Shown here piece after piece: positions 1-64,000 of a DNA stretch of 64,000 bases. The stretch comes from Bacteroidetes bacterium HGW-Bacteroidetes-1 (GTDB lineage: Bacteria > Bacteroidota > Bacteroidia > Bacteroidales > F082), in assembly GCA_002842755.1 (NCBI GenBank), contig PHDU01000022.1, forward strand, positions 1-64,000, written 5' to 3'. Made by a program: the position numbers and the translations under genes. Within the stretch, counting starts at the first letter, position 1. The number at the start of each line of letters is the position of its first letter. Under the pieces are notes generated by a model that was not told where the DNA came from, did not search any database, and was given only the letters and a program-made list of their open reading frames with translations.

Positions 1-246
1 TCAACTTGCTTCGGGATTGATCCGCTGGTTGGCCATCACCTCCATTTGCACCGGAAGTAATTAAAATTAAATTCCTTAGGTGTTTTTCAGCAGAACCTAA
101 ATGGCTGTTAATAAAGTTCGAGTACAAAGTGAGCATTCAATATCAGGTGTTTATAAAGATTTTTTACTAACATGAAAAAGTTAAGTAGTCCGCCCATAGT
201 GCTCTAACGAAAAAGCTAACAGTTGAGAAAAACCGGTAGCACATAT
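1..246. other. Gene-poor left edge
   Basis: No gene can be assigned with confidence. On the minus strand an open frame begins with ATG at 136-134 and runs off the left edge (45 codons visible, beginning MLTLYSNFIN and containing GANGGDGQPA). On the plus strand an open frame coming in from the edge stops at 58-60. Neither resembles a family I know. From 137 to 246 I see only A/T-rich sequence downstream of the activase gene, with a weak inverted repeat (gtgct/agcac) and no convincing terminator. Confidence 0.3.
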
Positions 247-1155
247 TTAACCTCCAACAGTAGCTTTGATACCAAATTCTGAAAATTTCATTATTGCGTT
301 GGCAAGTGTTTCATTTCCTGGCGCTTTAAAAGCGTCCAATAGATTTTCCTTTCCCAGTTTCAGATATTTATTCAGCGCGATGTTGTGATAGGGCAGTAGA
401 TGAACTTCTTTTCTTTCACCTTCTAATTCGCTTATGAATTTTGCTGTTTTTGAGAGGTTTTCATCCGTGTCATTTACTCCTGCAATCAATGGAATACGAA
501 TGATTATTTTTGCTCCGGCGGTGGAAAGCACTTCGAGATTATGCAAAATTTTTTCATTTTTTACTTTCGTCCACTCAAAATGCAAATCCGAATCCATCAT
601 TTTTAAATCATACAAAAAGAGATCAGTTCGTTTAGCCGCTTCAAGTAGGGTTTCGGTTTTTACATTTCCTGCTGTATCAATAGCCCTGTGAATACCTTTC
701 TTACCACATTCATCCAGAATTTCAAACAGTATTTTGGTGTGAAGCAAGGGTTCACCTCCGGAGAAAGTAACGCCTCCACCTGACTGATCGAAGAAAACCC
801 TTTCCTTTTCAATGATCTCCATAATCTCTCCAACGGACCTGCTTTTTCCTGACATCTCCATGGCTTTGGTCGGACATACCTCTGCACATTTTCCACACAA
901 GACACAAAGATCTTTATTCGTAACCAATCCATCATCCGTAAAAGCCAACGCATTTTCGGGACAAGCCTCCACGCAGCTCCCGCACCTGATACACTTAACG
1001 GGTGAATACATTTTTTCTTTTGATCCGGAAATACTTTCAGGATTATGACACCATGCGCATTGAAGGTTGCAGCCTTTGAAAAACACGACAATGCGAATAC
1101 CCGGGCCATCATTGATAGCATAGCGTTTGATATCAAAAATTAAACTTTCAAGCAT
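247..1155 (-). CDS. Glycyl-radical enzyme activating protein (radical SAM)
   Basis: Radical-SAM activase that installs the glycyl radical on the neighbouring dehydratase by hydrogen abstraction with S-adenosylmethionine. The SAM cluster motif CxxxCxxC is at Cys29, Cys33 and Cys36, followed directly by WCHNPE, typical of pyruvate-formate-lyase activase relatives. Two bacterial ferredoxin [4Fe-4S] motifs are inserted (Cys55/58/61/65 and Cys84/87/90/94), the hallmark of activases for dehydratase-type glycyl-radical enzymes rather than classical PflA. SGGEPLLH (SAM-binding GGE) and a C-terminal LLPYHNIALNKY segment are also family features. At 302 aa it is the normal length. It lies 74 bp downstream of the dehydratase on the same strand and is probably co-transcribed. 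The function as activase is near certain; its substrate enzyme is inferred from adjacency. Confidence 0.93.
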   Translation of the reverse strand: MLESLIFDIKRYAINDGPGIRIVVFFKGCNLQCAWCHNPESISGSKEKMYSPVKCIRCGSCVEACPENALAFTDDGLVTNKDLCVLCGKCAEVCPTKAMEMSGKSRSVGEIMEIIEKERVFFDQSGGGVTFSGGEPLLHTKILFEILDECGKKGIHRAIDTAGNVKTETLLEAAKRTDLFLYDLKMMDSDLHFEWTKVKNEKILHNLEVLSTAGAKIIIRIPLIAGVNDTDENLSKTAKFISELEGERKEVHLLPYHNIALNKYLKLGKENLLDAFKAPGNETLANAIMKFSEFGIKATVGG

Positions 1156-1229
1156 GATATGCTGGAGATGTTGTTAACATTTTAAGTTGTAGTTATTTTA
1201 AAAGTTTTAAAGCATTTCAATTTTTATTA

Positions 1230-3692
1230 TCAGAAAGTATCATTCTCAGTCCGCTCAATTATTTCCTGTTGAAGATCAGCATTCATATCATTAAAATAGT
1301 CGCTGTAGCCTGCCATCCTGACCAACAAATCTTTGTAATCCTCCGGACAGGCTTGCGCTGCATGAAGCGTTGCTGTATCAACCACATTGAACTGAATGTG
1401 ATGTCCACCCAAGGTAAAGTAGCTTCTGATCAGATTTCCTAATTTTTTTATATCTTCTTCTTTTCGCATCAATCCGGGCAGGAATCTTTGGTTGAGCAAT
1501 GTACCACCTGATTTTACATGATCGAGTTTTGTGAGTGATTTCACTACAGCCGACGGGCCATTCGTGTCAGCACCATGTGAAGGGGAAGTGCCATCAGATA
1601 TTGATTTTCCGGCTAAGCGACCATTTGGGGTTGCACCCATTACTTTTCCGAAATAAACATGACAGGTAGTTGAAAGCATATTCAGGTGATATTTACCGTC
1701 TGGTTTGATATTCGGCTGCCCATCAATGATAGCCACAAGGTCATTATAAACCTGAACTGCAATGGTATCCGCATAATCATCATCATTGCCAAAAAAGGGT
1801 GTGCGATTTATAATGGTCTGCCGGAGCACCTCTTCACCTTCAAAATTCTTTAAAACTGCATTTAAAAACTTTTCAAGACCAATTGTTTTATTTTCAAAAA
1901 CATGTTTTTTAAGGGCCGACAAACTATCGGTTACAGTCCCAAGGCCGCAGCATTGTATGTAGCTCGTGTTATATCGCGGACCGCCATTATAATAGTCTTT
2001 TCCCTTTTGGATACAATCTTCTATCACAACTGATAAGAATGGGGCAGGGGCATATTTTGCGAACATCCGATCGATATAGTTACTTACCCTCATTTTTTGG
2101 TCAACAATATAATGGAGTTGTTTAAAAAATGCATCATAAAGGTCACTGAATGTTGTAAAGTTTTTTGGATCACCTGTTTTTATGCCAACTATTTTTCCTG
2201 TTATTGGATTTATTCCATTGTTGAGTGTGATCTCCAGAATTTTTGGAACGTTCAGATAACCTGTAAGTAAGTATGCTTCTTTTCCAAAAGCACCCACTTC
2301 AATACATCCGCTGCAACCTCCTTCCCGGGCATCGTTCAGCGATTTGCCCTGACGCATAAGTTCTAAAATATAGATGTCCGGGTTAAAAACTGAGGGATAG
2401 CCATGCCCTTGTCTGATAACTTTCGTTGCTGCATGTAGAAACTTATCGGGCGTTTTCGCGCTGATGTGAACAGAGTTTCCGGGCTGTAAAATGTGCAGCT
2501 CTTCAATTACTTCAAGCATGATGTACGAAACATCACTTGTCCCATCAGAACCATCCGATTTCAGACCTCCGATATTGATATTTGTAAAATCATTGTATGT
2601 TCCACTTTCACTGGCTGTAATTCCCACTTTTGGAGGAGCGGGATGATTGTTCACTTTTATCCAGAAGCAGGACAATAATTCTTTCGCTTTATCACGGGTA
2701 AGCGTGCCTTCTGCAATTTCTTTCTCATAAAATGGAGCAAGATGCTGGTCAAAATGGCCCGGATTCATGGCATCCCAGCCATTTAACTCAGTGATAGTTC
2801 CCAGATGCACAAACCAATACATTTGTATGGCTTCCCAAAAATTTTCCGGGGCATACGCCGGAATCCTGCGACATATTTTTGCAATGTCGTTTAGCTCAGC
2901 CTTTCTTTTTAAATCATTGGTTTCAGATGCGAGATTTTCAGCTAAAGCAGCATGGCGTTCAGCAAAGACAATAACCGCATCGCAAGATATGTCCATAGCT
3001 TTCCACTGTTCTGCCTTATCGGTCGCTTCCGGATCGTTCAGGTAATCCAGCCTGGCCATTTTATTTGCAATTTCATTTTTGAAATCCAGCATCCCTTTAT
3101 GGTAAATCTTGCCATCCAGACTTGTATGTCCCGGAGCACGTTGTTCCATAAACTCAGTAAATAAACCGGCTTCATAAGCAGCCTTCCATTCATGGGGTAC
3201 ATGGGAAAATATTCGTTCACGCATTGTTTTACCTTGCCAGTATGGAATAACTTTCTTTTCGTAGAGGTCGATGTCGGACTGACTGATGGTATAACGTTGC
3301 ATTTCACGTGTATTGAGTACGTGGAAATCTTCAACGCTATGGCAGGTCAACTCAGGAAAAGTTGGGACGGATTTGGGTTTTGGGCCACGTTCTGCCACAA
3401 TCAATTCGTGTTCACCCAGATAAATCGTTTTTTTTTGGCAATGATTCAGAAAATTCAATGCTCTCATCACAGGAGTTGAAAACTTACCATAATTTTCCTT
3501 GTAAAATTCTGTTTCGTGCAATGCACGTTCAATTGAGAGAGATGGTTCAGTTTCAACGCTTATTTTACGCAATTTTTGAATTCGCTCATTCATTCCCGGC
3601 CCAATAGTATTGCGCTCCTTCGTATAAAAATTACCTTCTGAAGTAGCCGCTCTTTCAGGTGCAACTGTATGCGTTTTAATTTTTTCAAACAT
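1230..3692 (-). CDS. hypD: Glycyl-radical dehydratase, HypD-like (trans-4-hydroxy-L-proline dehydratase)
   Basis: Glycyl-radical enzyme of 820 aa. The catalytic thiyl cysteine with its paired glutamate is in GGCSGCIEVG (Cys463, Glu465), and the radical glycine is Gly795 in RMAGYSDYF, 26 residues from the C-terminus. EFMEQRAPGHT, NQRFLPG, the segment after the catalytic loop (GKEAYLLTGY) and the GYSDYF ending match what I remember of Clostridioides HypD, which dehydrates trans-4-hydroxy-L-proline to pyrroline-5-carboxylate. It is distinct from PFL (single Cys, no Glu) and less like glycerol or choline enzymes. No proC-type reductase, the usual partner, is visible nearby. The first 33 residues exceed the clostridial protein; Met34 (codon at 3593-3591) is an alternative start. 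An extra Cys460 three residues before the active cysteine is unusual. The activase is next downstream. Family is certain, substrate probable. Confidence 0.8.
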   Translation of the reverse strand: MFEKIKTHTVAPERAATSEGNFYTKERNTIGPGMNERIQKLRKISVETEPSLSIERALHETEFYKENYGKFSTPVMRALNFLNHCQKKTIYLGEHELIVAERGPKPKSVPTFPELTCHSVEDFHVLNTREMQRYTISQSDIDLYEKKVIPYWQGKTMRERIFSHVPHEWKAAYEAGLFTEFMEQRAPGHTSLDGKIYHKGMLDFKNEIANKMARLDYLNDPEATDKAEQWKAMDISCDAVIVFAERHAALAENLASETNDLKRKAELNDIAKICRRIPAYAPENFWEAIQMYWFVHLGTITELNGWDAMNPGHFDQHLAPFYEKEIAEGTLTRDKAKELLSCFWIKVNNHPAPPKVGITASESGTYNDFTNINIGGLKSDGSDGTSDVSYIMLEVIEELHILQPGNSVHISAKTPDKFLHAATKVIRQGHGYPSVFNPDIYILELMRQGKSLNDAREGGCSGCIEVGAFGKEAYLLTGYLNVPKILEITLNNGINPITGKIVGIKTGDPKNFTTFSDLYDAFFKQLHYIVDQKMRVSNYIDRMFAKYAPAPFLSVVIEDCIQKGKDYYNGGPRYNTSYIQCCGLGTVTDSLSALKKHVFENKTIGLEKFLNAVLKNFEGEEVLRQTIINRTPFFGNDDDYADTIAVQVYNDLVAIIDGQPNIKPDGKYHLNMLSTTCHVYFGKVMGATPNGRLAGKSISDGTSPSHGADTNGPSAVVKSLTKLDHVKSGGTLLNQRFLPGLMRKEEDIKKLGNLIRSYFTLGGHHIQFNVVDTATLHAAQACPEDYKDLLVRMAGYSDYFNDMNADLQQEIIERTENDTF

Positions 3693-3745
3693 GAGATTTT
3701 TTTTAACTGTTTTTCAGGATAACGACAAACACACAATTCAAAAGT

Positions 3746-3765
3746 CCATGAAAACGATTTCATGG
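3746..3765. promoter_or_regulatory. LacI-type operator palindrome upstream of hypD-like gene
   Basis: The sequence CCATGAAA-ACGA-TTTCATGG is an inverted repeat with eight perfectly paired bases on each side and a central CG inside AAnCGnTT, the hallmark of LacI/GalR-family operators. It lies 54 bp upstream of the glycyl-radical enzyme start codon (minus strand). The position suits repression of the hypD-activase pair. No LacI-family regulator is encoded in the window, so the regulator is unknown. Confidence 0.7.
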
Positions 3766-4186
3766 AACCATTTTCAATCACTTCAGTGTTTTTAAACAGA
3801 AAAATTCGAATTATAAAACATCAGGCATTCAAACAAACGTCTGTATGTTTTTGTAAGGGTGGGAATGTAAGCTACTGTTTCCATGAATCTCCTGCTTTGT
3901 CTGGATTAAAGTCATATGTGACTTTAAGAAGTACCACAAAAATACTATAAATACACGCTCATGAATAGCAAGTCAATTATTTAGAATTTATTTAAATACG
4001 GATTTATTTGCTTGTTATAAAGCACTTTATTAAAAACTTAATCACTATTTACTTTAGAGATTAATTGATTTCAAATGAATTTTAAGCGATTTAGTTCTGC
4101 TCAAATGATGAGCTCCTATTTATCATCTGAACATAAAAATGGACAGAATATTCTTCTTTAAAACTGGTAAATCAGTTCATTTTCTG

Positions 4187-4194
4187 TAAGTTTG
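4187..4194 (+). promoter_or_regulatory. Candidate -7 box of tkt promoter
   Basis: TAAGTTTG fits the Bacteroidota -7 consensus TAnnTTTG and lies 57 bp before the transketolase start codon. I do not see a clear -33 TTTG at the expected spacing, so this is a motif match only. Confidence 0.35.
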
Positions 4195-4250
4195 CTTTTT
4201 TAAAAGTAAGAAAGAAAAAATATTTTAATTCATTGATTAACAGGTAATTC

Positions 4251-6299
4251 ATGCATAAAGACATTTCCACAATTGCTGCAGACAACATTCGTATTCTTGC
4301 AGCTGCTATGGTTGAAAAAGCAAAATCAGGACATCCTGGAGGAGCGATGGGAGGGGCTGATTTTATTCACATCCTAAACACTGAGTTTCTTAAATATGAT
4401 CCTTCAGACATGGGCTGGCATCTCCGCGATCGTTTTTTCCTTGATCCCGGACACATGTCTCCTATGTTGTATTCAGTTTTAGCCTTGTCAGGAAACTATT
4501 CCATGGATGACCTGAAAAACTTTAGGCAATGGGGAAGCTGCACTCCCGGTCACCCTGAAGTTGACAAAATGCGTGGAGTGGAGAATACATCTGGCCCGCT
4601 TGGTCAGGGTCACACCATGGCAGTTGGTGCTGCTATTGCAGAACGGTTCCTCTGTGCCCGTTTTGGTGAATGGATGTCGCATAAAACTTTTGCCTACATT
4701 TCTGATGGAGGAGTTCAGGAAGAGATATCTCAGGGAGCAGGACGAATTGCCGGCTTTTTAGGACTGAGCAATCTCATCATGTTTTACGATTCAAACGATA
4801 TACAGCTTTCTACTGAAACCAATGCAGTAACGGCTGAAGATACAGCCATGAAATACAGATCATGGAATTGGAATGTACTCACCATAAATGGGAACAATGC
4901 CAATGAAATACGCAAAGCACTCGATGATGCTATTACTGAAAAGGATCGCCCAACCCTGATTATTGGAAAAACAATCATGGGAAAAGGTGCTTTAAAAGAG
5001 GATGGTAGTGAATTTGAACGTAAAGTTTCAACGCATGGAATGCCTCTTGGTGAAGCAGGAGCTTCATTTGAAAAGACAATTGAAAATTTAGGCGGAAATC
5101 CAAAAGACCCTTTTGCCATTTTTCCTGAGGTGGCTGAATTTTATCAAAATTCAACAAAACAAAAAAGGGAAGAAGCAGCGAAACGAAAGACAAACCAAAA
5201 AGAATGGGAAAAATTAAAACCTGATTTGGCATCAAAACTTGAGATTTTTCTTTCCGGCAAACTTCCAAAACTGGATTTTGAATCTATCGTTCAAAAAGAG
5301 GAAATCGCCACACGGGCTGCATCTTCTGCTGTTTTATCCTATTTGGCAATGAATCTTGACAATATTATTGTGTCTTCAGCCGACCTGGCAAATAGCGATA
5401 AAACAGATGGTTTTCTGAAAAATACCAAACAATTTAAAAAAGGAGATTTTACAGGAGCATTTTTGCAGGCAGGCGTGAGTGAGTTAACGATGGCAGCAAT
5501 CAGCAATGGTATTGCTTTACATGGTGGAGTCTGGGCAGTTTGTGCCACATTCTTTGTTTTCAGTGATTATATGAAACCGGCAGTACGACTTTCAGCATTG
5601 ATGGGATTACCGGTCAAATTTATCTGGTCGCATGATGCTTTTAGGGTAGGAGAGGATGGCCCAACACATCAACCTGTTGAACAAGAGGCTCAAATCCGAT
5701 TATTGGAAAAAATGAAAAATCATCAAGGTCAGATGAGCCTTCTTGCTTTGCGCCCTGCTGATGCCTATGAAACTTCAGTAGCATGGAAAATGGCATTGGA
5801 AAATACACAAACTCCTACTGCACTTATCTTGTCGCGGCAGAACATTGAAGACTTGCCTACGAAGGATGGTTTATCTAAATATCAAAATGCATTGCAGGCC
5901 CAGAAAGGTGCTTATATTGTGCTTGATAGTAAATCAAAACCCAACGTTGTTTTAGTGGCAAGTGGCTCTGAGGTTTCAACGCTGATTGAAGGAGCAAAAC
6001 TGCTTTCTTCCGAAAAGAATTTGAATGTGAGGGTGGTGTCAGTAATTTCTGAAGGCCTCTTCCGTCAGCAGGACAAACAATACCAAATTGATGTTATCCC
6101 TCATGACGTGCCCGTGTTTGGACTTACCGCAGGGTTGCCCGTAACGCTGGCTGGTTTGGTTGGAAACAGAGGAAAAATATGGGGTCTTGAACATTTTGGG
6201 TATTCAGCACCAGCAAAAGTTTTGAATGAAAAGTTTGGCTTCAACGGAAAAAATGTTTTCAATCAGGTAGTTGAAATGCTTGAGCATTTTAAAAAATAG
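4251..6299 (+). CDS. tkt: Transketolase
   Basis: Single-chain transketolase of 682 aa, the usual length. It transfers two-carbon ketol units between pentose-phosphate sugars in the cytoplasm, using thiamine diphosphate and a divalent metal. Visible family motifs: AKSGHPGGAMGGADF near the N-terminus, GPLGQGHTMAVGAAIAE, the cofactor-binding SDGGVQEE followed by FYDSNDIQL, and FRVGEDGPTHQPVEQ in the pyrimidine-binding domain, with the conserved His in GHPG. Domain order is the standard PP, Pyr, C-terminal. The cofactor motif reads SDGG where many transketolases have GDGE; the glycine pair is kept, so activity is expected. It is a monocistronic gene: a divergent gene lies upstream and a hairpin terminator starts about 50 bp after the stop codon. 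No sign of transfer or damage. Confidence 0.95.
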   Translation: MHKDISTIAADNIRILAAAMVEKAKSGHPGGAMGGADFIHILNTEFLKYDPSDMGWHLRDRFFLDPGHMSPMLYSVLALSGNYSMDDLKNFRQWGSCTPGHPEVDKMRGVENTSGPLGQGHTMAVGAAIAERFLCARFGEWMSHKTFAYISDGGVQEEISQGAGRIAGFLGLSNLIMFYDSNDIQLSTETNAVTAEDTAMKYRSWNWNVLTINGNNANEIRKALDDAITEKDRPTLIIGKTIMGKGALKEDGSEFERKVSTHGMPLGEAGASFEKTIENLGGNPKDPFAIFPEVAEFYQNSTKQKREEAAKRKTNQKEWEKLKPDLASKLEIFLSGKLPKLDFESIVQKEEIATRAASSAVLSYLAMNLDNIIVSSADLANSDKTDGFLKNTKQFKKGDFTGAFLQAGVSELTMAAISNGIALHGGVWAVCATFFVFSDYMKPAVRLSALMGLPVKFIWSHDAFRVGEDGPTHQPVEQEAQIRLLEKMKNHQGQMSLLALRPADAYETSVAWKMALENTQTPTALILSRQNIEDLPTKDGLSKYQNALQAQKGAYIVLDSKSKPNVVLVASGSEVSTLIEGAKLLSSEKNLNVRVVSVISEGLFRQQDKQYQIDVIPHDVPVFGLTAGLPVTLAGLVGNRGKIWGLEHFGYSAPAKVLNEKFGFNGKNVFNQVVEMLEHFKK

Positions 6300-6350
6300 A
6301 ATTGTTGTTGATATTTTACATTTTAAAAAGCAAAATCTCTACCTTTTATA

Positions 6351-6379
6351 AAGTTCGTCATTGGCGGACTTTTTTTTTT
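6351..6379 (+). terminator. Rho-independent terminator after tkt
   Basis: AAGTTCG (6351-6357) pairs with CGGACTT (6365-6371) across a seven-base loop, with one G-T wobble, and runs straight into a tract of about ten T residues. It is placed 50 bp after the transketolase stop. Confidence 0.8.
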
Positions 6380-6457
6380 GCCAGACCCGTTTATGATCTA
6401 AATTCTTTGCTTCAGGATTTTGTCCATTTCAAGTAAAGATACCTTTCAAAAAAATAA

Positions 6458-6488
6458 TTGTTTTCGGTAGTATTGTATTATATCTTTG
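6458..6488 (+). promoter_or_regulatory. Bacteroidota promoter of the receptor/signalling operon
   Basis: TTG at 6458-6460, a 20-bp spacer, and TATCTTTG at 6481-6488 (exact TAnnTTTG). Transcription would begin near 6495, leaving an untranslated leader of about 200 bases before the start chosen for the receptor (6700). This is the only good promoter I see before the run of genes ending at 19739. Confidence 0.6.
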
Positions 6489-6699
6489 CGATGAAGCCTG
6501 GTCTTATTTTTGAATTTTTTTTGCATTGATAACAGGCTCCATTTTTTTCGGGTCAAACCAGACACTAAAAAACATGGAAACGGTAAGTCGAAACGAATTA
6601 CTTGTTATAAAATCAACCGACTATTGTTCAGATGAATTTAATTTTCCATTGATTCAAAATGGAATCAACTTTATGGCAAGCGTTCCATTCAGCTTACCC

Positions 6700-8697
6700 A
6701 TGCATTTCATTTCAATTATTCAGAAACGTTTAACTACAATCAAGATAAGCTGTTTTATTGGGATATATTGCCTTATTTTATTTTCAAATCCATGTTTTGC
6801 GCAATCAGATAGTCTAAGTGTTTACGATTTGAATTTGAGTCAATTATCTAAGTTAAAAATAACATCTGCTTCAAAAATTACTCAGAATATAAGCGAAATA
6901 CCCTCTACTGTTTTTGTGATAACTGCTGAAGAAATAAAAGAAAGGGGATATTTTACACTTGAAGAGGCCCTGTCGGACCTTCCTGGTTTTCAGTTCAGAA
7001 ATATACTTGGTATTAACAGCTATGTTTTTCAACGGGGTATTCCCAGTCAAAACAATCTCACTTTGGTGCTGATTGATGGTATTCAGGTGAACGAATTAAA
7101 TTCGGGTGGTTTTTATGCCGGCGCACAATACAACCTGTTTAATGTTGAGCGCATTGAGATCATTTATGGTCCGTCATCAGTAGCTTATGGCACGAACGCA
7201 ATGTCGGGAGTTATTAATATTATCACAAAAAAGCCAATCAAAAATTCAACAGAATTGAAAGCATTGGCTGGTACTTTCAATACCTTTGAAGGTGATACAA
7301 AGTATAGCTATGTCAATGAAAAACAAAAATTTGGTGTGCTGGCTTCAGGTATGTTTAAAATGTCGGACAAGGCAAATCTGAAAGGCCGTGAGGGAGATAA
7401 TAACTGGACCCATTTGATGGATAACTTTGAGAATGATTATACGGTTGATTTAAAAATTCAATATAAGGATTTTGTTTTTGGCACGAATTATCTTTATAAA
7501 AGTACATCAACTGCAACTTCGATAAAATCAGTGGATTCAGATTTCAGGGACTATGGCACTTCCTGGAACATTCGGTTTATCAATAATTTTTTGAAATTCA
7601 ATAAGAACTTAACCGAAAAGCTCAATTATTCAGCAGTTTTATACAACCGCAATGCAACAGTTCTCAGCAATACTATTTATTATGTTGTTGATACCGCTCA
7701 AATCGGTTATTTCAGACCCAATAATTTGATAGGATTTGAAAATATCCTGAATTACGACTTCAATCGCTTTTTTTCTTTAACAGGTGGCATGTCATTCGAG
7801 TCTGAGCGTTTATCTGAAAAAAATACTTTTTCTTACAGTGATTCGCCTTTGGTAAAACCTCCAACACCAGAGAAACCCACCATGGTTGACAACAACCTCA
7901 TCAGTCTTTTTATTGAGCCGCGATTCACCATTTTTAATAATCTTTATCTTTCAGGTGGTGCACGTTTTGATCAGAGCAGTGTCTATGATCAGGTTTTGAC
8001 ACCACGTGCCGGGCTGAGCTATATTTTTCGTAAGCAATTGTTGAGATTATCCTATGCAGAAGCGTTCAGAGCGCCTAAACCCTGGGACTATACGGATGGA
8101 CTGGGCAATAAAAGCCTGCTTCCGGAAACGATGAAATCAACAGAGGCGGCAGCCTCATTTTCAATTAAAGACAATTATAAGATTGATTTGATAGGTTATA
8201 AAAGCAGGCTCATCCATGCTATCATTAAAGAGGAGGTTGAGGGTGGTTATAAATGGATTAACAGCGGCAAAATAACTACCACCGGGATGGAATTCTATTT
8301 ACGGTATATTTCTAAAAAATTTAAATCGTCTGTAAACTATACCCTTACTATAAGTGAGAATGAATCAGGAGAATTGGTGCCTGAAATAAGCAAACACAGT
8401 GGCAATGCAAATGTAACCTATACCTTAGACAAGAATTTTGTATTCAATGTACGAGCAAGCTATATTGGAAAAAGAGAAAACCCGAAAATGATTGAAACAA
8501 CGAACAGCAGATTTTTGGATTCTTATTTAATTTTTCATGGTGCCATTTCATTTCTCCAGTACAAAGGCTTTGACGCACAGTTAATGTTAAAAAATATTTT
8601 TAACAAAGAATATTATCACACTTCAAACAGAGAGCCCGACAGGTATCGCCAACCTCAGCGTACGATCATGCTATCAATAGGTTATAAAATGAATTAA
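6700..8697 (+). CDS. TonB-dependent outer-membrane receptor
   Basis: TonB-dependent receptor of 665 aa with the chosen start. A signal peptide (hydrophobic core ISCFIGIYCLILF, cleavage after NPCFA) begins the protein, which fixes ATG 6700; an in-frame ATG at 6673 and a TTG at 6526 are upstream alternatives but would push the signal peptide inside. The plug domain follows (STVFVITAEEIKERGY, LDLPGF-type LSDLPGFQFR, RIEIIYGPSSVAYGTNAMSGVINIITKKP), then a 22-strand barrel pattern ending LKNIFNKEYYHTSN and RTIMLSIGYKMN. There is no carboxypeptidase-like N-domain and no SusD partner, so it is not a SusC; it is closer to vitamin or siderophore receptors, but the ligand is not readable. It lies 12 bp upstream of a YfiR-domain sensor kinase, suggesting the two work together. 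Confidence 0.9.
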   Translation: MHFISIIQKRLTTIKISCFIGIYCLILFSNPCFAQSDSLSVYDLNLSQLSKLKITSASKITQNISEIPSTVFVITAEEIKERGYFTLEEALSDLPGFQFRNILGINSYVFQRGIPSQNNLTLVLIDGIQVNELNSGGFYAGAQYNLFNVERIEIIYGPSSVAYGTNAMSGVINIITKKPIKNSTELKALAGTFNTFEGDTKYSYVNEKQKFGVLASGMFKMSDKANLKGREGDNNWTHLMDNFENDYTVDLKIQYKDFVFGTNYLYKSTSTATSIKSVDSDFRDYGTSWNIRFINNFLKFNKNLTEKLNYSAVLYNRNATVLSNTIYYVVDTAQIGYFRPNNLIGFENILNYDFNRFFSLTGGMSFESERLSEKNTFSYSDSPLVKPPTPEKPTMVDNNLISLFIEPRFTIFNNLYLSGGARFDQSSVYDQVLTPRAGLSYIFRKQLLRLSYAEAFRAPKPWDYTDGLGNKSLLPETMKSTEAAASFSIKDNYKIDLIGYKSRLIHAIIKEEVEGGYKWINSGKITTTGMEFYLRYISKKFKSSVNYTLTISENESGELVPEISKHSGNANVTYTLDKNFVFNVRASYIGKRENPKMIETTNSRFLDSYLIFHGAISFLQYKGFDAQLMLKNIFNKEYYHTSNREPDRYRQPQRTIMLSIGYKMN

Positions 8698-8709
8698 CAA
8701 TACAAACCC

Positions 8710-11406
8710 ATGAATAAGCGGACTGATTTGATGTATTTTATGTTTGTTTTCATACTACTATTTCACTCCCAAAGTTTTGCTCAGCAAGTTGAGCGTCCTC
8801 TTGCGATCAGTGCATACATTTACAATTTTGCCAAAAATGTTGAATGGGAAAACGAAAAGAATAAGAAAGAATTCCACTTTCTCATGATTGGACAGGACGA
8901 ATCTGTACTGCATGAATTGAATGAACTTGCAAAAACAAAAACCTTAAGAAATAAACCGATTCGTATCTCGAATACGATAAGACTTAAAAATACCGATAAA
9001 ATCGACTTAATTTTCATAACTGAAAAAACAGAAGAAGAACTTGTTGATGTATTCGATCGGATTGAAGGAAAAAACATACTCCTTATTTCAGATCATTATC
9101 CTGATAAGCGGTTGATTATGATTAACTTTTTTGATTCTGAAGAGGGAACCCTTCAGTTTGAAATCAACAAAGCAAACATCATTAATCAAAAGCTTCGGGT
9201 AATGCAGGATATGATTTTGCTTGGCGGGACTGAAATAGATGTAGCTGCTTTATACCTTGAAGGGCAACAAAACTTAAGAAGCCAACAAAAAACCAGCGAA
9301 AAACTGACCCAGGATCTTCAACGCCTCGAAATAAATTTAAGTCAACTTGAAAAGGCAATAGAAGAAAGAAATAAAGAGGCGCTGGTAATTAAAGACAGCT
9401 TGGCATTGCAAAACCTGATGATTGTAGAACAACAAAAAGTATTGAAAAGCCAATCATTTCTGCTTCAAGTGCGTGAAAATGAATTAAAAAGGCAAATTCA
9501 AAAAATTGAAGAACGACAAAAGATATTTGATTTACAGCAACAAAATATTGACAAACAAACTGCTGATCTGGAAACCGGGAATAAGACATTGAAACTGCAG
9601 AAAGATGAAATCGAAAGGCAGCAGGATGAAATCACAGCACAAAAAAGAATTCTCCAAATACAGGATTTGAAGATCGACCGCCAAAGAAGCCTGATGTATG
9701 TGCTTGTTTTTCTGATTCTTTTGGTTGGGGTGTTAGGCTTCTCATTACTTATTGCCTTTAGAAACAAACAAAAACTTAACAAAGAACTGGAAAGCAGGGT
9801 TGATAAGCGCACCAATGAATTGAATGATTCAAATAAGCAATTGCTGGTTGAACTTACAGAGCGAAAAATGGCAGAAAAACGCCTGATTGAAAGTGAAAAC
9901 AAATACCGTACCTTGCTCGAAAATCTCCCTCAGAAAATTTTCTTTAAAAATAGTGACTTGATTTTTGTATCCTGTAACGAGAATTTTGCAAAAGAACTTC
10001 ACGTCCATCCATCTGAAATAGAAGGAAAGTCTGATTATGATTTCTTTTCGAAAGAAATTGCTGATAAGTACAGAAAAGATGATGCTGATTTTCTGGCTGA
10101 AGGAAAGCTTTTTGAAAGTGAAATGCAAATTCATCGAGATGGTAAAACTTTCTGGACTCAGATTATAAAAGTTCCTGTCAAAGATGAAAATGGCTATGTA
10201 GTAGGCGTTCAGGGTATCTTTTGGGACATAACAAAACGCAAGGAAATAGAGATTGAACTTAAGAAACATCGTCTTCACCTCGAAGAAATGGTAAAAGAAA
10301 GAACCTCTGATTTACTCAATGCAAATCAACGCCTAAAAGCCATTTTCGACGCAACCAATGTTGGAATTGTTGTGTTAAAGGATCGAATCGTCCTGCAATG
10401 TAATTCAAAGCTTGAAGAAATATTTGGATATGCCCCTGATGAAATGTTTGGTAAACCAACACGTGTCTGGTATAATGATGAAGCTGATTACGCAATAGGA
10501 GGCTCGGCCAACGAAAGAGTCAGACTTGGCGAAACCCATCAACGTGAACAAAAGCTGAAGAAAAAAAATGGTGAGACTTTCTTTGCGCGACTCACAGGTA
10601 GTGCTATTGACCCAAATGATCCATCAAAAGGCATGGTAGCTGTGATAGAAGACGTTACCATAGAAAGAGAAAAAGAAGCGTCTCTTAAAAAAGCACTTGA
10701 AACTGCTGAGTCTGCCGATCAGCTAAAGTCAGCATTTTTAGCCACCATGTCACATGAGCTTCGCACTCCTTTGAACTCCATCATTGGATTTACAGGAATG
10801 TTGCTGCAGGAATTGCCAGGGCCACTCAATGATGAACAGAAAAAACAGTTAAAAATGACCCAAAAAAGTGGGCGACATCTTTTATCACTTATCAATGATG
10901 TCCTTGACCTTTCAAAAATTGAAGCCGGCCAATTGAAATTAAGCACCGATAAATTTCAAATTTCGGATGTTATTGAAAATGTTATCGAGCTATCCATTCC
11001 ATTTGCAATTAGCAGAAACCTTTCTTTGTTTGCTACCATCGAACCTGATTTGCCTGTTATTTTGAGTGACCAATTCAGAATTCAACAAGTGATCATTAAT
11101 CTGGTTAACAATGCTTTAAAATTTACCGAAAGAGGCAGTATAAATGTAAAAGCATTTTTTGATAAAAGTTATGTGGTTGTAAATGTTGTGGATACTGGCC
11201 CGGGAATAGAAGCAGAGCAAATAAAAACATTATTCAGACCTTTTATTCAAATCGATTCAGGAGTAGCGCGAAAACATGATGGAACAGGTCTTGGATTGTC
11301 GATAAGTAAAAAACTGATGACGATGCTTGGTGGCACAATAGGCGTGAATTCTGAACCAGGAAAAGGAAGCACCTTTTTCATCAAAATACCTGTATCAGTG
11401 CGTTAA
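8710..11406 (+). CDS. YfiR-domain sensor histidine kinase with PAS domains
   Basis: Membrane sensor kinase of 898 aa. Order: signal peptide (1-24, ending SFAQ); a periplasmic YfiR/DUF4154 domain (about 25-180; ISAYIYNFAKNVEW and the FFDSEEGTLQFEIN block are typical); a long glutamine- and lysine-rich coiled coil (about 185-325); one transmembrane helix (about 329-351); two PAS domains (about 395-510 and 535-650); a HisKA domain with phospho-acceptor His682 in MSHELRTPLNS; and a HATPase domain with N-box near 795, DTGPGIE and GTGLGLS. There is no receiver on this chain; the single-domain receiver 69 bp downstream is the likely partner. In proteobacteria YfiR is a separate periplasmic repressor of a diguanylate cyclase; here the fold is fused to a kinase, as in many Bacteroidota. 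The preceding TonB receptor may supply or sense the signal (inference). Confidence 0.9.
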   Translation: MNKRTDLMYFMFVFILLFHSQSFAQQVERPLAISAYIYNFAKNVEWENEKNKKEFHFLMIGQDESVLHELNELAKTKTLRNKPIRISNTIRLKNTDKIDLIFITEKTEEELVDVFDRIEGKNILLISDHYPDKRLIMINFFDSEEGTLQFEINKANIINQKLRVMQDMILLGGTEIDVAALYLEGQQNLRSQQKTSEKLTQDLQRLEINLSQLEKAIEERNKEALVIKDSLALQNLMIVEQQKVLKSQSFLLQVRENELKRQIQKIEERQKIFDLQQQNIDKQTADLETGNKTLKLQKDEIERQQDEITAQKRILQIQDLKIDRQRSLMYVLVFLILLVGVLGFSLLIAFRNKQKLNKELESRVDKRTNELNDSNKQLLVELTERKMAEKRLIESENKYRTLLENLPQKIFFKNSDLIFVSCNENFAKELHVHPSEIEGKSDYDFFSKEIADKYRKDDADFLAEGKLFESEMQIHRDGKTFWTQIIKVPVKDENGYVVGVQGIFWDITKRKEIEIELKKHRLHLEEMVKERTSDLLNANQRLKAIFDATNVGIVVLKDRIVLQCNSKLEEIFGYAPDEMFGKPTRVWYNDEADYAIGGSANERVRLGETHQREQKLKKKNGETFFARLTGSAIDPNDPSKGMVAVIEDVTIEREKEASLKKALETAESADQLKSAFLATMSHELRTPLNSIIGFTGMLLQELPGPLNDEQKKQLKMTQKSGRHLLSLINDVLDLSKIEAGQLKLSTDKFQISDVIENVIELSIPFAISRNLSLFATIEPDLPVILSDQFRIQQVIINLVNNALKFTERGSINVKAFFDKSYVVVNVVDTGPGIEAEQIKTLFRPFIQIDSGVARKHDGTGLGLSISKKLMTMLGGTIGVNSEPGKGSTFFIKIPVSVR

Positions 11407-11475
11407 AAGAATATGATCATTTGACTAAATTTTTTTTTTAATACTTTTTCATCACATCAAATTATATAGCACAAC

Positions 11476-11871
11476 ATGAAACTCAAAGCGTTAATCATTG
11501 AAGACAATGAACAGAATATGTATATGCTCAGTTTTTTACTTGAAAAAAACAATTATGATGTCATTCAAGCTTTCAATGGTATTGATGGGATCAAAGCAGC
11601 CAAAGAAAGAATGCCAGATGTAATCCTGCTGGATATCCAGCTGCCCGAAATGGACGGTTATCATGTGGCACAGGAATTAAGAAAGCGCAATGACCTTCTT
11701 CATATTCCTATTGTTGCTGTTACCTCCCATGCTATGGTGGGTGACAAAGAAAAAGCCTTAGAATCAGGAGCAACAGGATATATTGAAAAACCTATTGACC
11801 CCGATACTTTTATTCCCAGAATGGAATCCTTTTTTACCGCTGAACTTTTAAAAAGGAGAAATGATTTATGA
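11476..11871 (+). CDS. Single-domain response regulator (CheY-like)
   Basis: Stand-alone receiver domain of 131 aa without an output domain. The acidic pocket is IEDNEQN near the N-terminus, the phospho-acceptor is Asp53 in LLDIQLPEMDGY, and the switch Thr (VAVTSHAM) and Lys (EKPIDP) are present, so it should be phosphorylated normally. It resembles the DivK/PilH-type receivers that shuttle phosphate between proteins. The gene overlaps the next gene by four bases (ATGA), so the two are translationally coupled. Probable donors are the upstream YfiR-type kinase or the following receiver-kinase (inference from adjacency). Confidence 0.92.
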   Translation: MKLKALIIEDNEQNMYMLSFLLEKNNYDVIQAFNGIDGIKAAKERMPDVILLDIQLPEMDGYHVAQELRKRNDLLHIPIVAVTSHAMVGDKEKALESGATGYIEKPIDPDTFIPRMESFFTAELLKRRNDL

Positions 11872-13580
11872 AAACTATACTTATTGTTGACGACATCAAA
11901 GAAAACTTGTATTTGCTGGAAATGCTCTTTCAGGCATATGGCTATAAAACAATTTCTGCAAACAATGGTGCAGAGGCACTTGGATTGGCCTTGAAGGATA
12001 CTCCTGACATTATTGTTGCTGATATCCTGATGCCTGTAATGGATGGATATTCGCTTTGCCGTGAATGGAAGAAAGACAGTCATTTGAAAAATATTCCATT
12101 CGTATTTTATACTGCCACCTATACACACCCCAAAGATAAAGAATTCGCTATGAGTCTTGGGGCAGAAAAGTTTATCATCAAACCCCAGGAACCTGAGGTG
12201 CTCGTACAAATGATTAACAGTGTACTGGAAGAATTTAAAGATAAAAATACACTTCAACCAGAAGTACATGACTCCTCAGAAGTTACCTTGTTGAAAGAGT
12301 ACAACGAGACGCTCATACGCAAGATGGAAGAAAGAATGCTGAAAAGTGAAGCTGCCGAAAAGAAGATAAGGATTTACGCAGCGCAGCTTGAAGTGGAAAT
12401 TGAAGAAAGAAAACGTGCAGTTCAGGCGCTTAAAGAAAGCGAAACACTTTTCAGAAGTGTAATCGAAAATTCTGCTGAAGGGTTTTCCATTATTGACGAA
12501 AGTGGTCAGACAATCGTCTGGAATAATGCCATGGAACGGCTTACAGGTTTAAAGGCAAAAGAAGTGATTGCAAAAACTGCCTGGGACGTTCAGTTTCAAT
12601 TGATACCTGAAAAAGAAAGGGTTGAAGGATTAAAAGAAAATCATAAAAGTACAATTTCAGAGTTATTGGCAAACGGCGAGGCTCCTTTTGTAAGAAAGAT
12701 GCTGGAAAAAAAATATGAATTGCCCGATGGAACAATTCGTTATATCGAAGGTCGTATTATTCCCATTAAAACCGAAAAGGGTTTTATCCTTGTTTCCAGT
12801 ATTGATAACATTACTGACAGAAAAAATAGTGAAGAAGAAATAAAACGGATGAATGAAGAATTGGAGTTTAAAGTCCATGAACGAACTTCACAACTTGAGG
12901 CAGTCAATAAAGAACTTGAAAGCTTCAGTTATTCTGTTTCTCATGACTTGCGTGCACCCCTCAGGGCAATTTTCGGATTCTCCCAGATTCTTGCAAAAAG
13001 GCATCGTGAATCACTTAATAAGGAAGGTCAGCAATATATGGATTACATTGTGGAAGCCAGTATTCGAATGGAGCAGTTAATAAATGATCTGCTTAATTAT
13101 TCACGACTTGGGCGTAAATCATTAGAAAAACATCCTTTACAACTTGATTCATTCATCAGGAATATTGAACTTGAGTTTAAGCAGAAATTAGATGAAATAG
13201 GAGCTGTTTTTATTGTAGAAAATAAATTACCCGAGATTCCTGGAGACGTGAGCCTTTTGCACCAGATATTTACAAATCTTATCGAAAACGCCATAACCTA
13301 CAGGCGTACTGACGTGCCTCTGGAAATAAGAATCAGTTGTGAAACAAAGGAAAATGAAGTAATAGTTAAAGTTTCAGATAATGGGATAGGTATCTCAAAA
13401 GAATATACCGAGAAAATTTTCAATATATTTCAACGTCTTCACAGCGAAGAAAAATACCCCGGCACAGGAATAGGACTTGCAAATGTGAGAAAAGCAGCAA
13501 CCATGATGAACGGTAAAGTATGGGTGGAATCTATTTTTGGCAAAGGCAGTACATTTTTTGTAAATTTACCTGCAAAATAA
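11868..13580 (+). CDS. Receiver-PAS-histidine kinase, soluble
   Basis: Cytoplasmic protein of 570 aa with no signal peptide or membrane helix. Order: receiver domain (1-125, Asp52 in VADILMPVMDGY, Lys in IIKPQEP), a helical linker (about 140-190), a PAS domain (about 190-320, ending VSSIDNITDRK), then a phytochrome-type HisKA domain with His359 in VSHDLRAPLRA and a HATPase domain (NLIENAITYRR, DNGIGI, GTGIGLANVRK). The YSVSHDLRAPLR motif groups it with the bacteriophytochrome-like kinases that often pair with Rcp1-type receivers, and such a receiver gene starts five bases after its stop. A kinase with an N-terminal receiver is expected to be an intermediate or integrator in a phosphorelay. 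Confidence 0.92.
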   Translation: MKTILIVDDIKENLYLLEMLFQAYGYKTISANNGAEALGLALKDTPDIIVADILMPVMDGYSLCREWKKDSHLKNIPFVFYTATYTHPKDKEFAMSLGAEKFIIKPQEPEVLVQMINSVLEEFKDKNTLQPEVHDSSEVTLLKEYNETLIRKMEERMLKSEAAEKKIRIYAAQLEVEIEERKRAVQALKESETLFRSVIENSAEGFSIIDESGQTIVWNNAMERLTGLKAKEVIAKTAWDVQFQLIPEKERVEGLKENHKSTISELLANGEAPFVRKMLEKKYELPDGTIRYIEGRIIPIKTEKGFILVSSIDNITDRKNSEEEIKRMNEELEFKVHERTSQLEAVNKELESFSYSVSHDLRAPLRAIFGFSQILAKRHRESLNKEGQQYMDYIVEASIRMEQLINDLLNYSRLGRKSLEKHPLQLDSFIRNIELEFKQKLDEIGAVFIVENKLPEIPGDVSLLHQIFTNLIENAITYRRTDVPLEIRISCETKENEVIVKVSDNGIGISKEYTEKIFNIFQRLHSEEKYPGTGIGLANVRKAATMMNGKVWVESIFGKGSTFFVNLPAK

Positions 13581-13585
13581 GCAGG

Positions 13586-14035
13586 ATGGATAACTATAAA
13601 CCTTCTCAAATACTTTTGGTTGATGATAATCAGATGGATGTTGTTCTTACGCTGGATGCATTCAGGGAAGCCAAAATTAAGAATACAATTCATGTTGCCC
13701 ACAACGGCAGGGAAGCGCTTGATTATCTTCTCGGCTGTGGTAAGTATGCTCAAAGAGAAATTTTTCCTTTACCTGATCTTATTTTACTGGACCTGAAAAT
13801 GCCTGGCATTGATGGTTTTGAAGTGTTGCGTCAAGTAAAAAATACAGATAATGTGAAACGTATTCCGGTAATTGTGCTTACATCTTCCAAAGAAGAAGGT
13901 GACCGTATTTTAAGCTACGACAATGGAGCAAATAGTTATCTCATGAAGCCCGTTTCGTTTGATGGATTTACTGAAGTGGTAAAAAAAATTAACGAATATT
14001 GGTTTTCATTGAATGTTGGTGCACCATTGAAGTAG
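13586..14035 (+). CDS. Rcp1-like response regulator
   Basis: Stand-alone receiver of 149 aa starting MDNYKPSQILLVDDNQMD. The start is placed at 13586, five bases after the upstream stop; longer in-frame starts would lie inside the kinase gene. Phospho-acceptor Asp69 is in LLDLKMPGIDGF, followed by VLTSSKEEGD and the Lys in YLMKPVSFDGF. The extended loop before the Asp (LLGCGKYAQREIFPLPD) and C-terminal EYWFSLN are typical of Rcp1, the receiver partner of cyanobacterial phytochrome Cph1. It is probably phosphorylated by the kinase just upstream. A paralog with the Asp at the same position lies at 19926-20369 beside a second kinase of the same type. Confidence 0.92.
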   Translation: MDNYKPSQILLVDDNQMDVVLTLDAFREAKIKNTIHVAHNGREALDYLLGCGKYAQREIFPLPDLILLDLKMPGIDGFEVLRQVKNTDNVKRIPVIVLTSSKEEGDRILSYDNGANSYLMKPVSFDGFTEVVKKINEYWFSLNVGAPLK

Positions 14036-14083
14036 GATTAATTAATAAGAATTGTCAAATTTTGATATAAATAATTAGTTAGC

Positions 14084-15037
14084 ATGAACTTAAAAGCAAA
14101 AATAAGGATACTACATATTGATGACAATACCCACGATCGTCAGCTTGTTAAAGATGTTTTACGTAAAGAGAAGGATTTATTTGAACTAACTGAAGCTGAT
14201 AGTCGTGAAAAGTTTGAGAAGCTTCTCTCTGAGCATGATTTCGATGTCATACTCAGCGATTTTAACATTCTTGGTTTTGATGGTTTGCAAGTATTGGAGG
14301 TTGTTAAGAAAATGAAGCCTGATTTACCTGTAATTATCGTTACAGGAACCGGTTCTGAGGAAATTGCTATTCAAGCAATGAAAATGGGCGCAGCCGATTA
14401 TGTGATCAAAACAGTGAACCATATTCTTGGTCTGGCGCACACCATTACAATAGTGCTTGATCACAAACGGTTACTGGAAGATAAGAAAAAGACACAGGAA
14501 GAGCTGATCAGGACAAATGCCTCATTGGATTCTATTATCGAGAATATTCCTAATATGCTCTTTATAAAAGAGGCGGCAGAACTCCGTTATGTGCGTTTCA
14601 ACCGCGCTGGCGAAGAACTTTTGGGATATTCCAATACTGAATTGGTGGGTAAAAATGATTATGACTTTTTCCCAAAAGAACAGGCGGATTTTTTTATTAA
14701 AAAGGATCGCGAGGTACTTAAAAATAAAGTGTTGCTGAATATTCCGGAAGAAACGATTCAAACCAAACACAAAGGAATTCGCGTTTTGCACACACGTAAA
14801 GTGCCGGTACTCAATGCTAAAGGTGAACCTGAGTTTCTGCTTGGTATCTCAGAAGATATTACAGAGCGAAAAAGAACTGAAGAGGCTTTAATCACGAAAA
14901 TGAGAGAATTAGAGAAGTTTAATGCTTTGATGGTGGGTAGAGAAAATAAAATGATTTCGCTAAAGCACGAAATCAATGCGTTATGCGCACAGCTCAATTT
15001 ACCTTCTCGCTACGACCCGCCGCAAGAGTTAGAATAA
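14084..15037 (+). CDS. Receiver-PAS protein lacking a kinase domain
   Basis: Soluble protein of 317 aa: receiver domain (1-125, HIDDNTHD, Asp59 in ILSDFNILGFDG, VTGTGSEE, but the region usually holding the conserved KP reads VIKTVN), a helical linker, one PAS domain (about 145-268, ending ISEDITERKR) and a short helical tail (about 270-317). No HisKA or HATPase domain follows, so it cannot be a kinase; it may pass a signal by binding a partner. The tail (LEKFNALMVGRENKMISLKHEI) resembles the tail of the triple-PAS protein at 15730-17499, which also lacks a kinase domain. The gene sits 48 bp after the Rcp1-like receiver and 34 bp before the MEDS-domain gene, within the same run. Confidence 0.88.
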   Translation: MNLKAKIRILHIDDNTHDRQLVKDVLRKEKDLFELTEADSREKFEKLLSEHDFDVILSDFNILGFDGLQVLEVVKKMKPDLPVIIVTGTGSEEIAIQAMKMGAADYVIKTVNHILGLAHTITIVLDHKRLLEDKKKTQEELIRTNASLDSIIENIPNMLFIKEAAELRYVRFNRAGEELLGYSNTELVGKNDYDFFPKEQADFFIKKDREVLKNKVLLNIPEETIQTKHKGIRVLHTRKVPVLNAKGEPEFLLGISEDITERKRTEEALITKMRELEKFNALMVGRENKMISLKHEINALCAQLNLPSRYDPPQELE

Positions 15038-15056
15038 ATATTTTGTTCATTTTAAT

Positions 15057-15064
15057 AAAGGAGG
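15057..15064 (+). promoter_or_regulatory. Strong Shine-Dalgarno sequence deciding the start of the MEDS gene
   Basis: AAAGGAGG ends seven bases before ATG 15072, an ideal ribosome-binding spacing. Such sites are rare in this window. It supports ATG 15072 over the in-frame TTG at 15066. Confidence 0.75.
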
Positions 15065-15071
15065 ATTGTGT

Positions 15072-15728
15072 ATGCATTTTCACACTTCAGATCAAGAGAA
15101 ACTGAACCTTGGATTCGGTGGTTATACGTGTAACTGGGGGCTTCATATTTGTGGCCTTTACGAGGATGAAGAGGAGCGGGATGAAATTGCTTTTGGATTT
15201 TTGCATGAAGGAGATATCCATAAAGACATGCAATTGTATTGCCCGGCAGAGCGTACCAAAGAAAATTTCATCGAAGAATATAGCAATCGCTACCCTGAAT
15301 GTAAACACCATACGCATGATGAAACTTTATTTGCAATCAATAGTGCCCGGGAACTTTATTATCCGAATGGTACTTTTTCGCCTTTCAGCATGGACGAAGG
15401 ACTTAATACTTTTTTTGTTGAGTCGCAAAAAAATGGAAAACGTAACATCCGGGCTACTGCCGAAATGGTTTGGGCTTTGCAGGCCATTCCTGGTGTTGAG
15501 TATCTGATGGCCTATGAATCACGTTTGAACTATTTTATTCCCGGCAAACCCTGGATAAGTGTTTGTTTGTATAACATCACAAAATTCTCCGGAAAAATAA
15601 TCATGAACGTTTTGCGCACCCATCCATATACTATCTCAGGCGGCGTGATAACTCAAAATCCTTATTATATTAATCCGGACGAATGGTTGAGTGAAAACGC
15701 TCCTCAATTTGCAAAAAATAATTCTTAA
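15072..15728 (+). CDS. MEDS-domain sensory protein (DcmR-like)
   Basis: Soluble protein of 218 aa covering one MEDS (methanogen/methylotroph DcmR sensory) domain. Recognisable blocks are NWGLHICGLYEDEEE at the N-terminus, SARELYYPNGTFSPFSM, RATAEMVWALQ, ESRLNYF, SVCLYNITKF and VLRTHPYTISGGV near the end, in the order known for this family. MEDS domains are thought to bind small hydrophobic or hydrocarbon-derived ligands and are usually coupled to regulators or kinases. Here the domain is alone, so its output must be through a partner; it lies one base before the triple-PAS protein and directly after the receiver-PAS protein, making these the obvious partners (inference). The start is set by a strong ribosome-binding site. 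Confidence 0.82.
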   Translation: MHFHTSDQEKLNLGFGGYTCNWGLHICGLYEDEEERDEIAFGFLHEGDIHKDMQLYCPAERTKENFIEEYSNRYPECKHHTHDETLFAINSARELYYPNGTFSPFSMDEGLNTFFVESQKNGKRNIRATAEMVWALQAIPGVEYLMAYESRLNYFIPGKPWISVCLYNITKFSGKIIMNVLRTHPYTISGGVITQNPYYINPDEWLSENAPQFAKNNS

Positions 15729-15729
15729 A

Positions 15730-17499
15730 ATGACATTTTCAAATGATCTTTTTCTATTGATGGTCAACCTGTCGCAACTTCGAAATAAAGAGAAGATTAT
15801 TCAACTTTTTATTGAAAGCATGCAAGAAGTATTTAGTCCCGCTCATTTTAAGTTTGTGAAAGACAATGAGAAGAATGAGCAGGACTTGCTCGAAATACGC
15901 ACCCTAAATGCAACTTATGGTTATATTGGTGTTTCATCATTTGTTCTAACACAGAATGAAGCCAAAACGCAATTGCATAATGCGGTTCAAATGTTGGCAA
16001 CTATACTTGATCATCTCGAATTCGATCAACGACTCAAAATGGAGGGCGATGCTTTCGAAAAAGTAGCTGCAGAGAGGTTTTCTGATCTGCAACAAATGAT
16101 TGGTGAACTGCAAGCTGCCAAAGATGCTTCATTAAACCTGATCAATGATTTAACTTCTGAAATTGAAAAAAGAATTAAAATTGAACAAGATTTAAGACAA
16201 AGCGAAGAACAATTCAGAAATCTGTTTGAGTATTCTCCCTTGGGGAAATCAATGACTTCGATTGATGGTGTCGTCAAAATGAATAAGGCGTTTTGCCAAA
16301 TGCTCGGTTATTCAATAGAAGAATTAGAAAATAAAAACTGGAAAGAAATTACGCATCCTGACGATATAAAAGAAAGTGAAGAAATTGTAAGTAAAATTTT
16401 GTTTGGCAGAGAGGAATCGCATCGCTACGAAAAAAGATACCTTCATAAAGATGGGCATGACATTTGGGCTGAGGTGAACACAAACCTGCAAAGGGACAGC
16501 AATGGAAATCCGCTTTATTTTATTACAAACGTCAACGACATTTCCGAGCGCAAAAAGATGGAAGAAGACCTTAAGGAAAGTGAACTCACTTTTCGGGGAC
16601 TCTTTGAAAAAGGACCTATTGGAGTTGCCTATCATCGAATGATTTATGATGAAATGGGAATCCCCGTTAACTATTTGTTTTTGGACGCAAACCAAAGCTA
16701 TCAAAAGCTTACGGGTGTCAACCCCATTGGAAAGCTGGTAACTGAAGCTTTTCCAGGCATTGAAAACGATCCCTTCAATTGGATCGGCACTTTCGGCAAT
16801 GTTGCCAAAAATGGAATTGAGATAAGATTTGAACAATATTTGGAAGTAAACGACAGATGGTATGATTGTGTAGGTTACCAATACAAACCCGATCATTTTG
16901 TAGCTGCTTTTCTTGAAATTACTGAAAGGAAAAAAGCAGAACAAGCCTTGCAGGAAAATGAAGAGAAATTTAGAAAAATGGTTGAAAGCTTCCCCTTGGC
17001 TATTCATCTTTCTGTTGGTATAAAGCAAGTTACGGAATACATAAATCCTGCTTTTGTTAACCTGTTTGGTTATACCATAGAAGATTTGCCCTCCTTTGAA
17101 CAATGGTGGGTGTTGGCTTATCCCGATGAAAATTACCGGCTTCAAATTGCCGAGGAATGGACCAAGCGCGTCAGCGAGGCCATTGCAAATAGTTCAACAA
17201 TTGAACCAATGGATGTTGTGATTACATGCAAGGATGGTTCTAAAAAGTATGTTTCATGGGCCTACTTTTCTCTTGGTGAAAAGGGGTATTCATGTGGCCT
17301 TGACCTGACCGATCGAAAAAAAGCAGAAAATGAACTTATTGATTTAAAGGATGCATTGGAAATAAAAGTGATTGAAAAAACCAATGAATTGAAAGAAAGG
17401 GTTATTGAATTGGAGCGCTTTCATGATGCCACCATTGACCGCGAACTTCGGATGAAAGAACTTAGAGATGAAATTTCCCGCCTGAAATCAACTCAATGA
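15730..17499 (+). CDS. Triple-PAS sensor protein lacking a kinase domain
   Basis: Soluble protein of 589 aa. The N-terminal 110 residues form a small GAF-like domain (inference from its alternating pattern; no firm motif), followed by a coiled coil (about 110-155) and three PAS/PAC units (about 155-275, 283-402 and 410-532, each ending in a D-x-(S/T)-x-R-K-K type boundary). The C-terminal 55 residues are helical and end LERFHDATIDRELRMKELRDEI, resembling the tail of the receiver-PAS protein. No HisKA or HATPase is present although the frame is intact, so this is a sensor without its own kinase. It begins one base after the MEDS gene stop and overlaps the next kinase gene by four bases (ATGA), implying co-translation with both. 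Confidence 0.88.
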   Translation: MTFSNDLFLLMVNLSQLRNKEKIIQLFIESMQEVFSPAHFKFVKDNEKNEQDLLEIRTLNATYGYIGVSSFVLTQNEAKTQLHNAVQMLATILDHLEFDQRLKMEGDAFEKVAAERFSDLQQMIGELQAAKDASLNLINDLTSEIEKRIKIEQDLRQSEEQFRNLFEYSPLGKSMTSIDGVVKMNKAFCQMLGYSIEELENKNWKEITHPDDIKESEEIVSKILFGREESHRYEKRYLHKDGHDIWAEVNTNLQRDSNGNPLYFITNVNDISERKKMEEDLKESELTFRGLFEKGPIGVAYHRMIYDEMGIPVNYLFLDANQSYQKLTGVNPIGKLVTEAFPGIENDPFNWIGTFGNVAKNGIEIRFEQYLEVNDRWYDCVGYQYKPDHFVAAFLEITERKKAEQALQENEEKFRKMVESFPLAIHLSVGIKQVTEYINPAFVNLFGYTIEDLPSFEQWWVLAYPDENYRLQIAEEWTKRVSEAIANSSTIEPMDVVITCKDGSKKYVSWAYFSLGEKGYSCGLDLTDRKKAENELIDLKDALEIKVIEKTNELKERVIELERFHDATIDRELRMKELRDEISRLKSTQ

Positions 17500-19739
17500 T
17501 GCCTGAATGTTCAAAAAATACAAGTTGTATGCTTATGAAAACGCTTCGCCTAAATAATTTAAATATCCTTTTACTTCTTCTGCTTTCGTTTGGATGTTTT
17601 ATGGAAGTTAAAGGAATTCAGATTAAAGAGGATACGACTTTAAAAATTGATAAAATCATTATTGCATCCGAACCGGATTATCCGCCTTATTGCTTTGTAG
17701 ATAAGAATGGCAATGCAGATGGATTTTCAGTTGAATTGTTTATAGCAGCAGCCAAAGCTGTCCATATGGATGTTGAAATTAAAATTGGTATCTGGAACAA
17801 AATAAAGCAAGACCTTTCTGAAGGCACTATCGACGCCCTTCCGTTGGTTGGAAGAACATCGGAACGTGAAAAGTTTTATGATTTCACGCTTCCTTATCTA
17901 TCGCTGCATGGCGCTGTTTTCGTTAGAGAGGGTACTACGGATATCCTTTCAATTCAGGATTTGGAAAACAAGAATATCCTGGTTATGAAAGGCGATAATG
18001 CTGAGGAGTTTTTGCATCGTGTTAAAATCACTAAAAACATCATTCAAACTTATACCTACGAAGAGGCTTTTCGAAGGTTGGCCTCTGGTGAAGGGGATGC
18101 CATTTTAACGCAAAGAGTCATGGGCATTAAACTTATCGAATCACTTCAATTAAAAACCATCGTTCCATTAAGTTTTCCAGTTAATGAATTCAGACAGGAT
18201 TTTTGTTTTGCGGTAAAAAAAGGAGATACCGAACTGTTGTCGCGCCTGAATGAAGGTCTCTCTATCGTAATCGCCAACAAAACCTTTGATGCTATTCATC
18301 TTCGATGGTTTGGGCCTGTAAATCAACAAAGGCTTACGTACTTCGAAGTCATTAAATATGTTTTATACTTCTTAATTCCTTTTGTTTTTCTATTTTCAAT
18401 TGTTGCGATTTTTTTCTTGCGTCGTACTGTAAGATTGAGAACAAACAGCCTTCAGCAGGAAATTATTGAACACCAAAAAACAGTGAATACATTGAATAGC
18501 CAGCAATTGTTGCTTTCCGAAATGGAAAAAGTCACAAAGGTTGGGGGTTGGGAATATGATGTTGCAACAAAAAAGATGGTTTGGACGGATGGAGTTTATC
18601 AAATCTATGGTGTTTCAAAAAAAGACTACAATCCTTCTGAAATGAATCCTGAATTTAAATTCTATGATAAAGAAGATCAGGAAGTAGTTGATTTTGCTTT
18701 TAAACAAGCCATTGAGAATGGATCATCCTTCGACCTGAATCTTAGATTTAAATCTGCCGACGGTAAAGCCAAATGGATAAGAACCTCAGCCAAACCTGAG
18801 CGTAAAGAAGAGAAAATTATTAGATTGATAGGTAACATTTTAGACATTACTGAACAAAAACAATCAGAAGAAGAGCTCCTGAAATTAAAGAATGATTTGG
18901 AAATCATTGTATTGGAACGCACAAAAGAACTACATGAAAAAGTTTTGAGGCTCAACAAAAGCCAAAAGGCTATGCTCTACATGGTTGAAGATTTAAATAC
19001 CGTAACCAATGAGCTTAAATTGGAACGTGAAAAACTCGAAGCATCTAATAAAGAGCTGGAAGCATTCAGTTATTCAGTTTCACACGATTTACGCGCGCCT
19101 TTGAGGGGAGTTCTTGGCTTTACCCAGATTTTGATGGAAGAATATGCTGTGAAACTGGATGATGAAGGTAAACGTATTTGCAATATCATCAAAGACAATT
19201 CTGTAAAGATGGGACAACTTATTGATGATCTTTTGGCATTTTCGCGTTTGAACCGATACTCCATGCATTCCTCTGAAATTAATATAGAAAACATGGTTAT
19301 TTCTATTTACCATGAAACTACTGAAGAAGAAGATAGAAAAAGAATAGAATTATCAATCGGCCAGCTTAAAAACGCTTTTGGTGACACAAACCTTATAAAG
19401 CAGGTATGGATCAATTTGCTTTCAAATGCCATTAAATTTTCTTCTAAAAAAGATGTATCCAAAGTTGTTGTGAGCAGTTACAAGGAGAATGAAAATCTTA
19501 TTTATTGTATTCAGGACAATGGAACAGGTTTCGATATGAAATACGCTGATAAACTATTTGGTGTTTTTCAACGCCTGCATAATGAAAGAGATTTTAAAGG
19601 CACTGGTGTTGGTTTGGCTATTGTTCAACGTATCATTCACCGTCATGGTGGTAAAGTCTGGGCTGAAAGTGAAGTCGGAAAAGGAGCTTCATTTTATTTT
19701 TCATTACCAATTAATGGAAACAACATATCATTAGACTGA
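17496..19739 (+). CDS. BvgS-like sensor kinase with periplasmic solute-binding domain
   Basis: Membrane kinase of 747 aa. Order: N-terminal signal/anchor (hydrophobic NILLLLLLSFGCF), a periplasmic family-3 solute-binding domain (about 50-275; EPDYPPYCFVDKNGNADGFSVEL, DALPLVGRTSEREKFYDFT, LKWFGP-like HLRWFGP), a transmembrane helix (about 290-312), a PAS domain (about 345-455), coiled coil, phytochrome-type HisKA with His530 in VSHDLRAPLRG, and HATPase (DNGTGFD, GTGVGLAIV). The solute-binding part is of the kind that binds amino acids or similar small ligands, as in BvgS and EvgS. The start 17496 overlaps the previous stop (ATGA); an in-frame ATG at 17535 would give a cleaner signal peptide. 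An Rcp1-like receiver follows after 186 bp and may be its target. Confidence 0.92.
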   Translation: MMPECSKNTSCMLMKTLRLNNLNILLLLLLSFGCFMEVKGIQIKEDTTLKIDKIIIASEPDYPPYCFVDKNGNADGFSVELFIAAAKAVHMDVEIKIGIWNKIKQDLSEGTIDALPLVGRTSEREKFYDFTLPYLSLHGAVFVREGTTDILSIQDLENKNILVMKGDNAEEFLHRVKITKNIIQTYTYEEAFRRLASGEGDAILTQRVMGIKLIESLQLKTIVPLSFPVNEFRQDFCFAVKKGDTELLSRLNEGLSIVIANKTFDAIHLRWFGPVNQQRLTYFEVIKYVLYFLIPFVFLFSIVAIFFLRRTVRLRTNSLQQEIIEHQKTVNTLNSQQLLLSEMEKVTKVGGWEYDVATKKMVWTDGVYQIYGVSKKDYNPSEMNPEFKFYDKEDQEVVDFAFKQAIENGSSFDLNLRFKSADGKAKWIRTSAKPERKEEKIIRLIGNILDITEQKQSEEELLKLKNDLEIIVLERTKELHEKVLRLNKSQKAMLYMVEDLNTVTNELKLEREKLEASNKELEAFSYSVSHDLRAPLRGVLGFTQILMEEYAVKLDDEGKRICNIIKDNSVKMGQLIDDLLAFSRLNRYSMHSSEINIENMVISIYHETTEEEDRKRIELSIGQLKNAFGDTNLIKQVWINLLSNAIKFSSKKDVSKVVVSSYKENENLIYCIQDNGTGFDMKYADKLFGVFQRLHNERDFKGTGVGLAIVQRIIHRHGGKVWAESEVGKGASFYFSLPINGNNISLD

Positions 19740-19925
19740 AAACGAGTGTTGTATCGAAAGTAAATATTCGGATAAGAAGATAAACCTTAAAGTCGCAGAT
19801 TCAAAAAAAACTATTGTATCTTTATCTCAACTTTTAAACGTGGAGTAAATACTCATTCTTCGATTCGCCAATAAAATATTTGTAATAAGTTATAAATCAC
19901 AAATAACCATTTTAAAACTTGCTTT

Positions 19926-20369
19926 ATGAAGAATTATGACCCGATCGAAATTTTAATTGTTGAAGATAATCCTGCAGATTCTGAATTAATGATCAGATCA
20001 CTAAAGAAACAGGGCCTGCTGAATGAATTGTGTTTGGTTGAAGATGGACAAGCAGCACTAGATTTTATTTTTTGTGAAGGGGAATATGCGCATAAGAATA
20101 AAAATAAAATACCAAAAGTTGTTTTCCTCGATTTGAAGTTGCCAAAAATAAGCGGCCTTGAAGTACTTGCAGCCATCAAATCTCATCCTGATAAAAAAAA
20201 GATTCCGGTGGTTGTTGTTACTTCTTCTAAAGAAGATCCGGATATTAAAGCTGCTTATGAATTGGGCGCCAATAGTTACGTTGTTAAACCCGTTAATTTT
20301 GATGATTTTGTAGCTTCAATTCAAGAAATTGGATTGTTTTGGCTTGTTTTAAATCAGCCACCTGTATAG
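19926..20369 (+). CDS. Rcp1-like response regulator
   Basis: Stand-alone receiver of 147 aa, paralogous to the one at 13586-14035: IVEDNPADSELM, phospho-acceptor Asp69 in FLDLKLPKISGL, VVTSSKEDPDIK, and Lys in YVVKPVNFDDF, with the same inserted loop before the Asp and a C-terminal FWLVLN. No output domain. It lies 186 bp after a kinase with the phytochrome-like HisKA type, repeating the kinase-then-Rcp1 arrangement seen at 11868-14035. The larger gap suggests it may have its own transcription start; I did not find a clean TAnnTTTG box (TATCTTTA at about 19817 is one base off). Confidence 0.92.
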   Translation: MKNYDPIEILIVEDNPADSELMIRSLKKQGLLNELCLVEDGQAALDFIFCEGEYAHKNKNKIPKVVFLDLKLPKISGLEVLAAIKSHPDKKKIPVVVVTSSKEDPDIKAAYELGANSYVVKPVNFDDFVASIQEIGLFWLVLNQPPV

Positions 20370-20500
20370 ACAAATATTGAAGCAAAATCTGTTTTGATGA
20401 TGTTTATTTGCATGAAATAAACAAAGAATAATAATTTGATTTTTATTATTAGATAAACTTCTTCACATTGGTTGATTTCGTAATTAAAATTTAGGATTGG

Positions 20501-22441
20501 ATGCAGGATTATATTAAAATACTTATGGCAGAAGATTTACCTTCGGATGTTGCTCTTGCAGACTGGGAAATTGCACGTTTTATTAAACACTATACTAAAA
20601 AGGTTGTCGATAACGAAAAAGATTTTCGTCAGCTACTTGATGAATTTGATCCCGATATCGTTATCTCTGATTTTCAAATGCCTGGCTTTACTGGGATGAT
20701 GGCTTTGAATATTTCTATTGCTAAAAATCCATTAATACCTGTCATAATACTTACTGGCTCGATGGACGAGGATACTGCTGTTCAATGTATGAAAGCAGGT
20801 GCAACGGATTATGTCATCAAAGAACATATCAAAAGATTAGGACCAGCTATTCTTAATGCTCTGGAACAAAAGGAAGTAAAAATTGAAGAAATTAAAGCAA
20901 AGAAAGCATTAAAAGAAAGCGAAGAAAAATTTAAACGATTAACCGAAAATGCGCAGGATCTGATTTACCGATTTGAGATTTTGCCCTTTCCTCACTATTC
21001 ATACATGAGCACTGCTGTTTGCAGATTTACAACCTATACACCAGAAGACTTCTATGCTGACCCTCAATTACCAAAAAAAATTATTTATCAGGAAGATGTC
21101 CATTTGCTCGACAAATTGATTGGCGATGAAGAAGAAATGAGGAAACCTATCATTATTCGATGGATTCAAAAAGATGGCAGCATTCTTTATGCCGAACACA
21201 GAAATATTCCCGTTTATGATTCAAATGGACAACTCATTGCTTTCGAAGGTATTGCACGAGATATTACAGAAAATAAACGCGCAGAAGACGAATTGATTTC
21301 TGCAAAATTGAAAGCAGAGCAAAGCGATAAACTTAAGACTTCTTTTTTGCAAAATATGTCGCATGAAATAAGGACACCTTTGAACGGAATAATGGGTTTC
21401 TCTGAAATACTAAAGGATTTCGAAGATCTTACCAATGAAGAGAAAACCACGGCTATTGATATAATTTTGAATTCATCTGAACGGCTTTTAGGTATTGTTG
21501 ATAATGTTCTTGAAATGTCCAGGATTGATAGTAGCTCACTTAAGGTAAACAGATCCACTTTTTCACTCTCTGATTCATTTAAGTATTTTCATACATTATA
21601 TCATATAAAAGCAGAGTCAAAAGGCCTAAGGTTTATAACAAACATGCCAAAGGACCTTGGTTTTGTAAATTTGAATGTGGACAAGGATAAATTATTTCAG
21701 ATCATTACTAACTTTATCAATAACGCCATAAAATTTACACATCATGGTGAGATTGAATTGTCTGCAAGAAAAAGCAATAAAGGATTATTTATTCATGTTA
21801 AAGATACCGGCATTGGCATTGAGGAAAAATATTTGGAAAATATTTTTGAAAGATTCTGGCAGGCAGAAGCTTTTAGTAGAGAGTTTTATGGTGGAAACGG
21901 TTTAGGTTTGTCCATCTCCAAAGGTCTGGCAGAATTGCTTGGACTAGATATCTCTGTACAATCAAAAGTTGATTCCGGATCTGTTTTTTCAATTTTTATT
22001 CCGGCAAAAGATAACATTACAATATGGGGTGAAACCGGTTCTAATTATGAAGTGAATGAAAGTAATAACATCAATATCAATCATTTGAAGATATTAATTG
22101 CTGAAGATGTTGAATCCAACTTTCAATACCTTGAACATATACTTCTTAAAGAAAAAATTAAGTTTGTTTGGGTAAAAAATGGTGAAGAAGCCGTAAATCA
22201 GGTTAAATCTGAGCGATTCGATGTCGTTTTAATGGACTTAAAGATGCCTGTCATGAGTGGGTTTGAGGCAACGAAAATAATTAAAACACTTTACCCGGAT
22301 CTGACCGTCATCGCCCAGACTGCTTATGCTCAGCCCGAAGATGAAAAACTTATTCGCGAATGTGGATGTGATGATTACATTAAAAAGCCAATCCGCAAAA
22401 GTGATTTATTGGCACTTTTGAGTAAATATGCTCAGCTATAG
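20501..22441 (+). CDS. Hybrid REC-PAS-histidine kinase-REC
   Basis: Soluble hybrid kinase of 646 aa. Order: receiver 1 (1-125, Asp57 in VISDFQMPGFTG), helical linker, PAS (about 145-262, ending IARDITENKR), HisKA with His288 in MSHEIRTPLNG, HATPase (about 390-505; NFINNAIKFT, DTGIGIE, GGNGLGLSISKG) and receiver 2 (about 525-646, IAEDVESN, Asp579 in LMDLKMPVMSG, KKPIRK). An intramolecular His288-to-Asp579 transfer is expected from the layout; the N-terminal receiver could gate the kinase. No membrane segment, no HPt or DNA-binding domain, so a further partner is needed for output. It is the last plus-strand gene of the signalling island and converges on the TPR kinase. Confidence 0.92.
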   Translation: MQDYIKILMAEDLPSDVALADWEIARFIKHYTKKVVDNEKDFRQLLDEFDPDIVISDFQMPGFTGMMALNISIAKNPLIPVIILTGSMDEDTAVQCMKAGATDYVIKEHIKRLGPAILNALEQKEVKIEEIKAKKALKESEEKFKRLTENAQDLIYRFEILPFPHYSYMSTAVCRFTTYTPEDFYADPQLPKKIIYQEDVHLLDKLIGDEEEMRKPIIIRWIQKDGSILYAEHRNIPVYDSNGQLIAFEGIARDITENKRAEDELISAKLKAEQSDKLKTSFLQNMSHEIRTPLNGIMGFSEILKDFEDLTNEEKTTAIDIILNSSERLLGIVDNVLEMSRIDSSSLKVNRSTFSLSDSFKYFHTLYHIKAESKGLRFITNMPKDLGFVNLNVDKDKLFQIITNFINNAIKFTHHGEIELSARKSNKGLFIHVKDTGIGIEEKYLENIFERFWQAEAFSREFYGGNGLGLSISKGLAELLGLDISVQSKVDSGSVFSIFIPAKDNITIWGETGSNYEVNESNNININHLKILIAEDVESNFQYLEHILLKEKIKFVWVKNGEEAVNQVKSERFDVVLMDLKMPVMSGFEATKIIKTLYPDLTVIAQTAYAQPEDEKLIRECGCDDYIKKPIRKSDLLALLSKYAQL

Positions 22442-22562
22442 ATGCTATTAAATCAATTCTTCTTTTGCATAAAAATTTCTAAAACATGCAAGTGTTAAAT
22501 CAAAATATAACGGAAAAAAGTTTGCAATTTCAACTACTCTATATTGTAAACCAACGATGCAG

Positions 22563-24758
22563 TTAAACAGAAAACGGGTGGTCTGAACTAAACTTCAGTG
22601 TAAAGACTGAACCAACATCTGGCGTACTTTGAATGGATAATTCAGCATGGTTCAAGGCAGTAAAATCTTTAACAATCATCAACCCAAGTCCTGTCCCTTT
22701 CTCATTCTGGGTTCCATCGGTCGTATAAAAAATATTTTCTGAGAGAAGGGTATCAATGGTTTCCTGCGTCATTCCTATGCCAGTATCGGTGACATGAAAA
22801 AAAGTATAACCGTCATTCTCACTGCTTTCAATATTAATGCAACCTCCAACATCAGAAAACTTAATAGCATTATTTATGATATTTCTAAAAATAGTTTGAA
22901 CCATGTTTTTATCAGCCCAGATATTGGTCCTGTGTTTGACATCGTTTTTGATTGATATCTTTTTCTTTTCGGCTCTTGATCCTAAAAAGAGCACTTCAGT
23001 TTGAATTACATTGTGAAAATCAACAATTTGAGGAGTATATTTAATTTGACCTTGCTGACTTAATGCCCATTGAAGCAGGTTTTCAAGCATTGCATAGGTA
23101 TTATTGCTTTGCAGATAAAGGGTTTCAAGAATTTTTTTCTTTTCTGCTTCCTTAATTGATTCAAAATCATCAATAAGTATTTGCAAAAAACCAAGGAGAC
23201 TGTTAAACGGACTTTTTAGATCATGACCAATTACTGAGAATAATTTGTTTTTTGTTTGATTTAATTCCTTTAAGCTCTTGTTTTGAGCAAGCACCTGATT
23301 GTTCAATTCGTTCAGTTTCAAATTTGCCGCATTCAATTTTCTCCTGCTTTTCAAAATCATCAACGTAAACACTACTAAGGTGAACAGTATAAAAATGACT
23401 ACAATATTTGTGAGTCTTTGATTCTTGATGATTTGATTCTTAATTTCATTCTCAGCTTTTAAATTCCGATTTTCTAAATCCTTTCGTTCAGTCTCATATT
23501 TGGTTTGCAGATCTAATATTGCAATTTTGTTATCGAGAATACTCAAACTGTCGCTTAGATTTATATATTTATCACTGTACTCCAATGCTAATTTATACGC
23601 TCCTTTTGACTCATATACTTTTGACAATTGCTGATATAAATTTTTCATTACTACAGTATGTGCAGACTCTTCTGCCAAAATGAGCGCTTTCATGAAAAAT
23701 AATTCTGCTTTTGCATAGTCCATTTTATCTTGATAGAGCGATCCTAATGCTGAGTTGGACAAGATAACTCCATAAACAATATTGTGTTTTTGACACAATT
23801 CCAATGATTTTGTAAAATTCTCTTCTGCACGTATAAAATTCTTATCGTTAGCATAGATGTAACCAATATTAAGATAAGCACGTGCCTGATCCAGCGTTAA
23901 ATTATGTTCAATTGCAATCTGAAGAGATTTTTCATATGCTTCTTTCGCTTGCTCATCCTGACTCAGTTTAGAATAATATATACCTAAATTCCCATAATTC
24001 ATACTCAAATGAAAGTGTCGATCAAGTTCTTGATTGATTATGATCGCCCTGCTAACAAAATCAATTGCTTTTTCTGATTCGCCTAAACCATGAACAATTA
24101 ATCCAAGGTTATTCAGTACAATTGCAGCATGTTGGCGATCGTTGATGCTTTCAAAACTTTTGAGAGCTAACATATAATATTCATACGCTTTTTTCAAATC
24201 TCCTTTATTATCTGCATTCAATCCAAGATTGTTATACGCACCTGCAATAAACATGGTATCTTTTAAAGTATTCGCTATTTGAAGGCACTTTTCAAAAAGG
24301 TATTGTGCACTATCCAGATTTCGTGTTACTTGGTGAAACCTACCTAATTCATTATAAATTCTGTAGCTAAGCAAAATATTATTTAAATTGGCAGCATATT
24401 TTTCTGCCTTTCGAAGATGATAGTGTGCTGAATCTGTGTTATTAAGATTGAGATAGATTCCTCCGGCATTTAGATTTGCTTTTGCAAATATCGAATCACT
24501 ATTTATTCTATCCGCCAGTAATATTGCTTCAAAAACATAGGATTTTGCTTCAAAAGGTTTGGAATCAAAAATTTTATCAGAGCGTTTTAGCAATAACGAT
24601 GCTTTTTCTACAAGCGAATCATTAGAATCAGTTTTTGGGCTGATTGTTTCGACTGAAATCAATTGAAGTGGGCTCAGGAAGACGATTCCAGCTATTAATA
24701 TGAAAGAAAAGAATATATTAAACGACAATCGTTCTTTATAAAAAAAATGCATTTTCAA
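22563..24758 (-). CDS. TPR-repeat sensor histidine kinase
   Basis: Membrane sensor kinase of 731 aa. Order: signal anchor (about 10-35), a periplasmic array of tetratricopeptide repeats (about 50-395; repeated A-x-x-NLGxxY and A-x-x-Y/F-x-x-AL patterns such as AGAYNNLGLNADNKGDLKKAYEYY split over two helices), a coiled coil, one transmembrane helix (about 445-466), HisKA with His512 in IGHDLKSPFNS and HATPase (NIINNAIKFSD, DTGIGM, GTGLGLMIVKD). This architecture is common and expanded in Bacteroidota; the TPR part is thought to bind a protein or peptide partner. It is transcribed toward the signalling island with 121 bp between the two stops. No receiver gene adjoins it. Confidence 0.92.
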   Translation of the reverse strand: MKMHFFYKERLSFNIFFSFILIAGIVFLSPLQLISVETISPKTDSNDSLVEKASLLLKRSDKIFDSKPFEAKSYVFEAILLADRINSDSIFAKANLNAGGIYLNLNNTDSAHYHLRKAEKYAANLNNILLSYRIYNELGRFHQVTRNLDSAQYLFEKCLQIANTLKDTMFIAGAYNNLGLNADNKGDLKKAYEYYMLALKSFESINDRQHAAIVLNNLGLIVHGLGESEKAIDFVSRAIIINQELDRHFHLSMNYGNLGIYYSKLSQDEQAKEAYEKSLQIAIEHNLTLDQARAYLNIGYIYANDKNFIRAEENFTKSLELCQKHNIVYGVILSNSALGSLYQDKMDYAKAELFFMKALILAEESAHTVVMKNLYQQLSKVYESKGAYKLALEYSDKYINLSDSLSILDNKIAILDLQTKYETERKDLENRNLKAENEIKNQIIKNQRLTNIVVIFILFTLVVFTLMILKSRRKLNAANLKLNELNNQVLAQNKSLKELNQTKNKLFSVIGHDLKSPFNSLLGFLQILIDDFESIKEAEKKKILETLYLQSNNTYAMLENLLQWALSQQGQIKYTPQIVDFHNVIQTEVLFLGSRAEKKKISIKNDVKHRTNIWADKNMVQTIFRNIINNAIKFSDVGGCINIESSENDGYTFFHVTDTGIGMTQETIDTLLSENIFYTTDGTQNEKGTGLGLMIVKDFTALNHAELSIQSTPDVGSVFTLKFSSDHPFSV

Positions 24759-24773
24759 TATTTAGAAGTTAGG

Positions 24774-24781
24774 CAAATATA
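24774..24781 (-). promoter_or_regulatory. Candidate -7 box for the TPR kinase gene
   Basis: On the minus strand TATATTTG fits TAnnTTTG and lies 16 bp upstream of the start codon, implying a very short leader. The -33 element is not clear (a TTG sits about 23 bp further upstream). Confidence 0.35.
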
Positions 24782-24983
24782 CAGTCATTCATTTTGATAT
24801 ATACCAATGAAGTATGAAATTTTTACACAAAATAATCTCAAATCCAAAATTCTTTTTCTTTTAGGAAATAAAATCCAGATTATTGCTGCTTTTTGTGTGC
24901 CTTCTATCGAAAAATTTTGAAAGAAAAAACCATACTGAAAAGGAAAAATCAATTGGTTTTTATCAAATAAAGTACTACAGCAG

Positions 24984-26384
24984 TTACTTTCCAATACAAA
25001 ACTTACTAAAAATATTACCAAGAATTTCCTCGGTATAAATCTCACCAGTGATACTGCCTAAATGATGCAAAGCAGTTCTGATATCAATAGCAATAAGATC
25101 CGAAGGAAGACCAACCCTGAAATTCTTTTCAACTTCCATAAGTGCCGAGGATGCTTCTTTAAGGGCGTTATAATGCCGCGTATTACTCACTATACTATCT
25201 GATTGAATAGTAAGATTTTTAACCGCTTTAACAAGACTGTCTGCAATGAGATGGATGTTTTCTTTTCGTTTAGCGGATACAAAAATTGTTTCAAGTTCAA
25301 CCATTTCACGAAAATGACCCGGAATTTCTTCCATCATATCAATTTTGTTCCCTATAAGAATAAAGTGCTTATTTTCATTTTCAATGAACGACTTGAAATC
25401 TTCAAGAATCTCCTCTGCCATTTCTCCTTTAAAAGATGCAATATCGACGATATATAGAATGATGGAAGCCTGATTTATTTTCTCATAGGTTCGTTCAATA
25501 CCCATGTTTTCGATTAAATCATCTGACTCTCGGAGACCCGCTGTATCAATAAAACGGAAATTATATCCATCAATGATAATTGTGTCTTCAATCACATCGC
25601 GGGTTGTTCCGGGAATTTCGCTTACAATGGCCTTTTCTTCGTTGAGAATAGCATTCAGTAAAGTGGATTTACCCACATTAGGTTTACCAATTATGGCTAC
25701 AGGGATTCCTGTTTTGATAGCATTACCGGTTTTGAAACTTTCAATGAGTATTCCCATTTCAAGTTGAAGATTTTTTAACAGTTTAAAAAAATCCTCTCGA
25801 TTGGCGAACTCTACATCTTCTTCAGCAAAATCAAGTTCCAGCTCAATCAGCGAAGCAAAATCTACCAGCTGAGTCCGAAGCTGACTTATTTTGTCAGAAA
25901 ATCCTCCGCGCATTTGCTTCATTGCCAAATCGTGTGTAGTTCTTGAATTGCTTGCAATCAAATCAGCAATGGCTTCAGCTTGCGCCAGGTCGAAGCGCCC
26001 ATGTGAAAACGCTCGTAATGTAAACTCACCTGGCTCTGCAAGCCTTGCTCCGTGCTCTAACAGCATTCTTAATATTTGCTGTTGAATATAAGTAGAACCA
26101 TGACAACTGATTTCTACCATATCTTCTCCTGTGTATGAGTGCGGGCCTCTGAAAACACTAAGCAAAACCTCATCAACCAATTCATCACCTTCGAATAGGA
26201 GTCCGAAATAAACATGGTGACTTTGGGCTTTTTCAAATGAAAAATGTTTTGATTTGGCTCTAAAAAACCTTTCTGCCAATTTGAAGCTGCCAGTCCCTGA
26301 AATTCTGATTACAGCAATTGCGGCCATACCAGGAGCGGTGGATAAAGCACAAATTGTATCGGAACTTTGAAAATTGAATCGCAT
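24984..26384 (-). CDS. mnmE: tRNA uridine-5-carboxymethylaminomethyl modification GTPase MnmE
   Basis: Housekeeping GTPase (466 aa, normal length) that with MnmG modifies the wobble uridine of several tRNAs using a formyl-folate derivative. The N-terminal folate-binding domain starts SDTICALSTAPGMAAIAVIRISG and contains the EPGEFTLRAF block and DLAQAEAIADLI. The embedded G domain has the P-loop GKPNVGKST (starting at residue 233), the potassium-loop/switch region EIPGTTRDVIED, DTAG and GNKID. The C-terminus ends in the essential CIGK motif. Nothing is missing. The gene is on the minus strand, divergent from the ABC-F gene, with 225 bp to the TPR kinase gene downstream; no partner mnmG in the window. 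Confidence 0.97.
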   Translation of the reverse strand: MRFNFQSSDTICALSTAPGMAAIAVIRISGTGSFKLAERFFRAKSKHFSFEKAQSHHVYFGLLFEGDELVDEVLLSVFRGPHSYTGEDMVEISCHGSTYIQQQILRMLLEHGARLAEPGEFTLRAFSHGRFDLAQAEAIADLIASNSRTTHDLAMKQMRGGFSDKISQLRTQLVDFASLIELELDFAEEDVEFANREDFFKLLKNLQLEMGILIESFKTGNAIKTGIPVAIIGKPNVGKSTLLNAILNEEKAIVSEIPGTTRDVIEDTIIIDGYNFRFIDTAGLRESDDLIENMGIERTYEKINQASIILYIVDIASFKGEMAEEILEDFKSFIENENKHFILIGNKIDMMEEIPGHFREMVELETIFVSAKRKENIHLIADSLVKAVKNLTIQSDSIVSNTRHYNALKEASSALMEVEKNFRVGLPSDLIAIDIRTALHHLGSITGEIYTEEILGNIFSKFCIGK

Positions 26385-26542
26385 CTGTGAATGGTTTTAT
26401 ACGACAAAGGTAAGCTGAATCAAACACGATTGCAACTGCCTGCTGATGGTTCCATTTCAAACATCTTCAATTCAAAAATGGTGTTTTGCTACAATACCAC
26501 TCTTAATTTCACTTGAAATTTCACATTATGAGTTTATTAGCG

Positions 26543-26550
26543 TACTTTTG
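26543..26550 (+). promoter_or_regulatory. Candidate -7 box of the ABC-F promoter
   Basis: TACTTTTG is an exact TAnnTTTG match 49 bp before the ABC-F start codon. A TTTC rather than TTTG is found about 20 bp upstream, so the -33 part is weak. Confidence 0.4.
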
Positions 26551-26599
26551 CAAACTGGTATTTACTGACACCTTTTCAACAATTCAAACAACGATTTAA

Positions 26600-28213
<1,614 letters not shown>

Positions 28214-28259
28214 TTGTTATCCCATAAGTTTTCTTCTATCTGACGATAAAACTTGTAAT

Positions 28260-28297
28260 TTGTGGTTTTCGGTTAAGCCATTACCACAAGATTTTCT
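28260..28297 (+). terminator. Possible terminator after the ABC-F gene
   Basis: TTGTGGT (28260-28266) pairs with ACCACAA (28283-28289) over a 16-base loop, followed by a short T-rich stretch. The loop is long and the T-run weak, so this is tentative. Confidence 0.3.
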
Positions 28298-28397
28298 CTT
28301 GAATAGAATATAGAATTTAAAAAAACTATTCTAATAAAGAGCGTCTGAAGTCTGCCCTGTAAATATCATTACCTTAGCAGATTCAAATTATTTTGCT

Positions 28398-31300
28398 ATG
28401 AAACCAATCATTTTTCTGAGACTTATCGTGTTGCTGTTGATTGTCAGTTTTTTGTCCTGCGACAAGCAAAAACAGCAAAAATTGCCGGACCCGGAATTTG
28501 CTGCGTATGTATCACATTTTACGCACGGTCTGATCGCTCCCGATGCTCCGTTGAATATCACTTTGGCGAGTGATGCAAACAACCCGGGGGAAAGTGGTTC
28601 TGAAATATCAGAAGAGCTTTTTACTTTTAATCCTGCTATAAAAGGTAAATCATACTGGATTGACGCACGTACGATTAGGTTTATCCCAAATGAAAACTGG
28701 CCACACGACCGGATGATTGATGTAAGCTTATTCCTCAATAAACTGGTGAGTGTACCTGAATCCTTTCATATTTTCAGGTTCCAAATACAAACATTACCAC
28801 TAACCTTTGAGATTTTGCAGACCACGCTTGAAGTGTTTTCTGAAGCATCACCAGATTTATATCAGTTAAAAGGAAGCGTGCTTTTTTCAGAAAGTGTTCA
28901 AGAAAATGAGCTGTCAAAAGTATTCGCAGCCAGCACAAAGGGAGCCAAACGAAAAATATATTTTTCATCAGGCACTTTTGCAAATAATTTTGAATTCAGG
29001 ATTGACAGTATTTTGCGTCAAAAGGAAGAATATGACTTGTTGATTGAATGGAATGGAGGTGCTGTTGGGAGTAAAATGAAGGGGAATCAAAGTGTTAGAA
29101 TACCTGCTCTGGGTTCTTTTGAGGTAAAGAAAATAGAAGTTGTAAACTTCCCTTCTCAGGCCATTCATGTTTGGTTTACTGATTTTCTTGACGATCAGCA
29201 GCTCCTTGATGGCATGATCGGTCTGAATCCTGAAAAATCAGTAACCTTCAACCGATCGAACAATGCAATAACGATTTTCCCGGCAGAACTGATCACAGGT
29301 GATTTTGAATTAAGGGTTGCAGCCGGTATTAAGAACTTATCTGGAAAAGCGCTGGAAGAAGATTTTGTTCAGCAAGTTTCTTTTGAACAAATGAAACCCG
29401 AAGTGAAGTTTGTCGGAAAAGGTACGATCATGGCAGGCAAAGAAAACTGGATTTTGCCTTTTCAGGCTGTTGGTCTTAGGGCAGTTGATGTTCAGGTAGT
29501 CAAGATTTTTGAAAATAACATCCTGCAATTTCTTCAATGGAATGCACTCGATGGCAGTTCTGACATAAAACGAGTTGGTCGTCTCATTGCGCGTAAACAA
29601 ATACAGTTATTGAAAAACAGTACTTCAAAAAATGTGCGGTGGCAGACCTATGCCGTTGATCTCACCAATATTATCGCAAAAGATGAAGCTGCTCTTTACA
29701 GGATATATCTCACATTTAAGAAAGATTATGCAGATGGGTTTTGTAATGGAAGTGCAGATAACCTGAGTCAGGAAACATCCATTTTGACAGAGAAGGAACT
29801 CATGTCGTGGGGCGAAAGTTATTATTTTGAACCTAATTATTATTACCCCGATAATTTCAATTGGTCAAAACGCGACGATCCCTGTGATGAGAGTTATTAT
29901 TATTATGAGAGATTTGTTAGCCGAAACGTTCTATCTACCAATATGGGAATCATTGCAAAGCAAGCTGACCCCGCAAAAAAAGAATATCATCTTTACGTAA
30001 ATAATCTTGAAACTACAGAACCTTTGAAAGGTGTAAAAGTCGAGCTTTTTGATTATCAACAGCAGTCACTTGGGTTTACTCAAACGAATGAGCTTGGAAT
30101 GGCAACATTGAAATTAGCTGAAATTCAGCCTTTTGCAGCAGTGGCTTCCTCAGGAAAGCAACGTTCCTATCTTAAATTGGACAAAGGTTCTGCACTTTCA
30201 TTGAGTAGATTTGATGTCGGCGGCAATGCGATCGAGCAAGGAACCAAAGGCTTTGTTTTTACTGAAAGAGGTGTTTACAGGCCAGGTGACACACTTTTTA
30301 TTGGCTTTATACTTGAGAATAAATTTGAAAAATTACCCGATAACTATCCGGTTGTTCTGGAGCTCTCCAACGCAAGAGACCAGATTGTTGCGCGTCAGAC
30401 AGAGCGTCAATTAATGGATGGGATGTGTCTATTTAAAGTATCAACTTCAGCAGAAGCTCCAACCGGAGTATGGACAGCAAAAATAAAAGCAGGTAATGCT
30501 GTCTTTAGTAAACGCATTCTGGTAGAAACTGTGAAACCAAACCGATTAAAAATAAATTTTGATTTTGGTAAAAACGAAATCAATGTCGAAGAGAAAAACA
30601 GAGCAGTCAGTCTGCGCGTAAATTGGCTTCATGGAAGCAATGGAGCAAATCTCAATGCAATGCTGGAGCGTTCAGTATTTCCGGCGACCATGAAATTTAA
30701 AGGATATGCAGGTTATGTTTTCAATGATCCTGGAAAATATTTCTCCCCGGATGATAAGACCGTGATAAATGGCAAAACAGATGCAGAGGGTAAATGGAAT
30801 TTCAATCTGAACCTTCCTGATTATTCTTCCGCACAAGGAAAACTGATTGTGAAATACCTTGCAAGAGTAATGGAACCAGGTGGCGATTTTTCCACTTCCA
30901 CCCATAGTATGGAATACCACCCGTTCAAAAATTATATTGGTCTTGGAGCACCTGAAGTTTCGAAAGCAGGCTATTTGATTACAGATGAAGAACATACGTT
31001 TGATGTTGTAAGTCTAAGTCCTGCTGGCAAAGCCTATGGAAATCAGTCGCTTAAAGTTGAAATTTTTAAGCTTGATTGGTCATGGTGGTGGTCTGGTGAT
31101 GGAGAAGGACAGGCAGGTTATGTAAGTACTTCAAATGCAATGTTGATTCATGATGAAACAATAGTACTTAAAGAAGGAAAAGCTTCATTTTCATGGAAAC
31201 CAAAACATCCACAGTGGGGAAACTTCTTTATCAGGGTCAGCGATGAATCTGGTGGTCACAGTACAGGAAAAGTACTATATATTGACTGGCCGGACTGGTA

Positions 31301-33929
31301 TTCCCGCTCAGGACGTGATACACAGGGGGGCGCCAGCCTTTTATCGATTAGTACTGACAAAGAGAATTACAAAGTAGGGGAGAAGGCAATAATAAGTTTC
31401 GTTAGTCCGGGTGAGGGAAGAGCACTCATCAGCATCGAAAATGGAAGCCGGCAGCTGCAATCCTGGTGGGTTGATGCCAAAGCGGGGGAAACAAGTATAA
31501 GTATTCCGCTCACCTCACTTTTTAGCCCTAATGTTTATGCACATATCACGCTTCTTCAACCCATGAAGCAACTAAAGAATGATATGCCTGTCAGATCATA
31601 CGGTATTGTGCCACTTTTGGTAGAAGACAGCCAGTCACGATTGCATCCACAAATAAAACTTCCAAAAGAAACAAGAGCAGGTACTAACTTCGATGTAATG
31701 GTTAGTGAAAAAGACGGCAAGGCAATGACTTATATTTTAGCGATTGTGGATGAGGGTATACTCGATCTCACCAATTTTAAAACCCCCGACCCTCATTCGC
31801 TTTTTTATGGCAGAGAGGCATTGGGAATAAAATCCTGGGATATGTATGACTTTGTTTTGGGTGCTTATGGTGGTCGCATAGAACAGGTTTTTTTAATTGG
31901 TGGTGATCAATCCATACCTGACAGGGAAAAAGCCCGCCAGTCGCGTTTTACACCTGTAGTGAAAGTCATCGGTCCTTTTACTCTGAAGGCCGGGAAAAGT
32001 ATGAATCATAGCTTGACCATCGAGAACTACATTGGGTCGGTTAGAGCGATGGTAATAGCCTCTTCAGGTAAAGCTTACGGCAATGCAGAACAAACAATGA
32101 CCATCCGGCAACCCTTGATGGTTTTGGCTACTTTACCGCGATTGCTGCGGCCGAATGATGCGTTTTCAATGCCTGTTACCGTCTTCTCATCTCTGAAAGG
32201 GGCGCATGAGATAAAGGTGAGTTTAAGTATTGAAGGGTCTCTAAGTCTGATTGGATCTAACCAACAAACTGTCAGGTTTGATAAGGAAGGCGAAAAAATG
32301 CTTTATTTTGATGTAAAGGCCTCCGAAAACAACGGCAAAGTAAAGGTTAAAGTATCAGCATCAAGCGGGAGTGAAACTGCCTCAAATGAAGTTGAAATCG
32401 CTGTACAAAACCCAAACACAAGGGTTTACGCTTCCAATCAAACATTTCTTCAACCAGGGCAAAAATACACGCATACGCTTCAATTCTTCGGAGAAGAAAA
32501 CACGCACTCAGCCACGATGGAAGTTTCCGCTTTGCCTTCTGTAAATCTAAAGCGCCGACTTAACTATTTGATTCAATATCCTTATGGATGTGTTGAACAA
32601 ATTGTATCGCAAGGGTTTGCACAACTCTATCTTGATAAAGTTGTGTCATTGTCTGCCGATGAAAGCATCGATATGCAAAAGTCATTACAAAGCGCAATAA
32701 GACAAATTGTGAACAGGCAGCGACCTGATGGCAGTATTGCATATTGGCCAGGTTCACATTATGTAAACGAATGGTCTGATATTTACGCAGGACATTTTAT
32801 GGCATTGGCAGCTCGTGAGAACAAGCCAGTTCCTTCCCTGTTTCTAAATCAATGGATGACCAACCAAAAGAAAAAGGCGCAGCAGTGGCAACCCGAAGTT
32901 CATGGTGATCGTCTGCTTAATGATATGATTCAGGCATATCGATTGTATGCGTTGACAATTTCAGGTGAAAATCTGCTCAGTGCCATGAATCGCTTACGCG
33001 AAAATAATCGTTTGTCACTACAGGCTGCAAATATATTGGCTTCGGCTTATGCCATTGCGGGACAGGAAAGTGCTGCCCGCGAGCTTGCTCTTGGAAAAAG
33101 CAAAAGAGTGTTTAAAATGAACCATCAAAGTAATTTTGATTCTGACCTTCGTGACAAAGCCATGCGCATTGAAACATTGTTGTTGCTCAACGAAGAGACA
33201 TTGGCTTTTCCGCTCATTAAAGAACTTTCAGAAGCTTTAGGAAGTGATGAGTGGTTTAGTACCCAATCAACAGCTTATGGATTGTATGCCTGGCAATTAT
33301 ACGCTAAAAAACACAGTAAGAAAGGCAAAACAAGCTTTGTCTGGGGTCAGCAGCAATCAAGAAGCATCGAATTGAAAGCGCAGTCCTTAATCAAAGACCT
33401 GGATGTTGCGATTCCAAAGGTTGAAATAAGCAATACAGGTGAAAATCCAATTTTCGTGAGTTGGATGACCTCAGGGATACCAGCCTCAAGTGAGTTCATA
33501 TCTTTTGAAAAAGATATCACACTCTCAGTTCAGTTTCTTAACAGCCAGGATAACCCCATTGACATAAACACGCTTGAACAGGGAACCGCATTCAGCATGC
33601 AAGTTGTAGTATATAATCCGGGAAGCCGAAAGCTTGATTATCTTGCCCTCAACCAGATTGTACCTGCTGGATGGGAAATTGTTAACAGCCGGCTTTATGC
33701 TGATGTGAACCAAAGTACAGAATCTGCTGATTATATGGATGTTAGAGATGACAGAATCGTTTATTTCTTTGACCTGATGCCAGGCTCAAGCCGAACGTTT
33801 AAAACAAAGCTGATTGCAACTTACGAAGGAAAGTTTCTGTTCCCTAACCAACGGTGCGAAGCCATGTATGATCCTGATAAGGGTGCTGCTATTGCCGGGC
33901 GATGGATTGAAATCACCAGAAGGAAGTAG
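28398..33929 (+). CDS. Bacterial alpha-2-macroglobulin family lipoprotein
   Basis: Very large lipoprotein (1843 aa); signal peptide with lipobox FLSC (Cys21). Bacterial alpha-2-macroglobulins are periplasmic protease traps that protect the cell envelope. Middle parts show the macroglobulin pattern (GFVFTERGVYRPGDTLFIGFI is the MG1/bait-side hallmark, split here at FTERGVYRPGDT; later LPRLLRPNDAF) and the thioester-region helical domain (about 1380-1690), with the thioester motif as YPYGCVEQ, Cys1398 and Gln1401. The canonical CGEQ glycine is valine here, comparable to CLEQ of E. coli YfhM, so thioester formation remains possible. A C-terminal receptor-binding-like domain ends the protein. The next gene is pbpC, reproducing the conserved yfhM-pbpC pair: the trap and the peptidoglycan repair enzyme are thought to act together after envelope breach. 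Confidence 0.92.
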   Translation: MKPIIFLRLIVLLLIVSFLSCDKQKQQKLPDPEFAAYVSHFTHGLIAPDAPLNITLASDANNPGESGSEISEELFTFNPAIKGKSYWIDARTIRFIPNENWPHDRMIDVSLFLNKLVSVPESFHIFRFQIQTLPLTFEILQTTLEVFSEASPDLYQLKGSVLFSESVQENELSKVFAASTKGAKRKIYFSSGTFANNFEFRIDSILRQKEEYDLLIEWNGGAVGSKMKGNQSVRIPALGSFEVKKIEVVNFPSQAIHVWFTDFLDDQQLLDGMIGLNPEKSVTFNRSNNAITIFPAELITGDFELRVAAGIKNLSGKALEEDFVQQVSFEQMKPEVKFVGKGTIMAGKENWILPFQAVGLRAVDVQVVKIFENNILQFLQWNALDGSSDIKRVGRLIARKQIQLLKNSTSKNVRWQTYAVDLTNIIAKDEAALYRIYLTFKKDYADGFCNGSADNLSQETSILTEKELMSWGESYYFEPNYYYPDNFNWSKRDDPCDESYYYYERFVSRNVLSTNMGIIAKQADPAKKEYHLYVNNLETTEPLKGVKVELFDYQQQSLGFTQTNELGMATLKLAEIQPFAAVASSGKQRSYLKLDKGSALSLSRFDVGGNAIEQGTKGFVFTERGVYRPGDTLFIGFILENKFEKLPDNYPVVLELSNARDQIVARQTERQLMDGMCLFKVSTSAEAPTGVWTAKIKAGNAVFSKRILVETVKPNRLKINFDFGKNEINVEEKNRAVSLRVNWLHGSNGANLNAMLERSVFPATMKFKGYAGYVFNDPGKYFSPDDKTVINGKTDAEGKWNFNLNLPDYSSAQGKLIVKYLARVMEPGGDFSTSTHSMEYHPFKNYIGLGAPEVSKAGYLITDEEHTFDVVSLSPAGKAYGNQSLKVEIFKLDWSWWWSGDGEGQAGYVSTSNAMLIHDETIVLKEGKASFSWKPKHPQWGNFFIRVSDESGGHSTGKVLYIDWPDWYSRSGRDTQGGASLLSISTDKENYKVGEKAIISFVSPGEGRALISIENGSRQLQSWWVDAKAGETSISIPLTSLFSPNVYAHITLLQPMKQLKNDMPVRSYGIVPLLVEDSQSRLHPQIKLPKETRAGTNFDVMVSEKDGKAMTYILAIVDEGILDLTNFKTPDPHSLFYGREALGIKSWDMYDFVLGAYGGRIEQVFLIGGDQSIPDREKARQSRFTPVVKVIGPFTLKAGKSMNHSLTIENYIGSVRAMVIASSGKAYGNAEQTMTIRQPLMVLATLPRLLRPNDAFSMPVTVFSSLKGAHEIKVSLSIEGSLSLIGSNQQTVRFDKEGEKMLYFDVKASENNGKVKVKVSASSGSETASNEVEIAVQNPNTRVYASNQTFLQPGQKYTHTLQFFGEENTHSATMEVSALPSVNLKRRLNYLIQYPYGCVEQIVSQGFAQLYLDKVVSLSADESIDMQKSLQSAIRQIVNRQRPDGSIAYWPGSHYVNEWSDIYAGHFMALAARENKPVPSLFLNQWMTNQKKKAQQWQPEVHGDRLLNDMIQAYRLYALTISGENLLSAMNRLRENNRLSLQAANILASAYAIAGQESAARELALGKSKRVFKMNHQSNFDSDLRDKAMRIETLLLLNEETLAFPLIKELSEALGSDEWFSTQSTAYGLYAWQLYAKKHSKKGKTSFVWGQQQSRSIELKAQSLIKDLDVAIPKVEISNTGENPIFVSWMTSGIPASSEFISFEKDITLSVQFLNSQDNPIDINTLEQGTAFSMQVVVYNPGSRKLDYLALNQIVPAGWEIVNSRLYADVNQSTESADYMDVRDDRIVYFFDLMPGSSRTFKTKLIATYEGKFLFPNQRCEAMYDPDKGAAIAGRWIEITRRK

Positions 33930-34033
33930 ATTTTATTAAACGTTATGGATACGGACATCGTACAACCCACAACCCTATGTGGCCATCCATGAAATTTAGG
34001 CATATCGAACCTGGAATATCTGGATATTTTCAA

Positions 34034-36310
34034 ATGAAGTATCTGATAAAAAGCAGGATTTTTCAGCTTGTTTTGATAACGATTTTCGCTGTATTAATAT
34101 TACTTCTGATAACACCATACAAGCTTTTCGATGATCCGTACAGTGCAGTTTTGAAAGATGCGAATGGCAGATTACTGGGTGCCCGCATCGCAGCGGATGA
34201 ACAATGGCGTTTCCCGGAACCTGATTCAATTCCGTTGAAATTTGAAAAAGCACTGCTCATGTTCGAAGACAAGCGTTTTTTCTATCATCCTGGTTTTGAT
34301 CCGCTGGCAATGTTAAGGGCAGCGATACAGAATTTTCGTAATAGATCTGTTGTAAGCGGAGGATCAACCCTGACGATGCAGGTGGTCCGTCTTTCGAGAA
34401 AAGGGCAAAGACGTACAATCGGTGAAAAGATCATTGAAGTTGCCTATTCTATTGCACTGGAAATAAAATTAAGTAAGCATAAAATTCTGATGCTTTACGC
34501 TTCACATGCTCCTTATGGTGGTAATGTTGTTGGCATTGAGGCTGCATCCTGGCGGTGGTTTGGGAGCCCTCTGTATGATCTTTCATGGGCAGAAGTTGCT
34601 ACCCTTACCGTACTTCCCAATGCGCCATCAATGGTTTCTTTGCAGCGCAACAGACTTTTGTTTGAACAAAAACGGAATCGTTTGTTGTCTCGCTTGTTTG
34701 ATGCCAAAATTATTGACTCCCTTACTTTCGATTTGGCTATCAAAGAGCCACTGCCCGAATTGCCTCAGCCTCTGCCTGATCTTGCACCTCATTATCTGGA
34801 ATACCTCAGAAGCAAGCATGGAGATCGGCTTTTCATTTCGGATATACAAATCAGACTTCAAAAACAGACATCAAACATCTTGTTGTTTAATCATCGGATG
34901 CTAAGAAACAATCAAATCAACAATCTTGCAGTAATCATCAGAGAAACAGAAACAGGAAAGGTGCTGGCTTATCATGGGAATGTCCCTTTTTCATTTGCGA
35001 CCGAAAATGCCCATAACGATATGGTTCAAGCATTAAGAAGTTCGGGTAGCATTCTAAAACCTTTTCTTTTTGCTACTGCATTACAGGAGGGAATGATTCA
35101 ACCAGGAAGTATGCTTCCAGATATCCCAACCTGGATTGGAGGCTTCAGTCCAAAAAATTTCGATGAAAATTATGAAGGTGCCATACCTGCTGATGAGGCA
35201 TTGCGCAGATCCCTCAATGTGCCTTTTGTGCATCTTTTGCGCAGTTTTGGGATTGAGAAATTTTATTTACTTTTAAAACAAATAGGTTTTACAAGTTTCA
35301 CAAAGCATGCCGGTCACTATGGTCTTTCGATGATCTTAGGAGGAGGGGAGGTCAATTTGTGGGAACTAACCGAAGTATATGGAAATATGGCCAAAGGGAT
35401 GCTGAATGAAGAAGAATCGGAATTTCCAATCGATAAAGGGGCGATATGGCTCACAAGCAATGTGTTACAGTCGCTCAATCGACCGGAAACAGAAAGCGGC
35501 TGGAATTACTCCGGCCGTGCTATAGAAATAGCCTGGAAAACTGGCACTAGCTTTGGTTTTCGAGACGCCTGGGCCATTGGCTATACTCCCGACTATGTCA
35601 TTGGTGTATGGGCAGGAAATGCCGATGGCACAGGAAGGCCCGGCCTTACCGGGATCGCTGCTGCCGCGCCTGTACTTTTCGATATCGCACAATTATTGGA
35701 TGTAAAGTCAAAATTATTTGAAACACCCCTTGGTCAGCTCGAAACAATAAATGTCTGTTCTGAGAGTGGTTTTCTATCAGGAATCAACTGCCCTCATACC
35801 ATTGCGATAACAGGACATCCAGCCGGACTCAGAGCAAAAATATGCCCTTATCACCAGCTATTAAGAACAGATACTACTTTAAAGTACCGACTCCCTTCAG
35901 ATTGTTTTCCTGACGATGAGGCAGTTACAAAACCCTGGTTTGTGTTGCCACCTCTTATGGAGTTTTATTATGAAAAAAGCCATGTAAATTTTCGTCCACT
36001 ACCGCCATTAAAAGCAGGTTGTGTGCAAGAGGAACAACAAACGATGGATTTCATTTATCCTCCTCCAGGAACACAGATTTACCAGCCTACCGATTTTTCC
36101 GGCAAACTCAATCCATTGATTTTTGAAGTCACGCATCGTGATAAGAATGCTGTTTTGTTTTGGCATCTTGATGAAAAATTCATCGGTACAACGCATGGAT
36201 CGGTTCACCAAATGATCATTCGATCAGAAACAGGCAATCATCAGGTTACTGTTGTCGATGAAGAAGGAGCAAGCAAGAGCGTTGCTTTTAAATTGCTTAC
36301 CCGTCATTAA
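34034..36310 (+). CDS. pbpC: Penicillin-binding protein 1C (bifunctional)
   Basis: Inner-membrane peptidoglycan synthase of about 758 aa. One N-terminal membrane helix (LVLITIFAVLILLLI) is followed by a GT51 glycosyltransferase domain (about 45-215; FEDKRFFYHPGFDP with catalytic Glu, GGSTLTMQVVRL), a transpeptidase domain (about 280-530; SxxK as SILK with Ser339, SxN as SLN in RRSLNVPF, KTG as WKTGTSFG) and a C-terminal biPBP domain (about 660-758) specific to PBP1C. The start at 34034 gives a normal short cytoplasmic tail; an in-frame ATG at 33977 would add 19 residues. It follows the alpha-2-macroglobulin gene by about 100 bp, the conserved arrangement. All catalytic motifs are intact. Confidence 0.93.
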   Translation: MKYLIKSRIFQLVLITIFAVLILLLITPYKLFDDPYSAVLKDANGRLLGARIAADEQWRFPEPDSIPLKFEKALLMFEDKRFFYHPGFDPLAMLRAAIQNFRNRSVVSGGSTLTMQVVRLSRKGQRRTIGEKIIEVAYSIALEIKLSKHKILMLYASHAPYGGNVVGIEAASWRWFGSPLYDLSWAEVATLTVLPNAPSMVSLQRNRLLFEQKRNRLLSRLFDAKIIDSLTFDLAIKEPLPELPQPLPDLAPHYLEYLRSKHGDRLFISDIQIRLQKQTSNILLFNHRMLRNNQINNLAVIIRETETGKVLAYHGNVPFSFATENAHNDMVQALRSSGSILKPFLFATALQEGMIQPGSMLPDIPTWIGGFSPKNFDENYEGAIPADEALRRSLNVPFVHLLRSFGIEKFYLLLKQIGFTSFTKHAGHYGLSMILGGGEVNLWELTEVYGNMAKGMLNEEESEFPIDKGAIWLTSNVLQSLNRPETESGWNYSGRAIEIAWKTGTSFGFRDAWAIGYTPDYVIGVWAGNADGTGRPGLTGIAAAAPVLFDIAQLLDVKSKLFETPLGQLETINVCSESGFLSGINCPHTIAITGHPAGLRAKICPYHQLLRTDTTLKYRLPSDCFPDDEAVTKPWFVLPPLMEFYYEKSHVNFRPLPPLKAGCVQEEQQTMDFIYPPPGTQIYQPTDFSGKLNPLIFEVTHRDKNAVLFWHLDEKFIGTTHGSVHQMIIRSETGNHQVTVVDEEGASKSVAFKLLTRH

Positions 36311-36347
36311 AACCTGAAGCTCATATCATGTTTTTTTCTAACAATAG

Positions 36348-36380
36348 TTTGCAATTGAAGGATATTAATTTCTATCTTTG
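36348..36380 (+). promoter_or_regulatory. Promoter of tRNA-Arg
   Basis: TTTG at 36348-36351, 21-bp spacer, and TATCTTTG at 36373-36380 (exact TAnnTTTG). Transcription would begin about seven bases before the mature tRNA 5' end at 36394. Confidence 0.65.
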
Positions 36381-36393
36381 CAGCCTTAAAAAT

Positions 36394-36466
36394 GGCCCCG
36401 TAGCATAATGGATAGTGCATCTGACTACGGATCAGAAGGTTGGGGGTTCGAGTCTCTCCGGGGTCA
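36394..36466 (+). tRNA. tRNA-Arg (anticodon ACG)
   Basis: 73-nt cloverleaf. The acceptor stem GGCCCCG (36394-36400) pairs with CGGGGTC (36459-36465) with one G-U pair and discriminator A at 36466; D arm with TAGCATAATGGATAGTGCA; anticodon stem TCTGA/TCAGA around loop CTACGGA, giving ACG (read as ICG after A-to-I editing); T arm with GGTTCGAGTC. The 3' CCA is not encoded. Confidence 0.97.
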
Positions 36467-36478
36467 CTTCAAAATCAA

Positions 36479-36512
36479 AGGGTTACAGTTTATTCTGTAA
36501 CCCTATTTTTTT
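36479..36512 (+). terminator. Rho-independent terminator after tRNA-Arg
   Basis: GGGTTACAG (36480-36488) pairs perfectly with CTGTAACCC (36495-36503) over a six-base loop and is followed by a seven-base T run. The distance of 13 bases from the tRNA end fits a single-tRNA transcript. Confidence 0.85.
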
Positions 36513-36939
36513 ATATCACCAAAAATGTCACCAAATTCTATGATTGTAACCTGAAAGTCTCAATCCCTTTGAGGGACTTGTATCGAAGAATCATTTTCCG
36601 TAAATCAGTGCCACAGCACGAAAGCTATCCTTCATCATCTGGAACCTGGTGTTTAAAAGGATACCTTAACACAACCCTGCAGAATACCTCTTTTTAGACC
36701 AAAACTTGTGCTGAGCAAGTCGAAGCAAAGAAAACTTGGTTTGGTAAAGCGTATTAAAAAACAAATTGATAAATTTGGACTGACTAATAAGGCGCTTTGG
36801 ATTGTAATATATTGACAAAATGATTCTATAGGAAAAAGATAGTTAGAGTAAGATAACATGAAAAAAAACTAAGGCGTATATAAAATATCAAGTAAAGCTA
36901 TTGTTTAAAAATACTGTTGAATTAATTATACTTCTTAAA
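36513..36939. other. Gene-free stretch behind tRNA-Arg
   Basis: About 430 bp without a convincing gene. It contains a 13-bp palindrome (36564-36576) and, at 36705-36726, a segment CTTGTGCTGAGCAAGTCGAA related to the CTTCGACTTGCTCAG-type dispersed repeats of many genomes. Short open frames here lack family resemblance. The place, just 3' of a tRNA, is a classic insertion site, but I see no integrase. Confidence 0.5.
36564..36576. repeat. 5-3-5 palindrome TCCCT-TTG-AGGGA
   Basis: Perfect five-base arms around a three-base loop, the same geometry as the three palindromes at 42691-42889. Relationship to those is uncertain; a single short palindrome can occur by chance. Confidence 0.4.
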
Positions 36940-37683
36940 ATGAAAAAGCACATCGTATCAATTCTTATTGTATTGCTTTCAATCCAGGTATTTTCTCAGG
37001 ATGCGACTGAAATAATTAAAAAAGCTGATGATAAAGTGAAGGGTTCATCAAGTATTGCAACCATGACCATGAAAATCGTCCGCCCAACATGGGAAAGAAC
37101 GGTATCATTTAAGACGTGGGGTAAAGGAGTAGATTATTCTTTAACCATTGTTACTGCTCCTGCAAAAGAAAAGGGACAAACATTTCTGAAAAGACAAAAC
37201 GATTTGTGGAGCTGGAATCCGACCATCGAAAGAATGATAAAACTTCCTCCGTCAATGATGTCGCAGGGATGGATGGGTTCTGATTATTCAAATGATGATA
37301 TTTTAAAAGAATCCTCTATCATTGTTGATTATAAACATTCGTTAATTGGAAGTGAAAATATTGAAGGAAAAGAGTGTTTTAAGATAAATTTGATGCCAAA
37401 AGAAGATGCTGCAGTAGTTTGGGGGAGCATCATAAAATGGATTTCAAGAGATTCCTATTTGCAATTAAAAACCCAGTATTTTGATGAGGATGAGACTTTA
37501 ATAAAAACTGAAATAGCTTCAGAAATAAAAAAAATGGACGATCGGGAAATTCCTACAAAAATTGAAATCATTCCAGAGGATAACAAAGGAAATAAAACTA
37601 TAGTGACAATTGAATCCATTGACTTTGATGTCAAATTAAGTGATGATTTTTTCTCACAGCAAAGTATGAAAAAGATAAGGTAG
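36940..37683 (+). CDS. LolA-like outer-membrane lipoprotein-sorting protein
   Basis: Periplasmic protein of 247 aa with signal peptide (SILIVLLSIQVFSQ). It belongs to the LolA-fold outer-membrane lipoprotein-sorting family (PF17131 type): an N-terminal ATEIIKKADDKVKG helix, then an open beta-barrel with NDLWSWNPTIERMIKLPPSMMSQGWMGSDYSNDD, a block highly typical of the family. Relatives carry lipids or lipoproteins across the periplasm, often beside RND or ABC exporters. ATG 36940 is chosen because it begins the signal peptide; a TTG at 36901 is in frame. It is the first of five tightly packed genes; the next starts 13 bp after its stop. The cargo is unknown. Confidence 0.87.
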   Translation: MKKHIVSILIVLLSIQVFSQDATEIIKKADDKVKGSSSIATMTMKIVRPTWERTVSFKTWGKGVDYSLTIVTAPAKEKGQTFLKRQNDLWSWNPTIERMIKLPPSMMSQGWMGSDYSNDDILKESSIIVDYKHSLIGSENIEGKECFKINLMPKEDAAVVWGSIIKWISRDSYLQLKTQYFDEDETLIKTEIASEIKKMDDREIPTKIEIIPEDNKGNKTIVTIESIDFDVKLSDDFFSQQSMKKIR

Positions 37684-37696
37684 TTAAACGATAAAC

Positions 37697-39118
37697 ATGA
37701 AGAATACATATAGTAAACTTGCCTGGAGGAATATTTGGCGAAATAAACGACGAACTTTAATTACAGCTTCATCCATTCTATTTGCTGTTTTATTTGCCCT
37801 TGTAATGAGATCATACCAGTTAGGCATTTACAAAAGCATGACAGATAGTGTAGTGAAAACATACATGGGATTTATTCAGGTTCATGCAAAAGATTACTGG
37901 GACGAAAAAACGCTGGATTACCTTCTTGAAACAAATGAGGACTTCATTAATAAGGTATCTTCTGTTAATAATGTTAGCCTGATCGCTCCGCATTTTGAAT
38001 CCATCGCCCTGGTTTCCGCAGGACTGCAAACAAAAGTAGCTGTTGTTATGGGAATTGATCCTGAAAAAGAAAATCGAATGTCAAAGCTTTCTGAAAAAAT
38101 AATTCATTACAAACTTGACCAAGATGCTGAAAAACAACTTACTGTCTCTGGGTTTTCTGAAGAATTAATTGTTAAAATTAATGAATCACGAAAAAAATCT
38201 TATACAAGTAAGGAAGATGCTGAAAAAAAATTAACAAATATCATTGGAAAAGAAAATACAAAAAAATATCTGGATTTAATACTTAAAAGGACAAAAATTG
38301 AAGGTGATTATCTTTCAAAAAACGATGCTGGAGTTTTAATTGGTGAGAGACTTTCTGGTTTTCTTAAGTTATCCGTTGGTGACACATTGGTTTTAATGGG
38401 ACAAGGTTATCATGGAGCAAGTGTAGCAGGAAAATATCCTATCAGAGGTATCGTAAGAATTCCAAATCCTGAATTGGATAACCTTATTATTTATTTGTCG
38501 CTAAACGAGTGTCAAAAGTTGTATTCAGCAGAAAATATGCTTACATCCATTTCCCTTAATTTAAAAGACCCTACCGAAATGGAGAATACTCAGGCAGAAA
38601 TTATTTCAGCATTGCACTCCGATAAATACGAAGTAATGACGTGGAAAGAAATGAATAAAATACTTGTTCAGCAAATTGAAAGCGATAATTATAGTGGACT
38701 GATAATGTTATGGATTTTATATATAATTGTAGGTTTTGGCGTTTTTGGAACGGTTCTTATGATGACCACAGAGCGTAAAAAAGAATTTGGTGTTATGGTT
38801 GCTCTCGGTTTGCAAAAATATAATCTTGGGTTTATAGTTTTTATTGAACTATTAATACTTTCTTTTATCGGAATCCTTGCAGGTATAATTATCAGTCTGC
38901 CAATAATCAGATACTTTGTTGTAAACCCCATTGAATTGACCGGAAGCATGGCCGACATGATGGAAAGTTTTGGAATTGAGCCTACTCTTCCTTTTGCATG
39001 GCAATTCGACTATTTCTTGGCTCAAAGCTCTTCTGTATTAATTATTATTTTAATTGCAATACTATTCCCTTTAGCAAAAGTATTCACAATAAATACCATG
39101 AAATCGCTGCGTGGTTAA
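37697..39118 (+). CDS. ABC transporter permease, LolC/E (FtsX-MacB) type, with an inserted segment
   Basis: Inner-membrane permease of 473 aa with the type VII ABC topology: helix 1 (about 20-40), a large periplasmic domain (about 45-330) and three C-terminal helices (about 335-360, 385-410, 440-465). The N-terminal LAWRNIWRNKRRTLITASSI and the later VFGTVLMMTTERKKEFGVMVALG are family landmarks. Compared with the second permease of this cluster, an extra segment of about 65 charged, helical residues (about 140-205; VSGFSEELIVKI to LILKRTK) interrupts the periplasmic domain between the GIDPEKE block and GVLIGERL. With the LolD-like ATPase and the other permease it should form a mechanotransmission exporter that hands cargo to the LolA-like protein. 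Confidence 0.9.
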   Translation: MKNTYSKLAWRNIWRNKRRTLITASSILFAVLFALVMRSYQLGIYKSMTDSVVKTYMGFIQVHAKDYWDEKTLDYLLETNEDFINKVSSVNNVSLIAPHFESIALVSAGLQTKVAVVMGIDPEKENRMSKLSEKIIHYKLDQDAEKQLTVSGFSEELIVKINESRKKSYTSKEDAEKKLTNIIGKENTKKYLDLILKRTKIEGDYLSKNDAGVLIGERLSGFLKLSVGDTLVLMGQGYHGASVAGKYPIRGIVRIPNPELDNLIIYLSLNECQKLYSAENMLTSISLNLKDPTEMENTQAEIISALHSDKYEVMTWKEMNKILVQQIESDNYSGLIMLWILYIIVGFGVFGTVLMMTTERKKEFGVMVALGLQKYNLGFIVFIELLILSFIGILAGIIISLPIIRYFVVNPIELTGSMADMMESFGIEPTLPFAWQFDYFLAQSSSVLIIILIAILFPLAKVFTINTMKSLRG

Positions 39119-39136
39119 TATAATGAAAATCAATAT

Positions 39137-40363
39137 ATGATCAATTCAATAGCATGGAAAAATATCTGGAGGAATAAACTGAGAAGTTTAGTTGTAATCG
39201 CTGCTGTAACATTTGGAATACTAGCTGCTGTGTTTTCTGCTGCTTTAATGAATGGAATGGTTGAGAGGCGTTTGCGTTCAGCAATTGAATTGGAAACTTC
39301 TCATATTCAAATTCATAATCCAAAATATCTCGAAAATAAAGATTTATACTATTTTATTAATAATGCTGACAGTCTGGTTGCTGAAATAAAAAAAATGCCT
39401 GAAATTAAATCGGCGTCCAAAAGATTGAAAATAATGGCTATGGCTAACACTTCCTCATCTGGTACTGGAGTGATGGTTAATGGTATAGTGCCAGAAAAAG
39501 AAAAGCTTGTAACTGGTATTTATAACAAAATATTGGATTCTTCCGGAACTTATTTCGATGGTGTTAAAAATAACCCGGTTGTCATTGGTCAGAAATTGGC
39601 TGAAAAACTTAAGATCAAAGTTAAATCGAAAGTTATTCTTACCATACAGGCTACTGACGGAACCATGGTAAGTGGAGCCTTTAAAGTGGCAGGGATATTC
39701 GAAACAAGCAACTCTATGTTTGACGAATTGAACATTTTTGCCAGATTTAGCGATCTTGCAAGATTAACGTCATTTGATATAAACAATGCTCATGAGATTG
39801 CTATTCTTCTCAATGACACAAAACTATCTGATGATTTTGCTTTAAAAATTTCCAGGCAATTTTCAACACTTGATACAATGACCTGGAAAGAAATTCAACC
39901 AGACCTTGGGATGACCGTAGAATTTCTTAACATAATGCTTTATTTTTCTTTAATCATTATATTACTTGCTTTAGGTTTTGGAATCGTTAATACAATGCTT
40001 ATGGTTGTGCTCGAAAGAGTAAAAGAACTGGGTATATTGATGGCTATTGGAATGAATAAAGCGAGAATTTTTAAAATGATTATGCTTGAAACCATTTATC
40101 TCTCACTTACCGGCGGCATTGCCGGATTAATATTTGGAATAGTATTAATACAGATTTTTCAATATAGTGGAATCGATGTATCAGCTTATGGTGAAGGGTT
40201 TAGTGATATAGGGTACGACGCTATAATTTATCCAAGCATAGGATGGGATTTTTATTTAGGAACAGTTTTGCTGGTAATTTTAACTGGTATAATTGCTTCT
40301 ATATATCCTGCCAGAAAAGCATTAAAACTAAATCCTGCCGAAGCAGTAAGAACAGAAATTTAA
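39137..40363 (+). CDS. ABC transporter permease, LolC/E (FtsX-MacB) type
   Basis: Second permease of the cluster, 408 aa, the standard family length. Helix 1 (about 15-37) follows IAWKNIWRNKLRSLVVIA; a periplasmic domain runs to about 260 (NGIVPEKEKLVTGI, VVIGQKLAEKLKIKVKSKV); three helices follow (about 268-292, 315-340, 365-390) with NTMLMVVLERVKELGILMAIG between. The ending IYPARKALKLNPAEAVRTEI is a near-universal family signature, absent in weaker form from the first permease. It starts 18 bp after the first permease gene and 27 bp before the ATPase gene. Having two different permeases matches LolC plus LolE heterodimers, but both are more like the generic MacB/LolE class than enterobacterial Lol proteins. 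Confidence 0.92.
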   Translation: MINSIAWKNIWRNKLRSLVVIAAVTFGILAAVFSAALMNGMVERRLRSAIELETSHIQIHNPKYLENKDLYYFINNADSLVAEIKKMPEIKSASKRLKIMAMANTSSSGTGVMVNGIVPEKEKLVTGIYNKILDSSGTYFDGVKNNPVVIGQKLAEKLKIKVKSKVILTIQATDGTMVSGAFKVAGIFETSNSMFDELNIFARFSDLARLTSFDINNAHEIAILLNDTKLSDDFALKISRQFSTLDTMTWKEIQPDLGMTVEFLNIMLYFSLIIILLALGFGIVNTMLMVVLERVKELGILMAIGMNKARIFKMIMLETIYLSLTGGIAGLIFGIVLIQIFQYSGIDVSAYGEGFSDIGYDAIIYPSIGWDFYLGTVLLVILTGIIASIYPARKALKLNPAEAVRTEI

Positions 40364-40390
40364 TTATACAATGACGTAAACCTCAATCAT

Positions 40391-41074
40391 ATGAAAGTTA
40401 TTGAAATAAATGGTATCGAAAAAACTTACGACGAAAAAACTGTTCCTGTTCATGCCGTAAATGGAATAGACTTATCTTTTGAACAAGGTGAATTTGTTGC
40501 CATTGTCGGGCCATCTGGTTCTGGAAAAACAACCTTGCTAAATATAATTGGTGGTCTCGATAAACCTAATTCAGGTGAAATAATCATATCTGGAACCAAT
40601 ATCGGGGCGCTATCATCTTCGAAAATGATCGACTTCCGGTTAAACAATATAGGATTTGTTTTCCAGGCATATAACCTTATTCCGGTATTGACGGCAAAAG
40701 AGAATATCGAATTCATTATGGATCTACAAGGACGGTCTAAAGTTGAAAAAGATTCACGCTCTTTAGAACTGCTAAAATCTGTTGGCTTAAATGACAGAGC
40801 TAACAGTCGTCCGAATAAATTATCGGGTGGACAACAACAACGTGTAGCTGTGGCAAGGGCATTGGCCTCAAAACCAAAATTTATTCTTGCAGATGAGCCT
40901 ACGGCAAACCTCGATTCAAAATCTACTGAAACACTTCTCGAAATAATGGAAAAGCTTAACAAAGAAGAGAATATTACATTTATTTTTTCTACTCACGATG
41001 CAAGAGTAGTTAAAAAAGCCAGAAGAGTTATAACAGTTGAAGATGGCAAGGTTGTTTCTGATGAAAAATGTTAA
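40391..41074 (+). CDS. ABC transporter ATP-binding protein, LolD/MacB type
   Basis: ATPase subunit of 227 aa energising the two upstream permeases. Walker A is GPSGSGKTT (about residues 39-47), Q-loop VFQAYNLIPVLTAKEN, signature LSGGQQQRVAVARAL, Walker B ILADEPTANLD with catalytic Glu, and H-loop FSTHDARV. The QAYNLIP and STHD forms and size are standard for the LolD/FtsE/MacB group. The stop codon overlaps the start region of the next gene, so all five genes are likely to be one operon. Nothing is missing. Confidence 0.95.
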   Translation: MKVIEINGIEKTYDEKTVPVHAVNGIDLSFEQGEFVAIVGPSGSGKTTLLNIIGGLDKPNSGEIIISGTNIGALSSSKMIDFRLNNIGFVFQAYNLIPVLTAKENIEFIMDLQGRSKVEKDSRSLELLKSVGLNDRANSRPNKLSGGQQQRVAVARALASKPKFILADEPTANLDSKSTETLLEIMEKLNKEENITFIFSTHDARVVKKARRVITVEDGKVVSDEKC

Positions 41075-42261
41075 TGCAACAAAAATTAATACATATTATT
41101 CTTTTTGTTCTCATATGCTTTTCTGCAATGGGTCAGGAAGATTCTACTACCGAAAGAATAAAAAATTACGCATTGGATGGTTATATAAGTAACATGCAAA
41201 GTGTAATGTTCGATAGCATTCATAAAAATTGGATTTCAGATAATATTTTGCATAACAGGCTTAACTTTAGCTGGCTTCCGACTCCAACATTTACAGCAAC
41301 AATTCAAATAAGGAATAGATTTATCTGGGGAGAATCAGTTAAATATAATTCTAATTACAGTAAACAAATTGCAAAGGACAATGGTTATTTAAAATTATCC
41401 TGGAATGTATTTGATGAGCAGTCTTTTGTTTTCAACACTTCTATCGAAAGAGCATTTATTCAATTTTCAAAAGGAAAATTCGATTTTAAATTGGGTCGAC
41501 AGCGCATAAACTGGGGACAAACCATGGTATGGAATCCAAATGATATTTTCAACAATTATTCATTTTTTGATTTTGATTATATTGAACGTCCCGGAAGTGA
41601 TGCCTTTCGATTGCAATATTATCCCAGTTCTTCATCAACAATAGAGTTTACTGCAAAAATAAACAGTAACAAAGAACTAACTACAGCTGCTCTGTATCGC
41701 TTTAATAAATGGAATTACGACATACAATTTATCGGGGGATTGTTAAATGAACAGGACATTTTTTTTGGTGCAGGTTGGTCGGGAGCAATAAAAAGTATTA
41801 GTTTCAGAGGCGAATTTTCCTTTTTTCAACCAAAAGAAAATTTCGCAGATACAAGTGGATTAGCAATGGCAACATTATCTTTTGACTATACTTTTAAAAA
41901 TTCTTCTATGATACTTGTGGAAGGGCTTTATGGTAATTTTTCGAATAATGCCGGTTCAGGTTTTATGGATTTATATGCTGCACCTGCTTCGGTTAAAAAT
42001 CTTTCTTTTACAAAATATAACATCTTATCACAATATTCATATCCAATATCAACCCTAGTAAACCTGACCATTTCCGGGATGTATATGCCAAAAATAAAGG
42101 GATACTATACAGGGTCAACAATTTCAATTTCTTTAAAAGACAATCTGGATATTTCATTCATTGGTCAGGTTTTTAGTGGTGAATTTCCTGATTCAGTTTC
42201 TGGAAATAATAAAAGGGTCAATTACTATATGGGTTTTCTAAGGTTAAAGGGAAATTTTTAA
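41068..42261 (+). CDS. Outer-membrane beta-barrel protein of the Lol-like cluster
   Basis: Exported protein of 397 aa: signal peptide (KLIHIILFVLICFSAMGQ) and then alternating hydrophobic/polar segments with aromatic belts (LNFSWLPTPTFTATIQIRNRF, split here; FDFKLGRQRINWGQTMVWNPNDIF; ISISLKDNLDISFIGQVFSGEF), ending YYMGFLRLKGNF with a C-terminal Phe as in outer-membrane barrels. The GRQRINWGQ...WNPNDIF block is shared with DUF1302-like and related porin-type proteins that accompany LolA-like genes elsewhere (from memory). It overlaps the ATPase stop; ATG 41068 or ATG 41074 can serve. Its place suggests it is the outer-membrane end of the export path. Precise family not recognised. Confidence 0.75.
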   Translation: MLMQQKLIHIILFVLICFSAMGQEDSTTERIKNYALDGYISNMQSVMFDSIHKNWISDNILHNRLNFSWLPTPTFTATIQIRNRFIWGESVKYNSNYSKQIAKDNGYLKLSWNVFDEQSFVFNTSIERAFIQFSKGKFDFKLGRQRINWGQTMVWNPNDIFNNYSFFDFDYIERPGSDAFRLQYYPSSSSTIEFTAKINSNKELTTAALYRFNKWNYDIQFIGGLLNEQDIFFGAGWSGAIKSISFRGEFSFFQPKENFADTSGLAMATLSFDYTFKNSSMILVEGLYGNFSNNAGSGFMDLYAAPASVKNLSFTKYNILSQYSYPISTLVNLTISGMYMPKIKGYYTGSTISISLKDNLDISFIGQVFSGEFPDSVSGNNKRVNYYMGFLRLKGNF

Positions 42262-42267
42262 AAACAA

Positions 42268-42671
42268 TTATTCCTGCAGGTATTCTTCTGTAAAGGATTT
42301 TTTTCTGTGATGCTCCTGTTGTTCTACATGTATTTTTTTTTCGGGTAATTGTGATTTCCCCAGAGAAAATGCTCCAAATCCTTCCTGCCACGAAAACTTC
42401 CTATCCGAAAGCCGGCTTTGATTTATCCACCACGATGAACTTCTTTTCAAATGATACATTAATTCAGAAGGAGCCTGCTTGGGGTCATGCTTTTTAAAAT
42501 GTGAATATGATCGCTCATGCCGTTTATCATATACAGCTTTAGACCTTGTTGATCTATAATACCACTCATGTATTTGTAAAGTTTATCCTGCCATCTGTGA
42601 TTGATGAGGCATAAACGGTTTTGAACAGCAAAAACATAATGCACATATAATTGGGTATAGGTATTAGCCAT
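42268..42671 (-). pseudogene. Broken IS200/RAYT-type (Y1) transposase
   Basis: Remnant of a small Y1 HUH transposase. The first part begins MANTYTQLYVHYVFAVQNR at 42671 and reaches the HUH motif SDHIHIL, then runs out of frame at an A/T run near 42495. In another frame the sequence resumes with the family's C-terminal part (SSSWWINQSR, KFSWQEGFGAFSLGKSQ, EQQEHHRKKSFTEEYLQE), including the expected Gln-rich recognition helix but ending about 20 residues short. One lost base explains the shift. The catalytic tyrosine region cannot be expressed in one piece, so the copy is inactive unless the shift is a sequencing error. It abuts the end of the barrel gene and is flanked by small palindromes. 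Confidence 0.82.
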
Positions 42672-42690
42672 TTTTTTCTTGTTTTGTTGA

Positions 42691-42703
42691 TGTCCTACGG
42701 ACA
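42691..42703. repeat. 5-3-5 palindrome TGTCC-TAC-GGACA
   Basis: Perfect five-base arms with loop TAC, 20 bp upstream of the transposase start. It resembles the small palindromic repeats that accompany RAYT transposases in Bacteroidota. Confidence 0.55.
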
Positions 42704-42825
42704 ATAAAACTCTTTTGATCATTTATTTTTATCGAGATTGAATCCCTACGTGCTAATGGATTCTTCTCTTGCGAGGATAGGATTATTTATTTTGTATTGA
42801 ATGTTGTCATAAAGCTCGATTCATT

Positions 42826-42838
42826 TGCCCGTAGGGCA
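42826..42838. repeat. 5-3-5 palindrome TGCCC-GTA-GGGCA
   Basis: Perfect five-base arms with loop GTA, second of three such elements between the transposase remnant and the glucan locus. Confidence 0.55.
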
Positions 42839-42876
42839 TTTATATCTATAGCAAATCGGGTTACCATTCATCTGGT

Positions 42877-42889
42877 TTCCCATAGGGAA
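42877..42889. repeat. 5-3-5 palindrome TTCCC-ATA-GGGAA
   Basis: Perfect five-base arms with loop ATA, third of the group. The rest of 42704-43060 contains no gene I can support; it is strongly A/T-rich from 42940 on. Confidence 0.55.
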
Positions 42890-43062
42890 TTTCACTTCAG
42901 TTGAATTTCATGTCATAGTAGGATTCATCTAAAAGCTTTTTCGTCAAGTCTTATTAATAAAGTATATACAGTTTCAGATTCAGTAAAGATGTTTACAAAA
43001 AATGATTATTTTATAATATATTAATATAGAATATAATACGTTTCTCCGCTTCTTAAATTTAC

Positions 43063-43076
43063 TGCAACCGATTGCA
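43063..43076. promoter_or_regulatory. LacI-type operator before the glucan locus
   Basis: TGCAACCGATTGCA fits the LacI/GalR operator pattern TGCAAnCGnTTGCA exactly at all fixed positions, with the diagnostic central CG. It lies 116 bp upstream of the first glucan gene and touches the tandem repeat next to it. No LacI-family gene is in the window. Confidence 0.6.
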
Positions 43077-43096
43077 TTGTATATGAATTGTATATG
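43076..43096 (+). repeat. Tandem ATTGTATATG half-sites, 11-bp period
   Basis: ATTGTATATG occurs at 43076-43085 and again at 43087-43096, one helical turn apart. Direct repeats with an 11-bp period upstream of a catabolic operon suggest binding by a response-regulator-like or LuxR-like dimer, possibly the regulator at 61567 (inference). Confidence 0.4.
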
Positions 43097-43191
43097 TAGG
43101 ATTCAGATCATTTGCACCTTATCTTTACAGCATGCTTATCGTAAAATACATTCAGCTCTTAACAGAATTTATCATTTAAATAAAAAAGTCT

Positions 43192-46100
43192 ATGAAAAAA
43201 ATTATTTTTTTACTAATTCTTTTATGTTTTTCTATGGCAATTTTGGCACAAGCTGATAAGGTTGTGATTGAAGAAAATGATAATGGAGCTAAACTCCTTG
43301 TCAATGGAAAAGCTTTAATGATAAATGGCATAAACTGGGATTATTTCCCCATTGGCACCAATTACTCCTACAGCTTATGGACTCAATCCGACGACTTTAT
43401 CCAGCAGGCGCTTGATGATGAAATGACGTTGTTAAAAAACATGAATGTGAATACCATTCGTGTTTATTCAGGAATTCAACCCAAATGGATTAAATATATC
43501 TATGAAAATTATGGCATTTATACCATGCTTAACCATTCTTTTGGAAGATATGGGCTTACACTTAATGGGGCATGGGAAGCAAACACTGATTATGCTGATC
43601 CCCGAGTAAAAGAACTCCTCTTAAAAGAAGTAAACGAGTTGGTGGAAGAATATAAGAACACCCCAGGGCTTTTGTTATATCTGTTGGGTAATGAAAACAA
43701 TTATGGATTATTTTGGCGTGGTGCCGAAACTGAGGATATTCCGATGGAAGACAGGGAATCGACACAAATGGCTCGTTACCTCTACAAATTATTCAACGAA
43801 GCCTCCCTTTCCATGAAAGCCATTGATCCAAATCATCCGGTGTCAATCTGCAATGGCGATTTACTGTTTCTTGATATCATCGCGGAAGAATGTAAAGACG
43901 TGGATATATTTGGCATAAATGTTTACAGGGGCATTTCATTTACCGATCTTTTTAAAAGGGTAAAAAAAGAATATGGAAAGCCTGTCTTATTGTCTGAATT
44001 TGGGTCTGATGCATTTAATGCCATCACCATGGAAGAGGCTCAGAAAGAACAGGCAATATACAACGTAGCCAATTGGAAAGAAATATATGAAAATGCTGCC
44101 GGAATGGGCAAAGCAGGTAATTCATTGGGAGGTTTTACTTTTCAGTTTAGTGATGGTTGGTGGAAGTACGGCCAAACCGATTTCCTTGATGTGCATGATT
44201 CCCACGCTTCATGGGCAAACGGTGGATATTTGTTTGATTACCAAGCGGGCGAGAACAATATGAATGAGGAGTGGTTTGGAATTTGCGCCAAAGGCCCAAC
44301 CAATACAAAAGGGTTTTATCAATTGTACCCCAGAGCATCTTATTATGCATTGAAAGAGGCACACCAACTAAATCCCTATGCCGATGGCACCAATTTACAA
44401 ACCATACAGCAACACTTTAGTAACATTCAGGTGGTGGAATCGCTTCTGAAGGCCAGGGGTGACAAGGCGGCGCAGGAAGGTGAAAAATTAAAAAAAATAA
44501 GCCTCAGCCGATTAGGAGCACAATACACAACATTTAATACCGGTGGGGATTTAATCTCAACACCTAAGAATGCTGCCCCAGGAAGTAATACATACCCGAA
44601 CCAGCTGGGTTTTGATCAGATGCAATCCTTTTATTTTGGTGTTGAAGCCAATCCGGCGCCCAATTTCAGAGCCAATGTAGAGGTAAATGTTTTGGGAAAT
44701 GTTGCGCAGAATCCAATTGATCAGATCTTTTATGAAAACAGGGGTCGTCCTATTGAAGTGACTGGTGACGACGGTAACCTGAATATTGAGTCAATAAACA
44801 GGGTTCAGATTTACAAGGCAAGCTATGAGTGGGATCATAAATTGTTTAAAATCAATGGTTTTTATCGCACCGGTCATTACCATTGGGGCTATGAAGGCGA
44901 TTTCTTTGGACTTTACCCCGAAGCCAATTACGGACCTAATATTGATATTTATAATGGAATTGCACCTTTTGGATTTGAAATGGAAGGCAAGAAACAATTC
45001 AGTGATTTTAAACTGGCTTTTGGACCACAGTTATGGTGGGGAGCTAACCCTGCAGTATTGCTGAAATACAGTAAAAGCATAGCAAAAATAAACTTCACCG
45101 GAATTTATCATGAGGACCTTGCGCAACTTGGACTGACAGAAAGTTCGTTTGCCATTCCGCAACCCAAAACCAGGCGACTGACCTTACATTTGAACAGGGA
45201 ATTTGGCAAGTTCGGCGTAAATGTGGGAGGAATCTGGGCAGGGCAACCACTGCAGGGCAGAGAATTTCAGGTTGTGAGAGGCGAAGAAGGAGATTATACT
45301 GTTTATAAAGATGAAATTAAGTCACAGGATAATTTCGGTGGCAAAATTAAATTTACATACACTGGAGGAAGGTTCAACTGGTATGCCCAATCAACTGCAA
45401 TGGGTCTGGTAGCAAATGGGGGTGCAGACCAGACAATTACTTTTACAGGTTGGAAGTTAAAAGACAGTGGCAGTGGAAACCAGTATAATTTTCTGTCAGG
45501 GTTTACCTATATGATTGGAGATATTCAGGTGGCCCCGAATTTCCTGTGGCAAAAACCCATCGAAGGTCCTATTCCTGCTGATGTAAATGCCCCAGGCAGA
45601 CCCAGGAACATCCTCGATGATCCGTTTGTGGTAAGAGCCAACAGGGAACAGGTAGCAGGTGAAATATTGTTTACTTACGACCCTGCACCCGGTACCTGGA
45701 TGTACAACTGGGATAGTGACCGCTCAGAAGATGCAGGACTTGCCGTAAGTTTAGGTTTTGTATACCGGCATTTGCCAACTACACAGGATGCTGCTATAGG
45801 AATTTTACCCGATGGCAGAACAACTTTCGCTTTTCCGGGCGCTGCCCCTGCCAAAGATTTATGGGAAATCCACTCCAGACTGGTTTCAAAAGTAAGTGGC
45901 AATTTTGGTTTTATTGCCAACTTATATGCCGGTGATGCTCAAGGAAATGGGAGTGATTCCAGGCTTATCAGGCGCTATAGTATGGATTTACGTATGATTT
46001 ACAAAGAAGTAAAACTCACTTCTTTCGTCAGGGTTAACGACTGGGGTCCTTACGACTATCATCGCGATTACAACCTTACTTTTCCGCTTCAACTTATGGC

Positions 46101-46326
46101 TGACATTTCAACCTCTTTGCGAAAACCCGACTGGTTTGACCTTCCTAACACTGAAATTGGATTACGGGCAACATACCGTACCCTCGACAGATATTCTCCC
46201 CGCTACTCGCCAACCCAAAAGCTTGACCCAAGTGGAATGCTGGTTCCCGATCCCGAGGCTGTTGGATTTGATAATGGCAATGAATGGGAAATCAGGACTT
46301 ATGTGCGTATAAATATTGGTAAATAA
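43192..46326 (+). CDS. TIM-barrel glycosidase fused to a C-terminal outer-membrane beta-barrel
   Basis: Exported protein of 1044 aa. After the signal peptide (IIFLLILLCFSMAILAQ) comes a glycosidase-like (beta/alpha)8 domain (about 25-395) related to the GH2 catalytic domain and beta-1,3-glucan-acting relatives: INGINWDYFPIG, NTIRVYSGIQPKWI, and probable acid/base Glu168 in LLGNENNYG and nucleophile Glu269 in LLSEFGSDA. From about residue 490 to the end the pattern changes to long amphipathic strands with aromatic girdles (SINRVQIYKASYEWDHKLFKINGFY, split; FKLAFGPQLWW; DLRMIYKEVKLTSFVRVND) ending WEIRTYVRINIGK, as in outer-membrane barrels. I know of no described enzyme with this layout. It is the first gene of the glucan locus; the next starts 14 bp later. 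Enzyme family and barrel are inferred from pattern. Confidence 0.75.
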   Translation: MKKIIFLLILLCFSMAILAQADKVVIEENDNGAKLLVNGKALMINGINWDYFPIGTNYSYSLWTQSDDFIQQALDDEMTLLKNMNVNTIRVYSGIQPKWIKYIYENYGIYTMLNHSFGRYGLTLNGAWEANTDYADPRVKELLLKEVNELVEEYKNTPGLLLYLLGNENNYGLFWRGAETEDIPMEDRESTQMARYLYKLFNEASLSMKAIDPNHPVSICNGDLLFLDIIAEECKDVDIFGINVYRGISFTDLFKRVKKEYGKPVLLSEFGSDAFNAITMEEAQKEQAIYNVANWKEIYENAAGMGKAGNSLGGFTFQFSDGWWKYGQTDFLDVHDSHASWANGGYLFDYQAGENNMNEEWFGICAKGPTNTKGFYQLYPRASYYALKEAHQLNPYADGTNLQTIQQHFSNIQVVESLLKARGDKAAQEGEKLKKISLSRLGAQYTTFNTGGDLISTPKNAAPGSNTYPNQLGFDQMQSFYFGVEANPAPNFRANVEVNVLGNVAQNPIDQIFYENRGRPIEVTGDDGNLNIESINRVQIYKASYEWDHKLFKINGFYRTGHYHWGYEGDFFGLYPEANYGPNIDIYNGIAPFGFEMEGKKQFSDFKLAFGPQLWWGANPAVLLKYSKSIAKINFTGIYHEDLAQLGLTESSFAIPQPKTRRLTLHLNREFGKFGVNVGGIWAGQPLQGREFQVVRGEEGDYTVYKDEIKSQDNFGGKIKFTYTGGRFNWYAQSTAMGLVANGGADQTITFTGWKLKDSGSGNQYNFLSGFTYMIGDIQVAPNFLWQKPIEGPIPADVNAPGRPRNILDDPFVVRANREQVAGEILFTYDPAPGTWMYNWDSDRSEDAGLAVSLGFVYRHLPTTQDAAIGILPDGRTTFAFPGAAPAKDLWEIHSRLVSKVSGNFGFIANLYAGDAQGNGSDSRLIRRYSMDLRMIYKEVKLTSFVRVNDWGPYDYHRDYNLTFPLQLMADISTSLRKPDWFDLPNTEIGLRATYRTLDRYSPRYSPTQKLDPSGMLVPDPEAVGFDNGNEWEIRTYVRINIGK

Positions 46327-46340
46327 AAAAACACAAAAAG

Positions 46341-48206
46341 ATGAAAACAAATATTCTCATCATTTTAATGAAATATATCCCCATAGGTATTCTTGTTTTA
46401 CTTTTCATGGGGTGCGAACGCGAACTCAGCGATCTGAAACCGGCTACATTTCCTGATACTCCCGAAGTATTTATTGACGGGTTTAGTGCCGGACTTAACT
46501 ATGCTGCCTTCGGAGGCTCAGTGCCAACCGCTTTTGATGTAGATACAAAGGAAACATACAACAATTCGAAAGCTTCTATGCGAATTGATGTTCCTAACGC
46601 AGGGGATCCCAGGGGAGCTTATGCCGGAGGTGTTTACTTTACCGGAGTGGGCAGAGACTTATCGGGCTATAATGTTCTGACATTTTGGGCAAAAGCTTCA
46701 GAGTCAGCAGTTATTGATGTGGTGGGTTTTGGGAACGACCTTGGGGCATCCAAATACCAGGCAACCATCTCAGGTTTACAGGTAAGTACCAATTGGAAAA
46801 AATATTATATCCCACTGCCCAATTCATCAGTACTTACTGCTGAGCGAGGGATGTTTTTCTATTCAACGGGGCCAGTAGATGGTAAAGGTTATTCTTTCTG
46901 GATAGATGAAGTGAAGTTTGAAAATCTGGGAACCATTGCCCATCCGCAGTTTACTATTTTTAATGGTGAAGACAAGGTAGAAACAACATTTATAGGAGTT
47001 ACACAAAAGATCACTGGATTAACGGCAATCTACAACCTGCCTGAAGGAGTTAATCAATCGGTAAATGCTGCTTCGGCATATTTTACTTTTACTTCATCCA
47101 ACGAGAGCATAGCTACCGTTAATGAAGCTGGTGAAGTTAGCGTAGCGGGAGGCCCCGGCAGTGCCGAAATCACAGCTATGGTAGGTGATGCCGCTACCCT
47201 GGGTTCACTCACTTTACAATCCATAGGCAATTTTCAGCAGGCCCCTCTGCCGGTTCATGCCGCTGATGACGTAATTTCCATTTTCAGCAATGCATATACC
47301 AACGTGCCTGTGAATTACTACAATGGTTACTGGGCGCCATATCAAACCACTTTGTCGGCCGATTTTGAGGTAAACGGAGATCAGATTCTTCAATATATTG
47401 ATTTTAACTTTGTGGGTATTGAATTCAGCTCCCCAACCGTGGATGCCACAGCAATGACTCACCTGCACCTGGATATCTATATACCGAATACCCTCGCAGC
47501 AGATGCACAGCTGAAAATAGAACTGGTGAATGAAGGCGCCGCCAGCTCAGCTACATATATTGTCAATATCCCTGTTTCAGAGTCAAAGAAATGGATTGGT
47601 CTTGATTTGCCATTTTCCGAATTTACCGGATTAGGCAGCACCGCAAAACTGATGCAGATCATTTTTGTGAACGAAAACAATATGATTTCAGGATTCTATG
47701 CCGATAATATTTATTTCTACAGCAATGGAACCCCACCTCCTCCGGGCGGCGAACCAGCTGTTGCAGCGCCAACTCCAACCCATCCGGCGGCCAATGTGAT
47801 TTCGGTGTTCAGCGATGCCTATACAGCTATTCCTGGAACCGACCTTAATCCTCCCTGGGGACAGGCTACGGTTGTCACAACAGTGCAAATTCAGGGAAAC
47901 AACACTTTGAAATATGCCGGCCTCAACTATCAGGGAATTCAATTGGGTGCAAGCCAGAATGTTTCGTCAATGGTATTTTTGCATCTGGACTTCTGGACCG
48001 CGAATTCAACGGTGCTCAATATTTATCTGATCAGTCCCGGTCCTGTTGAAACTCCTTATTCTCTGACAGTTCCCACATCAGGATGGACAAGTATCGACAT
48101 TCCGCTATCATCCTTTGCACCGGTGAGTCTAAGCGATGTTATTCAACTCAAATTCGAAGGGAATGGTGACATCTATCTGGATAACATTTACTTCCGGAAA
48201 AATTAA
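46341..48206 (+). CDS. Surface lipoprotein with carbohydrate-binding-type domains
   Basis: Lipoprotein of 621 aa (or 612 from ATG 46368, which gives a cleaner signal peptide). The lipobox is LFMGC; the acidic residues just after the Cys (CERELSD) resemble the Bacteroidota surface-export signal. Four domains without catalytic motifs: a jelly-roll-like domain (about 40-200; SMRIDVPNAGD, LTFWAKAS, YSFWIDEVKFEN), an Ig-like BIG2-type domain (about 205-295; SSNESIATVNEAGEVSVAG) and two similar beta-sandwich domains (about 300-460 and 475-621; VISIFSNAYT / VISVFSDAYT, LHLDIY / LHLDFW, DNIYF). The last domain recurs in the T9SS protein at 60188. It probably binds the glucan at the cell surface in place of a SusD/SGBP (inference). 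Confidence 0.8.
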   Translation: MKTNILIILMKYIPIGILVLLFMGCERELSDLKPATFPDTPEVFIDGFSAGLNYAAFGGSVPTAFDVDTKETYNNSKASMRIDVPNAGDPRGAYAGGVYFTGVGRDLSGYNVLTFWAKASESAVIDVVGFGNDLGASKYQATISGLQVSTNWKKYYIPLPNSSVLTAERGMFFYSTGPVDGKGYSFWIDEVKFENLGTIAHPQFTIFNGEDKVETTFIGVTQKITGLTAIYNLPEGVNQSVNAASAYFTFTSSNESIATVNEAGEVSVAGGPGSAEITAMVGDAATLGSLTLQSIGNFQQAPLPVHAADDVISIFSNAYTNVPVNYYNGYWAPYQTTLSADFEVNGDQILQYIDFNFVGIEFSSPTVDATAMTHLHLDIYIPNTLAADAQLKIELVNEGAASSATYIVNIPVSESKKWIGLDLPFSEFTGLGSTAKLMQIIFVNENNMISGFYADNIYFYSNGTPPPPGGEPAVAAPTPTHPAANVISVFSDAYTAIPGTDLNPPWGQATVVTTVQIQGNNTLKYAGLNYQGIQLGASQNVSSMVFLHLDFWTANSTVLNIYLISPGPVETPYSLTVPTSGWTSIDIPLSSFAPVSLSDVIQLKFEGNGDIYLDNIYFRKN

Positions 48207-48247
48207 TCATAACAGGGCTTGTCTTGTACACATTAAATCTTACAAAA

Positions 48248-49078
48248 ATGAATAAAATAAATAAATTCAAGAGAATCCTCATCCAATCCATACTCTTGCT
48301 GGTGATGGTTATTTTTTGGGGTTGTGAGCGCGACAACTTCCAAAAACTGGATGAACGCAATTGGCAATTAGCCTGGAGCGATGAATTTAACGGCACTGCC
48401 GGTCAATTACCTGATGCTGCAAAGTGGAAGTTTGATCTGGGCACAGGTCAGGATGGATGGGGTAACAGCGAATTGCAAAGTTATACCAATAGTCCGGCCA
48501 ATGTGTCGCTCGATGGCGATGGCAACCTGCTAATTACCGCCATCAGGGAAGGCAATTTTACATCGGCAAGAATAAAAACTCAGGGCTTATTTGCTCAGAA
48601 ATACGGCCGTTTTGAGGCGCGCCTGAAAACCCCTTATGGACCGGGATTGTGGCCTGCTTTCTGGATGCTGGGTGAAAACATTGAAACAACGCCCTGGCCC
48701 CAATGTGGCGAAATAGATATTATGGAACTGAGAGGGCAGGAACCTCACATTATCCACGGCACCCTTCACGGCCCCGGATATTCGGGCGGAAATCCCATTA
48801 CGAAAAGTTATGCCCTTGTTAACGACCGGTTCGACACTGATTTCCACATTTATGCCATTGAATGGGATAAAGATAAGATTGATTTTTTTGTGGATGATTA
48901 TCTTTATCAGCGCATTGAACGAAGTGATGTTCCTGGTGAATGGGTTTACGACCAACCGTTTTTCATCCTGCTCAATGTAGCGGTAGGCGGAAATTATGTC
49001 GGATTTCCTACTGCCCAAACCCCTTTTCCGCAAAAAATGATCATCGATTATGTGAGGGTTTATCAGGAGGTTAAATAG
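48248..49078 (+). CDS. GH16 endo-beta-1,3-glucanase (laminarinase-like) lipoprotein
   Basis: Lipoprotein of 276 aa; signal peptide with lipobox IFWGC and CERDN after it, compatible with surface display. The catalytic domain fills the rest: LAWSDEFNG at the start, WGNSELQSYTN, GRFEARLKTPYGPGLWPAFWMLG, and the GH16 catalytic motif GEIDIMELRG with nucleophile Glu155, Asp157 and acid/base Glu160, then HGTLHGPGYSGG and a final FPQKMIIDYVRVYQ strand. The motif of form EIDIxE with an inserted residue (beta-bulge type) and the WPQCGEIDIME context are those of bacterial laminarinases. It cuts beta-1,3-glucan internally. ATG 48248 is preferred over 48224 because it starts the signal peptide. Confidence 0.95.
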   Translation: MNKINKFKRILIQSILLLVMVIFWGCERDNFQKLDERNWQLAWSDEFNGTAGQLPDAAKWKFDLGTGQDGWGNSELQSYTNSPANVSLDGDGNLLITAIREGNFTSARIKTQGLFAQKYGRFEARLKTPYGPGLWPAFWMLGENIETTPWPQCGEIDIMELRGQEPHIIHGTLHGPGYSGGNPITKSYALVNDRFDTDFHIYAIEWDKDKIDFFVDDYLYQRIERSDVPGEWVYDQPFFILLNVAVGGNYVGFPTAQTPFPQKMIIDYVRVYQEVK

Positions 49079-49195
49079 AAAAACTCAACAGACAGCATCA
49101 TCTTTAAAAATCTTTTTCTCAGCTAATGAACAAAGCATATCCGGAAAACACAATGAATGTTGCAAAGAAAACAATCGAAATGAAGGTAGTTCAGC

Positions 49196-52100
49196 ATGAA
49201 AATGAAAGATACCATGCGCCCGTTTTTTATGAGCGTTGTAAGTGATTCGAATCACTGGATGTTTATTGCAAGTAACGGAGGACTAACTGCCGGGCGAAAA
49301 AACCCCGAATATGCTTTGTTTCCTTATTATACCGATGACAAAATTATCGAATCGGCCGACATCACCGGAAGTAAATCCATTTTCCGGATAGAAACAAATG
49401 GCGATGTCAGGATTTGGGAACCATTTTCTGAAAGGTTTACCGGAAAATATTCCATAAGCCGGAACCTGTATAAAAGTATCTATGGCAATAAAATCATATT
49501 TGAAGAAATCAATCATGATTTTGGCCTGATATTCAGATATCAGTGGAACTCATCGAATCTATATGGTTTTGTCAGAAAGGCTGAATTAATTAACACATCG
49601 GACTGCGATTACCAGATCACTCTGCTGGATGGAATACAAAATATAATGCCTTTTGGTGTTCCCAGTGACCTGCAACGATCGACCAGCAATCTGGTTGATG
49701 CATACAAAAGAAGTGAACTGGAGCCTGAGTCCGGTATCGGGATTTATGCCCTCAGCGCCATTATTGTTGACAAAGCTGAGCCTAGTGAAGCGCTGAAAGC
49801 GAACATTGTCTGGTCTTTGGGACTTGAATCCCCAAAACATCTGCTGTCCTCTCTGCAACTCGATAATTTCAGAAAGAACAGGGAAGTTGCAGATGAAACA
49901 GATATTAAAGGAGAAAAAGGAGCCTATTTTCTTTTTGCTGAAATTCTGCTATCTGCCCAAAGCCAGAAAAACTGGAAACTCATAACCAATGTCAATCAGA
50001 ATCACGCGCAGATTATCGGACTTTCTCAAAATATAAAGGACACTATCACTCTTGAAAAGCAAATTCAGGACGATATTAATTCAGGAACGGGAAAATTAAT
50101 CAATCTTGTGGCAAGTGCTGATGGACTGCAATTCACCGCCGAAAAACTGAATGACTCACGCCACTTTTCCAATGTACTGTTCAACATCATGCGGGGAGGT
50201 ATTTTTGATGATGGATACCTGGTTAAGAAAGAGGATTTTGTTAATTATCTGGCCAAAGCCAATAAGGAAGTATCGATAAGAAATCAGGAATTTTTCGGCA
50301 ACCTTCAGAATACTTTCAATCAATCTGAATTGCATAATCTCTTGTCAGAAAGTAAAGATGCTGATCTGATCAGATTATCCGTCGAGTATTTGCCTTTAAA
50401 ATTCAGCCGCAGACACGGTGATCCCAGCCGTCCCTGGAATTATTTTACCATCAATATTCAAAACGAAACCGACGGATCAGAAATTCTGGATTATGAGGGA
50501 AACTGGAGGGATATTTTCCAAAACTGGGAAGCGCTGGCTCACTCCTATCCCGAATTTGTAACCGGTATGATTTTCAAGTTTCTTAATGCTTCCACATTCG
50601 ATGGTTATAATCCTTACCGCGTCACCAAAGATGGATTCGACTGGGAAACCATTGAACCCGACAATCCATGGTCATATATCGGATACTGGGGTGATCATCA
50701 GGTTATTTACCTACAGAAATTCTTCGAAATCACAGAAAAATTCCACCCAGGCACTTTGCAGTCATTTTTTGACAAGGAATGGTTTGTTTATGCTGCTGTT
50801 CCATACAAAATCAAGCCTTTCAGCGAAATTTTAAAAAACCCGAAAGACACCATTGAATTTGACCATAAATGGGATGATGCCATCAGAAAACAACGCGATT
50901 TACTTGGGGCTGACGGAGCACTGCTAACAGCCAATAACAAGGATATCTACCGGGTTAACTTCATTGAAAAAATCCTCGCCACAGTGCTGGCAAAAATGTC
51001 GAACCTGATACCTGAAGCCGGCATTTGGATGAACACACAACGCCCTGAATGGAACGATGCCAACAACGCCCTGGTAGGCAATGGTGTTTCAATGGTTACG
51101 CTTTATTATCTGCACCGTTTCATGAAGTTTTTCCAGCAAATTGTTGAACGCTCAGAACTTGAAAACATAAAATTATCAGGCGAACTGATTGAATTCTACC
51201 ACAGTGTAAGAGAAACCCTTAAGGAATTCAGCCCCATGTTGTCAAAATCCCTCAGCGATAAAGACAGAAAAGCTATTCTGGATCGCTTGGGAAAGGCTGC
51301 CTCAGATTACCGGCAGCAAATTTACCAAAGCGGTTTCTGGGGTAAGAAAAGGACTGCCTCAATGGCCGGCCTTAAAATATTTACGCAAGTTTGCCTCGAT
51401 TTCATCGAACATTCCATCCGCGCCAACCAACGAGCCGACAAACTATACCATGCCTACAATCTGATGACTGCCTCAGAAACAGGAGTTTCCTGTTCACACC
51501 TGAGCGAAATGCTTGAAGGCCAGGTTGCCGTGTTAAGTTCAGGCTATTTAACTTCTGAGCAGGCTCTGGAGGTATTGGATGCACTAAAAAGCAGTGCATT
51601 GTTCCGACAGGATCAATACAGCTATATCTTGTACCCCAACAAAAAATTACCCGGCTTTTTGCAAAAGAACAATATTCCTTCCGCCGGAGCGCAGGAATCG
51701 GAACTGATTAAAAAACTGGTTTATGATGGAAATAATGAAATTGTTGATCAGGATATTCAGGGAGGCTTGCATTTCAATGGAAATTTCAAAAATGCTTCTG
51801 ATCTGGAAGCGGCTCTGAACAAATTATCTGAAAGTGTTTACCATGAACTTATTGAAAGAGACCGAAAACTTCTTATGGATATTTTTGAAGAAGTATTCCA
51901 CCACAAAGCTTTTACAGGAAGGTCGGGCACTTTCTATTCTTACGAAGGACTCGGTTCCATATATTGGCATATGGTATCGAAGTTTCATCTGGCGGTTCAG
52001 GAATGTTGCCTGAAAGCCATTGAAACAGGCGCCGATAAAAAAGTCATTGGTCGTTTATTAGACCACTATTACGAAATTGAAGCAGGAATCGGAGTGCATA

Positions 52101-52558
52101 AATCTCCTGAGCTTTATGGTGCCTTCCCAACCGATCCGTATTCGCACACCCCGCTGCACCGGGGTGCCCAGCAACCCGGCATGACCGGTCAGGTTAAGGA
52201 AGATATTCTGGTCAGGTTTGGTGAGTTGGGGGTATTTGTTAGCGAAGGGAAATTGTGTTTCAACCCAGGTTTGCTCCGAAACGAAGAGTTTCTTGCTGAT
52301 GGCGGAATATTTGAATACAGGAAAAGCACCGATGGTAACGATAAAATAAAACTCACTCCCCGCCAACTGGCATTTACCTATTGCCAGACACCAGTGGTGT
52401 ATTCTCTTTCCGAAACCAACAGCATCACAGTTTTTTATACCAACGGAGATAAAAAAGAGGTTATCGAAGGCAATACCTTAAATCAGGAAATCAGCAATCT
52501 GATATTCAAAAGAACCGGAGCAATTGAGAAAGTTGAAGTATCAATAAACAGAAAATGA
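49196..52558 (+). CDS. Beta-1,3-glucan phosphorylase, GH149/GH161-like
   Basis: Cytoplasmic protein of 1120 aa without signal peptide. It looks like an inverting glycoside phosphorylase of the GH94/GH149/GH161 group: an N-terminal beta-sandwich (NHWMFIASNGGLTAGRKNPEYALFPYYTDDKI, split over several conserved blocks), then a helical toroid with NWEALAHSYPEFV, NPWSYIGYWGDHQVIYLQ and PEWNDANNALVGNG, in which Asp621 matches the catalytic acid of cellobiose phosphorylase (WND), and a later TGRSGTFYSYEGLGSIYWH. Length (about 1100) and a setting of GH16, GH17 and GH30 fit GH149 or GH161, which phosphorolyse beta-1,3-glucans to glucose-1-phosphate. GH149 is my preferred reading; I cannot separate the two by eye. 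Its stop overlaps the next start (ATGA). Confidence 0.72.
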   Translation: MKMKDTMRPFFMSVVSDSNHWMFIASNGGLTAGRKNPEYALFPYYTDDKIIESADITGSKSIFRIETNGDVRIWEPFSERFTGKYSISRNLYKSIYGNKIIFEEINHDFGLIFRYQWNSSNLYGFVRKAELINTSDCDYQITLLDGIQNIMPFGVPSDLQRSTSNLVDAYKRSELEPESGIGIYALSAIIVDKAEPSEALKANIVWSLGLESPKHLLSSLQLDNFRKNREVADETDIKGEKGAYFLFAEILLSAQSQKNWKLITNVNQNHAQIIGLSQNIKDTITLEKQIQDDINSGTGKLINLVASADGLQFTAEKLNDSRHFSNVLFNIMRGGIFDDGYLVKKEDFVNYLAKANKEVSIRNQEFFGNLQNTFNQSELHNLLSESKDADLIRLSVEYLPLKFSRRHGDPSRPWNYFTINIQNETDGSEILDYEGNWRDIFQNWEALAHSYPEFVTGMIFKFLNASTFDGYNPYRVTKDGFDWETIEPDNPWSYIGYWGDHQVIYLQKFFEITEKFHPGTLQSFFDKEWFVYAAVPYKIKPFSEILKNPKDTIEFDHKWDDAIRKQRDLLGADGALLTANNKDIYRVNFIEKILATVLAKMSNLIPEAGIWMNTQRPEWNDANNALVGNGVSMVTLYYLHRFMKFFQQIVERSELENIKLSGELIEFYHSVRETLKEFSPMLSKSLSDKDRKAILDRLGKAASDYRQQIYQSGFWGKKRTASMAGLKIFTQVCLDFIEHSIRANQRADKLYHAYNLMTASETGVSCSHLSEMLEGQVAVLSSGYLTSEQALEVLDALKSSALFRQDQYSYILYPNKKLPGFLQKNNIPSAGAQESELIKKLVYDGNNEIVDQDIQGGLHFNGNFKNASDLEAALNKLSESVYHELIERDRKLLMDIFEEVFHHKAFTGRSGTFYSYEGLGSIYWHMVSKFHLAVQECCLKAIETGADKKVIGRLLDHYYEIEAGIGVHKSPELYGAFPTDPYSHTPLHRGAQQPGMTGQVKEDILVRFGELGVFVSEGKLCFNPGLLRNEEFLADGGIFEYRKSTDGNDKIKLTPRQLAFTYCQTPVVYSLSETNSITVFYTNGDKKEVIEGNTLNQEISNLIFKRTGAIEKVEVSINRK

Positions 52559-53922
52559 TGAGCGACAACACTACAAAATTATCTGTAAGGGAAAAAATCG
52601 GTTATGGACTGGGCGATACAGCCTCGCACTTTGTGTGGGACATGGTTGGCTTCTGGATTTTAATTTTTTACACCGATACTTTTGGAATTTCTGCGGCAGC
52701 TGCCGGAACGATTATGCTTATTGCCCGCTTCTGGGACATGCTCAGCGATCCTATCATGGGCATTATTGCCGACAGGACCAACACCCGCTGGGGCAAGTTC
52801 CGTCCCTATTTACTCTGGATGGCACTTCCATACAGCCTACTTGCAGTACTCGCTTTTTCCACTCCCGATATCGGGCAAACCGGCAAAGTGATTTACGCAG
52901 GAGTTACCTATTTGTTGCTGATGACCGTTTTTACAGCCATAAATCTGCCTTATTCCTCGCTGGGTGCTGTAATGACTTCCGACTCTTACGAAAGGGCCGG
53001 ATTAAATTCATACCGCTTTATATTTGCTTTTGTGGGGCAGTTCATCGTTACCGGCACCGCACTTTATCTTGCCAATTATTTCGGCAAGGGCGACAATGCC
53101 AAAGGCTATCAATACACACTAATGCTGTTTGCGGCCATCAGCTTTGTGCTGTTCATGATTACTTTCAGAACAACAAAGGAAAGAGTATTGCCTCCGCCGG
53201 AGCAGAAACAAAATCTAAAACAGGATCTCAAGAACCTGTTCAGGAACCGGCCCTGGGTTATCCTGTTCTTTGTAGGTATTGTTTCATTTGTCATGTTTGC
53301 CCTGCAAAATCTGTCCATTGCCTATTATTTCAAATATTACATCGGGCAGGAGCAAAATGTGCAGCTGTTTAATGTCATCGGCACTGTTGCACTCATTGCG
53401 GGCATCCCTTTCTCGAAACCTTTGGCCAAACGATTTGGAAAACGCAATGTATATATCGCAAGTTCACTGCTCTCCGGTCTGTTTTTCATTTTGTTGTATC
53501 TTCCCGGGAACGAAAATATTTATTCCATTTACATACTGAACATTCTGGCCAAATTTACCTATGCCCCTGCCGTTCCATTGCTATGGACCATGCTTGCCGA
53601 CACAGCCGATTTCTCGGAATGGAAATTTGGCCGCCGCGCCACCGGGCTGGTATTTTCAGCAGCCACTTTTGCACAAAAGGCTGGTTGGGGTATTGGCGGT
53701 GCGCTGGCCGGATGGTTTCTATTTTTGTTTCAGTTTGTTCCCAATGCTGAGCAATCGGCCACTTCGCTCAACGGAATAAAACTGATGATTTCCGTTTTCC
53801 CGGGCGTGCTTTATATGTCGTGCGCCATTCTGCTGTATTACTATGCCATTGACCACAAAACCTGCCTTCTGATGCAGCAGGAACTGGAGCAACGAAGAAA
53901 AGGTTCACAATTTAATGATTAA
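52555..53922 (+). CDS. MFS sugar transporter, GPH (glycoside-pentoside-hexuronide) type
   Basis: Inner-membrane symporter of 455 aa with about 12 helices. Motifs of the GPH family (TC 2.A.2, MelB-like): GYGLGDTASHFVWDMVGFW, FWDMLSDPIMGIIADRTNTRWGKFRPYLLW and, in the second half, WTMLADTADFSEWKFGRRATG. It probably brings beta-glucan oligosaccharides or gentiobiose-type disaccharides into the cytoplasm with cations, next to the phosphorylase whose gene it overlaps by four bases. A second GPH transporter lies at 56789-58219; the two may divide beta-1,3- and beta-1,6-linked substrates (inference). Confidence 0.92.
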   Translation: MMSDNTTKLSVREKIGYGLGDTASHFVWDMVGFWILIFYTDTFGISAAAAGTIMLIARFWDMLSDPIMGIIADRTNTRWGKFRPYLLWMALPYSLLAVLAFSTPDIGQTGKVIYAGVTYLLLMTVFTAINLPYSSLGAVMTSDSYERAGLNSYRFIFAFVGQFIVTGTALYLANYFGKGDNAKGYQYTLMLFAAISFVLFMITFRTTKERVLPPPEQKQNLKQDLKNLFRNRPWVILFFVGIVSFVMFALQNLSIAYYFKYYIGQEQNVQLFNVIGTVALIAGIPFSKPLAKRFGKRNVYIASSLLSGLFFILLYLPGNENIYSIYILNILAKFTYAPAVPLLWTMLADTADFSEWKFGRRATGLVFSAATFAQKAGWGIGGALAGWFLFLFQFVPNAEQSATSLNGIKLMISVFPGVLYMSCAILLYYYAIDHKTCLLMQQELEQRRKGSQFND

Positions 53923-53929
53923 AACGGCT

Positions 53930-55234
53930 ATGAAATCAATCAAAATCAATAAAATCAACAGATCGGTTAAAAGGATTCTTCGGTTCCTGGTTTTGCCTTT
54001 ATCAATTTTGTTTGTTGCTTCCTGTTCGCTTCGCCCGGTCAGCACCGGCAAAACTGCGGCCGAAATTCTGGGTAACCCTGACTACCAGGCCATTTCGTAT
54101 GGAGGTTATCGGGGAATGACAAGAGAAGAACAACCGACCATCCCCCAGCTTAAAGAAGACATGAAAATTCTGTCGGCAATGGGAATTAAGGTGCTGCGCA
54201 CCTATAATGTTCATCATGAAGAGGCCGCCAATCTGCTTGAAGCAATCAGCCAGCTTAAAAAGGACGATCCTGATTTTGAAATGCATGTGATGCTTGGCGC
54301 CTGGATTGACTGTAAAAATGCATTTACTGAGCTTCCCGACCGCATAAGAAACGAAGAAAGCCCCCAGAATGCTGTTGAAATAGATCGTGCGATTGAGCTG
54401 ACTCAGCAATATCCTGATATTGTTAAAATTATTGCCGTGGGTAATGAAGCCATGGTGCATTGGGCCTGGAATTATTACGTTGAACCAGGCATCATCCTCA
54501 AATGGGTAAAGCATTTACAAAAACTGAAGAAAAACGGCGATTTGCCCGAAACTTTGTGGATCACGAGTTCTGACAATTTTGCATCGTGGGGTGGCGGTGG
54601 AAGCGAATATCATCTGGAAGAGCTGAACGAACTCATCCGGTCGGTTGATTACATTTCGATGCACACTTACCCCATGCACGACACCCACTACAATCCCGAT
54701 TTCTGGGGAGTACCCGAAGATGAGGAAGCATTAACGGACATGGAAAAAATTGATTCGGCCATGATACGGGCAAGAGATTATGCCATCTCTCAATACGAAA
54801 GTGTGGTAACCTACATGCAAAGCCTTGGCGTGAATAAACCCGTGCATATTGGTGAAACCGGTTGGGCAACTCAATCCAGTGGATTTTATGGCAATACAGG
54901 ATCCAGGGCTTGTGATGAGTATAAGTCGGCCGTTTATTTCCATATGATGCAGGAATGGACAAACTTAAACGGCATTACCTGCTTCTATTTTGAAGCATTT
55001 GATGAACAATGGAAAGATGCTGCAAATCCGCTGGGTTCCGAAAACCATTTCGGGCTGATAAACCTTCAATCTCAGGCCAAATACGCCTTATGGGATTTGG
55101 TGGATGCTGGCGTTTTTGAGGGTCTGACCCGTGACGGAAAACCCATCACCAAAACATTTAATGGCGACAAAGCCACCATGATGCAGGAAGTGAAACTACC
55201 GCCTACTGCAAAGGAAATCGGGGAGCGCAAGTAA
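53930..55234 (+). CDS. GH17 beta-1,3-glucosidase/glucanase lipoprotein
   Basis: Lipoprotein of 434 aa; signal peptide and lipobox FVASC (no acidic cluster after the Cys, so probably periplasmic). The GH17 (beta/alpha)8 domain fills the protein: AISYGGYRG, IKVLRTYNVHHEE, acid/base Glu173 in AVGNEAMVHW, SVDYISMHTYPM, nucleophile Glu309 in HIGETGWATQSS, and CFYFEAFDEQWKD. GH17 enzymes act on beta-1,3-glucan chains, releasing glucose or short products or transferring glucosyl units. The start chosen is eight bases after the transporter stop; ATG 53915 also exists. The gene is followed by the GH30 gene after 15 bp. Confidence 0.9.
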   Translation: MKSIKINKINRSVKRILRFLVLPLSILFVASCSLRPVSTGKTAAEILGNPDYQAISYGGYRGMTREEQPTIPQLKEDMKILSAMGIKVLRTYNVHHEEAANLLEAISQLKKDDPDFEMHVMLGAWIDCKNAFTELPDRIRNEESPQNAVEIDRAIELTQQYPDIVKIIAVGNEAMVHWAWNYYVEPGIILKWVKHLQKLKKNGDLPETLWITSSDNFASWGGGGSEYHLEELNELIRSVDYISMHTYPMHDTHYNPDFWGVPEDEEALTDMEKIDSAMIRARDYAISQYESVVTYMQSLGVNKPVHIGETGWATQSSGFYGNTGSRACDEYKSAVYFHMMQEWTNLNGITCFYFEAFDEQWKDAANPLGSENHFGLINLQSQAKYALWDLVDAGVFEGLTRDGKPITKTFNGDKATMMQEVKLPPTAKEIGERK

Positions 55235-55249
55235 CTAAAATTTAATGAT

Positions 55250-56746
55250 ATGAAAGCTTTTGTAAAACAGCTGTCTGTTTTTTTTCTCATAATTACACTG
55301 ATGAGTAGTTGTTCAAATTCAAAAAAACTGGAGGTTGAAATTTTTGAGACTTCGGCAAATGGCAATCAGCTGACCAGATTAGCTGAATTTCCTGTAGCAG
55401 ACTCCATCGTAAAAATTTCTGTTTTGCCGGGCGAAGAGTTTCAGTTAATCACCGGATTCGGAGGTTCCTTTACCGAAGCTTCTGCTCACCTGCTCAACCG
55501 GTTAAATAAGGAGAACCGCGATAAAATTCTGGAAGCTTATTTTGGAGAATCGGGCTCCAGGTACTCACTGACGCGTACCCACATGAATTCCTGCGATTTT
55601 TCCCTGGGCAACTATTCCTATGCGCCTGTTGAGGGGGATAAGGAATTGGAGCATTTTTCCATTCAGGAAGATATGGATGACATCATCCCCATGATCAAAG
55701 ATGCCAGATCCCTTTCAAAGGATGGTTTTAAAATTATCTCATCGCCTTGGACAGCTCCTCCGTGGATGAAAGACAACAAAGACTGGCGCGGCGGAAAACT
55801 ATTGCCTGAATATTATAACACCTGGGCTTTGTTCTTCTCAAAATATATCGATGCATACAAGAAGGAAGGGATTGATATCTGGGGATTTACAGTTGAAAAT
55901 GAACCGTTGGGAAATGATAGTAATTGGGAAAGTATGCATTATAGCCCACAGGAAATGAATGAATTTGTGAAAAACCATTTAGGTCCCAGATTGAATGCCG
56001 ATGGACATAAAGTAAAAATTCTGGGTTTTGATCAAAATCGTGGAGAAGAGCTAAAAAATTGGGTAGATGTCATGTTTGATGATGTTGATGCTAATCAATA
56101 CTACGATGGTACAGCAATTCACTGGTATGCAAGTACCTATGATTATTTTCCAGAATCATTGCAATACGCTTATATAAAAGCTCCCGGCAAACATTTGATA
56201 CAAACGGAAGCTTGTGTTGATGCCCAGGTTCCCCGGTGGAAAGACGATGCCTGGTACTGGTCAAAAGAAGCCACTGATTGGGGCTGGACATGGGCTCCCG
56301 ATGATCAAAAATATCTGCATCCCAAATATGTACCGGTATTTCGTTATGCCAGAGACATCATCGGCTGCCTGAACAATTGGGTTGATGGGTGGATCGACTG
56401 GAACATGGTTTTAGATAAACAAGGCGGTCCGAACTGGGCTAAAAACTGGTGCGTGGCACCTGTTATTGTTGACCCTGAACAGGATGAAGTTTACTTTACA
56501 CCTTTGTATTATACCATGGCTCATTTCAGTAAATTTATCAGACCGGGTGCTGTTAGAATAGGATTTGAAAATGCTGATAATAGTATTATGGTTACTGCTA
56601 CTCAAAATCCTGATGGCTCCATTGCCGTAGTTATTTTTAATCCAAATGAAGAAGCGAAAAGAATCCGGCTTTCATTAAAAGAAAAATCAGTCGAATTCTC
56701 TATTAATGAGACATCAATACAAACCATTTTGATTAAAGGGTTATAA
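55250..56746 (+). CDS. GH30 beta-1,6-glucanase-like lipoprotein
   Basis: Lipoprotein of 498 aa with lipobox LMSSC and neutral residues after the Cys (periplasmic likely). The GH30 fold is clear: ITGFGGSFTEASAHLL, YSLTRTHMNSCDFSLGNYSY, SSPWTAPPWMK, acid/base Glu218 in TVENEPLG, nucleophile Glu320 in LIQTEACVD, GWIDWNMVLD and the C-terminal side beta-domain (SIAVVIFNPNEEAKRIRL). The order, length and glucocerebrosidase-like blocks suit subfamilies 1/3 with beta-1,6-glucanase or beta-glucosidase activity. In a laminarin locus it would remove beta-1,6-linked branches. It is 42 bp before the second GPH transporter. Confidence 0.92.
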   Translation: MKAFVKQLSVFFLIITLMSSCSNSKKLEVEIFETSANGNQLTRLAEFPVADSIVKISVLPGEEFQLITGFGGSFTEASAHLLNRLNKENRDKILEAYFGESGSRYSLTRTHMNSCDFSLGNYSYAPVEGDKELEHFSIQEDMDDIIPMIKDARSLSKDGFKIISSPWTAPPWMKDNKDWRGGKLLPEYYNTWALFFSKYIDAYKKEGIDIWGFTVENEPLGNDSNWESMHYSPQEMNEFVKNHLGPRLNADGHKVKILGFDQNRGEELKNWVDVMFDDVDANQYYDGTAIHWYASTYDYFPESLQYAYIKAPGKHLIQTEACVDAQVPRWKDDAWYWSKEATDWGWTWAPDDQKYLHPKYVPVFRYARDIIGCLNNWVDGWIDWNMVLDKQGGPNWAKNWCVAPVIVDPEQDEVYFTPLYYTMAHFSKFIRPGAVRIGFENADNSIMVTATQNPDGSIAVVIFNPNEEAKRIRLSLKEKSVEFSINETSIQTILIKGL

Positions 56747-56788
56747 AAATAATTCCTAAACTATTGAATAATTAAAAATCAATAAATT

Positions 56789-58219
56789 ATGTCAACGTAC
56801 GAAACGCCACTAAAAGACAGGGTTCCCTTTAGGCAAAAAGCAGCTTTTGGAGCCGGCCATTTGGTTAATAACCTATTACCTGGTTCACTTGGGGTTTTCG
56901 CCTTCTTTTTGCTTACAGCTTTTGGAATGGACCCATTCCTTGCTGGTTTGCTCGGAGGTTTACCGCGGTTTTTTGATGCCATAACCGATCCCATAATGGG
57001 TTATATTTCAGATAATACAAAATCCAGATTTGGAAGACGGAAACCATACATTTTTATAGGGGCAATTCTCAGCGGCGTTTTGTTTGCTGTTTTATGGCAG
57101 CTCAATCCCGAAAATACACAAATGTATAACTTCTGGTATTTTCTGATTTTATCATTGGTCTATTTAACCGGTAATACCATATTTTCAACGCCGCTAATCG
57201 GACTGGGCTATGAAATGACTTCTGATTATAACGAACGTACGCGTTTGATGGGTTTTTCGCAAACTATGGGACAAATGGCATGGATGATTGTACCCTGGTT
57301 CTGGGTAATTATTGCCAATCCAGATATATTTGATTCTCAAGCTATTGGAGTTCGAAGGTTGTCTGTTATTGTCGGGGCAATTTGTATGGTTTTGGGCATT
57401 TTGCCTGCCTTATTCTGTAAAGAGATTGACCAGACTAACCTTACCAACCGAGATGAACTCACATTGAAAAACATTGCCAAAAATTTCAAGAGCTTGATCC
57501 ATAACATGGTATTGATTTTTAAAAACACAACATTTGTAAGACTTTGCACAGCAACTTTTCTGGTATTCAACGGCTTTCAAATGGTAGCATCATTCAGTTA
57601 TTTTATTATTGTTTTCTACATGTTCAAGGGAGACTATGGTCTTGCAGGAACATGGCCAGCCTGGTTCTCTACAATTAGTGCAATGTTCACAGCGTTTTTA
57701 ATAATACCGGTAATTACATGGATGGCAAACAGATGGGGCAAAAGAAAGGCCTTCATATATGCCACAGCCATTTCGATTGTAGGTTACGCCCTCAAATGGT
57801 GGGGTTTTAATCCTGATAATCCGTGGTTGATTTTTATGCCCTTACCCTTTATGGTATTCGGAATTGGTGGATTGTTCACCCTCATGATGAGCATGACCGC
57901 CGATGTATGCGACCTCGACGAATTAAACAATGGTATGCCTCGCAAGGAAGGTACCTTCGGTGCCATTTACTGGTGGATGGTAAAACTTGGGCAAGGTCTT
58001 GCTTTGGTATTGGGGGGCCTGGTACTTAAGCTTGTAGGTTTCGACCAGAATGCCGCACAGCAAACCGCCGATACGATTACAAATCTAAGGCTCGCAGATA
58101 TTATTGTGCCTGCATTTACCGCGGCTTTGGCAATTTGGGTCATGTGGAAATATGACCTTACTGAAGCAAAAGCAAGAGAAATTAAAGAAGAGCTAATTGA
58201 TCGAAGGGGAGAGTTATAA
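56789..58219 (+). CDS. MFS sugar transporter, GPH type (second copy)
   Basis: Inner-membrane transporter of 476 aa, about 12 helices, family GPH: FGAGHLVNNLLPGSLGVFAFF, LPRFFDAITDPIMGYISDNTKSRFGRRKPYIFIG, EMTSDYNERTRLMGFSQTMGQ and, late, MTADVCDLDELNNGMPRKEGTFGAIYWW. Only distantly like the first transporter (52555), so it is not a recent duplicate. The position between the GH30 gene and the pair of cytoplasmic GH17-like genes suggests it imports the products those enzymes use. It is followed after 46 bp by the first GH17-like gene. Sugar specificity cannot be read from sequence. Confidence 0.92.
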   Translation: MSTYETPLKDRVPFRQKAAFGAGHLVNNLLPGSLGVFAFFLLTAFGMDPFLAGLLGGLPRFFDAITDPIMGYISDNTKSRFGRRKPYIFIGAILSGVLFAVLWQLNPENTQMYNFWYFLILSLVYLTGNTIFSTPLIGLGYEMTSDYNERTRLMGFSQTMGQMAWMIVPWFWVIIANPDIFDSQAIGVRRLSVIVGAICMVLGILPALFCKEIDQTNLTNRDELTLKNIAKNFKSLIHNMVLIFKNTTFVRLCTATFLVFNGFQMVASFSYFIIVFYMFKGDYGLAGTWPAWFSTISAMFTAFLIIPVITWMANRWGKRKAFIYATAISIVGYALKWWGFNPDNPWLIFMPLPFMVFGIGGLFTLMMSMTADVCDLDELNNGMPRKEGTFGAIYWWMVKLGQGLALVLGGLVLKLVGFDQNAAQQTADTITNLRLADIIVPAFTAALAIWVMWKYDLTEAKAREIKEELIDRRGEL

Positions 58220-58265
58220 CCAACAAGTGAATTTTGAATAGAAAATAAACCTAACAAATTGAAAT

Positions 58266-59186
58266 ATGTCATTCAGAAAAGAAAGATTACTTAACTATAA
58301 GAGGCCTGAAGGCATCCGGAAGGAGTTGTTGTACGATGACAAGTCTGCTGAGGATATCAGGAATTTGTTTCTGGAAGTTTTACACGGTGGCGTAAGTGGA
58401 TTCTGCTTCAGCATTTATGAAGATGGTCAAAAACCTGGAACTCAGATTTCTGAAGCACAGGTGAGAAGAAGAATGCAAATCCTTAAACGTTATGCCAATT
58501 GTGTGCGATCTTTTTCCTGCATCGAGGGAAATGAGCTTGTTCCCAAAATAGCGAAAGAATTTGGCATGAAAACACTTGTTGGTGCCTGGTTAGGAACTGA
58601 TGAAGAAAAAAACCTTCAGGAAATTGAGAATCTGATTCAACTGGCCAAAGAAGGATATGTTGATTATGCTGCGGTGGGCAATGAAGTACTCTACAGGAAA
58701 GATTTAACGGAACATCAACTTCTGGATATCATTTATCATGTGAAAAAAGAAATTCCAAATATTCCTGTTGGCTATGTTGATGCATACTATGAATTTGTGC
58801 AAAGACCGGAAATAGCAGAAGCTTGTGATGTGATTTTTTGCAATTGCTATCCTTTCTGGGAAGGTACTAGCTTCAACGATTCATTTGAGCACATGCAACA
58901 GATGTATCTTCAGGCTTTTATGGCGGCTAACGGGAAAAAAGTGATCATTACTGAAACAGGCTGGCCAAGTCAGGGAGATGCCCTGGAAGTAGCAGTACCT
59001 TCGACTATAAATGCCATGAAGTACTTCATCAACACGAATCTGTGGGCAATGGATGAAAATATTGAAGTTTTCTATTTCGCCTCATTTGATGAATCGTGGA
59101 AGGTTGGCCCGGAAGGAGATGTAGGCGCCCATTGGGGTATCTGGGATAAGTCAGAAAAATTAAAATTTGTAGATGAACACATTTAA
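58266..59186 (+). CDS. GH17-like glycosidase, cytoplasmic
   Basis: Protein of 306 aa with no signal peptide. GH17-type (beta/alpha)8 fold: GVSGFCFSIYEDGQKPG at the start, AVGNEVLYRK with acid/base Glu140, CDVIFCNCYPFW, VIITETGWPSQGD with nucleophile Glu230, and a terminal VFYFASFDESWKVGPEGDVGAHWGI. Both catalytic glutamates are kept. In the cytoplasm it can only see imported oligosaccharides, so a beta-glucosidase or glucosyl-transfer role is likely. It overlaps the next GH17-like gene by 14 bp, so the pair is translationally coupled and may form a complex (inference). Sequence differs from its neighbour in most of the outer loops. Confidence 0.85.
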   Translation: MSFRKERLLNYKRPEGIRKELLYDDKSAEDIRNLFLEVLHGGVSGFCFSIYEDGQKPGTQISEAQVRRRMQILKRYANCVRSFSCIEGNELVPKIAKEFGMKTLVGAWLGTDEEKNLQEIENLIQLAKEGYVDYAAVGNEVLYRKDLTEHQLLDIIYHVKKEIPNIPVGYVDAYYEFVQRPEIAEACDVIFCNCYPFWEGTSFNDSFEHMQQMYLQAFMAANGKKVIITETGWPSQGDALEVAVPSTINAMKYFINTNLWAMDENIEVFYFASFDESWKVGPEGDVGAHWGIWDKSEKLKFVDEHI

Positions 59187-60111
59187 AAAACTGGGCATAA
59201 TCCCCGGTAAAGCCATTTGCTATTCCGGTTTCAGGGAAGGTCAACAACCCGGAGGTGATTATCCTGATTATGAGCAGATAAAGGAAGATCTTTTAATCCT
59301 CAGCAATCATTGGAAATATCTGCGGCTGTTTGATTGTGACCAACATGCCCAAATGGTTTTGGATGTTATTACCAACGAAAAACTTGACTTCAAAATAATG
59401 CTGGGTGCTTTTATTGAAGCCGAAATGAACAATTTCAACTGCCCATGGAACGGGGGAGTGCATTCTGAAGAGCAACTTGCAAAAAACTGTGTTAGCAACG
59501 AGAAAAAAATAAATAAGTTGATTGATTTTGGCAATCAATACTCTGACATTATTTTTTCACTTTCGGTGGGCAATGAAGCATGTGTTGAATGGACTGATCA
59601 TTATGTTCCGCAAAGCAGGGTGCTGGATTACGTCAGAAAGGTTAAAGCAAAAGCAAAACAGCCGGTAACTTTCTGTGAAAATTATGCACCCTGGCTGTTA
59701 AAACTTGATAAGTTAGCTGCTGAACTGGATTTTGTTTCCATTCATACCTACCCGGTATGGGAATACAAGCACATCAATGAGTCCCTCGAATATTCAAAAG
59801 AAAATTACTATTCGGTTGCTAAAAAATATCCTGACAAACCGATAGTAATTACAGAAGCGGGCTGGGCAACCAATTCAAACGGAAGAGGTATTAATCCCCA
59901 GCAAGTAAATGAAGAATTTCAGAACATCTATTTTGAGAAACTCATGGAATGGGTTGAAAGGGAGAATATTCTTGCTTTCTTTTTTGAAGCATTTGATGAA
60001 TCCTGGAAAGGATCATCAGAACCTTTGGAACCAGAGAAGCATTGGGGATTGTTCAAAATTGACCGAACTCCAAAGATGGCTGTTAAGTATTTAAAAGGAA
60101 AAAATATATAA
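59173..60111 (+). CDS. GH17-like glycosidase, cytoplasmic (second)
   Basis: Protein of 312 aa without signal peptide. GH17 blocks: AICYSGFREGQQPGGDYPDY, YLRLFDCDQHAQMVL, VGNEACVEWTDHYV with Glu135, FVSIHTYPVW, IVITEAGWATNSNGRG with Glu228 and FFFEAFDESWKGSSEPLEPEKHWGLF. These blocks are closer to the lipoprotein GH17 at 53930 (same GNEA, HTYP and GWAT) than to the neighbour at 58266 (GNEV, NCYP, GWPS), so the two cytoplasmic copies have different origins. The first 14 bp overlap the preceding gene. It is followed by the T9SS-tailed protein after 76 bp. Confidence 0.87.
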   Translation: MNTFKKLGIIPGKAICYSGFREGQQPGGDYPDYEQIKEDLLILSNHWKYLRLFDCDQHAQMVLDVITNEKLDFKIMLGAFIEAEMNNFNCPWNGGVHSEEQLAKNCVSNEKKINKLIDFGNQYSDIIFSLSVGNEACVEWTDHYVPQSRVLDYVRKVKAKAKQPVTFCENYAPWLLKLDKLAAELDFVSIHTYPVWEYKHINESLEYSKENYYSVAKKYPDKPIVITEAGWATNSNGRGINPQQVNEEFQNIYFEKLMEWVERENILAFFFEAFDESWKGSSEPLEPEKHWGLFKIDRTPKMAVKYLKGKNI

Positions 60112-60187
60112 TAATTATAATCATTGTTTACTTAAAGGAATAGACCAAACCGCTTATAAATTAAATTAATCTAAAAATTAAACTACT

Positions 60188-61477
60188 ATGAAAAAATTTA
60201 CTCTTATTTTGTTGATGTTTGTCACATCAGTGGGTTTTACTCAAAATGCCCCTATCAATTTTGAAACTGGCGGTTATGGTACCAATTGGACTTGGACAGT
60301 TTTTGAAAACGATGCCAATCCGCCTGTTGAAATTATTGCTAATCCGGATCAATCAGGGATTAACACATCTGCTACTGTAGCTAAGTTTACGGCTCTGCAA
60401 GCCGGAAATCCATGGGCAGGGTGCGAATCAGCTCATGGCTCAACCGACTTGGGACCATTTGTACTCGATGCCACAAACTCTTCCATTAAGATTATGGTAT
60501 GGAAATCTGTAATCAGTGATGTAGGTATTAAGTTAGTGGCCACAACGAGTTGGTCACAAGGAGAAATTAAAGTGGCTAATACTTTGGTTAACCAATGGGA
60601 AGAACTCACATTTAATTTTTCCAGTTTTGTAAACCCACCTTCATCAGAAGGTGCATTAGATCAAATAGTTGTATTTCCTGATTTTGATCTGGCAGGAAGA
60701 ACACAGGACAATGTAGTTTATTTTGATAATATTACTTTTAACGAACAAGGTGCTACATCAGATGTACCAACTGTTGCTGCTCCAACTCCTCCAGAACGTG
60801 ATCCTGCTGATGTTCTGTCAGTTTACAGTCATGCTTATACTGATGTATTAAATACTGATTTTAATCCAAACTGGGGACAATCAACGGCCGTGACTTTCGT
60901 GCAAATTGAAGGAAATGAAACCATAAAATACGCGAATTTAAATTATCAGGGTACACAATTTGCAAGTCCTTTGAATGTAACAGCATTGGAGACGCTTCAC
61001 ATTGACATGTGGACGGCCAACGCTACCACAGTTAACATTTCTCTTATTAGTACTGGTCCGGTTGAAACGCCATATTCATTGCCAATTACACCCAATCAAT
61101 GGGTTAGCTATAACATTCCTTTGACTGCATTTGCAGGTGTTAATATGGCTGATATTATTCAATTTAAGTTTGATGGTGGCACTGGCTCACAGACAATTTA
61201 TCTCGACAATATGTATTTTTTTTCCGGAGATATTTCTTCAGTTGACGCAAATCTATTGGATAAAGTTCAACTATATCCTAACCCTGTTAAAGCTGGTGGT
61301 CTGGTTCAGCTCAGTACTGAAGCAGAACCAATCACTATTTATGACCACAGTGGCAGGTTTATTATGTCCACCAAATCCACTACAATAAACACGGAAGGTT
61401 TGAAACAGGGAATCTACATCTTGACCATTCAAACTAAGAATGGCAGTATTCAAAAGCAAAAACTATTTGTAAATTAG
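60188..61477 (+). CDS. Secreted glucan-locus protein with type IX secretion tail
   Basis: Exported protein of 429 aa without catalytic motifs. Signal peptide (FTLILLMFVTSVGFTQ); a jelly-roll-like domain (about 20-190; INFETGGYGTNWTWTVFEND, VVYFDNITF) as in CBM-type modules; a second beta-sandwich (about 197-346; VLSVYSHAYTDV, YANLNYQGTQFAS, TGPVETPYSLPI, IYLDNMYFF) nearly repeating the last domain of the lipoprotein at 46341; and a C-terminal type A sorting domain (about 354-429; VQLYPNPVKAGG, ITIYDHSGR, GIYILTIQTKNG, KLFVN) that directs secretion by the type IX system. It is probably a secreted glucan-binding protein. AACCGCTT at 60148-60155 is a weak match to the AAnCGnTT core seen upstream of the locus. 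Confidence 0.87.
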   Translation: MKKFTLILLMFVTSVGFTQNAPINFETGGYGTNWTWTVFENDANPPVEIIANPDQSGINTSATVAKFTALQAGNPWAGCESAHGSTDLGPFVLDATNSSIKIMVWKSVISDVGIKLVATTSWSQGEIKVANTLVNQWEELTFNFSSFVNPPSSEGALDQIVVFPDFDLAGRTQDNVVYFDNITFNEQGATSDVPTVAAPTPPERDPADVLSVYSHAYTDVLNTDFNPNWGQSTAVTFVQIEGNETIKYANLNYQGTQFASPLNVTALETLHIDMWTANATTVNISLISTGPVETPYSLPITPNQWVSYNIPLTAFAGVNMADIIQFKFDGGTGSQTIYLDNMYFFSGDISSVDANLLDKVQLYPNPVKAGGLVQLSTEAEPITIYDHSGRFIMSTKSTTINTEGLKQGIYILTIQTKNGSIQKQKLFVN

Positions 61478-61496
61478 GTTAAGTTTAGTGTTTTTT

Positions 61497-61527
61497 AAGC
61501 CGTCTGTAAAAGGACGGCTTTATTTTT
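61497..61527 (+). terminator. Rho-independent terminator closing the glucan operon
   Basis: AAGCCGTC (61497-61504) pairs perfectly with GACGGCTT (61513-61520) over an eight-base loop, followed by TATTTTTT. It starts 20 bp after the last gene of the glucan locus. Confidence 0.88.
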
Positions 61528-61535
61528 TAACTTTG
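61528..61535 (+). promoter_or_regulatory. Candidate -7 box of the regulator promoter
   Basis: TAACTTTG fits TAnnTTTG, directly after the terminator's T-run and 31 bp before the chosen regulator start. A -33 element would fall inside the terminator hairpin and is not obvious. Confidence 0.4.
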
Positions 61536-61566
61536 TTAACACATATTTTTTCTCTAAAAGATTCAT

Positions 61567-64000
61567 TTGAAAGCGAGGGTTACATATATTTTGCTTCTTA
61601 TTTTTGAAATTCTTTTTACCTCTGGTCAAAAGATGCCGGAAAAAGGCGTGCCTTTGATACAAAACTACACACCGGTACATTATCAAAATATGGGAAAGGT
61701 TTGGGATATTAAGTCTTCTGAAAGTGGAATTGTTTATATGGCAGCTGATAAAGGATTGATTGAATATGACGGAAAAATCTGGAACACTTTTAAAGGCAGT
61801 AAGGGTTTTACGCGTTCTTTGCTTCTTGTGAATGATTCTACTATTTATACGGGTTCTGATTTAGATTTTGGAATTTGGCGGAAAAACAGATATCAAGCCT
61901 TTGAATACACTTCGCTGTACCCGTTCAAAGAAGATGTCAACGATTTTATTGAAGAGTTCTGGGATGTACATCAACTAAATGATAAAATAATTTTTGTTTC
62001 ATTTCAAAATTTATATATATATAAAGATCAGCAACTTACTAGAATTTCTGCACCATATAAGTTTACTGCAAGCTTTGTTGATCATGACACATTATTTTTT
62101 GTAGATGAAAGAGATGGGCTCTTGATTTTTGATGGCTTTTCTCTGAATCAGTTTTTTAATCACCCTGTTGAAAACAGTTTAGATATTTTGGGAATAGGTC
62201 AAAATAAGCAAGGATTAGTATTGGTTACTAAAAATTCAGGTCTTTATTCCTATTCTGGAGGAAAGTTAAAGGTTTTGAATAATGATTTTTCGAATAAGTT
62301 GAAAGTTGCCAAAGTTTTCAGTTTTGAGCCAATTGGAAACTCTTATTTAGCCTTTGGTACAGTTCTTAAAGGTTTGTATATTACTGATTTAAAAGGTAAT
62401 ATTATCCATCATATTAACAAGCATAAAGGGCTACCCAATAGTACTATTTTAAGTTTACATTACAGTCCAGCAGGAAAGTTGTGGATGGGAATGGACTATG
62501 GTGTATCAGCAATTGATCTCAAAAATAAACTGACCTATTTTTATGATTACACCGGAGATTTTGGAACAGCTTATACCGCCTTGGTAAAGGATGAAATCTT
62601 TTACTTAGGAACCAACCAAGGCTTATATCGATCGAGATGGATTGACTTAAATAACGATGCCGAATTTAATAGGTTTCAGCTTGTCCCTGGAACCGAGGGG
62701 CAGGTTTGGTCACTAATGAATGTTGATAACACTTTGTTTATCGGGCACGATCAGGGATTATTTACTTTAAAAGAAAATGCTGTTCAAAAAATAAGTGATC
62801 ACCATGGGTTTTGGACAGTTTTACCTTATCAGAATTATTTATTGACAGGAAATTATAAAGGCATCTTAATTTTTGAAAAAAAAGAAAACATTTGGACTTT
62901 TCTAAAAAAAATGGATCTAATATTGGGTTCGTGCAATCAATTAATCATTGAAAAAGAGAATATTTTGTGGGTAAATATTCCAAACTTTGGTTTTATCAGG
63001 GCTGTTCTTGACGAGAATCTATCCCCTGAGGAAAGATTGATATTTCCAGCTGAGGATTTTGATGGTAATAATTTGTATCTGAGAAAGAGCAATGATGAAA
63101 TACAAGTCATTACTGATAAGTTTCAATATACTTACAATTCAACGGATAAGAAATTTTCAGATAAGACTAAAATTACAAACGATTCTAAATTAAATGGTTT
63201 ATTGTCAGTCGTGTATCAAAATACTAATCTACATGCTGATTATGAGTTTTATTCTATCTACAACGGTTTTGCACTAAAATATCTTAGGCAAAGTGAAAAA
63301 CAAAATCCGATTAAGTTCACATTGATTCCGAAAAAAATTGAAGCTTTTAATAATGATGAAAAACTATTGCTTTTTCCTGATGCAACAGTCCCTTACGATA
63401 TGAATCACATCAACGTTGAATTTATTGTTCCAAATCAAGACGATGTATTGTATCAGTACAAATTCAAGGACGGTGATAAATGGAGTGAATGGGTTACTGA
63501 CAACACGTTTACTTTTTTAAGTTTAAAGCATGGATCGCACAGCCTTATTGTAAGAGCCTCTTTACATGGAAAAATTACAGATGAAAAGGTAATATCATTC
63601 CGTATAGCTACACCATGGTATCGCTCGTGGTACGCTTACCTGACTTATGTTCTGTTGATTGTTTTGGCATTTTACTTCACACGTGTCTTGCAAATAATAT
63701 CTTTAAAGAGACAAAAGAAGTTATTCTTAATCAAAGAGAAAAACACGCTGCAAATGCAAGCCGAAAAATTCCGTAATGAAATTGTGCTTTTGGAGAAGGA
63801 ACGTATAAAAATGGAATATGATCAAATTAAAGAACAATTAAAAATTAAAACTATTGAATTGGCAAACAAAGCTAAAGATAATGAGGATAAAAACCGCTTA
63901 CTCGTTATTCTGAAAGACAAATGCAATATGGTTCAAAAAGATCCTTCGACATCAAAAATCAGGTGGAATGAAATGCAGCGATTATTAGACTCCTATCTAA
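61567..64000 (+). CDS. Propeller/Y_Y_Y sensor regulator (partial, runs off the right edge)
   Basis: Open to the end of the window (811 codons visible). The only start that gives an export signal is TTG 61567, yielding M-KARVTYILLLIFEILFTSGQ; the first ATG (61631) would remove it. A two-component-type beta-propeller follows (about 40-590; repeated VWDIKSS, GLIEYDGKIWNTF, GLPNSTILSLH), then a Y_Y_Y domain (about 610-680; YQYKFKDGDKWSEW and RIATPWYRSWYAYL), one transmembrane helix (about 690-708) and a cytoplasmic coiled coil. In the best-known relatives of this coil type a LuxR-type helix-turn-helix ends the protein instead of a kinase; that part lies outside the window (inference). It probably senses glucan fragments and controls the locus upstream. 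Confidence 0.85.
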   Translation, partial: MKARVTYILLLIFEILFTSGQKMPEKGVPLIQNYTPVHYQNMGKVWDIKSSESGIVYMAADKGLIEYDGKIWNTFKGSKGFTRSLLLVNDSTIYTGSDLDFGIWRKNRYQAFEYTSLYPFKEDVNDFIEEFWDVHQLNDKIIFVSFQNLYIYKDQQLTRISAPYKFTASFVDHDTLFFVDERDGLLIFDGFSLNQFFNHPVENSLDILGIGQNKQGLVLVTKNSGLYSYSGGKLKVLNNDFSNKLKVAKVFSFEPIGNSYLAFGTVLKGLYITDLKGNIIHHINKHKGLPNSTILSLHYSPAGKLWMGMDYGVSAIDLKNKLTYFYDYTGDFGTAYTALVKDEIFYLGTNQGLYRSRWIDLNNDAEFNRFQLVPGTEGQVWSLMNVDNTLFIGHDQGLFTLKENAVQKISDHHGFWTVLPYQNYLLTGNYKGILIFEKKENIWTFLKKMDLILGSCNQLIIEKENILWVNIPNFGFIRAVLDENLSPEERLIFPAEDFDGNNLYLRKSNDEIQVITDKFQYTYNSTDKKFSDKTKITNDSKLNGLLSVVYQNTNLHADYEFYSIYNGFALKYLRQSEKQNPIKFTLIPKKIEAFNNDEKLLLFPDATVPYDMNHINVEFIVPNQDDVLYQYKFKDGDKWSEWVTDNTFTFLSLKHGSHSLIVRASLHGKITDEKVISFRIATPWYRSWYAYLTYVLLIVLAFYFTRVLQIISLKRQKKLFLIKEKNTLQMQAEKFRNEIVLLEKERIKMEYDQIKEQLKIKTIELANKAKDNEDKNRLLVILKDKCNMVQKDPSTSKIRWNEMQRLLDSYL

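Follow-up and report, generated by a model that had tools for sequence, protein, structure and literature searches.

Laminarin accounts for more than 10% of the carbon dioxide that is fixed annually (PMC11345257, available part), and its uptake by Bacteroidota is usually inferred from SusC/D genes. The laminarin loci of Formosa, which hold enzymes similar to those considered here, lie close to SusC/D genes, and in a similar locus a Formosa MFS-GH17 fusion joins a laminarin hydrolase to a sugar transporter of the inner membrane (accessible portion of PMC6246565). Gene groups that lack susCD have been classed separately as 'CAZyme clusters', and susCD is missing from the laminarin locus of the NS4 MAG W_MB115 (PMC10108472, in the text available). 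Muricauda laminarin loci list a 'GH2 beta-glycosidase' (PMC13188888) and marine laminarin loci a 'GH0' gene (PMC10108472); in the available parts of both papers the gene is treated as a plain enzyme, and the term 'outer membrane' has no occurrence in either main text. The best profile match among PDB sequences is the glucanase BuGH158 (6pal), for which the available part of PMC7157763 gives the roles of residues E137 and E220 and an Ig-like C-terminal domain.

The window analysed here, a stretch of 64,000 nucleotides from Bacteroidetes bacterium HGW-Bacteroidetes-1, contains a beta-1,3-glucan locus that begins with an enzyme-barrel fusion gene (Table 1). Computation establishes for it the fusion, the fold classes, the catalytic residues, a conserved neighbourhood and the joint presence of barrel and lipoprotein. 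The locus has the gene company that the available text reports for the 'GH2' and 'GH0' loci (LuxR, GH2, GH16, GH149, GH17, GH30, MFS, GH17), and those published genes are probably orthologues of the fusion gene, as judged by gene company and not by comparison of sequences. An earlier note on this DNA had described a SusC-free glucan locus with the fusion gene first, and the description holds for 43192-64260, where neither domain scans of the locus proteins nor SusC/SusD profiles run against the window found SusC or SusD. Elsewhere in the genome there are 11 SusD matches, nine of them over the cut-off. In one related locus (L046), a homologue of the regulator candidate lies upstream of the barrel gene and has Y_Y_Y, Reg_prop and GerE matches. 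For the GH16 gene, an alternative TTG start at 48224 is possible.

Table 1. Predicted features of the fusion gene and of the locus that it opens (positions in the window).
Feature	Position	Strand	Evidence
Enzyme-barrel fusion protein, 1044 aa	43192..46326	+	ORF; architecture kept in 80/80 fetched relatives
Signal peptide, residues 1-20, ending ..LAQ	43192..43251	+	sequence; predicted helix 2-18; Q20
Glycosidase TIM domain, residues 24-397	43261..44382	+	PF02836 E 6e-10; GH158 structures; BuGH158 profile
Glu168, predicted acid/base (GNEN)	43693..43695	+	91/91; aligned with BuGH158 E137
Glu269, predicted nucleophile (EFG)	43996..43998	+	91/91; aligned with BuGH158 E220
Linker helices, residues 398-435	44383..44496	+	AlphaFold; enzyme-only relatives
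Outer-membrane beta-barrel, residues 436-1044, 24 predicted strands, both ends periplasmic	44497..46323	+	AlphaFold, loop/turn pattern
Predicted surface lipoprotein, Big_2 and CBM11-like stretches, glycan-binding candidate	46341..48206	+	PF02368 over, PF03425 under cut-off; ..FMGCERELSDLK
GH16 lipoprotein, predicted surface endo-glucanase	48248..49078	+	PF00722 E 8e-26; FWGCERDNFQKL
GH149 beta-1,3-glucan phosphorylase	49196..52558	+	NCBIfam NF058639, 1746.5 bits vs cut-off 1150
GPH family sugar symporter	52555..53922	+	TIGR00792, 413.8 bits vs cut-off 231.35
GH17-like lipoprotein, probably periplasmic	53915..55234	+	PF00332 over cut-off; relatives: lipobox, few acidic residues behind
GH30	55250..56746	+	PF02055 E 3.1e-76
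MFS sugar transporter	56789..58219	+	PF13347
GH17-like enzyme	58266..59186	+	PF00332 E 1.4e-13
GH17-like enzyme	59173..60111	+	PF00332 E 2.2e-6, 28.0 bits, just under cut-off 28.2
Protein with type IX secretion tail	60188..61477	+	PF18962
LuxR/GerE-type regulator candidate	61567..64000, on to 64260 of contig	+	weak GerE match under cut-off

The fusion gene is a single frame without internal stop (ORF list) and is present in one copy in its genome. That it might be two genes joined by error is ruled out: all 80 fetched relatives (64-90% identity) have the fusion architecture. A search of 395 genomes of the phylum gave 36 barrel matches, of which 33 belong to frames 1028-1084 aa long and the remaining three are fragments. 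Enzyme and barrel do form one chain, as the earlier note had proposed. The search for homologues of the C-terminal half alone, which the earlier note had recommended, found no complete barrel without the enzyme in these 395 genomes. Q20 at the end of the presumed signal peptide is invariant in an alignment of 76 fusion proteins including that of the window, from which cut sequences or near-copies (L053, L077, L080, L099 and L110) were left out. Cys12 falls within the hydrophobic core and, as judged by eye, does not form a lipobox.

AlphaFold models the full chain (pLDDT 78.6, pTM 0.58) as a TIM domain at residues 24-397, helices at 402-432 and 24 long strands at 436-1043, a count that leaves out short hairpins within loops. 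The earlier note had expected a TIM barrel plus a membrane barrel of 16-22 strands, so that the architecture agrees and the strand number does not. It had also placed a TIM-barrel hydrolase at residues 25-395 with Glu168 and Glu269 as candidate catalytic residues, and both proposals were confirmed. All 91 enzyme domains in the alignment carry N167-E168 and E269, and the two glutamates align with the BuGH158 pair, the E168/E137 correspondence being counted by hand from the BuGH158 profile alignment. The GH158 features of a clan GH-A TIM barrel with an Asn-preceded acid/base Glu behind strand 4 and a nucleophile Glu behind strand 7 are present. GH158 chains superimpose on the domain with Z scores of 26.0-27.3 (9p2f, Z 27.3, 6.2 A, 302 aligned; BuGH158, Z 26.0), and other clan GH-A folds are near, such as tomato GH5 mannanase (Z 25.6) and GH157 (Z 25.4). 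The best profile match among PDB sequences is BuGH158, at E 2.3e-7 and in a partial alignment. By its modelled fold, the domain appears to be a clan GH-A TIM barrel nearest to the GH158 endo-beta-1,3-glucanases. With BuGH158 and GH158(Pro) (9oro) it shares this fold, both aligned glutamates, a beta-1,3-glucan locus and a GH16 neighbour, but the sequence similarity is remote. Where BuGH158 carries its Ig-like domain (PMC7157763, available part), no such domain is present in the window protein; residues 382-435 are predicted to be helical and are followed by the membrane barrel.

Residues 33-279 match Pfam Glyco_hydro_2_C (PF02836) over the cut-off (E 6e-10). GH2 enzymes combine the TIM barrel with GH2 sandwich and Ig-like domains, and we rejected GH2 membership because PF02836 alone exceeds its cut-off and no other GH2 domain matches in Pfam at E<=1. 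A GH72 match (E 1.5e-4) falls under the cut-off. The stretch at about 321-360 is conserved yet poorly modelled (pLDDT 31-45).

The barrel had been placed at about residues 490-1044; a barrel is indeed predicted there, but its start is nearer to 436. Modelled alone, residues 398-1044 again give 24 strands (pLDDT 81.0, pTM 0.78), and the model has the features of an outer-membrane beta-barrel: its strands alternate, and they are connected by short turns on one side and by long loops on the other. Polar/apolar alternation in these strands averages 0.716, compared with 0.376 +/- 0.054 in shuffled strands, and none of 1000 shuffles reaches it, whereas for the strands of the enzyme domain 720 of 1000 shuffles reach as high. 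Because the strand limits were taken from the AlphaFold model, this alternation supports the barrel without being independent proof. Neither Pfam nor NCBIfam has a match to residues 467-1044 at E<=1, and a barrel profile found none among PDB sequences at E<=10. The best 50 matches of the C-terminal domain in each structure search are all outer-membrane barrels. This result, together with the model, rules out that the C-terminal half folds as soluble beta-sandwich domains, the outcome that the earlier note had named as fatal to its reading. Among the matches listed, the top one in Foldseek is BtuB3G3 (9.5e-12); whole-chain superpositions of the barrel deviate by 11-17 A and have low TM-scores (0.21-0.43). 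Among the best 50 structural alignments, the alginate exporter AlgE ranks first (Z 15.5, 4.4 A, 258 aligned), with porins within 1 Z unit, ushers at Z 12.1-13.7 and a levan SusC at Z 11.9.

The AlgE match raises the possibility that the fusion serves export, secreting glucan through a channel that carries an editing hydrolase, by analogy with the secretion of alginate or cellulose. We think this very improbable, given that porins score within 1 of AlgE, that no glycosyltransferase was found among the locus proteins scanned and that the locus instead encodes a phosphorylase, two sugar transporters, GH17/GH30 enzymes and a regulator candidate; moreover, some relatives of the enzyme that lack the barrel have SusC/D in view (see below). 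The 24-strand ushers PapC and FimD align along the whole barrel, starting at about residues 32-38 of the C-terminal model and ending at 647, but they serve pilus secretion. The barrel profile has no match among PDB sequences, and PF00577, presumably the usher sequence model, has no Pfam match in the C-terminal half at E<=1, so that the likeness is one of fold only. A SusC or other TonB-dependent transporter was likewise rejected, because the models of the N-terminal plug (PF07715) and of the TonB-receptor barrel (PF00593) are unmatched at E<=1, the barrel is predicted with 24 strands and no SusD adjoins; the same Pfam library does find the plug in the SusC of another locus (L207). TonB receptors have 22 strands. 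As in SusC/SusD importers, the barrel gene adjoins a surface lipoprotein and glycoside hydrolases in a glucan locus, but the barrel lacks a plug and CarboxypepD_reg, has no SusD beside it and is covalently joined to a hydrolase.

The order signal peptide, enzyme, helix and C-terminal barrel resembles that of type V secretion. One could envision the enzyme as the passenger of its own barrel, displayed by it in the manner of an autotransporter, the helix ahead of strand 1 serving as pore linker. This seems improbable. Classical autotransporter barrels have 12 strands and not 24, and PF03797, which we take to be the model for the autotransporter barrel domain, has no Pfam match at E<=1 in the window protein, nor has any other autotransporter family. 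Most relatives without the barrel stop near residue 425, within the linker-helix region, and since they keep the helix to about that residue, it seems to be part of the enzyme. Self-display also gives no reason for the lipoprotein that accompanies the barrel. From strand order, the modelled barrel would by default leave the enzyme on the periplasmic side, so that cutting of glucan as it enters, which the earlier note had suggested, is possible; the enzyme may act outside, in the pore or behind the pore. A plug-less barrel of such width would leak unless it were filled by loops or by the enzyme, and such filling is not seen in the models. A contact surface sought from differences between fused and enzyme-only proteins gave five positions (83, 220, 301, 422 and 424) without a clear face.

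In all 72 loci with at least 2.2 kb downstream, the gene directly after the fusion encodes the same predicted surface lipoprotein (71 by a distance rule, plus L035, where it is the next gene). A GH16 gene is no more than 4 kb away in 63 of 66 loci and is next in line, further on, in the remaining three. Acidic residues after the lipid-bearing Cys are a published signal for surface export (PMC5080379, available part). Among proteins with a lipobox, they occur in 47 of 61 of the lipoproteins and 45 of 60 GH16 proteins, and in 2 of 30 GH17 and 0 of 15 GH30 proteins; the lipobox pattern is crude and matches also 13 of 80 fused proteins.

Within one bacterial order, the enzyme occurs with and without the barrel, and we examined 24 barrel loci and 21 enzyme-only loci. 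The lipoprotein is next door in 24/24 of the former and 0/21 of the latter. One remote lipoprotein match was seen among the enzyme-only loci, 9.3 kb away. Of 80 barrel loci, two (L085 and L103) have SusC/D genes in view; none of the 24 further barrel loci has them, and 5 of the 21 enzyme-only loci do, which leaves 16 enzyme-only loci with neither barrel nor SusC/D in view. Flank lengths vary (at least 5 kb on both sides in 49 of the 80), and absence of SusC/D was called with profiles built from 10 SusD and 9 SusC sequences, not from the domain scan of flank proteins, which covered 40 of 111 candidates and the best 25 of 120 families. At first, SusC/D accompanied four of six enzyme-only loci, and the idea that it always does so failed after 15 more. 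SusC/D lies 12 kb off in G222, another TonB-dependent receptor lies 4 kb off in L196, and L207, from another lineage, has the order SusC, SusD, PKD lipoprotein, GH16, enzyme, GH149. Since L197, L203 and L205 have more than 8 kb on both sides without barrel or SusC/D, such loci can lack a nearby importer of this kind.

These 16 loci, the lipobox that several enzyme-only relatives bear in place of the barrel (for example G222, G203, L182, L184, L198 and L204-L207) and the SusD genes elsewhere in the genome are what one would expect if the barrel were an anchor only, holding the glucanase at the outer membrane while uptake went through another transporter. We consider this unlikely, although it deserves more weight than display or export. 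A 609-residue barrel is an expensive solution where a lipid suffices, and the predicted outer loops are conserved like the enzyme domain (0.78 each; strands have 0.75 and turns 0.70). Of the 12 loops, 4 reach 0.90-0.95 and 3 stand at 0.61-0.66. The lipoprotein that comes and goes with the barrel also argues against a mere anchor, although linkage could explain it: because the two genes adjoin, a single deletion or insertion could shift both without a working partnership.

The reading that we favour, with some reserve, is that the barrel and the lipoprotein are an entry module for beta-1,3-glucan pieces that resembles SusC/SusD, lacks a TonB plug and has its own glucanase. The product of the fusion gene would be located in the outer membrane and have a GH158-like endo-beta-1,3-glucanase ahead of a large, probably 24-strand barrel, and the barrel and the adjoining surface lipoprotein would together do the work of SusC/SusD. 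The GH16 lipoprotein would trim laminarin-like glucan on the outside, the surface lipoprotein would hold it, and oligosaccharides would cross the outer membrane through the barrel. The fused glucanase, most likely on the periplasmic side, would cleave them as they arrive and so pull the flow inward. The remaining steps would fall to GH17/GH30, the symporters of the inner membrane and the GH149 phosphorylase. Transport, substrate, membrane side and order of steps are what we infer. The earlier interpretation of the fusion as the missing entry route thus stands in its structural part (GH-A glycosidase, predicted barrel, start of a SusC/D-free locus), while the route itself is favoured by association, through the pairing of barrel with lipoprotein and the rarity of SusC/D nearby, and is opposed by the 16 of 21 enzyme-only loci with neither, by the two barrel loci that do have SusC/D in view and by the SusC/D genes near the Formosa laminarin loci with similar enzymes. 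A bolder version, which we hold tentatively and think rather doubtful, is that the catalytic domain is both plug and molecular sink of a 24-strand barrel without a TonB plug, paired with a surface binder of its own, and that this is an invention parallel to SusC/SusD for the use of beta-1,3-glucan, present not just in many Bacteroidota but also in Balneolota and possibly a few further lineages, and recorded only as 'GH2' or 'GH0'.

If the entry route is true, a glycosidase is built into an outer-membrane channel; a literature search of open-licence PMC papers found no case of this, and the Formosa MFS-GH17 protein differs in that its transporter belongs to the inner membrane, whereas an outer-membrane location is predicted for the fusion in the window. 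'CAZyme clusters' may then be complete uptake systems that SusC/D-based surveys would miss, and the fusion may represent overlooked SusC/SusD-free beta-glucan uptake in Bacteroidota-related bacteria. The natural set of barrel-plus and barrel-minus loci in one order makes the question testable. On the tree, lipoprotein and barrel change together in all four of the independent comparisons that have good support (p 0.125 by a sign test), and the relation of SusC/D to the barrel is not significant (0 comparisons in the same direction, 1.3 in the opposite one and 2.7 without a difference). The test does not reject a barrel gained only once (p-AU 0.059). Some losses look recent, for G218 retains a barrel remnant and G524 has both forms.

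The enzyme-barrel fusion is real. The gene is present once in its own genome, and a contig scan found at least 577 stretches encoding relatives; in all of the best 80, which were kept, both halves are covered, at 64–90% identity in the best segment (one, L053, stops at residue 955, where its contig ends). By record titles, the 80 come from Bacteroidota, Balneolaceae, one Calditrichia MAG and one Thermoanaerobaculia MAG. The full-length protein was found in 7 of 100 related genomes, its own genome counted, and a C-terminal piece in one more. When a profile of residues 398–1044 alone was searched against 395 genomes of the phylum, it matched 36 places in 35 genomes, of which 33 lie within full-length fusion frames (1028–1084 aa). 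The remaining three are fragmentary, consisting of a 300-aa frame, a remnant, and a 99-aa piece whose genome carries its other piece on a second contig. This search revealed no complete barrel without the enzyme. These results argue against two genes joined by an error, the pitfall named in the earlier note.

Features of the locus and of L165, a locus from genome G218
Feature	Position	Strand	Description
Fusion gene	43192-46326	+	single unbroken frame, 1044 aa
Five-gene run	36901-42261		LolA-like, two MacB/FtsX permeases, ABC ATPase, DUF1302-type; directly upstream of the fusion gene
L165 enzyme frame	L165:2037-3464		ends before strand 1; diverged barrel remnant downstream
L165 MFS/GH17-like frame	L165:8617-10965		783 aa

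Residues 467–1044 gave no Pfam match at E≤1, NCBIfam had none in the C-terminal half either, the barrel profile had no match at E≤10 among PDB sequences, and no plug domain was detectable in the fusion protein (Pfam, E≤1). Two structure models, of the full chain and of the C-terminal part alone (pTM 0.78), place 24 long strands between 436 and 1043, a count that leaves out short hairpins within loops. The best 50 Foldseek rows were all outer-membrane barrels (TonB-dependent receptors, MOMP, OprD-type porins, LptD, AlgE), at low TM-scores of 0.21–0.43. The rows listed by a second aligner were likewise outer-membrane barrels throughout; AlgE (Z 15.5), the OprD family, chitoporin, maltoporin and Wzi covered part of the barrel, and ushers and TonB-dependent barrels its whole length. 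The polar/apolar alternation of the barrel strands was matched by 0 of 1000 shuffles, and the enzyme's own strands showed no such alternation. The outer-membrane barrel read from the sequence is supported by both aligners, and the expected pair of folds, TIM barrel and membrane barrel, is predicted, but with 24 strands instead of 16 to 22.

The inter-strand gaps alternate, 12 on the long side (mean 23 aa) and 11 on the short side (mean 5 aa). Conventionally, such a pattern would place both chain ends of the modelled protein in the periplasm. The enzyme precedes strand 1 and is therefore assigned, by default, to the periplasmic side. Outer loops of outer-membrane barrels are commonly variable, but the predicted loops here depart from that: the commonest residue has an average share of 0.78 in outer loops, 0.75 in strands and 0.70 in turns, with 4 of the 12 outer loops at 0.90–0.95 and 3 at 0.61–0.66.

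Pfam detects a GH2-type TIM barrel at residues 33–279 (E 6e-10), which extends over residues 24–397 in the predicted structure. The closest solved structures are GH158 endo-β-1,3-glucanases (Z 26.0–27.3), followed by a GH5 mannanase (Z 25.6) and GH157 (Z 25.4); GH158(Pro) is ahead by 1.7, and BuGH158 is level with the following rows. Against PDB sequences, the enzyme-domain profile ranked BuGH158 first (E 2.3e-7) and GH158(Pro) second (1.2e-4). In BuGH158, the segments GNE and TEWG align with E168 and E269; the matching residues are, by counting, E137 and E220, and mutating these two abolished activity (PMC7157763). N167, E168 and E269 are identical in 91/91 enzyme domains, in line with the glutamate pair proposed earlier as catalytic. 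We call the enzyme GH158-like rather than a GH158 member, given its remote similarity and the lack of the Ig-like domain. Residues about 321–360 (DGWWK..., GENNMNEEW) are strongly conserved and form the worst modelled part (pLDDT 31–45), possibly as a loop for the substrate or as a site where the enzyme touches the barrel.

The fusion gene is followed by genes for a Big_2/CBM11-like lipoprotein (a predicted surface lipoprotein and candidate glycan binder), GH16, GH149 β-1,3-glucan phosphorylase, a GPH symporter, a GH17-like lipoprotein, GH30, an MFS transporter, two more GH17-like proteins, a type IX secreted protein and a LuxR-type regulator candidate. The upstream five-gene run looks like an envelope system for lipoprotein or lipid handling. 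As the earlier note had it, the locus lacks SusC: domain scans and SusC/SusD profiles found no SusC, SusD or glycosyltransferase in 43192–64260. Immediately after the fusion gene, the lipoprotein gene follows in 72/72 relative loci that have 2.2 kb or more of downstream sequence; GH16 starts no further than 4 kb away in 63 of 66 loci and is the gene after the lipoprotein in the other three. SusC/D genes are in view in only two of the 80 barrel loci (L085 and L103), 49 of which have flanks of at least 5 kb on both sides. Acidic residues right after the lipid cysteine, resembling the surface-export signal of Bacteroidota (PMC5080379), occur in 47/61 lipoproteins, 45/60 GH16, 2/30 GH17 and 0/15 GH30 proteins with a lipobox (68, 72, 34 and 30 examined). 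This pattern suggests that GH16 and the binder lipoprotein are probably outside and GH17 and GH30 inside.

The enzyme also occurs without the barrel, at 64–69% identity to the window's domain in six loci measured. In the order containing genome G203, 50 of 128 genomes carry the enzyme, with 51 matches: 28 frames of 1007–1105 aa, 20 of 433–507 aa, one 940-aa frame at a contig start and two fragments. In the window's class, 17/18 are in frames of 1041–1093 aa, genome G624 being the exception. We compared 24 of the 28 fused loci of G203's order with 21 enzyme-only loci (all 20 of that order, and G624), many on short contigs and some with broken genes (G521, G218). The lipoprotein adjoins the enzyme gene in 24/24 barrel loci and 0/21 enzyme-only loci (one remote match at 9.3 kb), and SusC/D genes are in view in 0/24 and 5/21 (one 12 kb off); Fisher p values, uncorrected for kinship, are 7e-12 and 0.017. 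In a tree built from 60 enzyme domains, with six changes of barrel and six of lipoprotein, the lipoprotein tracks the barrel in 4/4 well-supported independent comparisons (sign test p 0.125, too few for 0.05), and SusC/D runs opposite to the barrel in 1.3 and shows no difference in 2.7.

The barrel and the lipoprotein behave like a single module added to the GH158-like enzyme in β-1,3-glucan loci. This, together with the conservation of the outer loops and the scarcity of SusC/D nearby, would fit an uptake channel that has a surface binder of its own. The main rival is that the barrel is an anchor only. The uptake reading is weakened in that a single deletion can take out the barrel and the neighbouring lipoprotein together, and 16 of the 21 enzyme-only loci have neither barrel nor SusC/D in view.

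In G624, the enzyme is a lipoprotein and the order is SusC, SusD, PKD lipoprotein, GH16, enzyme, GH149, close to the Bacteroides uniformis locus (SusC, SusD, SGBP-B, GH16, GH158; PMC7157763). L165 represents an apparent recent barrel loss. Genome G524 carries one fused and one enzyme-only copy.

Searches of open-licence PMC papers brought up no article on a glycosidase joined to an outer-membrane barrel. Published text on Muricauda laminarin loci gives an upstream 'GH2 β-glycosidase', GH16, GH149, GH17, GH30, MFS and often LuxR (PMC13188888); that on marine loci lists 'GH149-GH0-GH30_1-GH17' and similar arrangements, one variant-1 laminarin locus without susCD, and GH0 in the top 10% of expressed genes of one MAG (PMC10108472). 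By gene content, the fusion protein would fit as the 'GH2' or 'GH0'; a word search did not find 'outer membrane' in the main text of either paper. The closest described idea is the MFS-GH17 fusion of Formosa, from loci near SusC/D genes, but it lies in the inner membrane (PMC6246565). The second L165 frame, uniting an MFS transporter and a GH17-like part, resembles it. Distant enzyme-only relatives, lipoprotein-like, are found in L166 (about 27% identity) and L171, from genomes G176 and G238; L166 is set among GH149, GH17 and MFS genes, and L171, by eye, apparently likewise.
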